A DNA stretch of 64,000 nucleotides from Jiangella sp. DSM 45060 (GTDB lineage Bacteria > Actinomycetota > Actinomycetes > Jiangellales > Jiangellaceae). Positions 1-64,000 of this stretch are shown piece after piece; position 1 is the stretch's first letter, and each line of letters begins with the position of its first letter. A model generated the notes under the pieces. The model was not told where the DNA came from and searched no databases. It saw only the letters and a program-made list of their open reading frames with translations. Made by a program: the position numbers and the translations under genes. The stretch covers positions 4,101,501 to 4,165,500 of the forward strand of contig NZ_LT629771.1 in the NCBI RefSeq assembly GCF_900105175.1. The letters run 5' to 3'.

Positions 1-1
1 G

Positions 2-2248
2 ACGGTCACGGTGACGGCGACGGACGCGGAGTCCGGCGTCGCGTCGGTCGAGTACAACCTCGACAACGGCGGCTGGCAGGCGTACACCGCACCCGTGCAG
101 GTGACGGCGATCGGCGCGCACACGCTGCAGTACCGGGCCACGGACAACGCCGGCAACGTCGCGCCGGTCGAGTCGGTGCCGTTCACCGTCGTCGAGCCGG
201 AGCCCGACGACACCACCCCGCCGGACATCTCGGCGACGGTCACCGGCGACCAGAACGCCGACGGCGACTACGTCGGGTCCGCGACGGTCACCGTCACGGC
301 GACGGACGCGCAGTCCGGCGTCGCGTCGGTGGAGTACAGCCTGAACGGCGCCGCGTTCGCCCCGTACACCGCGCCCGTCGTGGTGTCGTCGATCGGCGAC
401 CACACGGTGCAGTACCGGGCGACGGACAACGCGGGCAACGTCGCGCCCGTCGAGGCCGTCCAGTTCACCGTCGTCGAGCCGGAGCCCGACGACACCACCC
501 CGCCGGAGGTCGCGGCGGCCGTCGCCGGCGAGCAGAACGACCAGGGCGACTACGTGGCGTCGGCGACGGTGACGATCACGGCGACCGACGCCGAGTCGGG
601 CGTCGAGTCGATCGCGTACGCCCTGGACGGCGGCTCGTTCCAGCCGTACACGGCGCCGGTCGTGGTCTCGGCCGTCGGCGACCACGTCGTGCAGTACCGG
701 GCCACGGACAACGCCGGCAACACCTCGCCGGTCGAGTCGGTGGCGTTCACCGTCGTCGAGCCGGAGCCCGACGACACCACCCCGCCGCAGACGTCGGCCA
801 CTGTCACCGGTGACCAGAACGCCGACGGCGATTTCGTGGGGTCGGCCACGGTGACGATCACCGCGTCGGACGCGCAGTCCGGCGTCGCGTCGATCGAGTA
901 CAACCTGGACGGCGCGGGCTTCACCGCCTACACGACGCCGCTGGTCGTCAGCGCGCTCGGCGACCACACCGTGCAGTACCGGGCCACGGACAACGCGGGC
1001 AACCTCGCGCCCGTGCAGTCGGTGGCCTTCACCGTCGTCGAGCCGGAGCCCGACGACACCACCGCGCCGGACGTGTCCGCGGCCGTGGCCGGCGACCAGA
1101 ACCCCGACGGCGAGTACGTCGGGTCGGCGACCGTGACGATCACGGCGACCGACGCCGAGTCGGGCGTCGAGTCGATCGCGTACGCCCTGGACGGCGGCTC
1201 GTTCCAGCCGTACACGGCGCCGGTCGTGGTCTCGGCCGTCGGCGACCACGTCGTGCAGTACCGGGCGACCGACAACGCCGGCAACACCTCGCCGGTCGAG
1301 TCGGTGGCGTTCACCGTCGTCGAGCCGGAGCCGGACGACACCACCGCGCCGGAGACGTCTGCGGCCGTGACGGGCTCGCAGAACCCGGACGGCGACTACA
1401 TCGCGTCCGCGACGGTGACGATCACGGCGTCGGACGCGCAGTCCGGCGTCGCGTCGATCGAGTACGACCTCGACGGCGCCGGCTTCACCGCCTACACGGC
1501 GCCGGTCGTGGTCTCGGCCGTCGGCGACCACGTCGTGCGGTACCGGGCCACGGACAACGCCGGCAACGTCGCGCCGGTCGAGTCGGTCTCGTTCACCGTC
1601 GTCGAGGTGGAGCCGGACGACACGACGCCGCCGGCGGTCTCCGGCGTGGTCTCGGGCGAGCAGAACGCGGACGGCGCCTACGTCGACTCCGCGACCGTGA
1701 CCGTCACCGCGACGGACGCGGAGTCCGGCGTCGCGTCGGTCGTCTACTCGCTCGACGACGGGGCGTTCGTCCCGTACACCGCGCCGGTCGTCGTCGGCAC
1801 CGTCGGCGAGCACACCGTCCGGTACCGGGCGACGGACAACGCCGGCAACGAGTCGGAAGTGGGGTCGGTGACGTTCACCGTCGTCGAGCGCGACGGCGAC
1901 GCCTGCCCCGACTCCGACACCCGCCCGACGGTGGTCATCGGCGGCCTCGACTCGCTCGTGGCCAACGTCGACCGCGGTGACGGCTGCACCGTCAACGACC
2001 TCATCGACGACGAGGGCGAGTGGCCGAACCACGGCGCGTTCGTCCGGCACGTCACCGAGGTCGCGAACCAGCTGGTCACCGACGGCGTCATCACCAGCCG
2101 GGAGCGGGGCATGCTGACCCGCACCGCGGCCGCGTCCGACGTCGGCACCACGCCCCCGGCCGAGGCGGTGGCGGCCAAGGCGGCGGCCACGGCGGAGCCG
2201 GCCGAGCCGTCGATCGAGGAGGCGCTCGAGCACGCCGGGCACCACTAG
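2..2248 (+). CDS. Secreted Ig-like/OmpL47-type repeat protein, C-terminal part (5' truncated)
   Basis: The reading frame is open from the first full codon, so the start lies left of the window. It shows seven tandem modules of about 92 residues (the first incomplete), each containing a YRATDNAGN core and joined by PDDTT(P/A)P linkers. This is the pattern of the OmpL47/Ig-like beta-sandwich repeats found at the C-termini of secreted actinobacterial enzymes. Two modules (about 566-776 and 1126-1340) are almost identical in DNA, which indicates recent internal duplication. The last ~110 residues are a different, mostly helical domain ending in a His-rich tip. A substrate-binding or spacer role outside the cell is inferred; any catalytic domain would be upstream and is not visible. 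Confidence 0.85.
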   Translation, partial: TVTVTATDAESGVASVEYNLDNGGWQAYTAPVQVTAIGAHTLQYRATDNAGNVAPVESVPFTVVEPEPDDTTPPDISATVTGDQNADGDYVGSATVTVTATDAQSGVASVEYSLNGAAFAPYTAPVVVSSIGDHTVQYRATDNAGNVAPVEAVQFTVVEPEPDDTTPPEVAAAVAGEQNDQGDYVASATVTITATDAESGVESIAYALDGGSFQPYTAPVVVSAVGDHVVQYRATDNAGNTSPVESVAFTVVEPEPDDTTPPQTSATVTGDQNADGDFVGSATVTITASDAQSGVASIEYNLDGAGFTAYTTPLVVSALGDHTVQYRATDNAGNLAPVQSVAFTVVEPEPDDTTAPDVSAAVAGDQNPDGEYVGSATVTITATDAESGVESIAYALDGGSFQPYTAPVVVSAVGDHVVQYRATDNAGNTSPVESVAFTVVEPEPDDTTAPETSAAVTGSQNPDGDYIASATVTITASDAQSGVASIEYDLDGAGFTAYTAPVVVSAVGDHVVRYRATDNAGNVAPVESVSFTVVEVEPDDTTPPAVSGVVSGEQNADGAYVDSATVTVTATDAESGVASVVYSLDDGAFVPYTAPVVVGTVGEHTVRYRATDNAGNESEVGSVTFTVVERDGDACPDSDTRPTVVIGGLDSLVANVDRGDGCTVNDLIDDEGEWPNHGAFVRHVTEVANQLVTDGVITSRERGMLTRTAAASDVGTTPPAEAVAAKAAATAEPAEPSIEEALEHAGHH

Positions 2249-2260
2249 GAAGGAGACCAC

Positions 2261-2293
2261 GGACGCCCCGGGGACCGCAGCCCCGGGGCGTCC
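2261..2293 (+). terminator. Hairpin terminator after the repeat protein
   Basis: Inverted repeat with 13-bp arms (GGACGCCCCGGGG / CCCCGGGGCGTCC) and a 7-nt loop starts 12 nt after the stop codon. It lacks a T-run, as is common in high-GC actinobacteria. Confidence 0.7.
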
Positions 2294-2305
2294 GCGCGTT
2301 CAGCG

Positions 2306-2396
2306 GCGTGGGGCCGGGGACGCCAGCAGGGGTAGGCACGGGCGTCCGAGCGAGGAACGAGCGAGGCGGGCGGGGCTGGCGTCCCCGGCCCCACGC
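2306..2396. repeat. Perfect 22-bp inverted repeat between convergent genes
   Basis: Arms at 2306-2327 and 2375-2396 are exact reverse complements over 22 bp and enclose a 47-nt loop. It sits between the 3' ends of the convergent repeat-protein and YihY-like genes, so a bidirectional terminator is the simplest reading. A small structured RNA is possible. Confidence 0.6.
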
Positions 2397-2419
2397 CCGC
2401 ACGCGACCGCACGGTCGGT

Positions 2420-3238
2420 TCAGCGCCGGATCCGCCGGCCCAGCCACCCGTCGTCCGTCGCCACCACCCGGCCGACGACCGCCGTCACGAGGAAGCAGAA
2501 CGCGACCACGTACAGCCAGGCCAGGTACGTGAACGCGACGCCGATGGAGCCGAACCGGTCCGCGCTGGATTCCAGCGCCCGCGGCAGCCACACCGCCGAC
2601 GCGGGGCGGACCGCGATCATCGTCACGGCGAACAGCAGCGCGCCGGGCAGCAGCAGCCGCGGCCGCACGGCGCCGGCCAGCAGCACCCACGGCAGGAACA
2701 GCGCGACACCCGTGTCCGCCGCGAACGCCGTCGCCGACTGCCACGCCCGCGGCTGCGGCAGCCCGTCGGCGAACGCCGCCAGCTGCCGCACCACCACGAT
2801 CGCCAGCGCCAGCCCGACGACCGCGGCCAGCCAGCGCCAGGCCGAGCCGAGCCGGTTGCGCGGCCGCGGCAGCGACCACACCGCCGTGAACGCCCGCGTC
2901 ACCGCGCGCGACAGGCTGGTCGCCGAGATCAGCACGATCAGCACACCGGCCACCCCGAACGCCGCACCCGACGACCCCTCCACCGCGTCGTCCAGCACCG
3001 CCTTCGACTCGTCCGGGATCCGCAACGCCTCCGCCGTCGCGTCCGACGCGCTCGCCCCGGCCCACGTCGCGAACAGGATCAGGATCGGCAGCACCGAGCT
3101 GAACAGCTGCGCCGCCACCGTCATCGCCCGATCGAACACGTCGATGCGCACACACCCGGCCGCACTGGTGATCGCGATCCGCCCCGGCCAGCGGTGCAAC
3201 AGCCAGGCGGGCGCCCGGATCGGCTCGTTCTCCTCCAT
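2420..3238 (-). CDS. YihY/BrkB family inner-membrane protein
   Basis: The 272-residue protein has about six hydrophobic segments and the YihY/BrkB-type pattern: an N-terminal region with FDRAMTVAAQLFSSVLP, a segment with LSRAVTRAFTAVW, and a charged C-terminal end. The family is integral to the cytoplasmic membrane and its substrate is unknown. The same frame stays open about 170 codons further upstream, but that part is Arg/Gly-rich and runs antisense to the oxidoreductase gene. The start was therefore placed at the ATG opening MEENEPIR (a GTG two codons upstream is possible). It ends next to a large inverted repeat and is divergent from the next gene. Confidence 0.8.
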   Translation of the reverse strand: MEENEPIRAPAWLLHRWPGRIAITSAAGCVRIDVFDRAMTVAAQLFSSVLPILILFATWAGASASDATAEALRIPDESKAVLDDAVEGSSGAAFGVAGVLIVLISATSLSRAVTRAFTAVWSLPRPRNRLGSAWRWLAAVVGLALAIVVVRQLAAFADGLPQPRAWQSATAFAADTGVALFLPWVLLAGAVRPRLLLPGALLFAVTMIAVRPASAVWLPRALESSADRFGSIGVAFTYLAWLYVVAFCFLVTAVVGRVVATDDGWLGRRIRR

Positions 3239-3322
3239 CGACACGGCCCATCCCACCTCGCCGCGCCCCGTTCCGGCCCACCCGCCGCGGGTGATGTCCG
3301 GCCGCCCGGCGAGGATGTGTCC

Positions 3323-4297
3323 ATGGCCTTGGCGACGGCGTTCACGGACCTGTTCCACGTGCGGCACCCCATCGCGCTCGCGCCGATGGGCGGCTCGGCC
3401 GGCGGTGCGCTGGCCGCGGCCGTGTCGCACGCCGGCGGCTTCGGCATCCTCGGCGCCGCATTCGGCGACCGCGAGTGGCTGAACCGCGAGGTGCCGATCG
3501 TCGCGTCGCGGCCCGGACTGCCGTGGGGCGTCGGGTTTCTCACCTGGGGGATCCAGGACGGTGCGGTGGAGCACGTCCTGGAACACGGCCCGCGGGCCGT
3601 CATGCTGTCCTTCGGCGACCCCACCCCCTACACCGAGCGGATCCGCGCGGCCGGCGCGGCGCTGATCCTGCAGGTCACCGACCTCGAGGAGGCGAGGCAG
3701 GCGGTCGATCTCGGCGCCGACGTCATCGTGGCCCAGGGCACCGAGGCCGGCGGGCACGGTGCCCGGCGGGGACGATCCACGCTGTCGTTCGTGCCCGTCG
3801 TGGTCGACCTGGCGACACCGGTGCCGGTGCTGGCCGCCGGCGGCATCGCCGACGGCCGTGGCGTGGCAGCCGCTCTGGCCCTGGGCGCGGCCGGCGCGCT
3901 GATCGGCACCCGGTTCCAGGCGACGGCCGAGGCGCTGGTCGACCCCGGTATCGCCCAGGCGATCGTCGACGGCTCGGCCGAGGACACCGAGCGCAGCGCC
4001 ATCCTGGACCTCGCCCGCGGCTCAGACTGGCCGTCGCGGTATCTGGCGCGCACGCTCGGCCACCCGTATCTCGACCGATGGCGCGGCCGCGAGACCGACC
4101 TCGCCCGCGACGCCCAGGCCCGGCAGGACTACCAGGCCGACGTCGCGCGCGGCGCGATTCCCCCACTCCCCGTCTGGGCCGGCGAGGGTGTCGACCTCAT
4201 CACCGACCTCCCCTCCGCCGGCGACCTCGTCGCCACGCTGGCCACCCAGGCCGAGGACGCACTGGCCCGAGCGGCCCGCCGACCGCCGCCGGGGTAA
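3323..4297 (+). CDS. Nitronate monooxygenase / NPD-like FMN oxidoreductase
   Basis: A 324-residue TIM-barrel protein of the 2-nitropropane dioxygenase/nitronate monooxygenase family. Visible features are the N-terminal PIALAPMGG motif, the AQGTEAGGHGARRG segment around residues 136-148 that carries the family's active-site histidine, and the FMN-phosphate loops LAAGGIADG and ALIGTRFQ. Members oxidise alkyl nitronates with FMN and O2; actinobacterial relatives are often annotated as enoyl-ACP reductase FabK-like, and the substrate cannot be fixed here. The ATG was chosen because the family motif begins about 15 residues later. It is probably chromosomal core, since it lies before the tRNA. Confidence 0.85.
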   Translation: MALATAFTDLFHVRHPIALAPMGGSAGGALAAAVSHAGGFGILGAAFGDREWLNREVPIVASRPGLPWGVGFLTWGIQDGAVEHVLEHGPRAVMLSFGDPTPYTERIRAAGAALILQVTDLEEARQAVDLGADVIVAQGTEAGGHGARRGRSTLSFVPVVVDLATPVPVLAAGGIADGRGVAAALALGAAGALIGTRFQATAEALVDPGIAQAIVDGSAEDTERSAILDLARGSDWPSRYLARTLGHPYLDRWRGRETDLARDAQARQDYQADVARGAIPPLPVWAGEGVDLITDLPSAGDLVATLATQAEDALARAARRPPPG

Positions 4298-4331
4298 GGT
4301 TCTCGGGCGCGAGCGTGTGCTCGCCGCTCCC

Positions 4332-4405
4332 GGGGCGGTAGCTCAGCCGGTTAGAGCAGGGGACTCATAATCCCTGGGTCGTGGGTTCGAGTCCCACCCG
4401 CCCTA
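4332..4405 (+). tRNA. tRNA with CAT anticodon (Met or Ile2)
   Basis: A complete cloverleaf can be drawn: acceptor GGGGCGG/CCGCCCT with a G-U at the first pair, D stem GCTC/GAGC, anticodon stem GGGGA/TCCCT with loop CTCATAA, and T arm GTGGG-TTCGAGT-CCCAC, discriminator A. CCA is not encoded. Anticodon CAT fits elongator tRNA-Met or, if C34 becomes lysidine, tRNA-Ile2; these cannot be told apart reliably by eye. Its 3' end is the likely integration site of the element that follows. Confidence 0.93.
4376..4405 (+). other. Candidate attachment site (tRNA 3' end)
   Basis: Tyrosine-recombinase ICEs commonly integrate into tRNA 3' ends and rebuild the gene. Here the integrase starts 100 bp downstream of the tRNA and reads away from it. 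No second copy of the tRNA 3' segment was seen in the rest of the window, so the other end is inferred to lie beyond 64000. Confidence 0.5.
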
Positions 4406-4505
4406 CACAGATTCGCCCAGCTCAGAGCGCACCTAATCCCTGAAGCCAGCGCAGCATGTCGCTGCGTGGTGCCTCTCGTGGTGCGAGTTGCCGTAGGATC
4501 GCCTC

Positions 4506-6164
4506 ATGACGGCTCGCTCAGCGCCTCGCCGACGCTCCCGGGGGCAGGTCGAGGTACTGCCCTCTGGCGCACTCCGGGTCAAGGTGTATGCCGGCCGCGA
4601 CCCTGTCTCCAAGCGCAGGTTCTACCTGACCGAGACGGTGCCACCTGGTCCGAAGCAGGAGCGAGAGGCCGAACAGGCACGCACAAGGCTGCTGAATCAG
4701 GTCGACGAGAAGCGGAATCCCAAGACCCGCGCCACTGTCGATCAGCTGATGGTGAAGTACCTCGACGTCCTCGATGTGGACGTGCAGACCATGCGCGGCT
4801 ACCGGTCGAAGTATCAGAACCACATAAAGCCCCTGATCGGCTCGTTGCCGCTCAACCGCCTCGACGTCGAGGTGCTCGACTCTTTCTATTCGCAACTTCG
4901 GACGTGTCGAGACCACTGTCGCGGCCGGACCTACATCCAGCACAGGACCGACCGGACACACCAATGTGACGAGCACGAAGGCAACAGATGCCCTCGCAAC
5001 AACCCAGAGGGCTGCCGGCGATGCCGCCGCATGTGCAAGCCACACGTCTGCAAAGGTCTCGGCAACTCGACGATTCGGCAGATTCATTGGATCCTGAGCG
5101 GCGCCCTCGAACGCGCCGTGGTCTGGAAGTACCTCTCGGTCAACCCCGCCGAGCAGGCCGACAAGCCAGGGCTACCCACTCCGAACCCCCAGGCCCCAAC
5201 TGTGGCCGAGTCGGCCCGGCTGATCCTCGCCGCCTGGGAAGATGATCCGGAGTGGGGCGCGCTCGTGTGGACCAAGGCGACGACCGGTAGCCGGCGCGGG
5301 GAGATGCTCGCCCTACGATTCTCCGATCGCGAGCGCCGGCCCGACACAACATCCGTTCTTAAGGTCGAGCGGTCGATCTTCATCAACGATGACGGCCTTC
5401 TCGAGGAGAAGGACACGAAAACCCACCAGCAGCGACGGATCGTTCTCGATCCTGAAACGGACGCGGTCCTCGACGAGGTCGAGGACCGTGCGCGCCGCCG
5501 AGCCGCGCTTGCCGGAACTGACTTCGATCCCAATGCGTACATGTTCTCGCCATCGCCGGACGGCAGCATTCCTCTGCATCCGGACAGCGTTTCGAAGCGG
5601 TATGCGAGGCTCGCGAGACGCCTCGGGATCGATACGACGCTGAGAAACATGCGCCACTACAACGTCACCGAGCTCATAATGGCCGACGTCAACATCCGCA
5701 CCGTTGCCGGCCGCGCCGGGCATAGCGGCGGCGGAACGACAACACTTCGGGTCTACACGGCGTGGTCATCGGAAGCCGCCCAACGCTCGGCCGGCATCCT
5801 CACACCCCGAATGCCACCCCGGCCCAGTTCGCACGAGTTCGAACACGACCCAGCGAAAGGCGCCCTACCGAGCCCAATCGACGACGATCTCCAGCCCTAT
5901 CAGCGGATTGCGGCAGACCTTCGCGGGGCCATCGACAGCGGCATCCTTGCACCAGGCGACCGCCTCCCACCGGAAACCGCTCTAGCCGCCCGCTACGGCG
6001 TCGCGGCGAGCACGGCCCACCGCGCGATCGCCGCGTTGGTTGCGGCCGGGCTCGTTAGTCCCGCGCGAGGCAAACGTCCCACGCTTGTAATCAGTCTTGC
6101 GGCCGACGCTTCAGAGGAATCTGCCAGCGTCCTGCAGTTGAGACCGCACGCTTCCACAGACTGA
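4506..6164 (+). CDS. Tyrosine recombinase (ICE integrase) fused to a GntR-type HTH domain
   Basis: A 552-residue integrase. Residues ~75-130 are the SAM-like core-binding domain; ~133-182 is an unusual Cys/His-rich insertion (CRDHC, CDEH, CRRCRRMC, HVC) that could bind zinc. The catalytic domain shows the first Arg in TTGSRRGEML (~262), a Lys region near 302, an RNMRHY box near 378, GRAGHSG, and the Tyr of LRVYTAW (~417). The first His of the usual HxxR box is Arg here. Residues ~455-530 are a GntR-like winged helix (QPYQRIAADLRGAI, PPETALAARYGVAASTAHRAI), known fused to some actinobacterial ICE integrases. It starts 100 bp from the tRNA. Confidence 0.93.
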   Translation: MTARSAPRRRSRGQVEVLPSGALRVKVYAGRDPVSKRRFYLTETVPPGPKQEREAEQARTRLLNQVDEKRNPKTRATVDQLMVKYLDVLDVDVQTMRGYRSKYQNHIKPLIGSLPLNRLDVEVLDSFYSQLRTCRDHCRGRTYIQHRTDRTHQCDEHEGNRCPRNNPEGCRRCRRMCKPHVCKGLGNSTIRQIHWILSGALERAVVWKYLSVNPAEQADKPGLPTPNPQAPTVAESARLILAAWEDDPEWGALVWTKATTGSRRGEMLALRFSDRERRPDTTSVLKVERSIFINDDGLLEEKDTKTHQQRRIVLDPETDAVLDEVEDRARRRAALAGTDFDPNAYMFSPSPDGSIPLHPDSVSKRYARLARRLGIDTTLRNMRHYNVTELIMADVNIRTVAGRAGHSGGGTTTLRVYTAWSSEAAQRSAGILTPRMPPRPSSHEFEHDPAKGALPSPIDDDLQPYQRIAADLRGAIDSGILAPGDRLPPETALAARYGVAASTAHRAIAALVAAGLVSPARGKRPTLVISLAADASEESASVLQLRPHASTD

Positions 6165-6392
6165 AGCTAAGCCTTTGCGGCGGCGGCTTAACAGCGGGTG
6201 GGCACGGCGGGTGTCCGAGCCGCTTCGGCACTTGCGTCATGCCGCCGCGAACGTGACGCCCGGTCTCCAGCTGAGCAAACAGGCGGGTTCGTCGTGTGCC
6301 TTTCGGGGCGATCTTCGCCTTCGGCCGTCACCCGCGACTCAGCGCCGAAAACTCCGTGGCCCGCATCGGCGCAGCACGGGACACTTGGGTCT

Positions 6393-7376
6393 GTGACCGA
6401 TGACCAAGTCTCCCGCCCACCGAGTGATGGAACGGTCGCGGCGAGCGGCGCCGCGCAGGCTCGGCTGCTAGAGCTCGCCGAGCTGTGCCACATCTGCCGG
6501 GTGGCATTCCATTTGACTGCCGATCGATTCCACTGGCGGCCCGCACTGGGGTCGGCGGCGGAGGTGCTGGCGGCGGCTCTGCCGAGTCCAGATCCGCTTC
6601 TGGCAACGCCGCGCATAGAGACCGGGCATCGACTGGTTGCGGGTGTCGTGCAGACGTACCTCCTCACTGCGGCTGGTCACCTTGGTGCACTGTCTGCCCT
6701 TTACCGCACCGGTGAGGTGCTGTTCACGCCGGGGATGGTGGTTCGCGGGGTCATCGAGTGCAGCGCCCGTGTCGTATGGGTGCTCGGCGACCGGGGCGAC
6801 GTGCCAGAGGAACTACTGGTCCGCGGGTACCTCGAGGAACTTCTGAGCGCTGAGGAGGCTAAGAAGGCAGCCGGCCGGCTCGGCGGGAAGTCGACCGACC
6901 GGTACAAGAAGCTGGAGAAGACCTACAAGGATCTGAAGACGGAGATCGCCGGGCGGTTCCCAGGCACAACCCTTGATGACCTCAGCCGGTGGATGCTGGG
7001 CGGGCAGACCTTGGCGAGGCCGAGCGAGGTAGTTACCTGGATGTACGGGTTGCTGGAGCGTCACGCAGGTTCGATGGTCACCAGCAAGATGTCGGAGGGC
7101 ATCTACGACTACTTGTCGAACGTGACTCACCCGACGCTGTACCCGACTCGCGATCTCCGTGAGTGGGTGCCGTCGCCGGATCATCCCGACGAGCTGGTCA
7201 CCATCCTTCACGTGGAGACCGATTTCGTCGAGCGACAGACGGTGGCTGCGGTGCTCGCGTACTACAACGCGTTGTCGTCCGTTACGTCCTACTTCGGGTG
7301 GAGCACCGACATCCATGACCAGCTCACGGAGGCGATCGATCGGGTTCTTCCGGGTGTCCTGCAGGACCCAAAGTAG
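6393..7376 (+). CDS. Hypothetical protein, cargo
   Basis: A 327-residue protein, mainly alpha-helical with a hydrophobic core around LTAAGHLGALSALY and a Lys/Glu-rich amphipathic stretch (EEAKKAAGRLGGK). No catalytic motif is recognised; the general look resembles DUF5677-like helical proteins, but that is a weak impression. The start is the GTG before TDDQVSRPPS, since the open frame upstream is Arg/Ser-rich and lacks coding character. It stands alone between integrase and other cargo and has no copy of the 20-bp ICE element. The 228 bp between it and the integrase hold no supportable gene. Confidence 0.6.
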   Translation: MTDDQVSRPPSDGTVAASGAAQARLLELAELCHICRVAFHLTADRFHWRPALGSAAEVLAAALPSPDPLLATPRIETGHRLVAGVVQTYLLTAAGHLGALSALYRTGEVLFTPGMVVRGVIECSARVVWVLGDRGDVPEELLVRGYLEELLSAEEAKKAAGRLGGKSTDRYKKLEKTYKDLKTEIAGRFPGTTLDDLSRWMLGGQTLARPSEVVTWMYGLLERHAGSMVTSKMSEGIYDYLSNVTHPTLYPTRDLREWVPSPDHPDELVTILHVETDFVERQTVAAVLAYYNALSSVTSYFGWSTDIHDQLTEAIDRVLPGVLQDPK

Positions 7377-7748
7377 CGCCGGCCGGCCCTCGGGGGCGGC
7401 TCTGTGGCGTGGCTCGCGGCAGCGCGCGGAGTTGGGATGCTCCCCATCGGGGTGGCATCCGGTCAGATCCTCGCCGCCTGTCGTCGACGCCGACGCCGAC
7501 CCGAACTCAAGAGTTGATCTTCGTACACAGGCCATCTAATTCCGCCCATTCCGCCGCCAACGCCCGTAGCTAACGTCGATCAAGCCCATGACGCCCGCGG
7601 AGGCGTTGCAACCCGCCATCATGGTCGCGCCGCTGGAGAGCGAGCGGTTGAGCTCCGCAGCCGCCAAGGCTCGCGGCCCTCTTCGCCGACTGGGAGGACA
7701 ACTACCAGCACCTGGCACCTTGTTCGCGCTGAGCCTGCGGACTCGATG
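7377..7748. other. Gene-poor stretch with possible coding relics
   Basis: No complete gene is supported. On the minus strand 7536-7660 reads as a short stretch with good third-position GC (SLSSGATMMAGCNASAGVMG), and on the plus strand near 7680 there is a short sensible run (FADWEDNYQHLAP). Both are broken off and look like remnants. Confidence 0.35.
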
Positions 7749-8222
7749 TCAGCCTTCGATCGCAAGCTTCGCCGACCTCCGAGCGCGTCGGCGGCGGAGC
7801 TGGTGCCACGGCGGGTCCAGGTAGTCCAGCACTGCGGCCTCGAGCGCCTTCAGCCGATCGGTCAGCGCGCGGTCCGGGACGACGTGGCCGACCTCTTCGT
7901 CGATGTACTCGGTCGCTTGCCAGATGCTCTCCATGGTGGTGCGGAGCGACGCAACCATGAACTGCGGCACGCCGGCAGACCGCAGCGTGGCGCAGAGCCG
8001 ACCCAGCTCGGCGTCAGCCTCCGGCCAACCGGACTCCACGTTCGTCGGCATCCACATGATGCGGCGCAGGCCGGCCATCTCTGTGGCGGCCTGGCGTCGC
8101 AGCTCACCCCGCTTATCCACCTTGCTCGACGCGAGGCCGAGGGCGAAGGTCGCGACGGGCAACAGCTGGTCGAGCAGCTCGGAATCCACGACGGGCAGCG
8201 TAAGGTTCCGCATCGCAGACAC
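7749..8222 (-). CDS. Hypothetical helical protein
   Basis: A 157-residue reading frame on the minus strand with balanced amino-acid use (LPVVDSELLDQLLPVATF at the N-terminus, an Arg-rich C-terminus with RRRRARRSAKL). The overlapping plus-strand frame is Arg/Gly-rich and was judged the shadow. It may start at GTG 8222 or at the ATG three codons later. It contains the kind of helix-rich sequence seen in small regulatory or abortive-infection proteins, but no known domain is recognised. It is followed by a 200-bp gap before the convergent DUF3800 gene region; no ICE 20-bp element precedes it. Confidence 0.5.
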   Translation of the reverse strand: MSAMRNLTLPVVDSELLDQLLPVATFALGLASSKVDKRGELRRQAATEMAGLRRIMWMPTNVESGWPEADAELGRLCATLRSAGVPQFMVASLRTTMESIWQATEYIDEEVGHVVPDRALTDRLKALEAAVLDYLDPPWHQLRRRRARRSAKLAIEG

Positions 8223-8423
8223 ACACTCAACACACGCTGCACGCGTTGCGATCGGGCGGGAAACATAACGTCATCGAACGGTGGGACCTAACGATTACAC
8301 CAAAAGTGCGACATCGCTCTAGACGTAGGAATCTTCGCTGCTACTGTAAAAAATACGCGGACAGTCGTCTGCTGGTGGAAACATCAGCACCCGCATCGGC
8401 GGCTGTAGCCGGCTGACGCGTGA

Positions 8424-9161
8424 TCAGAGGGCCGCCACCCACGGGTAGGCGGCCTTCGTCATGTCGTTGTACGGGTGCAACTTGAGGCCGTACGACGTGA
8501 GCGGCGCAGAGCCCCGGCGATACAGCAGCGGTGCGAGTTCCTGGAGGTAGCGCTGCTCAGTGTTCCCGAACCGGTCCTTCTCGAACGCCAGGGCCGTTGC
8601 AGATGCGACGCTGTCCGCGAGCTGCAGGTACTCGTTCCGACTCGGCTGATCGAGCGAACCGCCCGCCGGGTCGAGCGCCGGCCAGGCGATCTTGCAGGCC
8701 CCGTCGGGTTGACGGCGCAGCCGCTCCTCGTAATCGCGCAGCTTGGCGAGCTTGAAGCGCCGGATGTGAGCGAGGGTGTACTTCAGCTCGGCACCCTGGT
8801 CGCGAGCCAGCCACGACAGGCGCTCGAGGAGGAAGCGGAACGTGTACAGGTACGCCTGGTCGTCGTTCAACTGGGTCGACGCCGTCAGTGCGCGCTTGCA
8901 GACCACCACGTTGGAGACGGTCATCCAGTCCTGCGCTCCGATGGACTTCGCGACATGCAGGCGCTCGGGGTGGTGCTTAACGTTCCTCCAGTGCATGGTC
9001 TGGCCCGGCGCACGGCCGAGCTCCGACCGCAGAGACGCCAGGAAGGCCCTCGCGCGCGGCAAGTCACTCTCGTCAATGACGACGGCGGACATCACGAAGT
9101 GATCGCTCGACTTCGGACTGCTCGAACGCTGCCCGGACTCGTCGATATACGCGTGTATCAC
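8424..9161 (-). CDS. DUF3800 domain protein
   Basis: The 245-residue protein begins with the DUF3800 signature AYIDESGQ and has later conserved acidic and His positions (TMHWRNVKHH near residue 60). DUF3800 proteins are of unknown biochemical function, have an RNase H-like look, and are frequent cargo of mobile elements and defence neighbourhoods. The frame is open 128 codons further upstream, but that part has no family similarity; the GTG just before IHAYIDESG was chosen (another GTG lies eight codons earlier). No clear Shine-Dalgarno is visible. It is flanked by gene-poor DNA on both sides, consistent with independent acquisition. Confidence 0.7.
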   Translation of the reverse strand: MIHAYIDESGQRSSSPKSSDHFVMSAVVIDESDLPRARAFLASLRSELGRAPGQTMHWRNVKHHPERLHVAKSIGAQDWMTVSNVVVCKRALTASTQLNDDQAYLYTFRFLLERLSWLARDQGAELKYTLAHIRRFKLAKLRDYEERLRRQPDGACKIAWPALDPAGGSLDQPSRNEYLQLADSVASATALAFEKDRFGNTEQRYLQELAPLLYRRGSAPLTSYGLKLHPYNDMTKAAYPWVAAL

Positions 9162-9582
9162 GGGCCGCGTCGACTGGACCACGAGGGGTAGGATACGCCC
9201 GCCGATCACCAACGTCCCAATCGTCACGGGGAAGATCAATATCGGCCTAGACCACCCGAAACGCTCCCTAGCAGGGCCCGTGCCGATGGGTGCGACGCGA
9301 ACCGAGTTAGTGTCCGATAATCGGTACCGTCCGTGTCGCGTCAAGGCAGGGATCTTTGGTGGGCGCCATCGGGTCTGGCGGTCATGTCCCATCAGCCGGC
9401 GCGCGTACGTCGACAAGATCCTGGACCAACTTTCCCCGCGGTCGCTGCCGTCGCTGTCGATGCCCGGCCCGCGTCCTGCCACCCCCCGAACAGCGGTGGG
9501 CCAGTGGCGCATAGCGCTGCGCAACGCGGCCGCCCCGGGTGCCAACTACGCGCTCGTACTCCGGGACGACGGCTTTCGGCCA

Positions 9583-9693
9583 TCGACATCCCGGCTGAAC
9601 CTGGTCGAGATCTTCCTCGGGATCATCACCCGCCAAGCCATCCGACGCGGCACCTTCGCATTCGTCGAGGACCTCATCAGGACGACCGAGACT
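9583..9693 (+). pseudogene. IS630-family transposase C-terminal remnant
   Basis: The translation RLNLVEIFLGIITRQAIRRG and the following TFAFVEDLI match the conserved C-terminal block of IS630-type transposases (typically ..SWLNLVEIFFGIITRQ..RRGTF..), which carries part of the DDE catalytic core. Flanking codons do not continue the family in either direction, and no terminal inverted repeats were found. It is a short relic. The surrounding 9162-9702 stretch holds nothing else supportable. Confidence 0.7.
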
Positions 9694-9702
9694 TGCTGCC
9701 AG

Positions 9703-9924
9703 TCAGTTCATCAGCGCAACGCTCAGGACCGCGATCAGCGCCAGCACGAAGAGGATTCCCGTCGCGCGCAGCCACCTCGTGCCTAGATGGCACAGGCCGA
9801 GGCCACGGGATCGGCGGGCCGTCAGGGCGACGAAGAAGAATGCCACGACGCCGGCGCAGCCGAATGCGACGATGCCCATGCCGAGGGCACCGCCAACCGC
9901 TTCAGGATCGCTCAGCGCGTACAC
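9703..9924 (-). CDS. Small two-span membrane protein
   Basis: A 73-residue protein with two clear hydrophobic segments (GIVAFGCAGVVAFFFVAL and GILFVLALIAVLSVAL) separated by a basic loop, so probably a hairpin membrane protein with the loop in the cytoplasm. Its ATG lies inside the 3' end of the DUF2637 gene (23-bp overlap), suggesting translational coupling. Size and position resemble the small Spd-type spread proteins of actinobacterial plasmids, but no family can be assigned. Confidence 0.65.
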   Translation of the reverse strand: MYALSDPEAVGGALGMGIVAFGCAGVVAFFFVALTARRSRGLGLCHLGTRWLRATGILFVLALIAVLSVALMN

Positions 9925-10882
9925 CTTCGTCCGTCTTTACGTGGTCAGGTCGTTGCTCCTGCGCATCCTCGTCCAACTGCATGGCGCGGAGGGCGGCGAG
10001 TCGCCGCCGCCCGGTGGCTGGCGAGACGTTCAGGAATCGAGCGACGTCGTTGCCGGTCACACTACGGCCAGCGGCCCGCTCGGCGGCGAGCCACGCGCCG
10101 AGTTCCGGTTCGACGGCGGCCCGTCTCGGCGTCCCGGTTCGCGCTCGTCCGTGTGCTTCGGAGGTCACCTGGACGGGCGCGCTTGCCATTGCACGATCGG
10201 CCGCAGCCACTGCGCGGCTCACTCTGCCCCGCGCAGTGGTGTTGGAGCTCGGTGCTGCTCTCCTTGCTGAGTCCGAGCCATCCGACCAGCTTGCGGGCGG
10301 CGGGGGCGGTGAAAGCAGAACCACGAGAAGGTGGCTGGCGAGCAGCAAGGCCACCGCCGGCACCGCGCTCACGATGCTGGCCACCGTGACGCTGACCGCT
10401 GCTCGATTCGCATGGCCGCTGGCGTGCAGCGCGTTGCCCGCCACGCTGATCGCAGCGAAGACGATCAACGTGGCCCAGGGGTACCAGGTGACGCGCGGGC
10501 CGCGGTCGCGCAGGGCCACCGCCGCCGCTGTCGCGAGGAGGATGAAGCCGTCGACGATCAACGGCCACAGCCAGGCGATCGAGCGGTTGAGGCCGGCGAC
10601 CGTGGCGAGCTCGCGCAATGCGTCGAAGCTGAGCGTGAACGCACCGATGGCGAGCGCCACTACCGTTGCGGCGATCATCGCGATCAGCCGTCTCGATGGC
10701 GCAGTTGCGCCGAATCCGCGCACGCGTGCGCGTTGCGCTCGCTCACGCGTCCGGTACTCCCCCACGGTGGGCTCGGAGCCACTGCGCGGCACGCGACCGC
10801 TCGGGTGAGCGACAAGTCGATCGCTCGCCGCATCGTTTGCGTGCGCGGCGACCGTCCCTGCGTTCAGCGTCTCGATGCTCAT
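9902..10882 (-). CDS. DUF2637 membrane protein with C-terminal DNA-binding-like region
   Basis: A 326-residue protein. Residues ~70-190 are the DUF2637 region with four hydrophobic spans (including AMIAATVVALAIGAFTLSF and WLWPLIVDGFILLATAAAV), a family common on actinobacterial plasmids and ICEs and related to the SpdB-type spread proteins. The C-terminal third (GNDVARFLNVSPATGRRRLAALR) looks like a helix-turn-helix, so the protein may tether DNA to the membrane. The start is the ATG of MSIETLNAG, preceded by GGAGTGGAG. The 20-bp ICE element sits 57 nt upstream and is even in frame. Confidence 0.8.
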   Translation of the reverse strand: MSIETLNAGTVAAHANDAASDRLVAHPSGRVPRSGSEPTVGEYRTRERAQRARVRGFGATAPSRRLIAMIAATVVALAIGAFTLSFDALRELATVAGLNRSIAWLWPLIVDGFILLATAAAVALRDRGPRVTWYPWATLIVFAAISVAGNALHASGHANRAAVSVTVASIVSAVPAVALLLASHLLVVLLSPPPPPASWSDGSDSARRAAPSSNTTARGRVSRAVAAADRAMASAPVQVTSEAHGRARTGTPRRAAVEPELGAWLAAERAAGRSVTGNDVARFLNVSPATGRRRLAALRAMQLDEDAQEQRPDHVKTDEGVRAERS

Positions 10883-10938
10883 ACACCGCTCCACTCCGGA
10901 TTCATGCCAGCGCTCACCTGAGCGCCGCTCACCTATTG

Positions 10939-10958
10939 GGTGGCCCCTGCCGCGCACA
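10939..10958 (-). promoter_or_regulatory. ICE 20-bp upstream element, copy 1
   Basis: Reads TGTGCGCGGCAGGGGCCACC toward the DUF2637 gene. It is divergent from copy 2 and lies on the other side of the 40-bp repeat array. Confidence 0.75.
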
Positions 10959-11040
10959 ATCTGCGAGGGAGTCTCGGTCTTGACCGTGCGTGCGCACGTG
11001 ACGAAGGTCCGGAGGCCGACGATGGCCTAACGGCACGGCT

Positions 11041-11385
11041 CAGCGAGCCCGTGACGGCCGCGACGCCCGTGCCGAAGACTCAGCGAGCCCGTGACGGCCG
11101 CGACGCCCGTGCCGAAGACTCAGCGAGCCCGTGACGGCCGCGACGCCCGTGCCGAAGACTCAGCGAGCCCGTGACGGCCGCGACGCCCGTGCCGAAGACT
11201 CAGCGAGCCCGTGACGGCCGCGACGCCCGTGCCGAAGACTCAGCGAGCCCGTGACGGCCGCGACGCCCGTGCCGAAGACTCAGCGAGCCCGTGACGGCCG
11301 CGACGCCCGTGCCGAAGACTCAGCGAGCCCGTGACGGCCGCGACGCCCGTGCCGAAGACTCAGCGAGCCCGTGACGGCCGCGACG
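11041..11385. repeat. Tandem array of 8.6 identical 40-bp repeats
   Basis: Eight full units plus 25 bp, beginning CAGCGAGCCCGTGACGGCCG and ending CGACGCCCGTGCCGAAGACT, follow each other without spacers or mismatches. The array fills the gap between the divergent DUF2637 and relaxase operons, where an origin of transfer, replication iterons or a partition site would be expected. Each unit holds two CCCGTGxCG half-repeats. Flanking short dyads are GTGCG-TG-CGCAC near 10987 and GCAC-GAAA-GTGC near 11387. It is not a CRISPR array, because there are no spacers. Confidence 0.9.
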
Positions 11386-11448
11386 AGCACGAAAGTGCCT
11401 TACACCTCTGGCATCGAGTCGTCTAAGCCGTTTGCGCCCAAGTGTGAC

Positions 11449-11468
11449 TGTGCGCGGCAGGGGCCACC
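11449..11468 (+). promoter_or_regulatory. ICE 20-bp upstream element, copy 2
   Basis: Exact TGTGCGCGGCAGGGGCCACC, ending two bases before the ATG of the zinc-finger gene, the closest spacing of all copies. It is the only plus-strand copy and heads the relaxase operon. Confidence 0.75.
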
Positions 11469-11470
11469 CA

Positions 11471-11905
11471 ATGAGTATGAGGGAGATCCGGCGAGGCCAG
11501 AAGCGGTGCTGGAACTGTGGCGAGGGATTTGAGCCGGAGCGCCTCACACAACGGTGGTGCAGTGATGACTGCCGCTTCGCAGCGGCGCGTAGACGGTCCC
11601 GGGAACGCAGGAAGGAGCAGCGGGCCGAGGCACAGGTGGCCGACCGGTGGTGTGCGTCCTGCCCGAAGCTGTTGGCCGGGAAGCGATCCGATGCGCGCTA
11701 CTGCTCGGATCGCTGCCGCTGGCGGGCGTTCAAGGCCGCTCGGGCTGAGCGCGCGGGAGAGCGTGAGGTCGCTGGTGTTGAGCGGCTGGTGGTCTGCGCG
11801 ATGTGCCCGACTGTGTTCCCTGCGCGGCGATCTGATGCGCGGCATTGTTCTGATCGGTGCCGAAAGCGCGCGCAGCGTGCCCGGGCTGTTGGTGAGCGCG
11901 TGTGA
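11471..11905 (+). CDS. Triple zinc-finger-like protein upstream of relaxase
   Basis: A 144-residue basic protein with three repeats of a CxxC...CSDxC pattern: CWNCGEGFEPERLTQRWCSD, CASCPKLLAGKRSDARYCSD and CAMCPTVFPARRSDARHCSD, each followed by Arg-rich helices. This suggests three small treble-clef/zinc-ribbon units binding nucleic acid. The ATG follows the 20-bp ICE element at once, and the stop overlaps the relaxase start by GTGA, so the two are probably translated together. A role as an accessory relaxosome protein at the origin of transfer is inferred from this coupling; no homologue is known to me. Confidence 0.75.
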   Translation: MSMREIRRGQKRCWNCGEGFEPERLTQRWCSDDCRFAAARRRSRERRKEQRAEAQVADRWCASCPKLLAGKRSDARYCSDRCRWRAFKAARAERAGEREVAGVERLVVCAMCPTVFPARRSDARHCSDRCRKRAQRARAVGERV

Positions 11906-14900
11906 TCTCGATCAAGGAGCTGCACGCTGGCGATGGCTACCGGTATCTGCTCAGGGGAGTCGTGGCCGACAGTGATCAGATGCCGGGTGTCGCGGCGGTG
12001 ACGGCGTACTACACCGAGGCCGGTAACCCTCCCGGTCACTGGGTGGGATCCGGGCTGGTTGGCCTCGACCGTGGTCATGGCCTGGCAGTGGGCACGCAGG
12101 TGACTGAGGAGCAGATGGAGCGCCTGTACCGCTCGGGCGCGGACCCGGTCACCGGTGACCAGCTGGGTCAGGCGTACCGGGTGCCGAAGTCTTTCGACGA
12201 CCGTGTCGCTGCCCGCGTGGCGGCGTTGCCCGCGGCGATGCCGGCGTCTGAGCGGAACCGGATGGTTGAGCAGATCGAGGCGGAGGAGCGGTCGCGCCGG
12301 GTTGGTCGTCCTGTGTCGGGTTTCGATGTGACGTTCTCGCCGCCGAAGTCGGTCAGCGTCATGTGGGCATTGGCCGATCATGGCGTGCGGGAGCAGATCT
12401 ATGAGGCCCACCGGGAGGCTGTGGCCGACGTGATCGCCACGATCGAGCGGGAGGTTGCCCGGACCCGGATCGGGACCAACGGTGTGGCGCAGGTGGAGAC
12501 CGCCGGGGTGATCGCGGCAGCATTCGATCACTGGGACTCCCGCGCCGGCGATCCGCAGCTGCACACCCATGTGGTGATAGCGAACAGGGTGCAGGGTCCG
12601 GACGGGAAATGGCGGACGCTGGACTCGCGTGGGTCGCTGTTCCCGGCCACGGTGGCGATGTCCGAGCTGTACGACAATCTGCTCGCCGACCACGTCACGG
12701 CCAGGCTCGGGGTCGGCTGGCGGGTGCGGGGTCAACCTGCGAAGTCGAAGAACACCGCGTGGGAGCTCGACGCGGTGTCGGATGACTTGGTCGCGGCGTT
12801 CTCCACCCGGTCGTCGGAGATCGAACGCGAGGCCGATCGGCTGATCGCCGACTACCGCAAGCGGCACGGCCGATCCCCCACCGACAAGGTCAAACTGCGG
12901 TTGCGGCAGATCGCGACGTTGGCGACCCGGCCGGCGAAGGAGATACGCACCCTGAGCGAGATGGCACACGACTGGCGCGACCGGGCGGCCGCGGTCGTTG
13001 GTCAGGATGCGCTCACCTGGATGCGGGCGGCGATCGAGAGTGCGACCGCACCGTCACGGCGCCCTCCGCTGCTGCGGGTCGACGACTTGGCCGTGTCGCC
13101 GCAGGCATCGCGCCGCAGCCGCCGGCCCAGTGAGCCGCCGGAGCTGGAGAAGCTCGCTCACGCTGCGTTCGTCGAGTTGGCGACCGAACGGACGACGTGG
13201 AAGACGTGGAACATCCGGGCTGCTGCGGCGCGGGCGGCGATGCGACACCGGATGGTGACCCCGGACGAGCGGGAGAAGCTGATCGCCGCCGTGAGCGCGC
13301 GGGTGGCGGAGATGTCGGTTGAGCTGACCCCATCGGTGACGGCCTTCACTCCGGCGGTGTTCACCCGCTCCGATGGGACGTCGATGTTCGTCCGCACGCA
13401 CGCCGGCCTGTTCACCTCAGCGGAGGTCCTCGCTGCTGAAGAGCGACTGCTGAGCGCCGGGCGGTCTACGAACGCCGCGACGGTCAGCAGCGCGACCGTG
13501 GAGCGGGTCCTGGCGGCACCGACGGCGGACGGGTACTTCCTGGCCGACGACCAGGCCGACGCCGTGCGCGACATCACGGCCAGCGGCCGCCGCCTCGACA
13601 TCCTGGTCGGCCCCGCGGGTGCCGGGAAGACCACCACCCTGACCGCCCTGCGTGCGGCGTGGGAGCTCGACCATGGGGAGGGGTCGCTGGTCGGGTTGGC
13701 ACCGTCGGCAGCCGCGGCGGACGTCCTGGCCGAGTCGCTGGGCATCGCGACGGACAACACCGCGAAGTGGCTGCACGAGGCGGCCCGGCTACCCGACACC
13801 CGCAAGGAGATCGCCCACCTCACGGAGGTCCTGCAGCTCATCAACGCTGACGACCCGGCCTGGCGGAAGCACCTGGCCCGCTCCACCGAGGTGACTGACC
13901 GGGCCGCTGACTGGGCGGCGTTCATCGGGGCCGACAAGCCCCAGACCTGGTCCGTGGCACGGGGCCGAGGCGCCATGAAGAAGAGGCTGGAAAAGCTCCG
14001 CGCTGAGGAGCAGCGGTGGACCTTCCGGCCGGGGCAGCTGGTGGTGATCGATGAGGCGTCTCTGGCCGGAACCCTAGCCGTCGACGACCTCGTGACCCGC
14101 GCCACCCACGCGGGGGCCAAGGTCCTCATGGTCGGCGACTGGGCCCAGCTGGCGTCGGTGGACGCCGGCGGCGTTTTCGGCATGCTGGTCCGCGATCGCG
14201 GCGAAGGCCTCGCCCCAGAGTTGACCGGGGTGCGCCGGTTCACGCACGAGTGGGAACGAACAGCCAGCGTGCACCTGCGCCTGGGTGACACGTCGGCGCT
14301 GGACTCCTACGACGCCCACGGCCGCCTGGTCGGGGGCACCGGCGAGGACATGCTCGACGCCGCCTACCGGGCGTGGCGAGGTGACGAGCAGGCCGGACTC
14401 CAATCGCTGCTCATCGCCGGTGACAACACGACCGTGACCGACCTCAACCGCCGGGCGCGCGCCGACCGGGTCGCGGCCGGTGAGATCGACGAGGACGGCG
14501 TCAGCCTTCGCGACGGCACCGTCGCCGGCGTCGGGGACCGCATCATCACCCGGGATAACCAGCGCCGCCTGGTCGCAGGCAAGGGCTGGGTGAAGAACGG
14601 CGACACCTGGCACGTAAAGGCCGTCCACGGAGACGGCTCACTGACCGTGCGGCGAGCGAAGGGCCGCGGCACGATCACGCTGCCGGCCAGATATGTGGCC
14701 GACAACGTCGAACTGGCGTACGCGGTCACCGCGCACCGCGCCCAGGGCGCAACCGTGGACACCGCGCACGCCCTGGTGACCGGGGCGACCATGATGCGCG
14801 AGATCCTCTACGTCGCCATGACCCGCGCCCGCTCGGCCAACACCGCCTACGTGGTGACCGACGTCGACGAGGAAGAACGGCACCTGCGCGACGCCGATGA

Positions 14901-15735
14901 TCCCGCCCCGACCGCCCGGTCAGTGCTCACCACGGTGCTGCGCCGCCAGGGCGCGGCGCTCTCGGCACGGGAGACCGCACGCGCCGAGGCCGAGAAGGCG
15001 CTGTCGATCGGGCAGCTCGCGGCCGAGTACGACACGCTGCATCGGGCCGCCGTCGCCGACCGGCAGGCCGCGCTGCTGCTGTCGTGCGGAGTGCAGCCTG
15101 CCGAGGCCGCCGACTCTGAGCACCTGGTCGCGCTCGCCGCCGCTGTGCACCGCGCCGACGCCCACGGGCTGAAACCGGACACGGTGCTGCCCAAGCTGGC
15201 GGCCGCCCAGCCGATTCCGGACGACGCGGACCCGGTGCGTGTACTGGCCGCCCGGGTCGCGCGGTGGACCGACCACGCCATGGAGGCCGCGCCCAGCGTC
15301 GTGCGGCGGCAACGTCGGCTGATCGCCGGCCTGGTCCCCGCGGCCGACGGCGTCACCGACCCGCAGATGCAGCGGGCGCTGACCGAGCGGGAGACGCTGC
15401 TCGAGGAGCGGGCCGCGACGATCGCCAGGCGGGCGATCAGCGAGCGCGCGCCGTGGCTGCGGTCTCTCGGGGCGGAACCGGTCAACGACGCGGAGCAGGC
15501 GCGCTGGCGCCGGTGCGTCGAGATCGTCGCCGCCTACCGCGAACGTCACGACATCACCGATACCGCATCCCCTGTGGGCGACCCCGGCTACAACTGGACA
15601 CAGCGACACGACTACCGGCAAGCGGCCAGCGCTGTCCAGGCGGCCCAGCAGGCGGCCGGGGTGCTCAGCGAATCGACCGCGCAGCAGCAGGCCGCGCAGC
15701 AGTCGCCCCAGCAGCACACCGGTCGGGACCTCTGA
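11902..15735 (+). CDS. MobF-family conjugative relaxase/helicase (TrwC/TraI-like)
   Basis: A 1277-residue two-part protein. The N-terminal ~300 residues are a TrwC relaxase: paired tyrosines at 36-37 are candidate nucleophiles, and the HUH metal motif is in LHTHVVIANRV (~220). The C-terminal part is a RecD-like superfamily-1 helicase with Walker A VGPAGAGKTTT (~570), a DEAS box (VVIDEASLAG) and motif VI-like YAVTAHRAQGATVD. Such enzymes nick oriT, stay bound to the 5' end and unwind the strand for transfer through the VirD4-like coupling protein. The C-terminus is Gln-rich. The GTG start overlaps the zinc-finger gene. Confidence 0.95.
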   Translation: MISIKELHAGDGYRYLLRGVVADSDQMPGVAAVTAYYTEAGNPPGHWVGSGLVGLDRGHGLAVGTQVTEEQMERLYRSGADPVTGDQLGQAYRVPKSFDDRVAARVAALPAAMPASERNRMVEQIEAEERSRRVGRPVSGFDVTFSPPKSVSVMWALADHGVREQIYEAHREAVADVIATIEREVARTRIGTNGVAQVETAGVIAAAFDHWDSRAGDPQLHTHVVIANRVQGPDGKWRTLDSRGSLFPATVAMSELYDNLLADHVTARLGVGWRVRGQPAKSKNTAWELDAVSDDLVAAFSTRSSEIEREADRLIADYRKRHGRSPTDKVKLRLRQIATLATRPAKEIRTLSEMAHDWRDRAAAVVGQDALTWMRAAIESATAPSRRPPLLRVDDLAVSPQASRRSRRPSEPPELEKLAHAAFVELATERTTWKTWNIRAAAARAAMRHRMVTPDEREKLIAAVSARVAEMSVELTPSVTAFTPAVFTRSDGTSMFVRTHAGLFTSAEVLAAEERLLSAGRSTNAATVSSATVERVLAAPTADGYFLADDQADAVRDITASGRRLDILVGPAGAGKTTTLTALRAAWELDHGEGSLVGLAPSAAAADVLAESLGIATDNTAKWLHEAARLPDTRKEIAHLTEVLQLINADDPAWRKHLARSTEVTDRAADWAAFIGADKPQTWSVARGRGAMKKRLEKLRAEEQRWTFRPGQLVVIDEASLAGTLAVDDLVTRATHAGAKVLMVGDWAQLASVDAGGVFGMLVRDRGEGLAPELTGVRRFTHEWERTASVHLRLGDTSALDSYDAHGRLVGGTGEDMLDAAYRAWRGDEQAGLQSLLIAGDNTTVTDLNRRARADRVAAGEIDEDGVSLRDGTVAGVGDRIITRDNQRRLVAGKGWVKNGDTWHVKAVHGDGSLTVRRAKGRGTITLPARYVADNVELAYAVTAHRAQGATVDTAHALVTGATMMREILYVAMTRARSANTAYVVTDVDEEERHLRDADDPAPTARSVLTTVLRRQGAALSARETARAEAEKALSIGQLAAEYDTLHRAAVADRQAALLLSCGVQPAEAADSEHLVALAAAVHRADAHGLKPDTVLPKLAAAQPIPDDADPVRVLAARVARWTDHAMEAAPSVVRRQRRLIAGLVPAADGVTDPQMQRALTERETLLEERAATIARRAISERAPWLRSLGAEPVNDAEQARWRRCVEIVAAYRERHDITDTASPVGDPGYNWTQRHDYRQAASAVQAAQQAAGVLSESTAQQQAAQQSPQQHTGRDL

Positions 15736-15814
15736 ACCACCGGGGGGAACGGTCATTCACAGACGTGCGGGAGGGCCGGCCGGGATCTTCCCGGCCGGCC
15801 CTCCCGCTCTCAGA

Positions 15815-16639
15815 TCAGATTGACACCGATGCTGCAGGCGGCGCCTGTGGTGACGCCCTCCGGCTCGACGAACCGGAACGGCTTCGTTGCGCCGACGCGG
15901 CGGTGGCCGCCGCCGCACAGTAGTCCAACCCGGCCTCGACGGCCGCGGCCACCAGCGGTCCGAGATCGGCCGACCCGTTGTCGAGCGCACGGTTGGCGGC
16001 CCAGAACAGGGCGTTGTTGCGGTTGCCCTCGGGGGCGTTGCGGACGTGATCGACCAGGTAGGGCATGCGGCGGTCGGCTGAGGCATGCCCATGGACGGGG
16101 GCTGGCGGCGTCGGCGTCGGCGGCTGGAGCAGGTCGCGGGCCGCAGCCCAGCTGAAGGCCTGGACTCGGTCGGGGTCGCGGACTTCGATGGTCTCGTACC
16201 GGCGCGGCCCACGGTCGCGGTCGACGATCGACGGCGGGAGCAGGACGTACCCGCCGGCACCTCGATAGTCGATCTTGTGTCGGTACAGGGCGTGGTTGCC
16301 TTCGTCGGTGCCGGCGAAGTACAGGTGTAGGCCGCCGCTGGGGGTCTGGACGGCGTGGGACCAGCCCTCCAGCAGCCCCGCCTGCTTGAGGCGACGCAGC
16401 GCGGGGTATCCGGATTCGCCGTTCTTCATGTCGACGTCGAGGACGTCCCACAGCGGCGTCCCGGTGGGCATGGCGAGGTTGGCGTTGGGCCAGGTCCGCC
16501 ACCAGGCTCGGACCTGGCCCAGGTCGGTGGTGGCTTCTTCGAAGCCGTGTTCGGTCAGCGGGTGCTTGGCGCCAGGCCAGCAGGGGAAGACGGGGATTCC
16601 GGCGGCCGCGAAGGCCACCGCTTCGTCGCCCATGGTCAT
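15815..16639 (-). CDS. Bifunctional DNA primase/polymerase (prim-pol)
   Basis: A 274-residue archaeo-eukaryotic-type primase. It shows the N-terminal FAAAGIPVFPCWPGAKHPL, the metal-binding LDVDMKNG (~65-70) and the SGGLHLYF motif (~100-107) of the prim-pol family common on actinobacterial mobile elements. It probably primes complementary-strand synthesis of the transferred or excised DNA, working with the nearby SSB. A strong GGAGG precedes the chosen ATG. The C-terminal 35 residues are Ser/Arg/Ala-rich and less convincing, so the real C-terminus may be altered by a late frameshift. It is convergent with the relaxase gene. Confidence 0.85.
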   Translation of the reverse strand: MTMGDEAVAFAAAGIPVFPCWPGAKHPLTEHGFEEATTDLGQVRAWWRTWPNANLAMPTGTPLWDVLDVDMKNGESGYPALRRLKQAGLLEGWSHAVQTPSGGLHLYFAGTDEGNHALYRHKIDYRGAGGYVLLPPSIVDRDRGPRRYETIEVRDPDRVQAFSWAAARDLLQPPTPTPPAPVHGHASADRRMPYLVDHVRNAPEGNRNNALFWAANRALDNGSADLGPLVAAAVEAGLDYCAAAATAASAQRSRSGSSSRRASPQAPPAASVSI

Positions 16640-16665
16640 GGCGAGACACCTCCTCCGAGGTGGGG

Positions 16666-17160
16666 TCAGTCGGGTCTGGTCAGCCCAGTCAGCGAGGACA
16701 GGTAGGCGTTGAATTCGGCCGCCCAGCCCGAGCGGTCGGGATCGTGGAGCCAGCCCTGCGGCTTGATGGTCCGCTCGCCGGGCGATCCACCGAGGCGGCC
16801 CACCCAGTCCTTCAGCCGGATCCGGGTGTTGAAGAACGTCATGTGCCAGTCGGCGGCCGCCGAGGCGGCCTGAGTCTGGTCGTAGGCGACGTCCCAGGCG
16901 CCCTTGAGGGCGGACAGTTCCTCGACGAGGGCGCCGTGGCGCCACCAGTCCGCCGGGAGTTCCCGGGAGTCCAGGACGTATCGGTTGCCGAGCCAATGAA
17001 CCCACTTGGCAAGCTCCACGAGCTTCTTCGCCGTCGTGGTGTCGTCCAGGTCGGCCCACCGGATGGGGCGGGGGATCGTCGACCCGAGCGTGTCCTTCAT
17101 CAGCGCGTCCAGCTGCTCCGGGGTCAGACCATCGCCGGGGCCGTCAGGGATGTCGGTCAT
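16666..17160 (-). CDS. Hypothetical helical ICE protein (DUF4913-like look)
   Basis: A 164-residue protein rich in Trp (WVHWLGNRYVLD, LPADWWRHGALVEELSALKG). The WWRH..LxALxxAW arrangement recalls DUF4913-type proteins seen beside primases and SSBs on actinobacterial elements, but the assignment is tentative. It lies 26 bp upstream of the primase gene in the same direction, so the two probably share a transcript. No nuclease or nucleotide-binding motif is visible. Confidence 0.7.
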   Translation of the reverse strand: MTDIPDGPGDGLTPEQLDALMKDTLGSTIPRPIRWADLDDTTTAKKLVELAKWVHWLGNRYVLDSRELPADWWRHGALVEELSALKGAWDVAYDQTQAASAAADWHMTFFNTRIRLKDWVGRLGGSPGERTIKPQGWLHDPDRSGWAAEFNAYLSSLTGLTRPD

Positions 17161-17211
17161 CGTGCTGCACTCCAGTGCTCGCGTGGGTGGTCAGTTCCAG
17201 TGACGTCTCCC

Positions 17212-17247
17212 CCGGGGGTGGGGCGCGTGGCCGCGGCCCACCCCCGG
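17212..17247 (-). terminator. Hairpin after ssb
   Basis: Eleven-bp arms (CCGGGGGTGGG at 17212-17222, CCCACCCCCGG at 17237-17247) lie just downstream of the SSB stop. It could end or attenuate transcription toward the primase gene pair. Confidence 0.55.
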
Positions 17248-17267
17248 CATTGGTAGACGAACCTGGC

Positions 17268-17780
17268 TCACACCGCCACGCCGTTGCCCGCCGTGCTGGT
17301 GGCCTGCTGAGGCCACCGCGGCCGCGAGTGCGTGTCCGCCGCCGGGGGCGGCGGCGGAGCCGGCACCGTGGCCGGCTGCTCGGCCTCCTGCGACGGAGCA
17401 TCGACACCCGCGGCACGGTCGGCCTGCCGGGACCGGTCGATCGTGACCGTGACCAGGCGGGGATCCGGTGCCACCAGCCTGGCTACGATCTGGGTACCGG
17501 TCCGCTTATCGCCGCCTTGGCTCTCATAGGTGGTGAGCCGCAGCTCACCGGCCACGATGACGGGATCGCCCTTGCGGAAGAGCCGGGCGAACGTCTCGGC
17601 CGAGCGGCCGAACACGACGACGTCGTGGAACACCGTCTGCTTGGTGATCCACTGCCCGTCCGGGCCCTGGGCGCGGTCATCGACGGCCAGCCGGAAGTTC
17701 AGGCGCGGGTTCGCGCCGGCGACGAGCTTCGGGTCGGTCGCGATCCGCCCGGCCGGACTGGCCGGGAAGGCGTTACTCAT
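17268..17780 (-). CDS. ssb: Single-stranded DNA-binding protein
   Basis: A 170-residue SSB with an OB fold (residues ~8-120, including GRIATDPKLVAGANPRLNFR and KGDPVIVAGELRLTTYESQ) and a Pro/Ala-rich linker. The usual acidic DDDIPF-type C-terminal tip, which recruits partners in chromosomal SSBs, is absent; it ends STAGNGVAV. It would protect transferred single strands. The start is the ATG of MSNAFPASP with GGGAGGAG upstream; the frame also continues upstream through the 20-bp element, but the Shine-Dalgarno supports the internal ATG. Confidence 0.92.
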   Translation of the reverse strand: MSNAFPASPAGRIATDPKLVAGANPRLNFRLAVDDRAQGPDGQWITKQTVFHDVVVFGRSAETFARLFRKGDPVIVAGELRLTTYESQGGDKRTGTQIVARLVAPDPRLVTVTIDRSRQADRAAGVDAPSQEAEQPATVPAPPPPPAADTHSRPRWPQQATSTAGNGVAV

Positions 17781-17819
17781 GGTGGTCTCCTCCCACCTCG
17801 GGTGTTGGTCACTAGTAGG

Positions 17820-17839
17820 GGTGGCCCCTGCCGCGCACA
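17820..17839 (-). promoter_or_regulatory. ICE 20-bp upstream element, copy 3 (ssb)
   Basis: Exact copy of TGTGCGCGGCAGGGGCCACC, 39 nt before the ssb start codon, in the intergenic gap after the preceding gene. Confidence 0.75.
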
Positions 17840-17885
17840 TTCACCCCGAACGCGAGGTCTCGTGCGTAAGCGTGGGTCCGGGGCG

Positions 17886-18596
17886 TCAGATGCCCAAGGT
17901 TGGCGGTGCCGGGCGGACCGGCTGCCGTTCGGTTGCGCCGTGGAGACGCATCCGGTGTTCCTCACGCTCGAAGGCCATGAGCTCGGCTGCGCGGACGTGC
18001 CGTGACCGGATGGCTCCAGCTGCCAGATCGAGGGCGTCAACGGCGTGGGTGAGTTCCGCTGCGGCGGCAACGAGTGGGTCGATGGTGCTGTGCGGCGCGC
18101 TCACCACGACGGAGAGACGCACCAGTTGGTGTGCAAGCTGCCCGGACCGCATCGTGATCGTGCTGGTGAGCGCGGCGGCGCTGGCCACCTCCTCTGGAGT
18201 GCTGCAGGTGAGTCCGTGCCCGGCGCGGGTGATGGCGGAGGCGGCGGATCTGAAGGTCTCGGGGATCACGTCCTGGTGGCCGTCGGGCTCGGCGGCGGCG
18301 TCGAGTTGGATCTGAGCTTCGACGATGTGGCTCTGCGCCGCATCGACGACCCGGCCGATCGAATCCGGTGTGCCCGCAACGGCGGCGCACGTGCGGCGCA
18401 GCATGTCAGTGAGGCGGGCAGTGGCCATCATGATTCTCGTGGCGGCGTAGGCGTACGGCCGTAGCTCACCGGGCGTGTGAGGCACCGCCTGCTCGGCGGC
18501 GGCGCCGACCGCGATCGCGGCCAGAACGAAGTCGTAGTGATTGTTTCGGGCTGGGCTGCTCGGCACTACGTCCTGCCCGTCGGCGTGGGCGGCCAT
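17886..18596 (-). CDS. Hypothetical helical protein with PTLGI C-terminal tail
   Basis: A 236-residue Ala-rich, all-helical protein without recognised motifs (AAGAIRSRHVRAAELMAFER near the C-terminus). Its last residues, APPTLGI, match the P-x-LG-I/L tail found on other proteins of this element. It lies between ssb and the cytosine methyltransferase, each preceded by its own 20-bp ICE element. The start ATG follows AAGGGA. A structural or nucleoprotein role is conceivable but not shown. Confidence 0.65.
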   Translation of the reverse strand: MAAHADGQDVVPSSPARNNHYDFVLAAIAVGAAAEQAVPHTPGELRPYAYAATRIMMATARLTDMLRRTCAAVAGTPDSIGRVVDAAQSHIVEAQIQLDAAAEPDGHQDVIPETFRSAASAITRAGHGLTCSTPEEVASAAALTSTITMRSGQLAHQLVRLSVVVSAPHSTIDPLVAAAAELTHAVDALDLAAGAIRSRHVRAAELMAFEREEHRMRLHGATERQPVRPAPPTLGI

Positions 18597-18633
18597 GGCG
18601 TTCCCTTCGCTCAGGTGACTGTGTCGGCGTAGG

Positions 18634-18653
18634 GGTGGCCCCTGCCGCGCACA
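18634..18653 (-). promoter_or_regulatory. ICE 20-bp upstream element, copy 4
   Basis: Exact copy, 38 nt before the ATG of the helical protein and only 6 bp after the methyltransferase stop codon. Confidence 0.75.
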
Positions 18654-18659
18654 CTTCGG

Positions 18660-20624
18660 TCACAGACCCAGCGCAGGTCCGGGTTTGCCGAGTTGGGTCT
18701 GCGGTCGAAGCGCCCGCGGCGCCGGGCGGGGAGTGTCCATGTCCTCTCCGGTGATCGCCGCCGCAACGGCGGCCATGAGGTCCCGCGCCGCGGGCGGGGT
18801 GACGGCGTTTCCGGCCATCCGGACTCGCTCGCGCCGGTTGCCCTCCCAGCGGTAGTTCTCGGGGAAAGCCATACCGGCGGCGACCTCGTGGGGCTCGAGC
18901 ATCCGGAACATGCAGTCGTCCACCATCGCCTCGGCGCGCTCGATGTCGCCCGACGTCGGTCGGGCGCCAGAGTCTTGGGTGATGACCGACTGGTGACCGG
19001 CGGTGGTGAGGGTCCGGAGCACTTCGGACGGCGGGGTCATGTGCTCGCCGCCGTCGCCCCGGGAGCCGTTGTTCCGCATCACCAGGGCGTAGGCGTCGCG
19101 GGTGGTGAGCGCGCGCATCGCCTCGGCCGTGGGGCGGGCGTCGTCGTTCCACGACCCGCCGGCGGGCGTGACGAGTGCGTGGCGGTCGACCGTAGTGATG
19201 GTCGACAGCGCCTCGACGATCTCGCGGGCCTGGCCGTTGCTGTAGTACGGCGCGAGTAGCGACATGTTCCCGGCGTTGGCTGCGAGGGTGCGCAGCACCT
19301 CGTCAGGGATCGTGGTGTGCCGGGCCGGGTCGCCGCCGTCGATGCCGTAGTGGCGGGTGATCAGCGCGTGGTGGTTCCCGGCCGCCGTCACTGTCGCCAT
19401 GGGGTCACCTGTCGGCCTGGCCGTCGATCCGCCGCCGCGCAGCTCGGCGATGAACGGCATCAGCGCCAGCGCGGTCTCGGCCCGCGTCGTCATGGTCCGC
19501 AGTGGGTCGCCCGCGATCCGGGCGTCCTTGCCGTCGCGGCCCTCGACGGGCACCACGAGTGCCTTGCTGGCGGTCGTGTGCAGCGTCCGCAGCACGTCAT
19601 CGACGGACCAGGTGCGCACACCGGGTCGCCGCTCGTATGTGTTCCCGGCGGCCTCGGCGATGAACGGCAGCCAGTACTTGGCGATGCCGGCGGCGATGCG
19701 CGCGCGGGTCTTGTCGGCCAGTGGTTTGTCCCGGTCGCCGATGCGCTGTCCCTGGATGCTCCAGTCGATCGCGGCGGCCGCGGGCAGCCAGCCGGGCTCG
19801 ACGGTGGTCCCGCATGCGGCGTGGACGTACACGTATTGGGCTCGGTATCGGCCGACGTTCCGTCCGGGTTTCCACGCCTGCTGGGACTCCACGATGGCGT
19901 CGCAGGGTGGGCAGTACGCCTGCGAGCGCATGAATCTGTCGATGTCGGGTGCGCGTTCGCCCTTGCGCCAGCACACGACGTACAGCCGGTCGCGGGACTG
20001 CGGTGCCGGGCTCCCGAGCGCCTGGGCGTGCATGCTGTTGAGGCTGACGACCTTGAATTGATAGCCGAGGTTCGCGAGGTCGTGGCGCCAGATCCGCCAC
20101 GCGTTGCGATACTTCGCCTGGGTGGCGATGTCCACGACGTTCTCGATGACCATGGCGCGGTAGCGGTGGTGTTCGGCGAACCGGAGCACGTCGAACATCA
20201 GCAACCGGCTGCGGGTCGCGGCGTCGTCGGACAGCGGGTCTTCGAACAGGCCCTCCTCGATCGCCGGGCGGGCGGCCGCTCCGGCGGCCTGCGACCATTT
20301 CGTGCATTCCGGTGAGGCCCAAAGGATGTCGGTGCGTGCGAAGTTGCGGGGGTCGTCTTCGTGGAGGTCGACGTGTTTGTGCACGGTGTGGGGGTGGTTC
20401 GCGTTGTGGACGTCGAGGGCGAGTTTCCAATGGTTGGCCGCCTCGACAACCCGGATACCGGGGACGGCGATCATGCCGGTCGAGGAGCCGCCGGCGCCGG
20501 CGAACAGGTCCGTGACCGTGAGGTTGTACCCGGCGGTCGGGACCAGAACGGCCAACGGCGGGACGATGGGCTGGCCCAACAGTTGCGCGATGTGCCGTCT
20601 GAGGTCGAGCGTGGTCGACTGCAT
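18660..20624 (-). CDS. C5-cytosine DNA methyltransferase
   Basis: A 654-residue enzyme. Motif I DLFAGAGGSSTGM (~38-50) binds S-adenosylmethionine; the catalytic cysteine is in SPECTKWS (~106); motif VI ENV is near 162; a QSRDR motif VIII-like segment follows. The long target-recognition half carries repeated (V)LRTLTT/MTTR segments, and NAVTPPAARDL (motif X) closes the protein. No cognate endonuclease is adjacent, so it is probably an orphan methylase that shields transferred DNA from host restriction. Its last residues, QLGKPGPALGL, nearly repeat the tail of the next gene. ATG was chosen for the AGGAGA Shine-Dalgarno. Confidence 0.93.
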   Translation of the reverse strand: MQSTTLDLRRHIAQLLGQPIVPPLAVLVPTAGYNLTVTDLFAGAGGSSTGMIAVPGIRVVEAANHWKLALDVHNANHPHTVHKHVDLHEDDPRNFARTDILWASPECTKWSQAAGAAARPAIEEGLFEDPLSDDAATRSRLLMFDVLRFAEHHRYRAMVIENVVDIATQAKYRNAWRIWRHDLANLGYQFKVVSLNSMHAQALGSPAPQSRDRLYVVCWRKGERAPDIDRFMRSQAYCPPCDAIVESQQAWKPGRNVGRYRAQYVYVHAACGTTVEPGWLPAAAAIDWSIQGQRIGDRDKPLADKTRARIAAGIAKYWLPFIAEAAGNTYERRPGVRTWSVDDVLRTLHTTASKALVVPVEGRDGKDARIAGDPLRTMTTRAETALALMPFIAELRGGGSTARPTGDPMATVTAAGNHHALITRHYGIDGGDPARHTTIPDEVLRTLAANAGNMSLLAPYYSNGQAREIVEALSTITTVDRHALVTPAGGSWNDDARPTAEAMRALTTRDAYALVMRNNGSRGDGGEHMTPPSEVLRTLTTAGHQSVITQDSGARPTSGDIERAEAMVDDCMFRMLEPHEVAAGMAFPENYRWEGNRRERVRMAGNAVTPPAARDLMAAVAAAITGEDMDTPRPAPRALRPQTQLGKPGPALGL

Positions 20625-20684
20625 TACGGGTCTCCTGTTGTGCGTTGAGCGGCGCAGGGAGCGGTTGACTCTGTCGCCTTTTGG

Positions 20685-20704
20685 GGTGGCCCCTGCCGCG
20701 CACA
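20685..20704 (-). promoter_or_regulatory. ICE 20-bp upstream element, copy 5
   Basis: Exact copy, 60 nt before the methyltransferase ATG and 7 bp after the stop of the methylase/helicase gene. Confidence 0.75.
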
Positions 20705-20711
20705 AGACGGA

Positions 20712-23700
20712 TCAGAGACCCAGGTCCGGCCCGGGCTGTCCGAGTTGCTTCCTGGGTGGCTGTTGCGCGCCTGGCCTGCGACTGGGCGGCAGGGCCGGGG
20801 GCGGCTGGGTTTCCGCCGCCGCCTCCCCTGCGGCCTGGTCGGTCATGGCTGCGACGATCCGGTCGAGTGCTTCGCGAGCCTCGTGCAGCGCTGCGGCGTG
20901 TTTGAACGGCGCTTCGAGCGCGGTTTCGGCGTCCTGCTGCTCGTTGACGGCGTCGACGCGCATCCGGTCGGTCTCGGCCAGGTCCGCCGGGATCGCCGCG
21001 ACCCGGTTCTCCAGCACGCGCACGGTGCCAATGCCGTGGCCATCGGTGATCGTGGCAACCGTCACCGACGCGTCGCTGAGCGGCACGCCGCGCAGCCGCA
21101 GCTCGACCCGAGCGGGCTGCCCGAGGACGCTGCCCGGTGGCAGGTAGGTGGCTTCGATGGTGTGCCCGGCGATCTCGCCGAGGACACCGAGGTCGGCCTG
21201 CCGATACGGGTTGCCCGGCAGGTGTTGGGTGGCCCACCGGGCGATAGCTGCTGCGGCGTCGGTGCGTTTGGTGACCCGGGTCCCGTCGACGGTCATGGCG
21301 AAGGCGTCGCCGGCCACGGGGATGGTGCGGGCGATGGCGGCCTCGAGGATCGGCCGCTGCTGGTCGAGGTCGCGGATCCGGGCGGCGGCGAAGTTGCGGC
21401 GCTGGCGAAGGTTGTCCTGCTGGCGGTGGTGGGCACGGCGCAGGCGATCAAGGCGGGTGAGTTCGGCGTGGGCGTTGGCGCGCTCCAGGATGAGCGGGTC
21501 TCCGGCGGCGAGGGCTTTGACCTCGGCGAAAGACAGGGCGTTGTCGCCGACGTCATCGATGGCGCGGACGTCGAGGCGGCCGCGCATGATCTGGGCGATG
21601 AACTTCGCTTTGCGTTCGACGGTCTGCCAGAGGTAGCCGTCGAAGCTGCCCTCGGTGACGTATCGGTAGATCTGGATCTCGGCGTTCTGATTGCCCTGGC
21701 GTTTGATCCGCCCGTCGCGCTGGGCCAGGTCGGCCGGCCGCCAGGGGCAGTCGACGTGGTGCAGCGCGACCGCCCTGGCCTGGACGTTGGTTCCAACGCC
21801 CATCTTCGCCGTCGACCCGAGTAGCACTGCGATGTGCCCAGCCCGGGCGGCGGCGAACAGTCGGGCTTTCTCGGTGTCGTTGCGGGCCTCGTGCATGAAC
21901 CTGACCTGCTCGCGCGGCAGTCCGCGGCGACCGAGCAGGTCCCGCAGCTCGTCGTAGACGTTCCAGTTCTCCTGCGGGGTGCCGAGGTCGCAGAACACGA
22001 TCTGCAGCGCGCCCGGCGCCGGCGAGTACTCCTCGGTGCCCGGAGTCAGGTACCGGGCGTCGCGGTGATGGGCCCAGATCCTGGCGACGTTGTCGGCGAC
22101 AACGTCGAGCTTCGTCGCGTCAGCGAGTGGTCGGTGGCCGGAGACCAGACGCATGTCCAGGGCAGCCTTGCGGCCGTCGGTGCTGATCTTCAGCATGTTG
22201 TCCGTGCTGCTGTCGACCTGGCGGTTCTTCACACGTTCCGCCCGCTCGCCGAGATCAGCCACATAGGCGGTGAGTTCGTCCGACGGCGGCACCACGGTCG
22301 TGACCGGTGCTCGTTCCCCGTCTTCGCGGACGGCGAGGTCCGGGGTGGGGAGGTTGAGGTCCTCGGCGGTCTTGACGTCGGCGAAGACGTGCCACATGCG
22401 CAGCATCTCGGGGACGTTCTGGAACTTCGCGAACCGGGTCTGCAGCCGGTAGCCGCCGGCCGGGGCCATCTCGATCTCGGTGACGGTCTGCCCGAAGGTG
22501 GCCGCCCACGAGTCGAAGTCACCCACGCCGGCCTCGTCGAGCAGGTCCGGGCGCAGGAAGCGCTGCATCACGTGCGCTTCGGTGACGGAGTTGGCGATCG
22601 GTGTGGCGGTGGCCGCCGTGATGACGCGGTCCCCGTGCTGGTCGCGCAGGTACTCGGTCTTCATGTGCAGGTCGCTGGCGCGGCGGCTGCCGACGATCGC
22701 GGCGTCGCGGATGTTGGAGACCGTGCGCAGGTTCTTGTAGTCGTGCATCTCGTCGACGACCAGGTAGTCGATGCCGGTCTGCTCGAAACTGATGCCCGGG
22801 TCGCGGGGCCCGTCCAGGCGTTCCTTCAGCCGCTCCTCAGCGGCCAGCACGGCCCTCTCCAGCCGTTTCACGCTCAGCCCGTGGGACTCGCGGGAGTTGG
22901 CCAGCATCGCTCGCAGCGCGTCCATCTCGCGCTCCTGATACGCAGCCTCGACATCGGGAGACACCGGGATGCGTTCGAACGCCCCACGGGTCATGATGAC
23001 CGCGTCCCAGTCGTTGGTGGCGCAGCGTGCGACGAACAACCTGCGCTGATCGCCGCGAAGGTCATCGCTCGACGCGGCCAGGATGCGGGCCGTCGGGTAG
23101 AGCTGCAACCACTCACGGCTGAACTGCTCGAGCATGTGGTTGGGCACGATCACGCAGGGCTTGCGGACCATGCCCAGGCGCCGCAACTCCATCGAACCCA
23201 TCACCATCTCCGCGGTCTTCCCGGCGCCGACCTCGTGGAACAGCCCGACCGCGGGTTCGGCGAGCATCCGCGCCACCGCGGTGCGCTGGTGCTCACGCGG
23301 AGTGAACGTCGCGGCCAGTCCCGGCAGGGTCAGCCGCTGCCCCTCGGAGGCGTAGTCGCGCAACACGATGGTGTTGAACCGGTCGTTGTACTCGCGCTGC
23401 AGCCGGGCCGCCCGCTCCGGGTCCTCCCACACCCACTCGGCGAACCGTTCCTGAAGCAGCCTGGCCTTCTCCTGCGCGGCCGCGGTCTCGACTGGGTTGA
23501 TCACCCGCCCGCCGTCCTCGATCTCGTCGGTGACCTGGATCGGGCGCTGTTCCAGCGTCGCCTTCGCGATCGCCGTCGCCGGCATCCGCTCGGTGCCCCA
23601 CTCCTCGCTGGCCGCGACCGACCACTTGTTCCCGCGCACCTCCCAGATGGCGCCGCCGGGGTGCTCGACCTGGACCGACGGATCGTTCAGCAGCTCGGAC

Positions 23701-25706
23701 AGGAACCGCTCATGCGTGGCGGCGTCGATCCACGCCGCACCCAGCCGGGCCTCGATGTCGCCCGGCCCGAGGTCACCGGGCTGGACCTGACGCAGCGCGG
23801 CCACGTTCACCGCGTACCGCTCCGGGTCGGCCTCGACGGCCGTGACGGCGGCGTCGAGTTTCTGCCGGACGTTGCCAGACAGGTACTCCGCAGCGGTGAG
23901 CAGCTGCTTCGTCTGCGGGTCGTCGTACACGAGTTCGCCCAGCATGGCGCGGGCTTCGTCCTCGCCGACCCCGAGCAGTTGTGCCACCTGCATCAGGTCG
24001 ACGCGGCCGTGCGCGTCCAGCACGACGGCCAGCGCCTCCTGCGGAGTGTCCGCTCCCAGGACGGGCACGCGGGGCGCGACGACTCGTTGTGTCATGATCG
24101 TGGCCGGGGTGGCGGTCTGGGAGGCGTCGTCGAACACCTCCAGCCCCTTCACCAGCGCGGCGAACGGGTCGGTGCGGAAGATCCGCATCACCGGCGGCGC
24201 GACCCGCGACGGCCGGGGCTCCCCGGTCGCGGGGTCGACGCGGCCGGTGGTCCGGGTGGTGAACCGGTTGATCGGCCCGTACCGGTCCACGTAGCGGTGG
24301 TACTGGTCGGCCAGGTCCGCTCGCAGGGCGGCGATCTCCGGGGTGTCGTCGAGGTCGGCGGCCTCGGCCGTCAGCAGCGCTCGGGCGACGTCGCGCAGCC
24401 CCAGCAGGGCCCGCAGTTCCCGCCGCTGGGTGGTCGGGACCGGGCGGTCCTCGAGCATGCCGTCGGTCACGACGCTGAACGTGTTGTCTTCGTTCGCGAC
24501 CAGGTGCCCGTCCCACAGACCGTCCGGGGCCAGCGCCGCCGGCCGGGCCTCACCCTGCATCGCCGGCCTGCGGGCCGTCATCTGCAGGCTGTCGGTGCGG
24601 GCCGCCTCGGCGACGCCGGCGAGCGCCCCGGCGAGGCGTGCTGGCGTCTGGGCGAGATCGGCGCGCACGTGCAGGGTCTGCGCCCCGTACATGCCGAGGC
24701 CGACACCGAGATCCCCGAGGATCCGCTCCGGGTGGTGATCGAAGTAGGAGTTCACCCGGACGATCTCGCCGTCGACCTTGCGGGCGGTGACGGTCTCCCA
24801 CAGCGTCGACCTCGGCGGGGTGTCGCGGTCGCGGCGGCGGAACACCAGCAGGTCCGTCACCACCTCCGTGCCCGCGGCGCGGCGGTGCGCACCGGACGGC
24901 ATCCGGACCGCGCCGACCAGGTCAGCTAGGGCGTTCATCTCCCGCCGCGCGGCCGGGTTCTGCGCGTCCAGAGTGAAATGGCTCGTCAGCACAGCCACCA
25001 GCCCGCCCGGTCGGGTGAGGCCGAGGGACTTGATGATGAAGTGGTTGTGCAAAGCGTGGCCGCCGGCGTTGTGCTTCGGGTCGTGCAGGCGGACATCACC
25101 GAACGGGACGTTCCCGATGACGGCGTCGAAGTGCCCGTCCGGAAAGCGGGTGTCGGCGAACGACTCCGCCCGAACCTGCGCGCCCGGATACAGCGCGGCC
25201 GCGATCGCGGCGCTGGTCGGGTCCAGTTCCACCCCGGTCACACGCGCTGCGGTGGGCGCAAGGCCGATGAAGGTCCCGGACCCGCAGCCCGGCTCCAGCA
25301 CCTCCCCGCCGGCGAGCCCGAGGCCGGCCAGCAGGTCCCACATCGGTTGCACGTAGGCCGGATCGGTGTAGTGCGCGTTGATCGTCGTGCGGCGCGCCGC
25401 CGCGTACGCCGAGTCGCCGAGCACCGACCGCAGGTACTCGCGCTCGCGCTGCCACTCGGACGCCTGCTCGTCGAACACCTGGGGCACCGCACCCCAGCTC
25501 GACCAGCGCGCCAGCACGCGGCGCTCCTCGTCGCTGGCCTGCCGCGCCTCCCGCTGCAGCAGCTGCACCAACGCGATCGCGTCGAGGTTCGCCCGCACCC
25601 GCGCCCGTGCACCCGACGGCGCGAGATCGTCCTGCCGCAGCGGCCGGAACGCCGCTACGTGGTCGGCTGGTCGTCGTCCTCGTTCGCCGCCCGATGGATC
25701 GCCCAC
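20712..25706 (-). CDS. DarB-like N6-adenine methylase fused to DEAD/SNF2-type helicase
   Basis: A giant protein (~1664 residues from the GTG used here). The N-terminal part is a class-I methyltransferase: EPGCGSGTFIG (~140-150) and catalytic IGNVPFGD (~195-202, NVPF in place of NPPY). The C-terminal part is a superfamily-2 helicase with Walker A EVGAGKTAEM (~825), VVDEMHDYK (~985), and motif VI QRDGRIKRQG (~1335). Phage P1 DarB has this architecture and protects incoming DNA from type I restriction; the same job during conjugation is inferred. Tail: QLGQPGPDLGL. The frame stays open to 26081, but 25706-26005 is coded in another frame by the TnpV-like gene. Confidence 0.85.
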   Translation of the reverse strand: MGDPSGGERGRRPADHVAAFRPLRQDDLAPSGARARVRANLDAIALVQLLQREARQASDEERRVLARWSSWGAVPQVFDEQASEWQREREYLRSVLGDSAYAAARRTTINAHYTDPAYVQPMWDLLAGLGLAGGEVLEPGCGSGTFIGLAPTAARVTGVELDPTSAAIAAALYPGAQVRAESFADTRFPDGHFDAVIGNVPFGDVRLHDPKHNAGGHALHNHFIIKSLGLTRPGGLVAVLTSHFTLDAQNPAARREMNALADLVGAVRMPSGAHRRAAGTEVVTDLLVFRRRDRDTPPRSTLWETVTARKVDGEIVRVNSYFDHHPERILGDLGVGLGMYGAQTLHVRADLAQTPARLAGALAGVAEAARTDSLQMTARRPAMQGEARPAALAPDGLWDGHLVANEDNTFSVVTDGMLEDRPVPTTQRRELRALLGLRDVARALLTAEAADLDDTPEIAALRADLADQYHRYVDRYGPINRFTTRTTGRVDPATGEPRPSRVAPPVMRIFRTDPFAALVKGLEVFDDASQTATPATIMTQRVVAPRVPVLGADTPQEALAVVLDAHGRVDLMQVAQLLGVGEDEARAMLGELVYDDPQTKQLLTAAEYLSGNVRQKLDAAVTAVEADPERYAVNVAALRQVQPGDLGPGDIEARLGAAWIDAATHERFLSELLNDPSVQVEHPGGAIWEVRGNKWSVAASEEWGTERMPATAIAKATLEQRPIQVTDEIEDGGRVINPVETAAAQEKARLLQERFAEWVWEDPERAARLQREYNDRFNTIVLRDYASEGQRLTLPGLAATFTPREHQRTAVARMLAEPAVGLFHEVGAGKTAEMVMGSMELRRLGMVRKPCVIVPNHMLEQFSREWLQLYPTARILAASSDDLRGDQRRLFVARCATNDWDAVIMTRGAFERIPVSPDVEAAYQEREMDALRAMLANSRESHGLSVKRLERAVLAAEERLKERLDGPRDPGISFEQTGIDYLVVDEMHDYKNLRTVSNIRDAAIVGSRRASDLHMKTEYLRDQHGDRVITAATATPIANSVTEAHVMQRFLRPDLLDEAGVGDFDSWAATFGQTVTEIEMAPAGGYRLQTRFAKFQNVPEMLRMWHVFADVKTAEDLNLPTPDLAVREDGERAPVTTVVPPSDELTAYVADLGERAERVKNRQVDSSTDNMLKISTDGRKAALDMRLVSGHRPLADATKLDVVADNVARIWAHHRDARYLTPGTEEYSPAPGALQIVFCDLGTPQENWNVYDELRDLLGRRGLPREQVRFMHEARNDTEKARLFAAARAGHIAVLLGSTAKMGVGTNVQARAVALHHVDCPWRPADLAQRDGRIKRQGNQNAEIQIYRYVTEGSFDGYLWQTVERKAKFIAQIMRGRLDVRAIDDVGDNALSFAEVKALAAGDPLILERANAHAELTRLDRLRRAHHRQQDNLRQRRNFAAARIRDLDQQRPILEAAIARTIPVAGDAFAMTVDGTRVTKRTDAAAAIARWATQHLPGNPYRQADLGVLGEIAGHTIEATYLPPGSVLGQPARVELRLRGVPLSDASVTVATITDGHGIGTVRVLENRVAAIPADLAETDRMRVDAVNEQQDAETALEAPFKHAAALHEAREALDRIVAAMTDQAAGEAAAETQPPPALPPSRRPGAQQPPRKQLGQPGPDLGL

Positions 25707-26005
25707 AGGAATTCGTCGGTCCGGCTCGGCGGATCCGGCTCGTCCGTCGAGGCCTCCAGCCACACCAACTCGGCCAGAGCCATCTCCTCGGCCTGCAGGC
25801 GCGTCATGTTCAGCCGACCCACCTTCGCCAGGTAGTCCTCGCCCGGCACGTCCGGGCCCGCCAGCTGGTCCTGCAGCTCCTGCACCCGCCCCTCCACCTG
25901 CTGACCCAACGTCGAAAAGAACGCCGTCGGATCCTCCAGCTCCGCCACCCGCTGCGGGGCGACCTGCTGCCAGTGCTCCATCGCCAGCCGGCCGTACCTG
26001 TTCAT
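25655..26005 (-). CDS. TnpV-like small protein
   Basis: A 116-residue helical protein. NRYGRLAMEHWQQVAP at the N-terminus and KVGRLNMTRLQAEEMALAEL near the end match the TnpV family (there: WVGRMNxIRxxAEExVLxEL), small accessory proteins of transposons and ICEs with unknown mechanism. Codons in this frame end in G or C almost without exception, whereas the overlapping frame is Gly/Ala-rich filler, so this is the real gene here. GGAGAG precedes the ATG by 8 nt (a GTG three codons earlier is possible). The 3' end overlaps the methylase/helicase start by about 50 bp. Confidence 0.75.
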   Translation of the reverse strand: MNRYGRLAMEHWQQVAPQRVAELEDPTAFFSTLGQQVEGRVQELQDQLAGPDVPGEDYLAKVGRLNMTRLQAEEMALAELVWLEASTDEPDPPSRTDEFLWAIHRAANEDDDQPTT

Positions 26006-26009
26006 CGCG

Positions 26010-26081
26010 CTCACTCTCCGAATCTGCCCACAACGATTCCAGACTCATCTGCCCGTCGATCTGCTTCTTGCGGCGAGCCAT
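26010..26081 (-). other. Short conserved-looking reading frame opening the methylase operon
   Basis: An ATG with GAGGG upstream, 43 nt after the 20-bp element (the normal spacing for this element), starts MARRKKQIDGQMSLESLW. QMSL resembles a sliding-clamp binding motif. The frame then runs, without a stop, beneath the TnpV-like gene and into the methylase frame. It may be a short leader peptide, the true N-terminus of the methylase, or a former separate gene. Confidence 0.4.
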
Positions 26082-26123
26082 CAGCCCTCACGTCCCTCTC
26101 AACCAGTCGGTTCGAGAAGGGGT

Positions 26124-26143
26124 GGTGGCCCCTGCCGCGCACA
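26124..26143 (-). promoter_or_regulatory. ICE 20-bp upstream element, copy 6
   Basis: Exact copy, 3 bp after the stop of the upstream HTH gene and leading the TnpV/methylase/helicase operon. Confidence 0.75.
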
Positions 26144-26146
26144 GAC

Positions 26147-26908
26147 CTACGGCGCAGGACCGTCTCGCAGTCGGTGCAGCGCGTCGACGAGGTGCTGCAG
26201 GCGCCGCTCTGCGGTCACCCGCGAAGCCGGATCCGCGGAGTCCAGTAGATCGACCAGGCAGGCCGCGACCGGAGCCGACCGTCCAGCGACCAGACCGCTC
26301 ACGGCACCGACCACATCCGAAACGATCCGCAGTCTGACCGGCCCGGTCGGCTCCGCCTCGAGCCCATGGGCCGCGATCACAGTGCCCGCGTCGGCCTCTC
26401 GCACGTAGGCGTCGATCCCGTCACTGGGCCGGGCTGCGAGCGAGCCTGCCGCCGCAAGGCCGCGGGCACCTCCGATGCTCACTCTGCCGTCACTGAGAAG
26501 GCGGTACGCGATCGTCTCGGTGGCGGTGTAACGCCTGGTCACGGCGCGGCTCGCAAGCCACGACCGCCACCGATCCCCGCCAGGCGCGCGCCGCAGGTTC
26601 TCCACCAGGCGGCGCCGGGAACCTCCGACCATGCCAGCGGCGAGATCGGCTAGGGCACTGACCGGTGGCAGGTGCGGGTCGGAGGTAAGAGCGTCTATCG
26701 CAGTGATCACCCGCCAGGCATGCGGAGGCGCCAATGGACGGCCAGGGCCGAGCGCATAGGACCCCCGTTCTCGGATCGCGGTTGCGTCCACGAGCCACAC
26801 CCCGGACACGCGCTCGCCGGGCAAGGCACCCGAACGCAGGAGTTGACGCACGCGGGCCTCGGACCGGCCAAGCCGGCGCGCAGCCTCGCCAACGCCGATC
26901 AGCTCCAT
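26147..26908 (-). CDS. HTH (MerR/excisionase-type) protein
   Basis: A 253-residue protein. Residues 1-50 (MELIGVGEAARRLGRSEARV, then QLLRSGALPGERVSGVWLVD) form an excisionase-like winged helix-turn-helix. The rest is helical (GMVGGSRRRLVENLRRAPGG, ASRVTAERRLQHLVDALH) and resembles the antitoxin side of AbiEi/AbiEii-like pairs, but no nucleotidyltransferase partner is adjacent, so this is only a possibility. A DNA-binding regulator is the safe call. Its stop lies 3 bp before the 20-bp element of the methylase operon. Confidence 0.7.
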   Translation of the reverse strand: MELIGVGEAARRLGRSEARVRQLLRSGALPGERVSGVWLVDATAIRERGSYALGPGRPLAPPHAWRVITAIDALTSDPHLPPVSALADLAAGMVGGSRRRLVENLRRAPGGDRWRSWLASRAVTRRYTATETIAYRLLSDGRVSIGGARGLAAAGSLAARPSDGIDAYVREADAGTVIAAHGLEAEPTGPVRLRIVSDVVGAVSGLVAGRSAPVAACLVDLLDSADPASRVTAERRLQHLVDALHRLRDGPAP

Positions 26909-26935
26909 GCGGTAATTCTTCCGTACGCAGAAGGT

Positions 26936-27320
26936 TTACCGCACGAGCTTGGCGGGTGAGCAGCGAATGGCTCGGGGTGTTGCGGTCTCCTTGGCCAGCG
27001 TAGGGCGCTTGCGGGCGAGCAGCCCCTTAGTGGAACTCTGCGCGAAGGCGGGCGCGGCCGATTGCCGCCATCCTCGATCGCCGGTGACGAGGTTGCCGCC
27101 GACTGTAACGTCGACGATTGCGTCCCACGGCTTGGTGTCGGTGGTCAGCATGGAGGGGGCCATCGAACCACCAGGTCACCGCCTGAGCGCTGTGGCAGCA
27201 CGCCGTCCACTCGACAACCCCGTCGTCGACCAGGTCGCCACGGCGCACGTCTTTGGCGAGCGTCGGGTCCCCGCGCTCCTCGGGCTTGTCGCACATGAGT
27301 ATGACGACGACCCCCGACAA
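26936..27320 (-). pseudogene. Frameshifted hypothetical gene
   Basis: Two minus-strand frames join into one sensible protein: 27320 to about 27150 (GVVVILMCDKPEERGDPTLA, then VEWTACCHSAQAVTWWFDG) and 27163 to 26936 (TTDTKPWDAIVDVTVGGNLV). Third-position GC is high in the first frame up to a run of five C at about 27155 and in the second frame after it, so one base inserted there explains the break. Function is not recognised. The remaining 27321-27479 holds no supportable gene. Confidence 0.45.
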
Positions 27321-27479
27321 TTGCGGCCGTCAGGCAGATAGTTCGCGTGTCGACGTTCCCGCACGGGATTGTCGACCTACAGACCCTTGAACGCGTGATG
27401 GCCGAAGCGTGCCCTCTCGCGTCCACTCGCAAACGAGCTCCGGCCGAAGGGTCCAAGGGATCAGCTACATCAGCTTAGT

Positions 27480-28463
27480 TCACCTCAGCGGGACTGTTGA
27501 TGCGTCGACACCGACGTTCTTGTAACCGCATGCCTTTAGGAGGGCTTCCACCGAGCTCATGTTGTTTTCCGCATGCAGCAATGGCCCTAATCGCACCGAC
27601 TTTATTGGCAACTTGTCAGCCTCCACGATGCCATCATCCACATACCAGACTCGACCTTCCTTAGATGCCGACGCGACCGCTAGCCTCGCATACCTTGAAA
27701 TCCCGTATTGCCCGGCACGGAAGGACAGATGCGGACCGGCCCAGGCAAAGGTAACGACAGTTCGCGCTTCCCTCTCACCGGCGAATCCGGGCTCCTTGAT
27801 CAGTTGAGCAATTTTTTCCAGGGCAACGTGAACCGCAACTTCATATTCCTGTCTGTTGAGGTCCCATTGCTCCTCGCTTGAGGATGCATTCTCGAAGTAC
27901 TCGGCAGAGCGATCCGCCCATTCAAGAAGGTCAACCATCGCAGCATCCTTCTCCTGATCGGAATACAGCACCTTCAGCCACGGACTTACCATCACCGAAT
28001 CACGCATCAACTCGCCGAGATTGAGCGCATTTCGCCGCTCAGATTTCTTCTCGATTCGCTTACCTTTTGCGAGAACGGCGAGGGATGTTCCTGGATCGAG
28101 CTCAATCGCGTAGCCCCGCCCTCCAGCTGCATAGAGGCGCCATTGATTTGCGTCATCGCCGATCGTTGAAGACGACACGACGAATGCTTCCGTCTGAGAT
28201 GGGCCGCCGACCGACCCGTCTTCACCAGCAAGACGTCGCAAGTAGCTTACCGTCTTGCTATCGCTCTGCTGGTCCAGCCAGTTGCGAATAAATTTCCATC
28301 CTTGCTTGATCTCAGCGAGGTCGTTAAGACTTGAGGCCTCGGATGCTCGCAGCGTGCCGCTCTCTACAATCCCGAGAAGTCCATCCGCGCTCGTATAATG
28401 ATATACACTACGGCTTGCCTTGCCGATAGTCGACGGATTCCATTGCGACGCATCAAAGTCCAT
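27480..28463 (-). CDS. DUF2971 protein, lower-GC cargo
   Basis: A 327-residue protein beginning with the DUF2971 pattern VYHYTSADGLLGIVESGTLR, ASSLNDLAE, and later EREARTVVTFAW. DUF2971 is a family of unknown function often met in defence-rich or mobile regions. Codon use is clearly less GC-biased than in the neighbours (many A/T-ending codons), which suggests recent acquisition from another host. No 20-bp ICE element precedes it. Confidence 0.75.
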   Translation of the reverse strand: MDFDASQWNPSTIGKASRSVYHYTSADGLLGIVESGTLRASEASSLNDLAEIKQGWKFIRNWLDQQSDSKTVSYLRRLAGEDGSVGGPSQTEAFVVSSSTIGDDANQWRLYAAGGRGYAIELDPGTSLAVLAKGKRIEKKSERRNALNLGELMRDSVMVSPWLKVLYSDQEKDAAMVDLLEWADRSAEYFENASSSEEQWDLNRQEYEVAVHVALEKIAQLIKEPGFAGEREARTVVTFAWAGPHLSFRAGQYGISRYARLAVASASKEGRVWYVDDGIVEADKLPIKSVRLGPLLHAENNMSSVEALLKACGYKNVGVDASTVPLR

Positions 28464-28488
28464 GATCGAGCAGCGTACGGCATTTCAC

Positions 28489-28990
28489 GATCGAAGTGAG
28501 CCCCTGGTTCGTCGGGCCGCTGGCCGAGAAGCGGACTGTTGTCGACGGCCACTGGCTCGAGTTGTGCCTGGAGCGCGCGACGGTCCGTCAACTTCACGCC
28601 AGCGCCTACGCGGCCGGCGTACCGGGACACACCCCTTGACGTCGTAGTAGCCAACAGCATGTGCGCCGAAGAAGCTGCGGAACGGAGGCTTCCCCTCCAA
28701 CCAACCGCCAATGACGGATTCCCGACGTAGCCAGTTCTTGATCTTCAACCAGTCACCGGTGCGCCTTCCGGGCTCATAACAGCTACGCAGCCGCTTGGCC
28801 ACGATTCCCTCCAAGCCTTGCTGCGCCGATGCCTTGAGAAGGTCTGCGCCGTCACCGCCGTGGTAGGCCGGCGCCTGCCATGACGGGTCGGCCGGCATGA
28901 GTTGTTCGAGCTCCGAGCGGCGTTGCTCATCGGGCACGGGCAGATCCCCCCTCGGCCAGCAGCGGAAGTCCCCTAGACCGTCGGGGCACA
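28489..28990 (-). pseudogene. ATP-dependent DNA ligase (LigD/LigC-type) remnant
   Basis: The minus strand shows ligase motif IV (LEGIVAKR), the RSCYEPGRRTGDWLKIK motif V region and VIGGWLEGK, preceded by a degenerate N-terminal part; the KxDG nucleotidyltransferase motif is absent. After GYYDVKG the frame shifts by one base near 28625 and continues in another frame as RVGAGVKLTDRRALQAQLEP and PDEPGAHFD, the typical oligonucleotide-binding end of LigD. It is therefore truncated at the 5' end and frameshifted: a dead gene. Confidence 0.8.
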
Positions 28991-29128
28991 CGTGATCCCA
29001 GGTCCCGAGACGTCCACCCCCGAACGCCGGCGCCCCGCGAATCACGCTGCCATCGCCGTTCAGCCGGGCGTGTCGCAGCCGCGACTGGGACTGGCGCATG
29101 CGAGCACACTCCCGCCGGCCGTAAGGGG

Positions 29129-29452
29129 CTAGCCGTCCGTCGGGTTGACCGGCTCGGACTGGTAGACGTCGTCCGGCTTGACCCAGACGCCCCGGCCGGG
29201 CAGTCGGCCGCCGCTGTCGTCGACCTGGACGTATCTGTGTGAGCCGCCCCAGCGCGTCAGAGTGCCCGTCAGCCAGGCCTCGCCCACGTCGCCGGCCTCG
29301 TCGGCCCAGACGATGCGGACCCTGACGCGGCGCGGATCAGGTTGATCGGGGTACCTCGCGAGGTCGTCCGGGACGTGTCGGTTGAGCACGTCGCGCCACC
29401 GCCGCACATGCGGCGGCTGCTCCGGGTCTACCATGCCCATAGGATAGAACAC
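29129..29452 (-). CDS. Hypothetical small protein
   Basis: A 107-residue acidic protein (VRIVWADEAGDVGEAWLTGT, RYVQVDDSGGRLPGRGVWVK) that reads like a small beta-rich domain. Start uncertain: ATGs at 29452, 29440 and 29434, none with a good Shine-Dalgarno. It is divergent from the DNA polymerase gene; the short space between them must hold both promoters. No family recognised. Confidence 0.6.
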   Translation of the reverse strand: MFYPMGMVDPEQPPHVRRWRDVLNRHVPDDLARYPDQPDPRRVRVRIVWADEAGDVGEAWLTGTLTRWGGSHRYVQVDDSGGRLPGRGVWVKPDDVYQSEPVNPTDG

Positions 29453-29508
29453 ATGTTCGATGATCGGTTCTGTGGTGAGGCATGCGTGCCCGCGAAGGGT
29501 GGTTCATC

Positions 29509-32500
29509 GTGGGATGGGACAGCAGGTCCGATGTGCCATGGAGCGAGTTCGAGCGGGCGCTGACGTGGGGCAGCGGATGGCGCAGCGACGGCGCGAAGCT
29601 CCCGCCCCGGCCGAAGCTCGACCCGCAGACGACGTCGCCGCGGCTGCCGCCGGCGGTGCCGTGGGCAGAGCTGCATTGCCACAGCGCGTACTCGTTCTTG
29701 GACGGCGCGTCCGATCCGGAGGCTCTGGTGGCCGAGGCCGTCGCGCAGGGCATCGGGACGCTGGCGATCACCGACCACGACGGCATGTACGGGGTGGTCG
29801 AGTTCGCCGCGGCCGCGCGGGCGGCCGGGATCAGGACAGTGTTTGGCGCCGAGCTGAGTCTGGAGCTCACCCAGCGACAGAACGGCGTCCCGGACCCGGA
29901 GGGCCGGCACCTGCTGGTGCTGGCCCGAGACGCCGACGGCTACCGGCGGCTGTCGGCGACTATCTCGGCGGCGCAGCTGCGCGGCAGCAAGGGCCGCCCG
30001 GTCTACGACCTGGACGAGCTGGCTGGCGCCCCCAACGGCCGGTGGGTGATCCTGACCGGCTGCCGCAAGGGCCTCGTCCCCGCGGCGCTGGCCGCCGGCG
30101 GCCCGGCCGCCGCCAAGCGCGAACTGGATCGCCTAGTCGAGATGTTCGGCCAAGAGAACGTCAACGTGGAGCTGATCGACCACGACCAGCCGCTCGACGA
30201 CGACCGCAACGACGCCCTGTTCAAGGTCGCCGGTGAGGTCGGGGTCGGGGTGGTGGCGTCAAACAACGTCCACTATGCCGCGCCGCGTGATCGGCGGCTG
30301 GCGCAGGTGCTGGCCTCGGCCAGAGCGACCACGAGCCTGGCCAGGCTCAACGGGTGGCTCCCGGCCGCCGGCGGTGCGTTCATCCGGTCCGGTGAGGAGA
30401 TGCAGGCGCGGCTGGCCCGTTACCCGGGTGTGCTAGAAGCCACCGTCGCGCTGGGCGAGTCATGTGGGTTCGACCTGGCCCTGATCCAGCCCGAGTTGCC
30501 CGACCGTGAGGTCCCGTCCGGGCACACCGACGCGAGCTGGCTGCGCCACCAGGTCGCCGTCGGCGCCGCCGCCCGGTACGGGCCGCCCGGACCGGCGACG
30601 GAGCGCGCCTACGCACAGATCGAGCACGAGCTCGACGTGATCGAGCGGCTGAATTTCTGTGGCTACTTCCTGATCGTCCACGAGCTCACCGAGTTCTGCC
30701 GCCGGGAGGGCATCTTGTGCCAAGGCCGCGGCTCGGCCGCGAACAGCGCGGTCTGCTACGCCCTCGGGATCACCGCCGTCGACCCGGTCGAGCACGGGCT
30801 GTTGTTCGAGCGGTTCCTCACAGATGCCCGCACCGGCCCGCCGGACATCGACATCGACATCGAGAACGCGCGGCGCGAGGAGGTCATCCAGCACGTCTAC
30901 GCCAAGTACACCCGCGAGTACGCCGCCCAAGTCGCCAACGTCAACACCTACCGGCCGAAGCTAGCGCTGCGCGACGTCGCCCGCGCGCTCGGCTACAGCC
31001 CCGGCGCCGTTGACGGCTGGACCAAGCACCTCGGCCCTCACGGCGACGTGCCCGGCGACGTCGGCATCCCCGACAAGGTCACCCACCTGGTCGAGCAGCT
31101 GCTGCGGCTGCCGCGGCACCTCTCCATCCACTCCGGCGGGATGGTGATGTGCGACCGGCCCATCGGTGAGGTCGTCCCGGTCGAGTGGGCCACCATGCCC
31201 GGCCGGTCGGTGCTGCAATGGGACAAGGAATCGTGCGCCGGCGCCGGGCTGGTGAAGTTCGACCTGCTCGGCCTAGGGATGTTGTCTGCGTTGCGGGAGT
31301 CGTTCGACCTGCTCCGCGAGCACCACGACGTCGACGTCGAGCTGCACACCGTGCCCGGCGGGGACCGGGCCGTGTACGACATGATCTGCGACGCCGACAC
31401 GATCGGGACGTTCCAGATCGAGTCGCGCGCCCAGATGGCCACCCTGCCGAGGCTACGGCCGAGGACCTTCTACGACTTGGTCGTCGAGATCGCGCTGATC
31501 CGGCCCGGCCCGATCCAGGGCGGCTCGGTCCACCCCTACCTGCGCCGGCGCACGGACCGCGAACCGATCACCTACCCGCACCCCAGCTTCGAGAAGGCGC
31601 TGGCCCGCACGCTGGGGGTGCCGCTGTTCCAGGAGCAGATGATGCAGCTGGCGATGGACTGTGCCGGGTTCTCGCCGGCCGAGGCCGACCAGCTGCGCCA
31701 GGCCATGGGCGCAAAACGGTCGGAGGAACGGATCGCGGCGCTGCGTGACCGGTTGATGTCCGGGCTGGCCGCGCACGGCATTCCCGACGCCGTCGCGGAG
31801 GACCTCTACGGCAAGTTGTTTGGGTTCGCGTCCTACGGGTTCCCCGAGTCCCACGCCTACAGCTTCGCGTACCTGGTCTACGCCAGCGCCTGGCTGAAGC
31901 GGCACTATCCGGCCGTGTTCACCGTGGCGCTGCTGAACAACCAGCCGATGGGGTTCTACTCGCCGCAGACGCTCGTCGACGACGCGCGTCGCCACGGCGT
32001 CACCATCCGCGGCGTGGATAACAACGCCAGCGCGGCGAAGGCCACGCTCGAGGAGCACGTCCCTGTCCGGCCCGGGCACCCGCATGCCCCCGACGGCGAG
32101 CAGCCGGCCATCCGGCTCGGCCTGGCCGGTGTGCGTCACCTCGGCGGCGACGTTGCCGAACGGATCGCCGCGGGCCGCCCCTACACCGATCTCGCCGACC
32201 TGGTCCGCCGCGCGGAGGTCCCGCAGCGCGCACTGGAGGCTCTCGCGACCGCGGGTGCGTTCGATTGCTTCGGCCTGGACCGGCGCGCGGCGCTGTGGAA
32301 GGTGGGCGCCGTCGCGCGCATCCGTCCCGGCCAGCTGCCTGGCACTACGCCCAGCGACGTCACCCCACCGGCGCTACCGGAGATGACTGCGGTCGAGCAG
32401 ACCTTCGCTGACCTCTGGGCCACTGGAGTCTCACCTGATAGCCATCCCGTCCAGCACATCCGCGGCCATCTCACTGCCGCCGGCGCCACACGGGCCGGAG

Positions 32501-32796
32501 AACTGCACAGCGTCCGGGCCGGGCAGCGGGTCCGCGTCGGTGGCCTGGTCACCCACCGCCAGCGGCCACCCACCGCCGGGGGCGTGACGTTCATCAACCT
32601 CGAAGACGAGACCGGGATGGTCAATGTCATCTGCCCGGCTGAGACGTGGCAGGCCCAGCGCCGGGTCGCGTTGGATTCAAACGCCCTGCTCGTCGACGGC
32701 ATCGTGGAACGTTCCGACGGCGCCACGAACCTCATCGCCGGTCGCCTGTCTCCGCTGCGCGTCAGTAGCGCGGCCCGCAGTCGGGACTTCCGCTGA
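29509..32796 (+). CDS. dnaE2: Error-prone DNA polymerase DnaE2 (ImuC-like)
   Basis: About 1095 residues. PHP domain with LHCHSAYSFLDGAS and ITDHDGMYGVVEFA at the N-terminus; C-family polymerase palm with the catalytic PDIDIDIENARREE; fingers SYGFPESHAYSFAYLVYASA; C-terminal OB domain (GGVTFINLEDETGMVNVICP). The opening GWDSRSDVPWSEFERAL is typical of DnaE2, which carries out damage-induced translesion synthesis and normally works with ImuA'/ImuB; neither is in the window. The GTG at MGWDS was preferred over the upstream ATG at 29482 because the family starts there and AAGGG precedes it. A polymerase on an ICE may assist its own replication. Confidence 0.9.
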   Translation: MGWDSRSDVPWSEFERALTWGSGWRSDGAKLPPRPKLDPQTTSPRLPPAVPWAELHCHSAYSFLDGASDPEALVAEAVAQGIGTLAITDHDGMYGVVEFAAAARAAGIRTVFGAELSLELTQRQNGVPDPEGRHLLVLARDADGYRRLSATISAAQLRGSKGRPVYDLDELAGAPNGRWVILTGCRKGLVPAALAAGGPAAAKRELDRLVEMFGQENVNVELIDHDQPLDDDRNDALFKVAGEVGVGVVASNNVHYAAPRDRRLAQVLASARATTSLARLNGWLPAAGGAFIRSGEEMQARLARYPGVLEATVALGESCGFDLALIQPELPDREVPSGHTDASWLRHQVAVGAAARYGPPGPATERAYAQIEHELDVIERLNFCGYFLIVHELTEFCRREGILCQGRGSAANSAVCYALGITAVDPVEHGLLFERFLTDARTGPPDIDIDIENARREEVIQHVYAKYTREYAAQVANVNTYRPKLALRDVARALGYSPGAVDGWTKHLGPHGDVPGDVGIPDKVTHLVEQLLRLPRHLSIHSGGMVMCDRPIGEVVPVEWATMPGRSVLQWDKESCAGAGLVKFDLLGLGMLSALRESFDLLREHHDVDVELHTVPGGDRAVYDMICDADTIGTFQIESRAQMATLPRLRPRTFYDLVVEIALIRPGPIQGGSVHPYLRRRTDREPITYPHPSFEKALARTLGVPLFQEQMMQLAMDCAGFSPAEADQLRQAMGAKRSEERIAALRDRLMSGLAAHGIPDAVAEDLYGKLFGFASYGFPESHAYSFAYLVYASAWLKRHYPAVFTVALLNNQPMGFYSPQTLVDDARRHGVTIRGVDNNASAAKATLEEHVPVRPGHPHAPDGEQPAIRLGLAGVRHLGGDVAERIAAGRPYTDLADLVRRAEVPQRALEALATAGAFDCFGLDRRAALWKVGAVARIRPGQLPGTTPSDVTPPALPEMTAVEQTFADLWATGVSPDSHPVQHIRGHLTAAGATRAGELHSVRAGQRVRVGGLVTHRQRPPTAGGVTFINLEDETGMVNVICPAETWQAQRRVALDSNALLVDGIVERSDGATNLIAGRLSPLRVSSAARSRDFR

Positions 32797-32829
32797 GCCT
32801 GTTCCCAGTGGGCGGGCAGCGGGCGGACG

Positions 32830-32973
32830 TCAAGACGGCGCCGAGGCCTCCTGATCCGGGGCGGACCGGCGCCAGTAGGTCGGTGAGGCCGGGCAGAGCT
32901 GGCAGGCCGGGATCAACGGCTCGTTGACTTGGCCGGGGTAGTGCTCGCCGCAGCAGCGCATGTCGATCGCCAT
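32830..32973 (-). CDS. Small Cys-rich protein
   Basis: A 47-residue frame: MAIDMRCCGEHYPGQ opening, then CQLCPASPTYW. The CC...H...CxxC pattern suggests a single zinc site. It begins 15 bp after the stop of the preceding small gene in the same operon. GC-ending codons dominate throughout. Function unknown. Confidence 0.55.
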   Translation of the reverse strand: MAIDMRCCGEHYPGQVNEPLIPACQLCPASPTYWRRSAPDQEASAPS

Positions 32974-32987
32974 GGGGTTGCTCGCTC

Positions 32988-33227
32988 TCAGATGGCCCTG
33001 GCCGCCGGGAGGTGGGCAGGGGGCGGGACCTGGCGACGGGCCGGTGCCGCCGGGATGGTGCCGCCGAGTTGACGGATCCGGTCCTCGAGTTGGCGTACCC
33101 GGTGCGCGCGTTTCGCCGCGGTGGCGGCGTCGCCGCGCTGTTGTTCCTCGGTGACCAGGCGCCGGTAGCGGGTGAGCGCGGCCAGCGCCTCGGGCAGGGT
33201 CAGGCTGCTGATCTCGATGAGCGCCAT
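32988..33227 (-). CDS. Small coiled-coil protein
   Basis: A 79-residue protein with an N-terminal beta-like stretch (MALIEISSLTLPEALAAL) and a long charged helix (RYRRLVTEEQQRGDAATAAK to RQLEDRIRQLGG) suited to dimerisation, then a Pro/Ala tail. Its ATG overlaps the stop of the upstream gene by one base (TGATG), so it is translationally coupled to the DUF4031-DUF4326 gene. Unknown role. Confidence 0.7.
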   Translation of the reverse strand: MALIEISSLTLPEALAALTRYRRLVTEEQQRGDAATAAKRAHRVRQLEDRIRQLGGTIPAAPARRQVPPPAHLPAARAI

Positions 33228-34045
33228 CAGATTCCCTTCACAGCGTGGACGGGTGTCGCCGGGTCCGCGGGTGTCGTGGCCCCGGCCGGACGGCGAGGTC
33301 GTCCGCCCAGTGTGGAAGGCGGCGTCGTTCCCGGACGACTCGCAGCTCCGGCTTCCGCCCCGGCCGTCACGCCGTCGCCCCTCGCGTTAGCGATCCTCAG
33401 CAGCACGTCGGCATGGCACGGCTCGTCGAGTGGGCACCAGCACGCGAGGTCCCGGCCGCCGAGTTCGCGGCGGGCGGCCACGGCCCAGGCGGGCCGGTCA
33501 CCGTTGGCCTTCACGAAGGCCGCGACGGCCCCGGCGCGGTCGGCAATGATTTCGCCGGTGACCGGGTCGGCGTCGCCGATTCGGAACGGGTTGCCCCAGG
33601 CGGTCGGGCGGGCGACGACGATGACGTTGGGGTGGTCGGCGCGCCAGGGCCGCTGTCGGCTCATCTGGACCCGCTGCGGATCGCGGGCCACAGGTGCCAC
33701 CTCGCCGAACAGGGCGAGCTGCAGCGGCTCTCCCGAGGTCACCGTGTCGCCATCCGGGCAGGTGCCAAGCTCGGCATGAGCGCGCTTGGCCTGCATGAGA
33801 GCACCCGTCTCGCGCGGATAGCTGATGGGGACCGCGCCGAGCCCGATGGCCTGGTTCCGCTTGGTGTCGACGAGGTCGAAGTGCTCGCGGTGCGTTCCCG
33901 GGCACTGGAGCCACTCGGGGTGCATGTCCAACTGGGCGGCGAAGGCCATCAGCTCGTGGTGGGTGTCGGCGAACAGGTGGGACCAGGTGCCCCACGTGCC
34001 GGTGACACGCGCTCGGCGGCGCATATCGTCCACGTAGACGGTCAC
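33227..34045 (-). CDS. DUF4031-DUF4326 fusion protein
   Basis: A 272-residue protein. Residues 1-90 are DUF4031 (VTVYVDDMRRRARVTGTWGT, SHLFADTHHELMAFA, HFDLVDTKRNQAI, SYPRETGAL). Residues ~140-215 are DUF4326 (ARPTAWGNPFRIGD, ..GGRDLACWCPLDEPCHADV), a small domain with conserved Cys/His that occurs mostly in phages. Both are of unknown biochemical function, and the fusion suggests they act on the same substrate. The C-terminal 60 residues are Pro/Ala-rich. The GTG start overlaps the stop of a 22-codon frame (GTGA), and the 3' end overlaps the coiled-coil gene. Confidence 0.8.
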   Translation of the reverse strand: MTVYVDDMRRRARVTGTWGTWSHLFADTHHELMAFAAQLDMHPEWLQCPGTHREHFDLVDTKRNQAIGLGAVPISYPRETGALMQAKRAHAELGTCPDGDTVTSGEPLQLALFGEVAPVARDPQRVQMSRQRPWRADHPNVIVVARPTAWGNPFRIGDADPVTGEIIADRAGAVAAFVKANGDRPAWAVAARRELGGRDLACWCPLDEPCHADVLLRIANARGDGVTAGAEAGAASRPGTTPPSTLGGRPRRPAGATTPADPATPVHAVKGI

Positions 34046-34110
34046 GACGCCACCACCCGGGCGACGGCTTCGGGCACGTCCGGGAACTGCCTGGCAGCGG
34101 CGGCGCTCAC
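34042..34110 (-). CDS. Possible 22-residue mini-gene linking two genes
   Basis: GTG at 34110 overlaps the upstream stop (GTGA), and its own TGA overlaps the GTG of the DUF4031 gene in the same way. It would encode MSAAAARQFPDVPEAVARVV plus two residues. The double 4-base overlap matches the coupling used throughout this operon, which makes translation plausible; ribosomes reaching the end would re-initiate on the next gene. Confidence 0.45.
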   Translation of the reverse strand: MSAAAARQFPDVPEAVARVVAS

Positions 34111-34457
34111 GCGGTCTCACCGTCCATGGGGCCGGTGATGATCGCCCCGCAACTGATCATGAGTTCGATACGCGCCTCGACCAGGAGCTGCGAGAGACGA
34201 GCGAGATGGATGACGTGAACGTCCTCGCGTGTGCCCTGATTGTCGGCGAAGAGCTCGACGATCGCCGCGTGGTCCAGAACGATACCCACCAGGTTCTGGG
34301 TCGCCCCGAGCATCTCGAGGAGGCGGCGGAGCATGAGGACTCGGTCGTGAGGGTAAGCAACATCGGCCTCGAAGGCTGCCAGTTGCAGCGCCGTGGTCGC
34401 GCTCTCGATGTGGGAGGTCGCTGCATCGCCGGTCGAGCCCGGCTCGTGCTTGGTCAT
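34107..34457 (-). CDS. Hypothetical helical protein
   Basis: A 116-residue all-helical protein (TTALQLAAFEADVAYPHDRV, LMLRRLLEMLGATQNLVGIV, LARLSQLLVEARIELMISC). Similar amphipathic composition is found in the helical proteins at 44-48 kb. The longer open frame upstream (to 34796) is Arg/Ala-rich and antisense-like, so the ATG of MTKHEPGS was used; it overlaps the previous gene's end by ATGA. Unknown role. Confidence 0.7.
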   Translation of the reverse strand: MTKHEPGSTGDAATSHIESATTALQLAAFEADVAYPHDRVLMLRRLLEMLGATQNLVGIVLDHAAIVELFADNQGTREDVHVIHLARLSQLLVEARIELMISCGAIITGPMDGETA

Positions 34458-34933
34458 CGGAGCACCGCCTCGTGCTCGGGCACGTCGAACAGGGCGGGCT
34501 GGGTCGCTGCGGCGGAGGCGTCGACGCAGCGCTGGAAGGCGGCGTCGCGCACGGCTTCGGCCTCGCGGACGCCGATATCGGTGTCGTCGGGGATGCCTCG
34601 GGCGGCAGCGACCGCACGGCGACGCTGCCGGTAGACGGTCTCCGCGGCGCACAGGGCGTCGCGCTCGGCGCGGGGCAGGTCGAGCACCCATTGCTTGATC
34701 CGGGACCACTTGAGCACCGCGATGGTTTCGCCGGTGGGTCGCTGCTCCAGCTCGATGCCCAACCTGGTGGTCTGGTACCAGGGGCCGTCCTTCCACAGCG
34801 AGGATCCGCCGCGGAAGCTCTGGATGAAGCGCGAGATGGCGCCGTCGGGGTCGGTCACCAGGGCGCCGCCGGGCCAGCCCTTGAAGTAGTGCCGGATGAT
34901 CTTCAGTTCGACCGGAGCCAGGTCGCTATCCAT
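34454..34933 (-). CDS. Hypothetical protein, ICE small-gene operon
   Basis: A 159-residue protein with VELKIIRHYFKGWPGGALVT and a central WYQTTRLGIELEQR sheet, then a basic helix (RIKQWVLDLPRAERDAL). QPALFDV near the C-terminus resembles a sliding-clamp binding motif, which is only suggestive. The frame can be read from 34957, but GGAGGAG lies 9 nt before the second ATG (MDSDLAP), which decides the start. A 20-bp ICE element lies 49 nt upstream. Confidence 0.7.
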   Translation of the reverse strand: MDSDLAPVELKIIRHYFKGWPGGALVTDPDGAISRFIQSFRGGSSLWKDGPWYQTTRLGIELEQRPTGETIAVLKWSRIKQWVLDLPRAERDALCAAETVYRQRRRAVAAARGIPDDTDIGVREAEAVRDAAFQRCVDASAAATQPALFDVPEHEAVLR

Positions 34934-34981
34934 GGGTTGGGTCTCCTCCGTGCTCATGGGTGGTTGTGCGTCTGTTAGGTG

Positions 34982-35001
34982 GGTGGCCCCTGCCGCGCAC
35001 A
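34982..35001 (-). promoter_or_regulatory. ICE 20-bp upstream element, copy 7
   Basis: Exact copy directly abutting the stop codon of the upstream zinc-ribbon gene and leading the small-gene operon 34933-32830. Confidence 0.75.
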
Positions 35002-35172
35002 TCACCCGGCGGCAGAGCGAGCGGGTGCGGCGTGCCGGCGCGCCACGACCTCGACGTAGCCGCAGTTCCCACACACGTAGATCACGCGGTCGGGCAGTTG
35101 CCGGCCGCGGTCACCGGTGAGCTCCTCCTGCGGGGTCGGTCGCTGACAGGTGACGCAGTCGCGTTCCACCAT
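35002..35172 (-). CDS. Small zinc-ribbon protein
   Basis: A 56-residue frame with CVTCQ near the start and VCGNCGYVEVV in the second half, the paired CxxC knuckles of a zinc ribbon. ATG is preceded by GTAGGAGG. It is framed by two copies of the 20-bp ICE element, one 41 nt upstream of the start and one directly after the stop. Zinc ribbons of this size often bind nucleic acid or polymerase, but no role can be claimed. Confidence 0.7.
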   Translation of the reverse strand: MVERDCVTCQRPTPQEELTGDRGRQLPDRVIYVCGNCGYVEVVARRHAAPARSAAG

Positions 35173-35212
35173 CGGGGGCCTCCTACGGGCTCAGTTGCTC
35201 CATACCTGTAGG

Positions 35213-35232
35213 GGTGGCCCCTGCCGCGCACA
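35213..35232 (-). promoter_or_regulatory. ICE 20-bp upstream element, copy 8
   Basis: Exact copy upstream of the zinc-ribbon gene, in the gap to the divergent YezG-type cargo gene. Confidence 0.75.
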
Positions 35233-35339
35233 TTCGGCGCGGGCAGCGACTTCGCCGACGACGGGGCCTGTCCGGTCACCTTGTGGTGAGGTAGGAACTG
35301 GGTCGCTGATGCAACACGTCGTCAACCGCGGGAGTGAGC

Positions 35340-36662
35340 ATGGAGCTTCAGCCGGAGCTGATGCAGGAGATCGGCGCGCGGCTGATCGATGACGCGCCAG
35401 ACGGCTGGGCACGGATCGAGGTCAAGGTCACCGCCGCCGGCGAACGTGCCGACATCTCGATGGTGGTGACGATGCCTGACGGCACGGTGGTACCGGTACG
35501 CATGGCGGTGCCGCAGACGGCCGCGGCGATCATGCGCCTGCGCACCGAGGTGTACCAGGAGGACATCGGGACCTGGTACAACGCCGTCATCGTCATCGAC
35601 GAGGACCAGCGCATGCAGATCCAGTACGACTACGACAACCCGCCGTTCGGGCCCTACGACGTGACCGCCGCCAACATTGCCGATCAGATCGCTGAGCTGT
35701 TCGACGACCTCCTCGAGGACCACAGGGCGCTCCCGCGGCTGCCGTGGAACCTGCCGGACTGGCACCCGGCCAGCATCACCGATCCCGCCAGACTCGGTGG
35801 CGCCGTCGAGGGCGTCATGGTGGCCGCGGCGCCGGCCGGCTGGACCCGTCTGCACGTCAGGTACGAGGCGGCAGCAGATGTCATCGTCACCACGTTCTCC
35901 ATCACCATGTCCGACGGCACGGTGCTGCAGCGCCTGTCGCTGCCCGGTCTGGGCGACGACGTGATCGCAGCGTCCAGGCGGGCGTACCACCAGCGTGAGA
36001 ACCGGCTCTGGTACCGCGCGTCGTTCGACCTCGAGAACGGCGCAGACCTCCGCGTCGACTACGAGCAACGCGAACCCTTCGGCGGCGTCTACGACCCCGA
36101 CGGCTGGGGCGACGGCGGCGCAGACCCGGAGCTGCTCCGCCGGGACCACGAGATGTTCCCCGTGCCGCTCGACCAACTGCCGTACTGGCACCCGGCCAAG
36201 TCGCGCGACTTCGCCCTCGACCGGGATCTGCTCGACCAACTCCGCGGGGCCCTGCTGGCCGCCTCACCAGGTCCGTGGTACCGACTCATCCTGGACGTCC
36301 GGGCCGTCGCCGACGTCATCAAGACCCGCCTCGTGACCAAGATCGACCGGTGGGACTACGACATCTCCGCCGAACTCGACGAGCACGGAATCCAACTGAT
36401 GCAGGCAATCCGTGCCAGCGCATACCGGACCCGCCCGGCCAAAGGCGCCTGGTACGCCGCGCAGTTCGCCCTCGCCAACCCACGCATGATCGCCGCGACA
36501 CTCGACTACGACGCCCCTCCATCCTGGGACTTCCCGGACCTCCCACAGGAGGACTCCCCCGCCACCAGCGAGGACGTAGCTCCCACACCCGACGTCGACG
36601 CCGACCTTGTGCGACGCGACCATGAGATGTATCCGCGCGATCCCAACCACTTGCCCGAGTAG
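35340..36662 (+). CDS. Triple YezG/DUF600-like repeat protein (polyimmunity candidate)
   Basis: A 440-residue protein built of three copies of a ~140-residue domain. Each copy has PDGW/AGWTR near its start, a WYNA/WYRA/WYAA strand, a YDYDNPPFG-like strand, EDHRAL/RDHEMF, and ends LPxWHPA. This is the YezG-like fold (DUF600), immunity proteins of toxin systems; tandem immunity domains are known as polyimmunity proteins. The third copy stops at LPE: a TAG stands where TGG of the invariant WHPA would be, and a second stop follows nine codons later, so only the tip is lost. ATG chosen with GGGAG upstream. Confidence 0.75.
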   Translation: MELQPELMQEIGARLIDDAPDGWARIEVKVTAAGERADISMVVTMPDGTVVPVRMAVPQTAAAIMRLRTEVYQEDIGTWYNAVIVIDEDQRMQIQYDYDNPPFGPYDVTAANIADQIAELFDDLLEDHRALPRLPWNLPDWHPASITDPARLGGAVEGVMVAAAPAGWTRLHVRYEAAADVIVTTFSITMSDGTVLQRLSLPGLGDDVIAASRRAYHQRENRLWYRASFDLENGADLRVDYEQREPFGGVYDPDGWGDGGADPELLRRDHEMFPVPLDQLPYWHPAKSRDFALDRDLLDQLRGALLAASPGPWYRLILDVRAVADVIKTRLVTKIDRWDYDISAELDEHGIQLMQAIRASAYRTRPAKGAWYAAQFALANPRMIAATLDYDAPPSWDFPDLPQEDSPATSEDVAPTPDVDADLVRRDHEMYPRDPNHLPE

Positions 36663-36757
36663 CATCCCGCGCGCAAGGCACCGCCTCGATGACCAGGCGA
36701 TATGGCGAGACCCTACCTTGACGGACATTTCGCCTGCCGACACGGCTGCTTCATGCT

Positions 36758-36778
36758 GATTCGCCGAGCGGGCGAATC
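36758..36778. terminator. Hairpin between convergent genes
   Basis: GATTCGCC / GGCGAATC arms with a 5-nt loop, located between the 3' ends of the YezG-type gene and the GntR gene. Weak (8 bp) and without a T-run. Confidence 0.4.
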
Positions 36779-36873
36779 AATGCCCACGCAGGCGGCGCCC
36801 GTCATCCCCCATCGACGTCGCCGGCCTCCGCCATGTCGGAGTTCTGTCCGGGGTCCGCGCTATCGCCAGCCCG

Positions 36874-37152
36874 CTAGGTGTCCGCGGCGTCGTCACCTGG
36901 TGCCGGCCGGCGTTCGGTCACGAAGCTGCCCTTGGCCGGCCACGTTCTGATGAGCCCGCGCTCCCGCAGGACGTCGAGTGCGCGGCGCACGGTGCCGAGA
37001 GCGACACCGTAGGTCTCAGCCATCTCCGAGGCGCTCGCGAGCCGGCTGCCGACGGGGATCTTGCCGGTGTCGATCTGTTGCTCTACGTGGTCGGCGAGCC
37101 GGATGTAGACGTAGCCGGGAAGGTCCGGGCTCGGATCGAAGTCGACGGGCAC
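36874..37152 (-). CDS. GntR-family small transcriptional regulator
   Basis: A 92-residue protein that is nearly only a GntR winged helix-turn-helix: YIRLADHVEQQIDTGKIPVG, SRLASASEMAETYGVALGTV, RRALDVLRERGLIRTWPAKG. There is no effector-binding domain, as in many plasmid/ICE regulators of the KorSA/YtrA size class. The GTG at VPVDFDP was used because upstream codons are Arg/Pro-rich. Two near-identical 20-bp repeats just upstream of its start are likely operator sites, implying self-regulation and control of the divergent gene at 37332. Confidence 0.8.
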   Translation of the reverse strand: MPVDFDPSPDLPGYVYIRLADHVEQQIDTGKIPVGSRLASASEMAETYGVALGTVRRALDVLRERGLIRTWPAKGSFVTERRPAPGDDAADT

Positions 37153-37199
37153 GGATCGAAATCTAGAGCGGCGCTGAGCTGCGGGTTTCGGTGGGACGG

Positions 37200-37239
37200 G
37201 GCATGCCGGGTCATACCGAGGCATGCCGAGTCATGGCGA
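37200..37239. promoter_or_regulatory. Iterated operator-like repeat between divergent genes
   Basis: Two tandem 20-bp units, GGCATGCCGGGTCATACCGA and GGCATGCCGAGTCATGGCGA, lie 48 bp upstream of the GntR gene and 93 bp upstream of the divergent gene. Each starts with the palindrome GGCATGCC. Confidence 0.55.
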
Positions 37240-37331
37240 GGCCTATAGCTTTTGTCCGCACCCTGTGCGACCTTTGAGTTTTGTAGCTAGGTATTCGAAG
37301 AGCCCTTCCCCGGGGGATCGGAGATCACATC

Positions 37332-38048
37332 GTGTTGTCTCGTTTTCGTCATATGGCGTTTCAGATCCCGTCACGGCCGGCGCCGGTCATCGAGATTCGC
37401 GGCCTGGACGGCCTGCACGTCACCGAGGGGCGGGACCGGTTCGCGACGATCGGCCCGCGCGGCTGGACCGAGATGGTGCGTCAGCTGGGCTACAAGCCGA
37501 TTGGCCGGTGGACCAAGGTGCCGCCCGACTACGCCATAGCCCCGCCCGGGGCGGCGCACATGTGCCGGGTGGAGCCGGCCCCGGTGCTCGACGTCGCCGG
37601 GTACGCTGCCGCTCACCTGGCCGCTGGTCTGCTGCCCACCTGCGCGGCGTCGACCTCGCTCACTCGGGCACTCGTCGCTGAGCTCGGCGGCGACGAGTTC
37701 GGATTCAGTGTCGGCGACGTCGTCGAGTGCGAGTACGTCGGCGCCCACCGCGGACCCCACCACGGCCTGGGCCAGCCCGGCCGCTTCGCCGGCGTCGACG
37801 AGCGATACCAGCTGTGGACCTGGCTGCTCTGGTCGGGCGACCAGGTCACCGTCTCCGAGGCTCTGCTCTGCGGGGCCGAGGAGAAGCAGCCGGGCGGTGC
37901 CGGCGACCCGTGCGCGCTGCCGCTGGGCCACGACGACGCCAGCCCGCCGCACTCCTGGCAGCTCACGATCTTCAACACCTTCAGGCCGGGCGTCCGCAGA
38001 GCAGCTGCGCGCCGCGACCCCCAGCTGCGCTGGCCTGGGAAGCGTTGA
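37332..38048 (+). CDS. Hypothetical protein, cargo
   Basis: A 238-residue protein (VIEIRGLDGLHVTEGRDRFA, GRWTKVPPDYAIAPPGAAHM, TIFNTFRPGVR near the end) with mixed alpha/beta character and no motif that can be named. The start is the GTG with GGAG eight bases upstream; an ATG seven codons later is possible. It is divergent from the GntR gene and probably under its control; the next gene downstream is another YezG-type repeat protein, so this one might be linked to the toxin-immunity cargo, but that is only position. Confidence 0.55.
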   Translation: MLSRFRHMAFQIPSRPAPVIEIRGLDGLHVTEGRDRFATIGPRGWTEMVRQLGYKPIGRWTKVPPDYAIAPPGAAHMCRVEPAPVLDVAGYAAAHLAAGLLPTCAASTSLTRALVAELGGDEFGFSVGDVVECEYVGAHRGPHHGLGQPGRFAGVDERYQLWTWLLWSGDQVTVSEALLCGAEEKQPGGAGDPCALPLGHDDASPPHSWQLTIFNTFRPGVRRAAARRDPQLRWPGKR

Positions 38049-38067
38049 CCCGGCGCTGCCGACGTCG

Positions 38068-38086
38068 TTGACGTCTACACGTCAAC
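38068..38086. repeat. 19-bp dyad repeat, copy 1
   Basis: TTGACGTCTACACGTCAAC, with arms GTTGACGT/ACGTCAAC around CTAC when the preceding base is included. An identical copy lies at 39596-39614; together they frame the second YezG-type gene. Confidence 0.7.
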
Positions 38087-38180
38087 CTGACGGTCGCGGC
38101 GGCCCGGGCGCGGGTCGTCGGGCAGCATTGGGGTTGATCACGGATCCGCGCCTGGCGCGGGGGAGGGAGACCCGGCGCCG

Positions 38181-39599
38181 ATGAGTCCGCGCGGTCATCT
38201 GACTATTGCCGAGCCGCAGGAGCCGGCCACGGACCAGCATCCGGGGGAGCCCGTCGCGCTGGACGCTGAGGTCGGGGACGCGCTGCAGGAGAGCCTCGAG
38301 GCGGTCGCGCCGGGCGGGTGGCGGCGACTCGTGCTGAGCGTGAGCGCGGGGGCGAACAACATAGAGTCTGAGCTGTCGGCGTTCGTCGACGGCGGCGACG
38401 AGCCCCGCTCGGTCGCCTGTGACGTGTTCGATCTGGTCGAGGAGCTGCGCCACGACCACTTCCGGCAGGGCGCCGGCACCTGGTACAACGCGACGTTCAG
38501 CCTCGAACGTGGCGGCCAGCTGGTCGCCACGTTCGACTTCGACTACCCGCCGTTCGGCGGGATGCACGACCCGGCCGAAGCCTCCGAAGACGAGGAGGAG
38601 GGCGACGCCGACGACTTCCAGCTCATCGAGGACCACCGGGTCTACCCGCGCGTCCTGGACCGGTTGCCGGCCTGGCATCCGGTCGCGCTCGAGGCGCGAT
38701 CGCCGGCGCCGCTGATCGAGGCCGCCCAGGCCGCGATGCTCGCCGCCGCGCCGGCAGGGTGGCGGCAGCTCACCATGGCGATGAGCGCGGCCATGTACTA
38801 CACCGAGACCACCATCACCACGGTGATGCCCGACGGCACCACCCACAGCGCGGCCGGGCCCCGGATGAACGGCCGACTCGTCCGGGCCGCCCGCGCCGCG
38901 CACCTGGCCCGGCACGGCCGGCCCTGGTACACCGCCACGATCACCCTCACCCCCGACGGCGACGCCACGGCCACCTTCGACCACGAGAACCCGCCCTTCG
39001 GCGGCCTCTGGTCCGCGGACAACCCGGCCGGCGACGCGCACCCAGAGATGCTGCGCGCCGAACACGAACGCCTCTACACCGGCGACCTCGACCAGCTGCC
39101 CGCCTGGCACCCCGCCCACACCCGGCCGTGGGGCGTGAGCATCTACTGGCTGGACATGCTGAGCCAGTGCGCCGAAGACGCCGCACCGGACGGCTGGCGG
39201 CACCTGGTCCTCGACGTCGAGGCCGCCTACCCCACCGTGCGGGTCCGGCTGCGCGACATCGCCGGCGAGAACCCCGACACCGACTACGCCGCCGCGTACG
39301 AGGCCGACGCCGAGTCGGTCAAGATCACCAACGAGGCCCGGTTCAACGTGCACGTGTACGCGCCCGTACCGGGCACCTGGTACAGCGCCCGGTTCGTGAT
39401 GGACCAGCCCGACCACCCCGACCGGATCCTCGTCGACGAACTCGACTTCACCACCCGCCCGTTCACCAAGATCCCCCGCCCCGGCGACGACCCGGACAGC
39501 GACGAGCACCGCGACCTCCTGCGCCACGACCAGTGGCGCCACCCCCGCGAGCGCCACGAGCTGCCAGCCTGGCACCCGTCGCTCGACGACGACGCTTGA
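38181..39599 (+). CDS. Triple YezG/DUF600-like repeat protein (polyimmunity candidate)
   Basis: A 472-residue protein with three ~145-residue YezG-like modules, each with a GTWYNATF, PWYTATIT or GTWYSARF strand, an FDFDYPPFGG-type strand and a closing LPAWHP. It shares the architecture of the genes at 35340 and 58651, but the modules differ in sequence, as expected if each neutralises a different toxin variant. Start by the ATG of MSPRGHLT near the GGAGGGAGA stretch. Gene plus ~100 bp of leader is bracketed by identical 19-bp dyad repeats, the second of which overlaps its stop codon. Confidence 0.75.
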   Translation: MSPRGHLTIAEPQEPATDQHPGEPVALDAEVGDALQESLEAVAPGGWRRLVLSVSAGANNIESELSAFVDGGDEPRSVACDVFDLVEELRHDHFRQGAGTWYNATFSLERGGQLVATFDFDYPPFGGMHDPAEASEDEEEGDADDFQLIEDHRVYPRVLDRLPAWHPVALEARSPAPLIEAAQAAMLAAAPAGWRQLTMAMSAAMYYTETTITTVMPDGTTHSAAGPRMNGRLVRAARAAHLARHGRPWYTATITLTPDGDATATFDHENPPFGGLWSADNPAGDAHPEMLRAEHERLYTGDLDQLPAWHPAHTRPWGVSIYWLDMLSQCAEDAAPDGWRHLVLDVEAAYPTVRVRLRDIAGENPDTDYAAAYEADAESVKITNEARFNVHVYAPVPGTWYSARFVMDQPDHPDRILVDELDFTTRPFTKIPRPGDDPDSDEHRDLLRHDQWRHPRERHELPAWHPSLDDDA

Positions 39600-39614
39600 C
39601 GTCTACACGTCAAC
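39596..39614. repeat. 19-bp dyad repeat, copy 2
   Basis: Identical to copy 1 at 38068-38086 and overlaps the TGA of the YezG-type gene. Confidence 0.7.
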
Positions 39615-39653
39615 GCCCGGAGGCGGAGCACCCTCCGCCCGGGGCGCCGGCAG

Positions 39654-39683
39654 AAAACGCGCTCGGGATCCCGAGCGCGTTTT
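39654..39683. terminator. Intrinsic terminator
   Basis: Perfect 15+15-bp palindrome with core CGCGCTCGGGATCCCGAGCG, flanked by AAAA and a run of five T. The clearest factor-independent terminator in the window, closing the YezG-type gene. Confidence 0.9.
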
Positions 39684-39765
39684 TACGGGAGGATGCCGCT
39701 GATCCCCGGTTGCGATGACGACGGCGACGGCCGCGACGCGGCGCCACTGCCCTGACGGACTGCTC

Positions 39766-39809
39766 CTGTACATGAACATGTACGGAAATGTGTACATGTT
39801 CATGTACAG
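39766..39809. promoter_or_regulatory. Large YefM-type operator upstream of antitoxin gene
   Basis: Arms CTGTACATGAACATGTAC (39766-39783) and GTACATGTTCATGTACAG (39792-39809) are exact reverse complements with an 8-nt spacer. Three TGTACA hexamers (the core bound by YefM-type antitoxins) and one TGTACG are present. It ends 8 bp before the start codon. Confidence 0.85.
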
Positions 39810-39817
39810 TCTTCAGT

Positions 39818-40327
39818 ATGGCCGTTCCCGAGATCTACACCGTGTCCGACGCCCGCAAGAACCTCCCGGCCCTGATCGCCTCGGTCTCGGCCGGGCGCAT
39901 GCCAATGATCGGAGCGCACCGCAAGCCCGCGGCCGTGCTCATGCACCCGAGCACGCTCGACGTGTTCACGCCGCTGCTTGACGGCCTGGCCGAGCAGGTC
40001 GCCCGCGAGCTCATCGACGACCAGCGCCGCGGCGACATCGCGCCGGGGGATCCGCTACACCCCGGCGACCCGGCCGGCAAGGTCCTGGCCTGGCTCTGGC
40101 TCACCGGCCAGCACAGCCGGCTCACCGAGCACGTGGCCAGCATCGTCTACTACATGCGGGTCAAGCACGCCCGCGACGACAAGCCAGCCCTGCGGTTCTC
40201 CGACCTGCTCGCCGGCATCGAGTTCGCCCTGCCCAACGACTTCCCCCGCGACCAGGTCGAGCAGCTGCTCCACGTGCTGCGTGAGAACTTGCCTGGCCGG
40301 TTCAGTCACGACGTCGACGAGCAATAG
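39818..40327 (+). CDS. Phd/YefM-like antitoxin with long C-terminal extension, orphan
   Basis: A 169-residue protein. The N-terminal ~60 residues (IYTVSDARKNLPALIASVSA, then GAHRKPAAVLM) are a Phd/YefM DNA-binding fold; the remaining ~110 residues are helical (RELIDDQRRGDIAPG, RVKHARDDKPALRFSDLLAG) and unlike a normal short antitoxin tail. No RelE, YoeB, Doc or PIN gene follows directly. The elaborate TGTACA palindrome at its promoter predicts tight self-repression. It could be an orphan regulator, or the extension could be a fused partner-binding part. Confidence 0.75.
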   Translation: MAVPEIYTVSDARKNLPALIASVSAGRMPMIGAHRKPAAVLMHPSTLDVFTPLLDGLAEQVARELIDDQRRGDIAPGDPLHPGDPAGKVLAWLWLTGQHSRLTEHVASIVYYMRVKHARDDKPALRFSDLLAGIEFALPNDFPRDQVEQLLHVLRENLPGRFSHDVDEQ

Positions 40328-40351
40328 GCTCCGCGCAGTGCTGGCGTCGTA

Positions 40352-40397
40352 GTTGCGCTGCGTGTACGCGTCGGTGTTGCGCTGCGTGTACGCGTCG
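40352..40397. repeat. Direct repeat (2 x 22 bp) before the HTH/PIN operon
   Basis: Two identical units, starting GTTGCGCTGCGTGTACGCGT and ending CG, at 40352-40373 and 40376-40397, separated by 2 bp. They lie 76 bp before the antitoxin-like gene, followed by an AT-rich TTATAACTG stretch that may be the promoter. Likely an operator. Confidence 0.6.
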
Positions 40398-40472
40398 TAG
40401 TTACGGCATAACTCTTGCAGTTATAACTGAAACCGTGGACACTCGTATCTGTACACCAAATCGGAGGTCACG

Positions 40473-40892
40473 ATGTCCACCCTTACGGTGACGCCCATCC
40501 AGGAGCAGCTGGCGCGCGACTTCGTCGCGAAGACCCCGGACCCTCGTTTCACCGCAGCCAGCAGGGAAACGAAGGCAAAGGCAAGAGAGGTACCCGCCGA
40601 GCTCACCGCACTCTTGCGCAGCGTGCTCGAGGCCGTGGCGAGAGGAGACGGCGTGACGCTGCAGACACTGCCGAGCGAGCTCAGCACTACGGCGGCCGCC
40701 GAGCTGCTGGGGGTGTCCCGGCCAACGCTCATGCGGATGATCCGCGGCGGCGAGATCGCAGCCCACAAGGTCGGGAGCCATCATCGTCTCAACCTCGTCG
40801 ACGTCCAAGACTTTCGCCGTGCGCAGCTCGCCCGCCGTCGTGCGGCGTTCGAGGAGCTTCGCCAGCTCGACGACGAGCTGGGCCTGGAATAG
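40473..40892 (+). CDS. HTH (excisionase-type) antitoxin-like protein
   Basis: A 139-residue protein with a central MerR/excisionase winged helix (TTAAAELLGVSRPTLMRMIR, GGEIAAHKVGSHHRLNLVDV) and a charged C-terminal helix (RRRAAFEELRQLDDELGLE), the layout of antitoxins paired with PIN toxins in actinobacteria. GGAGG precedes the ATG. The stop codon borders the hairpin that covers the start of the PIN gene 28 bp downstream, so expression of the pair is probably linked at the RNA level. Confidence 0.8.
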   Translation: MSTLTVTPIQEQLARDFVAKTPDPRFTAASRETKAKAREVPAELTALLRSVLEAVARGDGVTLQTLPSELSTTAAAELLGVSRPTLMRMIRGGEIAAHKVGSHHRLNLVDVQDFRRAQLARRRAAFEELRQLDDELGLE

Positions 40893-40927
40893 TCGTCACC
40901 CACCGCTAGCCTGCGGTGGGTGACGAC
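40892..40927 (+). promoter_or_regulatory. Perfect hairpin burying the PIN toxin start codon
   Basis: GTCGTCACCCACCGC (40892-40906) and GCGGTGGGTGACGAC (40913-40927) are exact reverse complements with a 6-nt loop. The GTG start of the toxin (40920-40922) lies inside the 3' arm, and no Shine-Dalgarno precedes it. Confidence 0.8.
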
Positions 40928-41513
40928 TCGCGCACTCGTTGATGCCAACGTCTTGTACTCCAGGACGCTCCGTGACTGGCTGATCATGATCCAGCTGGAA
41001 TCGGAGGGAGGCATCTACGAGCTGTGCTGGACCGAGGACATCTTGGCCGAGGCCATCACCCGGTTCCGCGACCACAACCCCACGGTTCACGGTCGGGTGA
41101 TCGCCAAGATGCACGACACGGTCACCGAGTATCTCGGCGTCGGCCGGATCGATGATTACCGCATCGACGGCTCCTTTCCCGGCGCCGACCCCCACGATCA
41201 GCATGTGCACGCGGCCGCGATCGCCGCCGGCGCGACCTACCTCATCACCGATGACCCCGGCTTCCGATCGCCGGGCATCGACCTGGACAGCCTCCCGTAC
41301 GAGGTGCACACGCCCGACAGCTTCCTGGTCCTGGTTGACGACTCCGCACCGCACGACGTCAGGGCGGTGACCCGGGACCAGGAACGCTACTGGGACCGGA
41401 AGCCGGGATCCAAGACCCTGGTTCAGGCGCTGCAGGATGCCGGCTGCCCGGACTTCGCGCAGCGAGTGCTGGAACATCTGTGCCAGCTGCCGGCGGACGA
41501 CACGCCCACCTGA
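40920..41513 (+). CDS. PIN-domain toxin (VapC-like ribonuclease)
   Basis: A 197-residue PIN protein: ALVDANVLYSRTLRDWL holds the first catalytic Asp, WTEDILAEA the Glu, and PHDQHVHAAAIAAGATYLIT followed by DDPGF the last acidic residues. PIN toxins are Mg-dependent endoribonucleases cutting tRNA, rRNA or mRNA. The helix-turn-helix gene just upstream is the presumed antitoxin. The GTG start is inside a perfect hairpin, which should allow toxin translation only when ribosomes finishing the antitoxin melt the stem. Confidence 0.85.
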   Translation: MTTRALVDANVLYSRTLRDWLIMIQLESEGGIYELCWTEDILAEAITRFRDHNPTVHGRVIAKMHDTVTEYLGVGRIDDYRIDGSFPGADPHDQHVHAAAIAAGATYLITDDPGFRSPGIDLDSLPYEVHTPDSFLVLVDDSAPHDVRAVTRDQERYWDRKPGSKTLVQALQDAGCPDFAQRVLEHLCQLPADDTPT

Positions 41514-41528
41514 CCGCGCCGCGCTGAG

Positions 41529-41544
41529 TATCCCCCGGGGGATA
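41529..41544. terminator. 16-bp palindrome between convergent genes
   Basis: TATCCCCCGGGGGATA, perfect, between the stop codons of the PIN toxin and the small recombinase. Probably a bidirectional terminator. Confidence 0.5.
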
Positions 41545-41559
41545 GCCACGCGCCGAGAC

Positions 41560-42171
41560 TCACCAGGCGCGGCCGCGCATGACGTCGATGACGTCGCCGG
41601 GGTGCAGGTGGCGGATGTAGCGGTCGGTGGTGGCCAGGGAGCCGTGGCGCAGTTGGCCCTGGATGACGTGCATGGGCACGCCGTCCTGGGCGAGGCCGAA
41701 GGCGAGGGAGTGCCGCAGCCCGTGGGGGTGGACGCGCTTGTCGATGCCGGCCTTCTCGCCGAGGCGGGCCAGCGCGGCCCGCACATACCGGGGGTCGAGG
41801 GGCCGGCCGACGCGTTCGGCGGTGTACTGGGCGAAGATCGGGTGCCGGCCGGTGAGGCCGAGCTGCCGGCGGCGGTCGAGCCACCGGTCCAGCAGTGCCG
41901 CGCCGCTGGGGTCCAGGCCGACGGTGGCGGTCGTGCCGCCCTTGCCCTCCCGGACGCGGACGGTGCCGCCCTGGGTGTCGGCGTCACGCGGGTACAGCGC
42001 CAGCGTCTCGGCGATGCGCAGCCCGGACCCGTAGAGGACGCCGATGATCGCGCGCAGCCGGATCCCCGAGTTCGAGCGGTTCGACGCCGCGGCCACCAGC
42101 TGGCCGATCTCGTCCTCGGTCAGCGGCTCGGCCACGAACGTCCGGCCCGCGTTCGTCGGCGGACTCACCAT
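41560..42171 (-). CDS. Minimal tyrosine recombinase (catalytic domain only)
   Basis: A 203-residue protein with only the integrase catalytic domain: Arg in YGSGLRIAETLAL, Lys in REGKGGTT, HPHGLRHSLA box, RHGSLATTDRYI with the nucleophilic Tyr. The SAM-like core-binding N-domain found in phage integrases is absent, as in some small cassette or inversion recombinases. GGGAGG precedes the chosen ATG (alternatives at 42174 or TTG 42183). All catalytic residues are intact. It may act on the dyads and 13-bp repeats next to it; the ICE's own integrase is a different protein. Confidence 0.85.
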   Translation of the reverse strand: MVSPPTNAGRTFVAEPLTEDEIGQLVAAASNRSNSGIRLRAIIGVLYGSGLRIAETLALYPRDADTQGGTVRVREGKGGTTATVGLDPSGAALLDRWLDRRRQLGLTGRHPIFAQYTAERVGRPLDPRYVRAALARLGEKAGIDKRVHPHGLRHSLAFGLAQDGVPMHVIQGQLRHGSLATTDRYIRHLHPGDVIDVMRGRAW

Positions 42172-42189
42172 CATGCCTCCCAACCCAAT

Positions 42190-42219
42190 GAGTACCGCTT
42201 ATCCCCAGAAGCGGTACTC
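42190..42219. repeat. Inverted repeat upstream of the small recombinase
   Basis: GAGTACCGCTT / AAGCGGTACTC, 11-bp perfect arms and 8-bp spacer, ending 19 bp upstream of the recombinase start. The right arm opens a 13-bp sequence (AGCGGTACTCATC) repeated exactly at 43465-43477. Confidence 0.7.
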
Positions 42220-42391
42220 ATCCACACCCCACCAGGTGGGTGCAGGCAAGACCGGTACTATTCCGGCCGCTCACCGGCCGATGTCGAGACCGTACAACCA
42301 GCCACCGACAGGCTGCTTTCACGTGCGCGTCACTGGATGAGTCCACCCGCAGGCGTAGCGTCCTGGCCGACACCTGTGAAGGGAGCATCCA

Positions 42392-43024
42392 GTGTGGGCC
42401 TCGTTGGTCGTAGCAGGTCTCGCCCTGTTCTTCACCATCGGATCGTTCTGGTGGCTCTACGCGCGCCGCGGCCCGCTGCAGATCTCAGAGCCACACACTT
42501 TCGCCGCCTACGTCAGTGACAACGACGTGCGCATCAGGTTGCCGCTGGTGATGTACAACACCGGCGCTGTGCCGATCGTCGTTCAGAACCTCCGCATGGT
42601 GTTCCCCGAGGACAACGCACCCCTCGACTACCCCTGGCGCAACACTCGCACTCAGCTCACCCCCGCCTCCGGCGACAACGACGATCTCCCTGCCGTCTTC
42701 GCCGTTCCCGGGCGTCAAGTGGTCCAGAAGTTCATCGAGTTCGGCGGCCCGTTCCCCGGTTTTGTTCCCGTCGGCCGCGATGTCACCGCCGGCATCGAAG
42801 CCAAGCTCGGACACCGCGACACGTGGCAGCACCTGCTCACGTTCACCCTGCACATGCAGCACGTCGCCCAGAAGGGCATCTACCTCGCCCACAGCAACTC
42901 CCGCACCCCCTGCACACCCGACGAGGCCGAGCGCGCCAACGAGGTCGCGAAGGAGCTCCTGGAGAAGATGAGAGCCCGGCATCCAGGGTTCGGCCAGGCC
43001 GACTCCGTCGACGCATCCGACTAG
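42392..43024 (+). CDS. Membrane-anchored hypothetical protein
   Basis: A 210-residue protein with one N-terminal transmembrane helix (ASLVVAGLALFFTIGSFWWL) followed by basic residues and a soluble, beta-rich domain (VRIRLPLVMYNTGAVPIVVQ, NLRMVFPEDNAPLDYP). It ends in an acidic, helical tail. No family is recognised. The GTG start was chosen because it opens the membrane helix. It lies between two identical 13-bp repeats. Confidence 0.6.
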   Translation: MWASLVVAGLALFFTIGSFWWLYARRGPLQISEPHTFAAYVSDNDVRIRLPLVMYNTGAVPIVVQNLRMVFPEDNAPLDYPWRNTRTQLTPASGDNDDLPAVFAVPGRQVVQKFIEFGGPFPGFVPVGRDVTAGIEAKLGHRDTWQHLLTFTLHMQHVAQKGIYLAHSNSRTPCTPDEAERANEVAKELLEKMRARHPGFGQADSVDASD

Positions 43025-43243
43025 GGCGCGACCCTCCCCGCCGCCCACCCGGACTGGGGTCCGGGGCAGTCGTCGTCGTCGCGGCGGCTGCTGACGCGTC
43101 GACGACCCCTTACGACCGCAGGTGCTGGAGATCCACGCACACAAACGGGAACTTGAGCGACGCCTTGGGGTCGAGGACGACAGCACGAGCACCTAGCCCG
43201 ACCGCCCGTTGCTCCCCACCAGGTGCCGGCCCCCGCCGCTCCA

Positions 43244-43390
43244 TCATGCGTCGGCGAGCAGGTCCATCGAGCTCTTCCCGTCACCTAGCCGCTCGTCGAT
43301 CTTGTCGTGCCAGCGCTTATGCCGGGAAAGGTCTGCGACCTGCGCAGTGCAGATGCCACACACGCCGGGGATCACCTTCTGTTTGGCCAT
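43244..43390 (-). CDS. 48-residue C2H2-type zinc-finger protein
   Basis: The short minus-strand frame MAKQKVIPGVCGICTAQVAD, then LSRHKRWHDKIDERLGDG, has the spacing C-x2-C-x9-H-x3-H of a classical zinc finger, followed by an amphipathic tail ending in DLLADA. Codons mostly end in G/C. It stands alone in an otherwise gene-free stretch (43025-43555). Possibly a small DNA-binding regulator. Confidence 0.55.
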   Translation of the reverse strand: MAKQKVIPGVCGICTAQVADLSRHKRWHDKIDERLGDGKSSMDLLADA

Positions 43391-43490
43391 GCCGGCGGAT
43401 CGTAGCGTGCCGCTCTCGCACGCGTCAGTCGCCGAACGACCGCCGACCCCACCAGGTGCATAGGAGCGGTACTCATCGGCCCGCGCCGTC

Positions 43491-43541
43491 GTTGCCTAGT
43501 ACTAGGCAGGCGGCTTCTTGTCTTGTACAGTACTAGGCAAC
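43491..43541. promoter_or_regulatory. Palindromic operator upstream of the HTH gene
   Basis: TGCCTAGTACTAGGCA (43493-43508) is a perfect 16-bp palindrome; a second half site, GTACTAGGCAAC (43530-43541), pairs with GTTGCCTAGTAC (43491-43502). Both flank the likely promoter and end 14 bp before the start codon. Confidence 0.75.
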
Positions 43542-43555
43542 GGATGGAGGCAGGG

Positions 43556-44107
43556 ATGACGACACAGCGACACGAGCTGGAAGCCTGGCTCGGCGACGAC
43601 CTGGCCGGCCTGACGACCGAACAGGTCGACCAGCTGATGCTGATCGTCGAGGCGATCGAGCAGATGTACCCCGGCGCCGACGACGAGGACGAGCGCCGCG
43701 AAGCCCTTACCGCGGCGACTCAGTTCCTCGCCGGCGAAACCACGCTGGCCGAGGCTGCCGCGCGCCGGGCTTCCGCCCGGCTGGCGGTCGAACAGGCCAC
43801 CGCCGCGCTCCGCACGGTCGTTGTGGCGGCCGCCCTCGACGGCCGATCGGACAACTCCATCACCACCGAGACCGGGCTGTCGCGCGAGACGGTCCGGGCA
43901 TGGCTCGGCCGCACCGGCGAGATGGCCCGCGACGTGCGCGGCGCAGCCAAGGACGCTCGCGAGCACCCGGACGACCCCGACGTCGTGCAGAACCGCGACA
44001 AGCTCATCCGGATCGCCCGTGCCGGCGGCCGGAGCTTCTCCGATCTGCACTTCGTGACCGGCCTGGAACTGTCCGACCTCCGCCGCATCGTCGGCGAGCC
44101 GACCTGA
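43556..44107 (+). CDS. Helix-turn-helix regulator-like protein
   Basis: A 183-residue acidic protein. The centre holds a helix-turn-helix: VVAAALDGRSDNSITTETGL followed by SRETVRAWLG. The N-terminal half is helical and a C-terminal repeat of the same type (RSFSDLHFVTGLELSDLRRI) may be a second DNA-contacting unit. A palindrome of 16 bp plus an extra half-site sits right at the promoter and suggests self-control. ATG chosen with GGAGGCAGGG upstream. It is convergent with the end of the transfer operon. Confidence 0.65.
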   Translation: MTTQRHELEAWLGDDLAGLTTEQVDQLMLIVEAIEQMYPGADDEDERREALTAATQFLAGETTLAEAAARRASARLAVEQATAALRTVVVAAALDGRSDNSITTETGLSRETVRAWLGRTGEMARDVRGAAKDAREHPDDPDVVQNRDKLIRIARAGGRSFSDLHFVTGLELSDLRRIVGEPT

Positions 44108-44130
44108 CCCCAGCACCGGGCGAGAGCCCA

Positions 44131-44748
44131 CTATCCCGGATCGGCGTTGGCGCCTCGGTCACGGGCGAGGATCGTCGCGGCGTCCGTCAGGTCCTCGGCG
44201 GCCGATCGAGCGGCCGCACCGGCGGCGGCGATGTGTCCGCCGATCGTGATGTGAGCCGGCAGCTGGTCGCGCGTCTGGTCGGTCGCGGCCGCCAGGGCTT
44301 CGGCCTGGCTGGCCAGCGCGCGCAGTGTCGCCGGGGTCACGTCCGGCGCTGTGGTGCTCTGGGTGGCGGCGTGCTCGGCCACCAACTGGTCCCAGGCCGG
44401 CGGGTCTTCGCCGAGTTGGCGGATGTGCCGGTCGGCGACCATGCGCTGCAGGGGTTCGTCGGCGGCCCAGATGAGGGAGTCGATGGCGCGGATGGCGGCG
44501 GCGACCTCGAGGAGCGCGTTCTCCGACATCGTCAGGTGGGCGCGCTCCGTGTCGCGGGCGGCGCTGGGCGCCTCGACGGCGAGAACGTGCGCTGCGCGCT
44601 CAACCAGGACCACCCAGCAGTCCAGGTTCTTCCGGACGGCGTCGACGAACTGTTCGACATCCAGGGTCTCGGCGGGCCACCTGTTGGGACCTATGACCTC
44701 GTTCAGCAGGTCGCGTGCGTCATACAGGTTGTCGATCGGGCCGTTCAT
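44131..44748 (-). CDS. Helical hypothetical protein, end of transfer operon
   Basis: A 205-residue all-helical protein (PATLRALASQAEALAAATDQ near the C-terminus). That segment resembles AVTPAKLRRLVGQAESLAAE in the frameshifted gene at 45343-45848, so the two may be paralogues. Its ATG overlaps the upstream gene's end by four bases. It is the last gene of a long overlapping series that starts with the transfer ATPases, so it probably has an ICE-linked role that is unknown. Confidence 0.7.
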   Translation of the reverse strand: MNGPIDNLYDARDLLNEVIGPNRWPAETLDVEQFVDAVRKNLDCWVVLVERAAHVLAVEAPSAARDTERAHLTMSENALLEVAAAIRAIDSLIWAADEPLQRMVADRHIRQLGEDPPAWDQLVAEHAATQSTTAPDVTPATLRALASQAEALAAATDQTRDQLPAHITIGGHIAAAGAAARSAAEDLTDAATILARDRGANADPG

Positions 44749-44999
44749 CGCACCTCGCCCGGTCTCGCGGAGGACTGGCCAGCGATGGCGGTGACGGTCA
44801 CGACGCCGCCGTAGAGCACCTGCATCGCCAGGACGGCGCCGGCGCAGCGGGAGCACAGACACTGCGGCCGCGACGACATCTCCATCTGGCCCGGCGGGTA
44901 GACGGCGGTGGCGATCATGTCGGCGTCGTACTCCCGGCACACGTCGCAGTCGTTGCGCTGGTGCGGGTACGCCAGCCGGATCGGCTCACTGCTGGTCAT
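44745..44999 (-). CDS. Small Cys-rich protein
   Basis: An 84-residue protein with DCDVCREYDADMI and CLCSRCAGAVLAMQV: two CxxC knuckles spaced like a zinc ribbon. The start overlaps the previous gene by ATGA and the end overlaps the next one, showing a tightly packed operon. Function unknown. Confidence 0.65.
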   Translation of the reverse strand: MTSSEPIRLAYPHQRNDCDVCREYDADMIATAVYPPGQMEMSSRPQCLCSRCAGAVLAMQVLYGGVVTVTAIAGQSSARPGEVR

Positions 45000-45346
45000 G
45001 GCCGCTGCTCCGGGGTCGCGGCCGCGAACGCGAGTGCCCTGGTGATTGTGCGCACCAGGTGCCCGGCCTCCTCGGTCACGTCGTGCGCCTGGCTCCACAC
45101 CATGCGCGCACCGTAGGTGTAGAGCGGGTTGCCGTGGCCGTCGTGCTCGATCTTGCCGCTGAGCGGCGCCAGCGAGATGTCGCGGAGCGCTTCCAGGACC
45201 TCGCCGGCGGCGACGAGCCGCTCCGGGCCGACGGCCTCCAGCAACGCCCGGCCGACGAAGGCCAGCGCCTCGGCCTCGTCCTGGCGCAGCTGTCCATCCT
45301 TCTCCTCGATCGTCATGCTGGCGTTGGTGACATGGTCGGCGCTCAT
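44996..45346 (-). CDS. Hypothetical protein, transfer operon
   Basis: A 116-residue acidic helical protein (EEKDGQLRQDEAEALAFVGR, ALLEAVGPERLVAAGEVLEA, RDISLAPLSGKIEHDGHGNP). No family recognised. It overlaps both neighbours by ATGA, and so is presumably translated in series with them. GGAGG lies just upstream of the ATG, inside the previous gene. Confidence 0.65.
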   Translation of the reverse strand: MSADHVTNASMTIEEKDGQLRQDEAEALAFVGRALLEAVGPERLVAAGEVLEALRDISLAPLSGKIEHDGHGNPLYTYGARMVWSQAHDVTEEAGHLVRTITRALAFAAATPEQRP

Positions 45347-45848
45347 CGTGTGTCCTCCGGGTCGTGGTTGGCGGCTCGGACCGGTGTGACCACCGCGCCG
45401 TCGAGCCGCTCGCGGGCGTCCATCGCGTGGCCGGCGCACATCGGAACGCCGTCGCCGTTCGCGTCACGCACGTCGAACGCGACCGGCTCGCTGCACGGCA
45501 GGCCCAGTCGGTCGTAGCCCCACGACCGGCCGCAGTCCAGGACAGCGCACCAGCGCGGCCGCCACTCGATCGCAGCGTGTTGCCGTGCTCCGGGCAGACA
45601 CCCCAGTCCGCACCGCAGGTCGACCGGCCCCGCACCCAGGCCAGGTCACTGGCCGTCGCGACGGGCTCGCGCGCGATCTGGGCCGCAGTGCCAGCGGCGT
45701 CGTCCAGCCGGAACCCCGCGAACCGGGTGGACTCGTTCGGGTCGGTGCGCAACCGGTCACGGACGGCGGCGAGCTCTGCTGCCAGGGACTCGGCCTGTCC
45801 GACCAGGCGCCGCAACTTCGCCGGCGTCACCGCATGGTCGGTGCTCAT
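45343..45848 (-). pseudogene. Hypothetical operon gene interrupted by a frameshift
   Basis: Frame one runs from MSTDHAVTPAKLRRLVGQAE through CGADWGVCPEHGNT; frame two takes over near 45580 with AIEWRPRWCAVLDCGRSWGY, PCSEPVAFDVRDANGDG, CAGHAMDARERLDG and ends with ATGA overlap at the next gene's start. Only the joined version (~168 residues) makes sense: both halves carry the same sort of Cys/His sites and frame two ends in the operon's usual overlap. A single-base change or sequencing error is likely; programmed frameshifting is less so. Confidence 0.65.
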
Positions 45849-45952
45849 CATCGCCACGTCTCGTTGGCCGCCTGCCGGGAGATCCCGACCGCCGCGCCGA
45901 CGCGCTCCCGCCGCTTCTGGGTATCGGTCATTCCTGTGCGTCTGCGCGCCAC
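45848..45952 (-). CDS. Possible 34-residue HTH-like peptide
   Basis: GTG start; the C-terminal RRERVGAAVGISRQAANETW resembles a single helix-turn-helix unit. The stop overlaps the next start (TGATG). Short, so only moderately supported. Confidence 0.4.
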   Translation of the reverse strand: MARRRTGMTDTQKRRERVGAAVGISRQAANETWR

Positions 45953-45982
45953 TTGGGGGTGTCCTTCCAGATTCGTTGACCG

Positions 45983-47008
45983 TCAGATCCCGGGCACCGG
46001 CCGGCTCGGCGCCATCTGGGTGTGAGTTGCCCGAGGCGGAGCGGCTGGGGGCGCCGGATCCGTGAGGTAGGCGCGGAACGCCCGGGCGCCAGGCATGTCA
46101 GCCGGCGTTCTGCCCGGGTGTTCTCGTGGTGCCAGTCCGGTCGCTGGGACGACCGTGGACTGGGTGATCACCTCGAACAGGCGCCTTGCGAGAGGGTCAG
46201 TGCGAGCGGCGTCGGGGTCGCCGGTCCAGCCGATCGTCACTTCAACGGGTGCCCGCAGTCCCAACTGCTTGGCGATCTCCTGGGCCGCGTGAGTGAAGTT
46301 CCGGGCGTAGTCGGCCTTCTGCGCGGCGTACTCGTCTTGGACGGCTCGGATCGTGTCGTTCACCCGTTGCCGCAAGTCGTCGGGGATGGTCTCACCACTG
46401 AACTGGAGTCCCTGGAGGACGTAGTGGTAGTTGTCCTGCAGCCCGAAGCCGTCGAACTGGTCGTTGACGTCAAGTAGCAGCTTGATCGGCTCAGAGCGGT
46501 GAGTGGGCAGCGGGTCCGGGACGGTGCTGCCGAGCAGGCCTGCCACTGCGGTGGTGTTCAGGGTGACTGGTTGGCCGGCGAGCAGTTGCTCGATCCCGCC
46601 CAGGTTGCGGGCCACGTCGGTGAGCGCGGAGGCGAGTTCGTCGGCGAAGTGAAACGGCGCATTGCCCTCGTCGTCGATGAGGCGGCGGACGTCGTCGGCG
46701 AGTTCGGTCATGGTGTCGACGACCAGGTCGTAGCGACTCTCGTCGGAGCCGAGGCGCTGGCCGGCGCCAATCGCGACGAGGCTGGTGACCAACGCGGTTC
46801 GGGTGTCGGATCGCTGGCCTTCGAACAGGACGTTCGTTCCGCCGATGCGGGTGTTGACGGCCGCGAGGATGCATGCGAGGTCGTCGGCGAAGCTGAACGG
46901 TCGTTCGCCGACGTCGGTGAGGTACCGCTCCCGCGCGAGTTCGGTCAGGGTGAGGGTGACCTTCTCGGTCGGCCGAAGGGACTCGTACGGGATGCCGTAG
47001 TCGGTCAT
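45983..47008 (-). CDS. Helical protein with repeated FADD motif and GI tail
   Basis: A 341-residue protein whose N-terminal half has two related repeats: FSFADDLACILAAVNTRIGG and FHFADELASALTDVARNLGG. The same motif recurs in the next gene (47037-48314), so both belong to one family. A C-terminal low-complexity region (DPAPPAAPPRATHTQMAP) leads to the tail SRPVPGI. The ATG is preceded by AACGGAAGGACGAACC. No known domain; acts in the operon that encodes the transfer ATPases. Confidence 0.75.
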   Translation of the reverse strand: MTDYGIPYESLRPTEKVTLTLTELARERYLTDVGERPFSFADDLACILAAVNTRIGGTNVLFEGQRSDTRTALVTSLVAIGAGQRLGSDESRYDLVVDTMTELADDVRRLIDDEGNAPFHFADELASALTDVARNLGGIEQLLAGQPVTLNTTAVAGLLGSTVPDPLPTHRSEPIKLLLDVNDQFDGFGLQDNYHYVLQGLQFSGETIPDDLRQRVNDTIRAVQDEYAAQKADYARNFTHAAQEIAKQLGLRAPVEVTIGWTGDPDAARTDPLARRLFEVITQSTVVPATGLAPREHPGRTPADMPGARAFRAYLTDPAPPAAPPRATHTQMAPSRPVPGI

Positions 47009-47036
47009 GGTTCGTCCTTCCGTTCCGGTGGGGTTG

Positions 47037-48314
47037 TCAGATGCCGAGCGCCGGGTTACTGGTCATCTGGGTCGGCTGGCTGCGAGTTGTCCGCGGGGAT
47101 GCCGTGGGTGCTCGATGGCGGCCTTCCACGGCGCGTCGCATCTGGTCGAGGCGGATGCTCCGCAGTACCGCGGCGCGGTCCTTCTCGGGGACCTCGGCGA
47201 GTTGAAGCCGGTCGGTGATGTCGCGGAGTCGTGCGGCGTCGTCGTCCGCGCTGTGCGGGAGGCGGTGGTGGTCTTGCCAGACATGCACGAGGGCTTTTTC
47301 AAAGCCGTGATCGGGCATGGAGAGGTGATTTGATCGCCACTCGGCGTGCTCGATCGGGTAGTTAGTGTTCAGCCAGGCTTCGGCCTGGGCGAGCCGGGCT
47401 CGTCGTCGGTCGAGCAAGTCCGTGCACTCGGCGCGCAACTCCGACGTCAGCGTTTCGATGGTGAGGGCCGTGTGGCCGTTCTCGCCCGTCGCAGCGCGCC
47501 ACAGCCCGAGCAACTGCGTGCGATCGTGCGCAGCCTCGCCATCGGTGACGACGAATTCGTAGGCGTATTCCCAGACGGTCGAGAGGCCGGGATCGGACAC
47601 GCTGAGCCACGCGCGCGCCTGTGCCGTCTCGACGTCGTCGCGCTGCTGACCGCTCATTCCGTCGTACCTGCGCGATCGCCATTTCTCGACGATCTCCCAC
47701 TGGAGCCTGTCCGAAAGTGCCGCCGCACCCGCCTGGAACAACTCGGTGAACCGTTGCTCCAGGGCTCTGTGCTGCGCCTGGTCGGTGGTCTTCATCCAGG
47801 CCCAGGCTTGGGCTCGGTGGAGCGGGTCCGTAGTGGTGTCGTTGCCGAGCAGTTGTGCGAGCGCGGTGGCTGGTTCTGTGCTCGCTGGCCCACCGAGCAG
47901 TGCCTGATTCCCGCCGACCTCGTTGCTGACGGCGGCCAGGATCTGCGCGACGTCGTCGGCGAACGCCCGGCCCGCAGTGAGGTCGTGGCGGACCAGCGCG
48001 GTCAGGGCGTCGACGGCGGCGCCGACGTACGGAGCCGGCGCCCGCACGGGGGTGTCGCCGGCGCCCCTTGCGCGCACCGCGTGTGTAAGCCTGAAGAGGT
48101 CGCTCGTACGGGCGGAGTAGCCCGCCGCGGCGGCGATCGGATCTGCGTCGAAGGGGCCGTCGGCGACGTAGCCGACGCTGGCGGCCCGGCGTGTCTGGTC
48201 GAGGATGATCGCGAAGTCATTGACGAAGTCGCCGCCGTCGCGGCCGGTAGCGATCTGAGCGACGCCGTTGAGCGCTTCGACCGCGTTCGCGACGAGGCCT
48301 GCGTGGCTGGTCAT
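47037..48314 (-). CDS. Helical protein with repeated FADD motif and NPALGI tail
   Basis: A 425-residue protein, all-helical. FVNDFAIILDQTRRAA and FADDVAQILAAVSNEVGGNQ are the family repeats shared with the gene at 45983; a long charged middle region (RRRARLAQAEAWLNTNYPIE, RLQLAEVPEKDRAAVLRSIR) follows. It ends QMTSNPALGI, a tail close to that of the 45983 and 17886 proteins. The ATG overlaps the HNH gene stop by ATGA. Function not recognised; could be an effector or a structural partner moved by the T4SS. Confidence 0.75.
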   Translation of the reverse strand: MTSHAGLVANAVEALNGVAQIATGRDGGDFVNDFAIILDQTRRAASVGYVADGPFDADPIAAAAGYSARTSDLFRLTHAVRARGAGDTPVRAPAPYVGAAVDALTALVRHDLTAGRAFADDVAQILAAVSNEVGGNQALLGGPASTEPATALAQLLGNDTTTDPLHRAQAWAWMKTTDQAQHRALEQRFTELFQAGAAALSDRLQWEIVEKWRSRRYDGMSGQQRDDVETAQARAWLSVSDPGLSTVWEYAYEFVVTDGEAAHDRTQLLGLWRAATGENGHTALTIETLTSELRAECTDLLDRRRARLAQAEAWLNTNYPIEHAEWRSNHLSMPDHGFEKALVHVWQDHHRLPHSADDDAARLRDITDRLQLAEVPEKDRAAVLRSIRLDQMRRAVEGRHRAPTASPRTTRSQPTQMTSNPALGI

Positions 48315-48721
48315 GGGTGTCGTTCTCCCTCTGGATCGGCGCCGGCGGCGCGTTGGCGTTGTCGCCGCAGGATGGTGATGAGTTGTGTGGTGGCGGCGGC
48401 GCGTGGGAGCTTCCGCCAGTGCCTTGAGCCGTCGAGGACCTGGTGGAGGCGTTCGTGGCAGGTCCGGCACATCGGGACCAGGTCGCGATGGTGTTCGCGG
48501 CCGAGGTTCTCGTAGGTGGCGTGGTGCAGGTCGCCGCTGGTGAGAGTCCACTCCGTTCCGCAGACCGCGCATCGGGGTGCGCGGCCGGTGGCGGTGACTT
48601 CGTCGTGGTACCAGCGCTCGCGGCGGCGCCACCACCTGGGAGAGGCCATGTATTCCGCGTAGCGGCGCCGGTAGGCGGCTCGCCGGGCGTCTCGGCGAGC
48701 GAGCGGGCGGAGCGGTCTCAT
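48311..48721 (-). CDS. HNH endonuclease
   Basis: A 136-residue basic protein. CAVCGTEWTLTSGDLHHATY and NLGREHHRDLVPMCRTCHER contain the HNH beta-beta-alpha metal site (LHH, then N/H) plus two CxxC zinc knuckles that stabilise it. The N-terminal ~35 residues are Arg-rich and probably bind DNA. Overlaps both neighbours by ATGA, so it is made together with the transfer machinery; nicking during conjugation or cutting of a competitor are both possible. Confidence 0.85.
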   Translation of the reverse strand: MRPLRPLARRDARRAAYRRRYAEYMASPRWWRRRERWYHDEVTATGRAPRCAVCGTEWTLTSGDLHHATYENLGREHHRDLVPMCRTCHERLHQVLDGSRHWRKLPRAAATTQLITILRRQRQRAAGADPEGERHP

Positions 48722-49059
48722 GGTCGTCCTGTTCCGGTGGGTGGGTCATCCACGAGGGTGCGGAGGATCCGGACGCTGCGGGCGACGCGGACCTGGTCGG
48801 TGACCTGCTCGGCGCTGTAGTGGTCCAGGATGGCCAGAGCGCACCGGGCGGCCTGATGCGGCGGGTGCGGCGCGTGGTCACCGACGTCGATGCGTTGTCC
48901 GGTTGGTTGGCCGTCGACCAGGGCGTCCATGGCGTCGCCGACGACAGCTAGGGCTAGCAGGTCGTGGAGGCTTCTGGTCGGCGTGTCGAGGATGTAGGCG
49001 GCCGAAGCGAGAATCTGCCAAGCCTCCCGGATCGGCCCCGGCTCGGTGGACGTCGTCAT
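48718..49059 (-). CDS. Hypothetical protein, transfer operon
   Basis: A 113-residue helical protein (REAWQILASAAYILDTPTRS, LHDLLALAVVGDAMDALVDG, ALAILDHYSAEQVTDQVRVA). No motif is recognised. ATG overlaps the coupling-protein gene end by ATGA, and its own stop overlaps the HNH gene, so it is co-translated. A small accessory factor of the transfer system is inferred by position only. Confidence 0.65.
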   Translation of the reverse strand: MTTSTEPGPIREAWQILASAAYILDTPTRSLHDLLALAVVGDAMDALVDGQPTGQRIDVGDHAPHPPHQAARCALAILDHYSAEQVTDQVRVARSVRILRTLVDDPPTGTGRP

Positions 49060-50885
49060 CGGGTCACCTGCGCAGAGGGGGCGCTGCTCTGGGCAGCGAA
49101 GGCGTCGCTGATCAGGTCGGCGACGGCATCGCGTGCGGCCGTGATCTCGTCGGCGTCGGGACGTCTTCTCCAGTCGGTGAGGCTGAGCATGATCGGCGCG
49201 GCCGAGCGCAGCATCAGCAGCCCAGTGCCGAACGGCAGGGTGCGGATCCGGGCGGCATCGAGGATCGGGACGCGCCGAAGAGATACCTGCCGTGAGCGGG
49301 ACCCGTCGCCGCGGCCGGTCGACCGAGACAGCGACACGGTCTCCTCGTCGCGTTCGCCGATGAGCGTGACGAGGTCCTGCAGGTCCTTGGGTGTGGAGCC
49401 GCCACCGAGGATCACCTTGGCGATCGCGGAATCCCAGATCGCGTGCGCCAGGTTCTCGCCGTAGCCATCGCGGATCTGCGCGACCGACTGGAACACGGCG
49501 GTGGTGACCATCCCGCTGCCGCCACCCTCGGACATGAGCGACGGCAGCGACGAGATCGCGAGGAAGTTGTGCAGCTCGTCCAAGATCAGGTTCAGTGGTG
49601 GGTCCAGCCGCGCTCGGGGCGAAGCGGCGGCGAGACGGCGGGCCGTCTCCACCAGGTCCTCGATCAGCGCGTTGATGAGCGCGCCAGCGTTGCCGGCGCC
49701 GTTGGACGTGCCGATCAGATAGAGGGTGCCCTTGTCGCGCAGGAACCGGACGGGGTCGAACTCCTCCCCCGGCGACGGCGACACCGCGGCCAGCACCTTC
49801 GGCGCCGCGAGCGCACCCAGCGCGGAGCGGACGCCGAGCCAGATGGAGTCGCGGGTGCGCTGGTCGGCGGTGGCGGCGGCCTCGAGGGCGTCACCCCAGC
49901 CGTAGGCGGCGCGGGGGTTGTCGGCGAGGATCCGCGCGGCCTCGAGCGCGGCGACGGGGTCGAGGGACCACCGGTACAGGTCGCGCGGGGTGTGCCCGGC
50001 CAGCGCGGCGGCGTGCAGCATGCCGCGCAGGACCGCCTCGGTCTGGCCCTGCCAGAAGGCGCCGTTCTCCACGCCCTTGCCGCCGACCCCGCTGCCGGCG
50101 GCCAGGCCGCGCGCGCGGACCATCGCGGTCTCGGGGTCCTCGCATCCGCGCACCGGGGACCAGCGCAGCCCATTGGAGATCCCCGGCGCGAGACCCTGCG
50201 GGTCGAAGACCGCCACCGGGCCGACCTTCTCGCGGGCGGCCATGGTGGCGGTCAGGTTGTCCGGCCGGGTGCTGTTCGTGACGACGGCACCCGGGGCGTC
50301 CAGGATCATCGGGATGACCAAGTGCAGGCCCTTCCCCGACCGGGGCGGCCCGACGATGACCCGGGAATCCTCGACCGGCGACCAGACGGCGACACCACGC
50401 GAGTGGCCGAGCAGCTGCCCGCAGTCACCAGGCCCCGCCTTCTGGAGCCCGGGGCGCAAGTGCGTAGCCCGGGCCATCAGACTGCGCTCGCCGGCCGCGC
50501 GCAGCACCTCGCTGCGGGTCGCGGTGCCGGCCGGGTAGCCGATGCTCGGCGGCCGCGCGCCGCCGCGGCGGCGCCACACGAAGTGCGCGGCGATCGTCAG
50601 AACGGCACCCGTTGCGATGACGATCCCTGTGATGGCCCACACCAGGACGGGTGACGGCATCGGCGTCGCCCACGCGGCGGCCGGGTCGGCGGGCTGACGC
50701 ACCGCTGCCCAGGCGCGGGAGGCGGCGAACGCCGGTACCGTGTGCCCCGTGGTCACGGCCGCCAGCGCCGCACCGCACCAAGTGAGCAACAGTACGGTGG
50801 CCACGGCGCCCACGCTGATCAGACCGACGATGGCTACGGTGTCATCGCGGCTGGCCCCCAGCGGTTCGGATGCCATCCTGATCAC
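49056..50885 (-). CDS. VirD4/TraG-like type IV coupling protein
   Basis: A 609-residue ATPase: two N-terminal membrane helices (SVGAVATVLLLTWCGAALAA and AITGIVIATGAVLTIAAHFV), Walker A GPPRSGKG (~178-185) and Walker B LILDELHNFL (~435), with the TNSTRPDN and WQGQTEAVLRGML segments typical of TraG/VirD4 proteins. It docks the relaxase-DNA complex to the secretion channel. The ATG overlaps the VirB4-like gene stop by ATGA; a second ATG three codons later is possible. Confidence 0.92.
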   Translation of the reverse strand: MIRMASEPLGASRDDTVAIVGLISVGAVATVLLLTWCGAALAAVTTGHTVPAFAASRAWAAVRQPADPAAAWATPMPSPVLVWAITGIVIATGAVLTIAAHFVWRRRGGARPPSIGYPAGTATRSEVLRAAGERSLMARATHLRPGLQKAGPGDCGQLLGHSRGVAVWSPVEDSRVIVGPPRSGKGLHLVIPMILDAPGAVVTNSTRPDNLTATMAAREKVGPVAVFDPQGLAPGISNGLRWSPVRGCEDPETAMVRARGLAAGSGVGGKGVENGAFWQGQTEAVLRGMLHAAALAGHTPRDLYRWSLDPVAALEAARILADNPRAAYGWGDALEAAATADQRTRDSIWLGVRSALGALAAPKVLAAVSPSPGEEFDPVRFLRDKGTLYLIGTSNGAGNAGALINALIEDLVETARRLAAASPRARLDPPLNLILDELHNFLAISSLPSLMSEGGGSGMVTTAVFQSVAQIRDGYGENLAHAIWDSAIAKVILGGGSTPKDLQDLVTLIGERDEETVSLSRSTGRGDGSRSRQVSLRRVPILDAARIRTLPFGTGLLMLRSAAPIMLSLTDWRRRPDADEITAARDAVADLISDAFAAQSSAPSAQVTR

Positions 50886-52390
50886 CGTCCGTCGGCGTGC
50901 ATGCGCTGGTCTGTGTCTGTGAGCGCCACTTCGGCGTCGGTGAGAGTGTTCTTCACGACGACGGAGCGGTTGCCGACGCGCCAGAGCCCGATGCCGCGGT
51001 CCAGGCCGGGCAGCATCCCGGCTTCTTCGCTGTTGAGGCCGACGACGTCGGCGGTGGTGCGGATCTGGTCGGCCTTCTGCCGGTAGATGATCCGGGTGGC
51101 GGTGTCAGCGATCAGGCCTTCGGCCAGCGCTCGCTGCTCACTGCCCGCGTCGCCGACGGCGGAGCCGTCGCTGTAGCGGTGCATGATGGCGACGTTGGAG
51201 ATCCCGAGACCGCGGGCGAGCTTCCACTGCGACTGCATCCTCCGCAGCAGCGGCAGCTCTCGCATGATCCGCCACGCCTCGTCGTAGACCATGAATCGGC
51301 GCCCGCCGCCGGGATCGCGGACGGCCGCTTCCATCCACGACGACGCGCACGTCATGACCAGCGGCATCGCCGGGTTGGACTCGCCGAGGCGGGAAATGTC
51401 GACGCTCATCGCCGGCAGGGCGGGGTCGAACGCGACGGTGGAAGGCTGGTCGAACATGCCGGCCAGCTCGCCGGAGACCATGACCCCGAGCAGGTGGCCG
51501 AGTTCGTGGCCGGCGTCGCGGAGACGGTCGTAGCTGTCGAACCCGAGCTGCAGCGGCCGGGCCTGGTCGGGGGCGAACAACAGCGACACCACATGCGGGA
51601 GCAGCGGCACGGTGTTGTTCTCGGCCGCGGTGTCCAGCGCGATCGCCAGCGCGGTGTGCTCGGTCGGCGCGAGAGCACGGCGGCCGAGCCACTCGGCCAG
51701 CGAGCGCAGCAGCTCCAGCCGATGTGCCCTCACCTCGCGGGCCCAGTCCTCGTCGCTGAGTCCAACCGGCCGCAGGCCCTCGTCGAGGGGGTTGATCCGG
51801 TTGGGCAGCCCGGGGCCGACGGCGATGACCGCGCCGCCCAGCGCCTGGACGAGCGGGGTCCATTCGCCCTTGACGTCGCCGGGCACGTAGGCGCGGTGGC
51901 CGCCGCAGGCGCGGGCGCGGATGACCATGGACTTGAACAGTGCGGACTTGCCGGACCCGATCTCCCCGACGAGGAAGATGTTGGGGTTGGTCAGCACGCC
52001 GGCCTCGTACAGCACCCACGGGTCGAAGAAGAACGACCCGGCCGTGTAGACCTCGGTGCCGATCAGCATGCCGTCCGCGCCGAGGCCGCCTTCGGCCTGG
52101 AACAGGTAGACGCCGCCCAGGTTGCGGGTAGTGGCCCGGTGGGTGGGGACGGTGAACCGGCGCCGGTTGCGCAGCGCGTGCGGCCGCTGCTCCCCCGCCG
52201 CCGAGATGGCGCGGCGTATCCGCTCCTCTTCGGCGGCCGCGGCGCGCCGCGCCGCCGCGGTGGCGGCGCCGTGCTGGCGGGCGCCTCGCAGCAGCTCCCG
52301 CTCGGCGGCGCGCCGGGCCCGGCGCTGCGCCATCGTCTCCCGCTGCGGGATCATCAGCGAGGACGTGGTGACCTTGCGGTGGGTGCTCAT
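50882..52390 (-). CDS. VirB4-like T4SS ATPase
   Basis: A 502-residue ATPase. Walker A GEIGSGKSALFKSM (~141-154), a GDVKGEWTPLVQALGG segment and Walker B MVYDEAWRIM (~366-375) are those of VirB4 ATP-binding domains. The N-terminal ~70 residues are Arg/Ala-rich. The usual N-terminal VirB4 domain seems to be supplied by the SCO6880-type protein of the next gene upstream, so the pair would make one functional VirB3-B4 unit. It overlaps both neighbours by four bases. Confidence 0.9.
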   Translation of the reverse strand: MSTHRKVTTSSLMIPQRETMAQRRARRAAERELLRGARQHGAATAAARRAAAAEEERIRRAISAAGEQRPHALRNRRRFTVPTHRATTRNLGGVYLFQAEGGLGADGMLIGTEVYTAGSFFFDPWVLYEAGVLTNPNIFLVGEIGSGKSALFKSMVIRARACGGHRAYVPGDVKGEWTPLVQALGGAVIAVGPGLPNRINPLDEGLRPVGLSDEDWAREVRAHRLELLRSLAEWLGRRALAPTEHTALAIALDTAAENNTVPLLPHVVSLLFAPDQARPLQLGFDSYDRLRDAGHELGHLLGVMVSGELAGMFDQPSTVAFDPALPAMSVDISRLGESNPAMPLVMTCASSWMEAAVRDPGGGRRFMVYDEAWRIMRELPLLRRMQSQWKLARGLGISNVAIMHRYSDGSAVGDAGSEQRALAEGLIADTATRIIYRQKADQIRTTADVVGLNSEEAGMLPGLDRGIGLWRVGNRSVVVKNTLTDAEVALTDTDQRMHADGR

Positions 52391-53838
52391 CGAAGCCCCC
52401 GCCCCAGCGGCAGCGCCCCGCAGGTGAACGCCTCCGCCTGTTCCCCGTACAGCACCCGCAGCTCGCAGTGCGCCTTCGCCGCGGCGGTGGTGATCTGCTG
52501 GACCGAGGCCCGCAGCTCATCCAGCGTCCACGCCGACACCACGACGAGCCCGGCGTAGTCCATGTCCCCAGCGCCGGAGGCGAGCTCGACCTCGCGGCGG
52601 CGGGTGTCGTTCCACTCGCGGCGATCCGATTCGGTCTCCAGGATGTCGCGGCGGGCCCGCTGCCGGGCGTTGGACTCGTGGTCGACCAGCTCGGCACGCA
52701 CGGCGCGCAGCGCCTTCCCGGTCGGGACCGGACGGAAGATCGTCGACACCGCCCGCCGCACACCGGAGGTGAGCAGCAGCGGCCACAGGAAGTTGACCGC
52801 GACCTGGATGCGGGGCCATTCGGCTACCCACAGCACGCAGTGGTAGGCCGAGTCGGCCTTGAGGTGGTCCCACTCCTCCTCGACCGCGAGCGGGCCGGCG
52901 TGCTCGGTGACCCGGCCGATATCGTGCTTGGCCAGCCCGGGCAGAGAGGCCGGGTCGTAGGCGCCGCGCAGCACGACGGCCAGGTCGGCACTGGACAGGC
53001 ACCCGTCCGGGCGGACGTCCATGCCCGACAACCGCGAGGTCAGCATGCCGATCTGCTGAGCCAGCACCTCCGCCGCGCCCGGCACCCCGCCGCCGGCGTC
53101 GCGGATGGCGCGCCCGGCCTTGCGCATGTCCAGCACCAGCGTCAGGGTCGTCTCGTGCCGCTCCGACGCCGGCGTCGCCGCGGCGAGTAGCTGCTTGTAG
53201 GAGGCGACCTCCCACGAGTCGTCGTCGCGGCCGTGCTTGCGCCAGTACGCCTCGGCGGCAACCCCGGACTCAGGCAGGGTGCGCTCGAGCACCTGGATGC
53301 GGGCGATGCCGGTGTCGGCCGTGCAGAACTCGGCCAGGATCGACCCCCACGCGTCGGCACGGCGGTCCTGCTCGGCTGGTTCGGCCAGCGTCCACGCGCC
53401 GGGCACGACCCGCAACGTGGCGGCCAAAGTGCGGGCGTGCGGGTCGTGCACCATCACCGCGCCGGTCGCCTCATGCACGACCCGCCGCAGCGCGGCCGCC
53501 GCCCCGGGCAGTGCCAGCGTCCCGTCCGGTCGCGGCTTCGAGGTCTGCTTGCGGAACGAGGTCTGCCGGGCGCGGCGGCGCCGGTGAAACGACACCACCA
53601 GCGGCAGCCAGTCGCCCAGCTTGCGGCCCTTCACGCTGACGAAGGCCAGCACCAGCGGCGGCGCCCACGCCGGCGACGTGAGCAGCGCCAGCTGGAACTG
53701 CCCGACGTACAGGCTGGGGATGAATACCAGCAGGGCCAGCCCGACGTAGATCAGCTGCGGCAGATACAGGCCCAGCAAGATCCCGCGTTGCGGGCGTCGG
53801 CCGAACTGCACCCGCCGGTCAGCGGTCTCAACAGTCAC
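52387..53838 (-). CDS. SCO6880-family T4SS protein (VirB3/VirB4 N-terminal-like)
   Basis: A 483-residue protein: two membrane helices near the N-terminus (LYLPQLIYVGLALLVFIPSL and PAWAPPLVLAFVSVKG), then a soluble domain resembling the N-terminal half of VirB4 (RVVPGAWTLAEPAEQDRRAD, ..LTLVLDMRKAGRAIRDAG). It matches the SCO6880 family of actinobacterial conjugative elements and is always next to an ATP-binding VirB4-like gene, as here. It probably anchors the ATPase to the membrane. Confidence 0.87.
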   Translation of the reverse strand: MTVETADRRVQFGRRPQRGILLGLYLPQLIYVGLALLVFIPSLYVGQFQLALLTSPAWAPPLVLAFVSVKGRKLGDWLPLVVSFHRRRRARQTSFRKQTSKPRPDGTLALPGAAAALRRVVHEATGAVMVHDPHARTLAATLRVVPGAWTLAEPAEQDRRADAWGSILAEFCTADTGIARIQVLERTLPESGVAAEAYWRKHGRDDDSWEVASYKQLLAAATPASERHETTLTLVLDMRKAGRAIRDAGGGVPGAAEVLAQQIGMLTSRLSGMDVRPDGCLSSADLAVVLRGAYDPASLPGLAKHDIGRVTEHAGPLAVEEEWDHLKADSAYHCVLWVAEWPRIQVAVNFLWPLLLTSGVRRAVSTIFRPVPTGKALRAVRAELVDHESNARQRARRDILETESDRREWNDTRRREVELASGAGDMDYAGLVVVSAWTLDELRASVQQITTAAAKAHCELRVLYGEQAEAFTCGALPLGRGLR

Positions 53839-53888
53839 TGATCGTCACCTCCTCGAACTCGTCTGTCTGTTGGGGTGCTGATGGCTGG

Positions 53889-54203
53889 TCAGATGCCGGT
53901 GCCGGCGTTGGCGAAGAACGCGATGATCGCGTTGGCGCCGCCGATGACGACGGCGGCCGCGGCCGACCACATGACGCCGGACTTCGCGGTGTCGGCGAAG
54001 CCGCCGCGTCCGGTGACCTTGGAGAAGCCCAGCGCGACGGCCGAAACGACCAGCGCTGCGACGCACAGGACCAGGGCCCAGAACACGAACGCGCCGACAC
54101 CGGTTTGCAGCACGCTCAGACCGGGCAGGCCGGTGGTGTTGGGGCTGATCCCCGGGTTGGTGTTGGCCTGGATGTTGCTCGCCAGCGCGGTGAGAGTGGA
54201 CAT
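53889..54203 (-). CDS. DUF6112-type membrane protein (pilin/VirB2-like)
   Basis: A 104-residue protein: short polar N-terminus (SNIQANTNPGISPNTTGLPG), two hydrophobic helices (FVFWALVLCVAALVVSAVAL and MWSAAAAVVIGGANAIIAFF) with a short basic loop, ending ANAGTGI. Size and two-helix layout resemble VirB2-like pilins; in actinobacterial ICEs this family (DUF6112) is regularly first in the ATPase operon. The ATG was preferred to upstream in-frame codons that lie in the 20-bp element. Confidence 0.82.
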   Translation of the reverse strand: MSTLTALASNIQANTNPGISPNTTGLPGLSVLQTGVGAFVFWALVLCVAALVVSAVALGFSKVTGRGGFADTAKSGVMWSAAAAVVIGGANAIIAFFANAGTGI

Positions 54204-54261
54204 GTCGCGATTCCCTTCGGTGATCGGGTGCCGCCGGGTGTCGGCACCTCTCGCACATAGG

Positions 54262-54281
54262 GGTGGCCCCCGCCGCGCACA
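54262..54281 (-). promoter_or_regulatory. ICE 20-bp upstream element, copy 9 (variant)
   Basis: Same element with A to G at position 11 (TGTGCGCGGCGGGGGCCACC). It stands just after a terminator hairpin and before the DUF6112/ATPase operon, which fits a transcription start or control site. Confidence 0.72.
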
Positions 54282-54334
54282 TTCGCGTTCAACGCCGCGC
54301 CGACGCGGCGCCGGGCGAGGGCACTGGTCACGAA

Positions 54335-54377
54335 TGAGCCGGTGACCTGGCGCGCTGGGCACCTGGTCACCGGCTCA
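54335..54377 (-). terminator. Hairpin terminator between the two transfer operons
   Basis: GAGCCGGTGACC / GGTCACCGGCTC arms (12 bp perfect, extended by a T-A pair) with a 17-nt loop, 48 bp after the stop of the upstream operon. Confidence 0.75.
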
Positions 54378-54424
54378 GTCGTGCGTGCTGTAGCCGGAGC
54401 GGCGACGCCTGCCGCCCACTGAAC

Positions 54425-54766
54425 TCATGGGCCGGCGACCACCGGGTGGGCGATGGTGACGTCCTTGCCGTAGTGGGAGAGCCGCTGCGCCCTGGCGACC
54501 GCCGATGCGAGGGCCTCCGCGAGCTCGGCGGCCGTGTCGGGATGCAGGGCGGACAGCGGGCGCTGAGCAGCGTTGGAGGAGGTAACCTCGACCCGGACGT
54601 CGGCACCGCGGCGGTCGTCCTGGATGAGGTTGACCCCGACCATGCCCTCGCGACGACCGCGGCCACGAATGGACTCGAGGTAGAGGCGGTGGGTCGCGTG
54701 GTAGCCGGTCTCATCGCACCAGCGCAGCGAGCACTCGGTGTCGCGGTCGGTGATCAGCGGGACCAC
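54425..54766 (-). CDS. Hypothetical protein, first transfer operon
   Basis: A 113-residue protein (LITDRDTECSLRWCDETGYH, NLIQDDRRGADVRVEVTSSN, PDTAAELAEALASAVARAQR). No family recognised; the beta-strand-helix order suggests a small alpha/beta domain. The GTG start overlaps the 3' end of the next gene upstream by 13 bp; the open frame continues further but is antisense-like there. It is the last gene before the terminator. Confidence 0.6.
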   Translation of the reverse strand: MVPLITDRDTECSLRWCDETGYHATHRLYLESIRGRGRREGMVGVNLIQDDRRGADVRVEVTSSNAAQRPLSALHPDTAAELAEALASAVARAQRLSHYGKDVTIAHPVVAGP

Positions 54767-55164
54767 CGCGCCTTCAAGACGGCGTCCGCGACCGGGGTCA
54801 ACGTGCCGTCGGGTTGTAGCAACGTGGGCGCGTCGAGGTAGTCGGCGAGCTTGTCCAGCTCCTGGACGACGTCGTCGTCGTACCAGCCGTGGAAGTAGGT
54901 GTCGTTCACGTACTGGATGACGTCCGGGGTCCACTCGGCGCGGCGACCGGCACGGGCCATGTCGGTGATCTGCTCTGCGGCGCGGAAGGCGTCCGCGACG
55001 GTCATGGCGAAGTCGAATACCTGCTCCTGGCCGTCGTTCTTCAGGTGTACGCGGATGATGGGCATCGTGCCGGGTTCGGCGTGCACGGTCATGTGGCCGG
55101 TGGAGTCGTCGACGAACCACGACCAGGTGGTCACGCCGGGTGCGCGGGTCGGTACGTTCTGCAT
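54754..55164 (-). CDS. Hypothetical protein, first transfer operon
   Basis: A 136-residue acidic protein (VTTWSWFVDDSTGHMTVHAE, IIRVHLKNDGQEQVFDFAMT, YVNDTYFHGWYDDDVVQELD). Its N-terminal half looks like a beta-sandwich, the C-terminal half helical. Strong Shine-Dalgarno GCAGGAGGAAG before the ATG. Unknown role; placed between a cell-wall hydrolase and another small protein. Confidence 0.65.
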   Translation of the reverse strand: MQNVPTRAPGVTTWSWFVDDSTGHMTVHAEPGTMPIIRVHLKNDGQEQVFDFAMTVADAFRAAEQITDMARAGRRAEWTPDVIQYVNDTYFHGWYDDDVVQELDKLADYLDAPTLLQPDGTLTPVADAVLKARWSR

Positions 55165-55278
55165 GGGTCTTCCTCCTGCTTGTTCAGGTGGGGATCAAGT
55201 CCTCGTGCCGGTGTGGCTGCACCGGCGCGAGGGCGCACGGTCTGCTGAATCGGACGGGCGGCTCCTTTGGGGTAGGGG

Positions 55279-56295
55279 TCAATAGGTCGGGGGTGCCCAG
55301 CCGGCGTATGGAAGGTTCCAGGCGCCGTCGGTGAGCTCGCTGGTGGGGACGATGTAGACGCCGCCGCGGCGGCCGGTCTGTTCGTCCAGGACGTCGTTGC
55401 TGATGGCCAGTCCGTCGCCGAGGTAGACGGCCACGTGCCCGGAAGGCACGTTGTCGTAGAACAGCAAGGCTCCGGGCGGCGGAGGGCTGCCATCGGTGAC
55501 GGCCGCGCCGGTGGCGACGTAGGTGCGCCACTGGTCCAGGGCGGTCACGAAGCCGGAGAACTGACGGCCGTGCACCCTGGCCGCCAGTTGTGCGCACAGC
55601 CGGTAGTAGTGCGTGGCGCCGAAGTACGGGTCAGGAAGCCCTGCGGCGTTGGCGTCGGCGAAGGCCTGGGCCCGCGCCATCAGGGCGGCAGGATCGGCGA
55701 CCAATGGCGGCGGGTCCTCGCCGCTCCATTCCGAATCGCAGGTTCCGCCGTCAGGCGGCTGCGGGGCGAGGTCGCCGCGGATTTCGGCCAGCCAGGTCCA
55801 GGCGTCGTCCTCCCATGTCGCGTATGCGTCGGGGTAGGCGCTGACCTGCACGGCCTGCGCCGCCTCGGTGAGTGGCATGTGCTCCCAGCCGGGGATGTCG
55901 AGCAGGCCGGGTTGCCCGCCGGCGCCGCCGGTGTAGAAGAACCGCGACGACGTCGGCGGGTGGGTGCGTTCCTCGAAGGTGCCCCAGGGTGCGCGCTGCT
56001 GGAACAGCCCGACGGAGTCGCGGTCGCCGTGGTCGAGGTTGCGCAGGGTGGACTCTTGCGCGGCGGTCGCCAGCGCGACGGCGAGGCCGAAGTCGGGCAC
56101 GCCGAGCTGTTCGCCGACGGTGACGATCGTGCGCGCGTTGCTGGACTGATCCTCGTCAAGGTCGGTGATCGGTGCGCCGTCTCCGGGCACGCACCACTGA
56201 CTGTCCTCGCCGCCGCCCTCGCCGGCGCCGCCTGCGCCGAGAACGCCCGCCGCGGTGAGCACCACCGCCACGGGAAAGGCGATGAGTTTCTTCAT
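55279..56295 (-). CDS. VirB1-like cell-wall hydrolase (SLT plus NlpC/CHAP-type domains)
   Basis: A 338-residue secreted protein: signal peptide (MKKLIAFPVAVVLTAAGVLG), a lysozyme-like transglycosylase domain with the catalytic Glu in ATAAQESTLRN (~85), SVGLFQQRAPWGT, and a C-terminal peptidase-like domain with LCAQLAARVHGRQ (Cys), GALLFYDNVPSGHVAVYLGD (His). Such enzymes open the peptidoglycan for the T4SS channel. It overlaps no neighbour but sits in the VirB8/VirB6 operon. Confidence 0.87.
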   Translation of the reverse strand: MKKLIAFPVAVVLTAAGVLGAGGAGEGGGEDSQWCVPGDGAPITDLDEDQSSNARTIVTVGEQLGVPDFGLAVALATAAQESTLRNLDHGDRDSVGLFQQRAPWGTFEERTHPPTSSRFFYTGGAGGQPGLLDIPGWEHMPLTEAAQAVQVSAYPDAYATWEDDAWTWLAEIRGDLAPQPPDGGTCDSEWSGEDPPPLVADPAALMARAQAFADANAAGLPDPYFGATHYYRLCAQLAARVHGRQFSGFVTALDQWRTYVATGAAVTDGSPPPPGALLFYDNVPSGHVAVYLGDGLAISNDVLDEQTGRRGGVYIVPTSELTDGAWNLPYAGWAPPTY

Positions 56296-56309
56296 GGCTG
56301 TTTCCCTCG

Positions 56310-57803
56310 TCAGTTCGGCCGGGTCAGGTCCGGTCCGGTGCGCTCGGCCGCCGCCGGTCCGCCGCCGGGCTCAGGTGCCGGCCGTTGCGCCGGCGGCGAG
56401 GCGGGCGTGGAGGACGGGCCCGCAGGACTGTGCGGAGCGGCCGTTGGCCTGATTGTGGATGCGGGCGCGGCAGGACGATCTGCGGAGGCCGTTGCGACGC
56501 CACCCGGTGCTGCGGTCGCGGCTCCTGTGGCGCGGCCAGCACCGCGCCCAGCGGGCACCGGTGCGGCCGTGGAGGATCCGCCACCGCCACTCGCGCCGCT
56601 CCCCGGCGGGCGCCCGCCGGTGCCATTCGGCGGCGTCTCCGGCGGCTGGGTGTCTCCTCCCCCGGTGGCTGCGGCGGCGCCTCCGGTTCCGGTCGCGGGC
56701 TGGCCGGATGGCGGTGCCGGGGTGGACCGGGTGCCGCCTCCGGCCGTCGCGCCGCCGTTGACCGTGGAGGCGGCGGACGAGCGGGTGTGCATGATCTGGG
56801 CCGGGTTGGCTCGGCCGGCCACCTGCGCGCCGCGGGCGGCTGCGGCGGTGCCGGCGCCGTGCAGGTGTCCTGCCTCGATCTCGTCGCCGATGAAGCTCAT
56901 GAACTTGAAGCAGGCCACGGGGACGAGCGCGGCGAGCATCAGCATCAGCGTGGAGGTGAGCAGCACGCCCACCACGCCCGCGCCGTCGGTGCTGAAGCTG
57001 AGGCTCTCCAGCCCGGATACGCCCAGTCCGAACACGATCATGACGGCGAGCTTGGTGAAGATCAGCGCGACCACCAGGCTGATCCACTTGCGGAACCAGC
57101 CATGTGTCTTGTCCCAGGCCAGGCCCATGATGGCCAGCGGGCCGATGACGACGGCGATGTCCAGGAGCATGGTGCGCACCAGCAGCGCGGCGAACACGGC
57201 CAGTGCCCCGAACACGAGGAAGATGCCGAACACGATGAACCCGAACGCGCCGGCCACGACCGAGCCGCCACCGAGGACGGCGTAGTTGGCGCCGTCCTGG
57301 CCGGGCATCGCGCCCGCGGTGTCCAGGACGGTGGACAGGATCTCGGTGAAGCGATCCCCCACGGAGTCCAGGTCACCGAAGGTGATCGCGGTCAGGTCGT
57401 GCGAGACGCCGTCGACGGCGGTGGTGAACAGGTGGATGATCGGGACCGACGCGGCCGTGCCGAGCACCGCGACACCGGCCAGGACGACCGCTTTGGGGAT
57501 CCCGGCGCCACTGCGGTTGCGCAGAAGGAGGGTGACGATCTGGATGACCAGGAACCCCACCGTGATCGGCAGCGCGATGCCGAACACGCGGCCGGCCCAC
57601 TCGTAGACGAACGAGGCATCCGTGTGCGGGGACGTGGTGGTGGTGATGAGGTTCCAGATCCACGACATCAGCGACATCGCGAACCCGAACACCGCGCCGG
57701 CCGCGGCGGTAATCATGTCCTCGAACCAGCCACCGGGGCCCTCGAGGATGGTGCAGCCGCCGCCGATGATCGGGACCTCGCAGACATCGAACGCGGGCAT
57801 CAT
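56310..57803 (-). CDS. VirB6/TrbL-like membrane protein with long Pro/Gly-rich tail
   Basis: A 497-residue protein. Residues ~30-310 have six to seven membrane helices (ITVGFLVIQIVTLLLRNRSG, GFIVFGIFLVFGALAVFAAL, LLDIAVVIGPLAIMGLAWDK), typical of VirB6/TrbL. The last ~180 residues are Gly/Pro/Ala/Thr-rich and disordered, ending TGPDLTRPN. VirB6 proteins form the inner-membrane channel. Starts overlapping the VirB8-like gene by ATGA. Confidence 0.88.
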   Translation of the reverse strand: MMPAFDVCEVPIIGGGCTILEGPGGWFEDMITAAAGAVFGFAMSLMSWIWNLITTTTSPHTDASFVYEWAGRVFGIALPITVGFLVIQIVTLLLRNRSGAGIPKAVVLAGVAVLGTAASVPIIHLFTTAVDGVSHDLTAITFGDLDSVGDRFTEILSTVLDTAGAMPGQDGANYAVLGGGSVVAGAFGFIVFGIFLVFGALAVFAALLVRTMLLDIAVVIGPLAIMGLAWDKTHGWFRKWISLVVALIFTKLAVMIVFGLGVSGLESLSFSTDGAGVVGVLLTSTLMLMLAALVPVACFKFMSFIGDEIEAGHLHGAGTAAAARGAQVAGRANPAQIMHTRSSAASTVNGGATAGGGTRSTPAPPSGQPATGTGGAAAATGGGDTQPPETPPNGTGGRPPGSGASGGGGSSTAAPVPAGRGAGRATGAATAAPGGVATASADRPAAPASTIRPTAAPHSPAGPSSTPASPPAQRPAPEPGGGPAAAERTGPDLTRPN

Positions 57804-58501
57804 CGCAGGACCTCCTGGGGGATGCCGACCAGCGAGCAGGTGCCGCCGGGCGGGCAGAAGCTGAAGACCGTGAGCAACCGAGGCGTGGACGAGCTGGCGC
57901 GGTCACCGTTCTCGGCGTTGAACCGGGTGGTCTGCGTGCCGGCGACGGTGCGCACGGCGTAGCCGTCGGGGATCCGGTCGCGGACGTCGTCGACGACGTC
58001 GGGTTCCCACACGTGCTCGACTTCGAAGGTGTTCACCTGGCCGTAGTCGCGCTGGCGCAGCCACTGGTAGTCATCGGGCAGCGCCGCCGCGATCACGGGT
58101 TCGATCCGTACCCGGGACTCGCCGACCGCCTCGTCGGAGACCTCGCCGAGCAGCAGAGCCAGGTAGTCGTCGCGGGCGTGGTCACGCGGGTTGGTCCCGA
58201 GCACGAGCTCGGCGACGCTGGCTGCGTACTCGTCGGGCGAATCGGTGTCGGCGACCCCGTCCGGCGGCGACGTCGGCTGCGCCGTTGGCTCCGTCGGCTG
58301 CAGCGAGGGTGTCGGCGCCGACGTGCCGGTGGACGGTGTTCCCGGCACCTCATGCTGAGCGCCGGGGTCGGGGCCGCTGTCGGAGGTGCCGCCGCTGAGT
58401 AGGCCCAGCACGAGGACGACCAGCAACAGTACGGCCAGTGCCCCTGTCCCCCACCGGGCGGTGGCGGGCAACGCCGACCACCTCTGTCGAATGACCTGCA
58501 T
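57800..58501 (-). CDS. VirB8/TcpC-like conjugal transfer protein
   Basis: A 233-residue protein with one N-terminal membrane helix (WGTGALAVLLLVVLVLGLLS), a Pro/Thr/Ser-rich linker and a soluble domain (AASVAELVLGTNPRDHARDD, SRVRIEPVIAAALPDDYQWL, RDRIPDGYAVRTVAGTQTTR) of the type seen in VirB8/TcpC scaffolds facing the outside of the membrane. GAGG precedes the ATG. It is the first gene of the first transfer operon, following the tenth 20-bp element. Confidence 0.82.
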   Translation of the reverse strand: MQVIRQRWSALPATARWGTGALAVLLLVVLVLGLLSGGTSDSGPDPGAQHEVPGTPSTGTSAPTPSLQPTEPTAQPTSPPDGVADTDSPDEYAASVAELVLGTNPRDHARDDYLALLLGEVSDEAVGESRVRIEPVIAAALPDDYQWLRQRDYGQVNTFEVEHVWEPDVVDDVRDRIPDGYAVRTVAGTQTTRFNAENGDRASSSTPRLLTVFSFCPPGGTCSLVGIPQEVLR

Positions 58502-58544
58502 CGTGCTGCCTCACTTCCGACGAGACGTTCCTGTCAGAAGTAGG

Positions 58545-58564
58545 GGTGGCCCCCGCCGCGCACA
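58545..58564 (-). promoter_or_regulatory. ICE 20-bp upstream element, copy 10 (variant)
   Basis: Same variant as copy 9 (G at position 11). It follows directly after a terminator hairpin and leads the VirB8/VirB6 operon. Confidence 0.72.
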
Positions 58565-58587
58565 TTTGACGGCCACACCACGAAGAA

Positions 58588-58627
58588 CCGCCCTCCCAGG
58601 TCGCCGACAGGCGGGCCGGGAGGGCGG
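58588..58627 (-). terminator. Hairpin terminator after the third YezG-type gene
   Basis: CCGCCCTCCC / GGGAGGGCGG arms with a 20-nt loop, 24 bp after the stop codon. Confidence 0.65.
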
Positions 58628-58650
58628 CTCAGGTCGTCACCGGCAGTGGA

Positions 58651-60546
58651 CTACTCCAGTGGCGCGTACGCCGGGTGCCAGTCCGGGAGCTCGTCGACCT
58701 CCCGTGGATACATCTCGTGGTCGCGCTGGATCAACTCCCACTCCTGCGGACCCCAGAAGCCGGCGAACGGCGGCGCCTCGTAGTCGTACCAGCGACCCAT
58801 GTTCAACCGCGGTCGCTCGATGGTGATGATCGCCGCGTACCAGGCGCCAGTGTTGTGGTCATACATCGACTGCCGCAGCTCCAAGCACGCATCCTCAAGC
58901 CCGGGGAGGTAAAAGTGGCGATCCTCAGGAGTGTCGTCCTCCTGGAACGTCGCCACGACGGACGTACGGACCGTGTCGGCCGCAGCGGTGATCCGCAGAA
59001 CTATCTTGGACCACCAATCGTCTTCCACCGGCATCCGGTCCACCACCGCATACCCGAGCTTCAGTAGCGGGTCGTCGATCTCGTGGCGCGGACCGTCGAG
59101 CTGCAGCACCGGCGGCGGGTCTATGCTCCCCGGGTGCCATTCGGGCATGTGCTCCCGATCGCGCGGGAACATCTCCTGGTCATCATGCATGTACGACTTC
59201 AACAACGAGGGCGACTCGACGTGCGCCGGCGGGTTCTCGTAGTCGTAATCCGTCCGCAGCTCACCGTCGCTGTGGTCCACGACGAATGTCGCGTTGAACC
59301 AGGCGCCCCTCCCCTGCCTGGTCGTCAAGCGCCGGACCTCACGCAGCCGTGCGACCAGCTGCTGGTGGTACTCGGCGACCCGGGGCGAGTCGACCGCACC
59401 GTCGGGGCGCACCACAGTCGCCTTCGCTTCGACACTTCGGCCGGCGGCCGACACGACCAATGTGACCTTGCTCCATGGCGCCCTGACGTGGAGCTGGTTC
59501 GGAGAGTCGGCCTTGGTGGCCATGCCGAGCATGAACTGCTTGATCCAGTTGAACGGGCTGTGGTTCAGCGGCTCCTCGAGCTGCCTGGTCATAACCGGCT
59601 GTGGGATCGGCTGACGGTCGTCGCCGCGAACCGGATGCCAGGCTGGCAACCGATCCTCCTCCCGGGGAAATAGCTTGTGGTCGTCCACCAGCAGCTCGTC
59701 CACCGGCCATACCCCGCCGGTGCTGTCCCACCTGCGGCCGAACGGCGGAGTGTCGTAGTCCAGCTCCGCTCGCGGAGTCGCCGTCCCGCTATCCAGGGTG
59801 AAGATGGCGTTGTACCAGGTGCCCTTGCCGGGGCGCGCCATGTCCTGTCGCACCTTGCGGACCGCGTCCGCGTCGCCGGACTCCACACGAATCGGCGTCC
59901 ACTGACGACTCCAAGTGCCGTCGGCATGCTCCACCGTTAGCAGCATCGCCAACCCATCGCCCGCACCGGTCACATTCAGCACCAGCCGTGTCCAGTCCAG
60001 GTCCTCTGCGGGGCCGGTCATGACGTCCTCGATCTGACTCAGCTGAGAGTCCGTCGGCTGGTTCGGGTCGGGCGGCGGTTCCGGCAGCCGCCACGCCAGC
60101 CACCGGCGCTGGCTGCTCGCCACGTGCCACGCCGGCAAATGATCGGCGTCCCGAGGGAACATCTGGTGATCGTCTTTCAACGAATACTCGTCGACCACCC
60201 CGTCGAACGGAGGGTGATCCCAATCGGCGCACTGAGTAAGCCCGCCGGCCTCTGTCAAGGTGAACGTGGCGTTGTACCAGGTGCCGGCGTCAGGTAGGTA
60301 CATGACCGCTCGGGTGCCATGGATCGCACGTCGAAGACGCAGATCATGATCTTGGTCTTCGAGTTCCACCCGCGTTCTGACCACGTCGCCGTCGAGCAAG
60401 AACCGCTGAACGAACGCGACATTGTCCGCTGCAGCAGACACTTCGAGAACGGTCCTAGTCCAGTCATCGGGCGCTTCGAGGCGCATCGCGGCCTCGAGCT
60501 CGCCAAATTCGGTGCCGTGTGCCTCTTGATCCAACTGCGCGTTCAC
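58651..60546 (-). CDS. Quadruple YezG/DUF600-like repeat protein (polyimmunity candidate)
   Basis: A 631-residue protein with four YezG-like modules, each carrying a GTWYNATF, GTWYNAIF, GAWFNATF or GAWYAAII strand, a DYDTPPFG-like strand, DDHQMFPR/DDQEMFPR/RDHEMYPR and LPAWHP/MPEWHP/LPDWHP. It is the longest of three such proteins here (ten modules in all). GTG start with GGGAGG seven bases upstream. Toxin-immunity is inferred from the family; no cognate toxin gene is in the window, so the proteins may protect against toxins of competitors or of another part of the element. Confidence 0.75.
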   Translation of the reverse strand: MNAQLDQEAHGTEFGELEAAMRLEAPDDWTRTVLEVSAAADNVAFVQRFLLDGDVVRTRVELEDQDHDLRLRRAIHGTRAVMYLPDAGTWYNATFTLTEAGGLTQCADWDHPPFDGVVDEYSLKDDHQMFPRDADHLPAWHVASSQRRWLAWRLPEPPPDPNQPTDSQLSQIEDVMTGPAEDLDWTRLVLNVTGAGDGLAMLLTVEHADGTWSRQWTPIRVESGDADAVRKVRQDMARPGKGTWYNAIFTLDSGTATPRAELDYDTPPFGRRWDSTGGVWPVDELLVDDHKLFPREEDRLPAWHPVRGDDRQPIPQPVMTRQLEEPLNHSPFNWIKQFMLGMATKADSPNQLHVRAPWSKVTLVVSAAGRSVEAKATVVRPDGAVDSPRVAEYHQQLVARLREVRRLTTRQGRGAWFNATFVVDHSDGELRTDYDYENPPAHVESPSLLKSYMHDDQEMFPRDREHMPEWHPGSIDPPPVLQLDGPRHEIDDPLLKLGYAVVDRMPVEDDWWSKIVLRITAAADTVRTSVVATFQEDDTPEDRHFYLPGLEDACLELRQSMYDHNTGAWYAAIITIERPRLNMGRWYDYEAPPFAGFWGPQEWELIQRDHEMYPREVDELPDWHPAYAPLE

Positions 60547-60637
60547 ACCGATCCTCCCGCCGAGCCCACCGGTCCTCCTACCTCTGCAACGAAATGCCTA
60601 CTGCCAATGCTGCCCCGGACGGGCGAGGAATGAGCAA

Positions 60638-61501
60638 CTACGCGGCAACTCCCAGTGCCAACTCCAGCTGTCGCGGTCTTCCGTCCCAGAGGTCGTTGCG
60701 GAGCCAGGGTTCGACGAGCGCGCGCACCTTCCGCACCGACTGCGGGTGGGCCTCAGCGATCTTGGCCGGTCGGCCGTCCTGAGCGGCCTGACGGAGCGCG
60801 AGCCAAGCAGATCCGGCGGCGCCGTGCCGGCGAGATCCGATCAGCAAATCCATCAGCGCCCGCACTTGCGTCCTGCTCATCTGCGCGGCGAGGCGGACAT
60901 CTCGATAGGCCACGTGATGAAGCCAGCTTCGCCGGACCCCGTGCTCAAGCAGTTCCAACGCCCCCTCGATCGCGTCCCGTGCGGCCCGCGCCGGTGCACC
61001 AGCTGCGACGAGTTCGGCGTGCAGAGCCTTCAGCCCCTCATCCCATTCGAATTGAGCGGTCTTTCGGGCATCGGCCGACCCCCACGCGTCCTGGACCCGG
61101 GCCTCGATCTCAGCCCAATCTCCGTACCTGCTCACGGTCTTGGACCCATGCTTCTCCACCTCGCGGCGCGCCACACGGCTACCACTCAGCAACTCGGCGG
61201 CGCGGACTTCATTGCGCGCTCGACGAAGCAGCGCGGTCGTGACCACGCCCCAAGGACTACCAGCACCGATCACCGAATCCCGCCGGGACGACAACACCTC
61301 CCAGGCAAACGAGACCATGTCATCAGGCAGGCTCTCTTCGCGGATATCGGACGTGCGCTGGACTCTGGCGGCGAGCGTCACCGCTCGTCGGCGGACCTCC
61401 GCGAGAATGAGCCGGCCCGCCGGACCGTTCCAACCGCCGCGCGTGGGCAGCAGGACCAACGCCTCACGAAGGCCCTCGTCTGTACGGATATCCGTGATCA
61501 C
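60638..61501 (-). CDS. Hypothetical protein, sigma-factor-like look
   Basis: A 287-residue basic helical protein (LPTRGGWNGPAGRLILAEVR, REESLPDDMVSFAWEVLSSR, SPWGVVTTALLRRARNEVRA). The second and third segments recall sigma region 2 (core binding and DNA melting), and RSWLHHVAYRDVRLAAQMSR could be a later helix-turn-helix, but the match is not firm. It overlaps the gene upstream by ATGA. Possibly a regulator of ICE genes. Confidence 0.6.
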   Translation of the reverse strand: MITDIRTDEGLREALVLLPTRGGWNGPAGRLILAEVRRRAVTLAARVQRTSDIREESLPDDMVSFAWEVLSSRRDSVIGAGSPWGVVTTALLRRARNEVRAAELLSGSRVARREVEKHGSKTVSRYGDWAEIEARVQDAWGSADARKTAQFEWDEGLKALHAELVAAGAPARAARDAIEGALELLEHGVRRSWLHHVAYRDVRLAAQMSRTQVRALMDLLIGSRRHGAAGSAWLALRQAAQDGRPAKIAEAHPQSVRKVRALVEPWLRNDLWDGRPRQLELALGVAA

Positions 61502-61911
61502 GATCGATCACTCCGCGCGCGAGACACGAAGCCGCCAGCGACGGGGCCTACGCCCCGACGTGCTGCGATCGCCTCCATCGCGACGGCGAAGTAGCCATCA
61601 CCGAGGCGGATCAGATCCGTGACATCAACGGCAGTGTCGTCGCCGCCTGACCACAGATTCCTGCCCAACGCCAGCAGGGCGCGCTCTCCAGAAGACCACG
61701 TGCCTTCGGCGAGGATCCCGGCCCAGTCGATCGCCTCGCGCCGATCATCCACGTGGGACCACGCACGCTGATCGTCAACGAAGACTCGATCACACAAGAT
61801 CACGACCGCTGCGGCCGCCTCGTTGTCTCCTGCCACCGCGCGGCGTAGAAGCCACCAAGTCGGCTGCTCAGATCCCTCGGCGAGCGCAGGGTGCTGCGTA
61901 GAATCGGACAT
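61498..61911 (-). CDS. Hypothetical protein
   Basis: A 137-residue acidic protein (QPTWWLLRRAVAGDNEAAAA, VFVDDQRAWSHVDDRREAID, GDDTAVDVTDLIRLGDGYFA). Helical; no family recognised. Start by GGAGAGG nine bases before the ATG; its end overlaps the next gene by ATGA, so both are coupled. It follows a hairpin, which may be an attenuator or terminator for the AlpA-like gene upstream. Confidence 0.65.
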   Translation of the reverse strand: MSDSTQHPALAEGSEQPTWWLLRRAVAGDNEAAAAVVILCDRVFVDDQRAWSHVDDRREAIDWAGILAEGTWSSGERALLALGRNLWSGGDDTAVDVTDLIRLGDGYFAVAMEAIAARRGVGPVAGGFVSRARSDRS

Positions 61912-61937
61912 GCTGAACCTCTCCGGAGGTTTGGAAA

Positions 61938-61980
61938 GGCGCGGGGGCGAACGGTTGGTAGCCAGTGGCGCCCCCGCGCC
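61938..61980 (-). terminator. Hairpin downstream of AlpA-like gene
   Basis: GGCGCGGGGGCG / CGCCCCCGCGCC, 12-bp perfect arms with a 19-nt loop, followed on the minus strand by a short TTT. Confidence 0.65.
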
Positions 61981-62011
61981 GGCTAAAGGATCCGGTGTGC
62001 TGCGGCGTGGG

Positions 62012-62263
62012 TCAGGCCGCGCTCGGTGGGACGTAGTCAGCTGCGTCCACGGGAGCCTGCGACGCGGTAGCCGCGTCGACCATGGCTTCAAGTGCCTTCG
62101 CCGGCACGATGAGCCGACCCCGGATCTTGATGGCCGGGAACTCTTCGTCAGCTATGGCGCGGTAGACGGTCATTGTCGACATGCCGAGCATGCGCGCCAC
62201 TTCCGCGACGCTGTAGAAGCCGGGCGCATCCGCGCCCACATGACCAGCTGTAGCCCTGCGCAT
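62012..62263 (-). CDS. AlpA/excisionase-like HTH protein
   Basis: An 83-residue protein: FYSVAEVARMLGMSTMTVYR then AIADEEFPAIKIRGRLIVPA is a MerR/AlpA/BldC-type winged helix, and VPAKALEAMVDAAT its closing helix. Proteins of this size act as excisionases or as activators of integrase genes on ICEs. GGAGG precedes the ATG. It is divergent from a GntR gene, forming a compact regulatory module. Confidence 0.85.
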   Translation of the reverse strand: MRRATAGHVGADAPGFYSVAEVARMLGMSTMTVYRAIADEEFPAIKIRGRLIVPAKALEAMVDAATASQAPVDAADYVPPSAA

Positions 62264-62269
62264 CGCAGC

Positions 62270-62356
62270 ACCTCCTTGACTTAGGTTGACTCATGTTAAC
62301 TGATGTCACTGGAGCTCGCAATCCTCTGCGGACGACGTGACTTGCGTCAAGGAGGT
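62270..62356. promoter_or_regulatory. Divergent regulatory region (AlpA-like / GntR)
   Basis: ACCTCCTTGAC (62270-62280) and GTCAAGGAGGT (62346-62356) are exact reverse complements. Between them are TTGACT, GGTTGACTCATGTTAACTG and TGATGTCAC, dyads that would suit two divergent promoters (TTGACT ... TAACTG, spacer 15) and operator sites. The outer arms double as Shine-Dalgarno-like sequences. Confidence 0.55.
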
Positions 62357-62372
62357 CGGCTAGCCTCTAGCG

Positions 62373-62747
62373 ATGACAGTCAGGCGTGACGACCCGCGAC
62401 CGGCATATATGCAGGTCGCCGCCTTCATCGAACAAGCCATCGCGGCCGGCGACTACCCGCCCGGAGGACGGCTGCCCTCGGGACGCGATCTTGCGAAGCG
62501 CCTGGGGGTCGCCTTGAACACGGTCCAACATGCGATTCGGCACCTCAAAGACCAGAGCGTGCTGGTGTCCGTCCCACCCCGTGGCGTCTTCGTCGCCTCG
62601 GCCGACCTTGCAACCAAGCAATCCGCGGACGATGCCGAGATCATCCGCCAGCTCGGCGTGATCCAGGAGGCGATGGAGACCTTGACGCAACGCGTCGCGG
62701 CGCTCGAGCAGCTGATTGGGGGTACCGATCCAGAAGCTGGCGAGTGA
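62373..62747 (+). CDS. GntR-family small regulator
   Basis: A 124-residue protein: GntR winged helix (PAYMQVAAFIEQAIAAGDYP, PGGRLPSGRDLAKRLGVALN, TVQHAIRHLKDQSVLVSVPP) plus a C-terminal helix (IIRQLGVIQEAMETLTQRVA) suited to coiled-coil dimerisation instead of an effector domain. This is the size class of KorSA/TraR-type repressors on actinobacterial conjugative elements. It is divergent from the AlpA-like gene. Confidence 0.85.
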   Translation: MTVRRDDPRPAYMQVAAFIEQAIAAGDYPPGGRLPSGRDLAKRLGVALNTVQHAIRHLKDQSVLVSVPPRGVFVASADLATKQSADDAEIIRQLGVIQEAMETLTQRVAALEQLIGGTDPEAGE

Positions 62748-62918
62748 TGCCGTCGACCGCGTCGGCCAGGACGTCGAACTGCTCCAGAACTTCATGCAGC
62801 TTGGCGAGTAGATCTTCTCGGCCCGGGGGATCGCGACGACCCTCACAGCCGACGGGTGGATTGGTACTGTTCATGACTAACAGTCAACTAACGCCAGCGA
62901 CAGGGGGCCATGCAACCG

Positions 62919-62938
62919 CACTGCAGTGGCACTGCAGT
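62919..62938. promoter_or_regulatory. Repeated CTGCAG dyad upstream of the XRE gene
   Basis: CACTGCAGTG (62919-62928) is a perfect 10-bp palindrome, directly followed by GCACTGCAGT (62929-62938). They lie 21-40 bp before the start codon, a good place for self-repression. Confidence 0.5.
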
Positions 62939-62958
62939 CCGCCTGCAGGGAGGCTGAC

Positions 62959-64000
62959 TTGTTCGTCGTAGACGTCTGGACCGGAGCACGCGCAGCGGTG
63001 CTGCGACAGATTGCCCTTCGCATGTCGATCGAGGAGTTTGCAGAAGCGCTCGGAGTCGCCTCGCGGACCGTCTCGAACTGGGAGAAGGATCCAGCACTTG
63101 TTCCCAGGCTCGAGGCTCAACGGATTCTAGACACGGCTCTGGAGCAGCTGACGCCCGCCGCGCGGGAACGCTTCAAGATCGTTCTCGCCGCTGAAGGGGG
63201 CCCATCGAACGGGACCCGCCAGGACGAGCCCGACGATGCGCTGTCCCAGGCCGAACGGGGCGTTCGGTCCGACGCCATCCGCCTTAGCTCTCGCGTAGGC
63301 AGCGAGACACTCGAGGTACTGACCGACGGCATAGTTGAGATTGCGCGGGACTATAACAACAGGCCGCTCGTCACCAACTTCACGGACCTTCAGAAACTGC
63401 ACAAGCAATCCACCTACCTCATGGAACACGCACGGCGACCCGCTGAGTTGCATGAGCTCTTCGTCATCAGTAGCCAAGCGATGGCTCTGATGGGTTCGGT
63501 CGCATTTGATCTTGGACGTTGGCGAACTGCAGAGCGGCTCATCACCGTCGCTAAGGGCTACGCAGAGGGTGCTGGCCATCGGTCCTTGGAGGCCTGGTCC
63601 CTCGGGCTACAGGCCACTATCGCATTCTGGGACCAGCGACCTGCCAACGCGTTGGAGCTCGTGGAACACGGACTGGAACTGGCGCCTCCCGGAACGTCGC
63701 GCACCAGGCTGCGGCACATCGCGGCCCGCGCGCACGCGGTCGCCGGGGACAAGTCGAGCGCGACCTTGTCCCTGCGAGCCGCCGAAGACGATCGGGCAGC
63801 GGCCGATGGTCACCACGATCTACTCCATGACTCCGTCGGCGGGGAGTTCGCATTCGACGACCTGCGCGCGGCGGCATGCGAGACGGCCGTGTTCCTCGCT
63901 CTCCGAGATGGAGAGCGCACAGAGGTGGCCGCAAGCAAGGCCGCACAGGCGCTCGAAGGGTCGTCGGCAACGGAGGCCCGGAATGCCATAGCTCACGGTC
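62959..64000 (+). CDS. XRE-family regulator with TPR-like domain (3' truncated)
   Basis: From a TTG start with GGGAGG upstream the frame is open to the window edge (347 codons). The N-terminal ~60 residues are an XRE helix-turn-helix: LRQIALRMSIEEFAEALGVA, then SRTVSNWEKDP. The rest is made of helical pairs typical of TPR regulators (AERLITVAKGYAEGAGHRSL, ANALELVEHGLELAPPG, RHIAARAHAVAGDKSSATLS). Such proteins often sense peptides or partners. Codons are less GC-biased than in the transfer genes. It closes the AlpA/GntR regulatory module at the right side. Confidence 0.8.
   Translation, partial: MFVVDVWTGARAAVLRQIALRMSIEEFAEALGVASRTVSNWEKDPALVPRLEAQRILDTALEQLTPAARERFKIVLAAEGGPSNGTRQDEPDDALSQAERGVRSDAIRLSSRVGSETLEVLTDGIVEIARDYNNRPLVTNFTDLQKLHKQSTYLMEHARRPAELHELFVISSQAMALMGSVAFDLGRWRTAERLITVAKGYAEGAGHRSLEAWSLGLQATIAFWDQRPANALELVEHGLELAPPGTSRTRLRHIAARAHAVAGDKSSATLSLRAAEDDRAAADGHHDLLHDSVGGEFAFDDLRAAACETAVFLALRDGERTEVAASKAAQALEGSSATEARNAIAHG

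Follow-up and report, generated by a model that had tools for sequence, protein, structure and literature searches.

A perfect 40-bp tandem array beside a nic-like motif in an actinobacterial T4SS-type ICE

Introduction

The closest described counterparts of the locus reported here come from R388 and F. The nic site of R388 is given as GGTGCGTATTGTCT/ATAG, and the hairpin IR2 ends at the TGC side of nic (excerpts of PMC4176350 and PMC4814116); the nic site of F is given as TGCGTGGGGTGT/GG, with the cut after 27 bases of the printed oligonucleotide (excerpt of PMC5422253). Some HUH-relaxase plasmids are described as having no inverted repeat (excerpt of PMC4176350). The MOB operon and stbABC of R388 diverge from the oriT region, and StbA, which binds direct repeats (stbDRs) at the stb promoter, stabilises R388 and restrains its transfer (excerpt of PMC3098194). 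Five direct repeats bound by TraX are also described at the oriT of pAD1, in excerpts of a review that calls MOBF relaxases rare in Gram-positive bacteria (PMC12857230). Our searches of open-licence papers yielded no actinobacterial MOBF element with a mapped nic site, and the excerpts of PMC3218068, PMC7478629, PMC9513070, PMC12915292, and PMC6305408 available to us contain none.

Here we analyze a stretch of 64,000 nucleotides from Jiangella sp. DSM 45060 (hereafter, the window), in which a perfect array of 40-bp repeats lies close to the gene of a MOBF relaxase. We propose, at a probability of roughly 0.42, that this array offers a protein multiple binding sites on the leading side of an ICE oriT.

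Results

The array sits in a 62.7-kb T4SS-type ICE at tRNA-Met. The 43-bp repeat of the tRNA-Met 3' end at 4364-4406 recurs at 67076, and the array therefore lies within this element, which combines an integrase, att repeats, a relaxase, a coupling protein, and a VirB4-like ATPase as T4SS-type ICEs do. The relaxase joins a TrwC relaxase domain to a helicase, the combination that marks the MOBF family. The main genes of the element, in window numbering, are as follows.

4364-4406, plus strand: attL, the 43-bp repeat at the tRNA-Met 3' end, with its second copy beyond the window at 67076-67118
4506-6164, plus strand: tyrosine integrase with a C-terminal GntR helix-turn-helix (protein domain match)
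11902-15735, plus strand: MOBF (TrwC-type) relaxase-helicase, 1277 aa (PF08751, E 3e-90; NCBIfam MobF, 6.1e-76; TraI and TrwC structures)
49056-50885, minus strand: VirD4/TraG-type coupling protein
50882-53838, minus strand: VirB4-like ATPase and SCO6880-family protein
56310-57803, minus strand: TrbL/VirB6-like membrane protein

The nearest named relatives belong to the genera Jiangella and Haloactinopolyspora, and an IMG/VR search with the relaxase as query found nothing. The GntR DNA-binding domain of the integrase covers residues 464-523 (E 9.9e-15). The ICE also encodes a DNA polymerase III alpha subunit of its own (29482-32796), a protein of 1789 aa that matches methyltransferases and, weakly, SNF2/helicases (20712-26081) and adjoins a C5-methylase gene, and a second, short tyrosine recombinase of 207 aa (41560-42183, E 1.4e-33). 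Outside the ICE, a 282-bp tandem repeat (6.7 copies at 80%) lies within a 745-aa ORF at 1-1889.

The immediate surroundings of the array comprise the following features, where L009 denotes the corresponding locus of Jiangella rhizosphaerae.

9902-10882, minus strand: DUF2637 gene (PF10935, E 1.9e-12), likely start ATG at 10882 by conservation with L009
10935-11038, no strand: left flank of the array; 100 of its bases align with L009 (stretch 10929-11038), and 87 of them are identical
10936-10955, minus strand: left copy of a 20-bp element, exact, upstream of DUF2637
11039-11385, no strand: tandem array, 40-bp unit, 8.7 copies, with an internal 19-mer present nine times
11401-11413, minus strand: candidate nic core, TGCCAGAGGTGT/A on the minus strand, with a putative cut between 11402 and 11401
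11452-11471, plus strand: right copy of the 20-bp element, exact, upstream of the zinc-finger gene
11471-11905, plus strand: 144-aa protein with three treble-clef zinc fingers, encoded by the first gene of the relaxase operon

Tandem Repeats Finder, applied to the window, returned a period of 40 with 100% matches and no indels, and the internal 19-mer GCGAGCCCGTGACGGCCGC occurs in nine exact copies, one per 40 bp, from 11043 to 11381. The earlier note, made from the same sequence, had reported 8.6 identical copies at 11041-11385, which agrees to 2 bp. A search of the 7,485,957-base genome with the 40-mer at up to 3 mismatches gave 8 matches, every one of them in the array, and a reversed control gave none; the array is therefore far beyond chance. 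The unit has a G+C content of 75%. The fold of the array as single-stranded DNA was no better than that of shuffles (120 nt tested; z = +1.43), no intrinsic terminators or sigma-70 promoters were found around it, and an Rfam search of the array region found no families. We rejected the array core as a regulon site, because the ICE holds no other exact copy and the one at 1361-1379 lies outside it; copies with a single mismatch are scattered over the 22 family genomes.

The divergent 20-bp elements that the earlier note had placed on either side of the array are both exact. They extend to an inverted repeat around the array, with 27-nt arms that are 96% complementary and 484 nt apart. The same note had set the array between divergent relaxase and DUF2637 operons; DUF2637 does lie on the left, but the right neighbor is the zinc-finger gene rather than the relaxase gene, so that the array stands between DUF2637 and a zinc-finger/relaxase operon. 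A ribosome-binding site as explanation of the 20-bp element was rejected on account of a variable G run in L009. Its 17-bp form, GCGCGGCAGGGGCCACC, resembles an operator or promoter element that serves the ICE as a whole. At up to 1 mismatch this form has 10 copies in the genome, all within the ICE (10939-10955, 11452-11468, 17820-17836, 18634-18650, 20685-20701, 26124-26140, 34982-34998, 35213-35229, 54262-54278, and 58545-58561), and L009 holds five variant copies whose center varies.

Fifteen base pairs to the right of the array, the minus strand carries a motif, TGCMAGASGTGT/R, that recurs upstream of actinobacterial MOBF relaxases, and a short block on the same side of the array, GCCTTACACCTCTGGCAT, is common to the window, L009, L010, and L011. 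A shorter motif, YACACSTCTKGCA, was scored in 59 regions of at most 1500 bp upstream of MOBF relaxases whose N-terminal domains share 40 to 100% identity with the query. This set leaves out 10 places (9 without the N-terminus, and G126:C41) as well as L048, dropped for lack of the N-terminus, and counts each of L035 and L049, which are two pieces of one locus. At up to 1 mismatch the motif occurred in 29 of the 59 regions in the forward direction and in 0/59 as the reverse complement, against 1/59 and 0/59 for the reversed motif. Thirty-two regions had partly served to draw the motif (21/32 with a match); among the 27 held-out regions, 8 had a match at up to 1 mismatch and 0/27 did for each of three controls, and at 2 mismatches the count was 21/27 versus 3, 3, and 3 for the controls. 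In plasmid loci the motif was present in 2/8 at up to 1 mismatch and in 4/8 at up to 2. A longer form was found in 7 of 296 genomes scanned (control, 0); four of the seven sites lie at a relaxase, and in the 3-kb loci of the other three no match to a relaxase, a zinc-finger protein, or DUF2637 was seen. The +1 position is a purine in 42 of 52 sites, in part because of how the motif was built; no conservation is seen from +2 to +8, which lie outside the search motif (5 regions without the core and 1 at an edge were left out of this count, and duplicates were merged to 52).

At the place of the R388 IR2, a stem of at least 4 bp was found in 18 of 44 distinct sites (shuffled flanks: mean 4.4, maximum 10) and in 14 of 22 held-out sites (mean 2.0, maximum 6). 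Stems on the plus strand were found in 9/41 (mean 2.9, maximum 9) and, for held-out sites, in 6/22 (mean 1.5, maximum 5), the held-out and plus-strand test covering 41 rather than 44 sites as flanks on both sides were needed. We first considered a plus-strand nick after TCT, given the GCAC-GAAA-GTGC that stands before the motif in the window, and set it aside since the minus strand fits the spacing of R388 and F and has the stronger stem enrichment. The minus strand is favored rather than proved, as plus-strand stems are also somewhat enriched. The site in the window has no stem of at least 3 bp at the IR2 place, and L029 to L031 likewise have no IR2-type stem.

On these grounds of motif and geometry, we read the motif as the nic site, in which case the array would be at the front of the transferred strand. 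The window presents a TGC-N9-/purine core on one strand near the relaxase, and because some HUH-relaxase plasmids do without the inverted repeat, we regard it as a site that works like the nic of R388 and F rather than as a proven member of that class. The proposal in the earlier note that the array is an origin of transfer thus holds for the place, given a strand-specific nic-like motif 15 bp away, but the widely shared part is the motif and not the array, which is confined to this element and its closest relative, apart from a degenerate form in a third.

Counting the repeats in related strains, as the earlier note had suggested, gave 8.7 copies in the window, 2.8 in L009, and three degenerate units in L011 (Haloactinopolyspora alba). 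The L009 array has the same 40-bp unit (97% matches), the same edges, and the same register. The flanks are 87.0% and 82.1% identical between the window and L009 and the unit 77.5%, with 9 of 40 unit positions differing in step between the two arrays. Nine fixed differences between the arrays and none within that of the window point to homogenisation or repeated turnover since the split, in line with the recent amplification or homogenisation inferred before. The L011 units lie at the same place, spaced 58 and 59, with a best self-match of 21.5, where 60 shuffles reached at most 14.0; because they were picked by eye and the pattern was made from both, their relation to the 40-bp unit is no more than suggestive. 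In L008 (J. aurantiaca, 5570-9779), zinc-finger and relaxase matches are kept and the array, the motif/block, and DUF2637 are absent; the relaxase matches fall in three successive frames, so this locus may be a decayed element or may contain sequencing errors.

A neutral satellite is a serious rival to the binding-site reading because conservation of the unit does not exceed that of its flanks (31/40 versus 156/184 positions identical; Fisher p = 0.25), and its inner block shows no significant excess of conservation over the rest (20/23 versus 11/17; p = 0.13). By this account, a spacer near oriT was tandemly duplicated and kept uniform via slippage, unequal recombination, or rolling-circle replication, with no binding function. 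Tandem arrays with a period of at least 30 and more than 2.5 copies are confined, among the 59 regions, to the window and the genome of L009, most relatives carrying the motif without an array; the full unit has no extra copies elsewhere, and the copy number varies from 8.7 to 2.8. Retention is nevertheless suggested by the period and edges shared by two elements whose flanks are 13 to 18% different, and by the third kind of repeats at the same place in L011, and we consider a purely neutral origin possible though somewhat unlikely.

Two neighboring genes encode candidate DNA-binding proteins. The structure model of the DUF2637 protein has predicted helices at residues 61-190 and a C-terminal helix-turn-helix; its mean pLDDT is 53.5, rising to about 85 to 89 at residues 261-300, and the model is poor outside the helix-turn-helix. 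A fold search with it returned generic helical matches only, and no StbA family was found among the Pfam and NCBIfam hits of this protein. DUF2637 is directly adjacent in four loci, three of which have repeats (L028, L029, and L030), L043 having none. The zinc-finger protein might bind the array, as the earlier note had proposed, and DUF2637, with its helix-turn-helix, is an equally placed candidate.

The zinc-finger gene, ending at 11905, overlaps the relaxase start at 11902. Its protein, through translational coupling to the relaxase, might serve as a relaxosome accessory factor that occupies the array and assists in the opening of nic by the relaxase. This overlap, the zinc-finger matches between motif and relaxase in L029-L032 and L043, and the paired Cys residues invariant in 5 aligned sequences (alignment without L012) are consistent with such a role. 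Zinc-finger matches occur, however, at the array-less loci L031, L032, and L043, so that the site of this protein need not be the array, and we regard the array as an unlikely relaxosome accessory site. Tandem identical units are generally typical of iteron-type replication origins and ParABS-type centromeres, but either role in the excised circle is very improbable, because no replication initiator, ParA, or ParB was found among 41 ICE-region proteins scanned (part of the ORFs) and the unit is so rich in G+C. The iterons invoked by the earlier note are thus not borne out, and what survives of its centromere-like site is a possible StbA-like stability site without ParA.

Discussion

The binding-site reading draws its support from where the array lies, flanked by two divergent genes and 15 bp away from the motif, and from the period of 40 and both array edges kept in L009. 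It is weakened by a unit no more conserved than its flanks, by the lack of repeats in L043 despite its adjacent DUF2637 and of an array in most relatives, and by a DUF2637 protein that has no StbA relation detectable in its Pfam and NCBIfam hits and models poorly outside the helix-turn-helix. After excision, the MOBF relaxase would nick the minus strand between 11402 and 11401, as motif and geometry suggest. The cut strand would exit leftward, and the recipient would receive the array first, DUF2637 next, and the relaxase gene at the end. The nine identical sites would be covered by a DNA-binding protein of the ICE, most likely that of DUF2637, whose gene adjoins the array, and otherwise the zinc-finger protein. 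By analogy with StbA and the stbDRs of R388, the bound protein may control the divergent promoter from which it is itself expressed and secure or position the oriT region, so that upkeep of the excised circle and transfer are kept in balance. We propose this StbA-like role because the order of relaxase operon, candidate nic, direct repeats, and divergent gene is that of R388 and because DUF2637 has a C-terminal helix-turn-helix. A bolder version, which we hold to be quite unlikely, is that a membrane-tethered helix-turn-helix DUF2637 protein binds an expandable 40-bp array at the leading oriT edge and so anchors the excised ICE to the membrane or keeps it there. This would be an Stb-like switch for transfer and stability made from a single unrelated protein, with a common actinobacterial MOBF nic code adjoining.

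The motif may be a more useful result than the array. If it is nic, the oriT would become predictable for many actinobacterial elements, and the array, which may couple maintenance to transfer, would become open to testing.

Compared with the nic sites of R388 and F, as they appear in the excerpts of their sources, the window site is alike in the TGC, the nine bases, the cut, and the purine, with GTNT before the cut; it differs in its middle bases and in having no adjacent IR2 hairpin. The likeness to the R388 stbDRs, on the same kind of evidence, is one of layout. In both, the oriT region separates a MOBF relaxase operon from a second, divergent operon, and direct repeats are found at the promoter of the latter, which would be the first to enter the recipient; the leading side is deduced here from the candidate nic. 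The repeats themselves differ, R388 having two sets of five 9-bp repeats, 2 bp apart, and the window one set of 40-bp units placed head to tail, outside the 9-bp, 2-bp-spaced pattern of stbDRs. No StbA or StbB relative came up here, and DUF2637, with no StbA family among its Pfam and NCBIfam hits, joins predicted membrane helices with a helix-turn-helix. The pAD1 oriT, so far as its excerpted description goes, shares a direct-repeat array near nic, but its relaxase family is unrelated and its host belongs to another phylum. In Streptomyces, clt/TRS are 8-bp repeats bound by TraB in an FtsK-like, double-stranded transfer; both these and the present repeats lie in actinobacterial transfer loci, the latter in a T4SS-type element. 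Direct repeats at oriT are known in kind, and the array is a new variant of them in an actinobacterial T4SS-type ICE.
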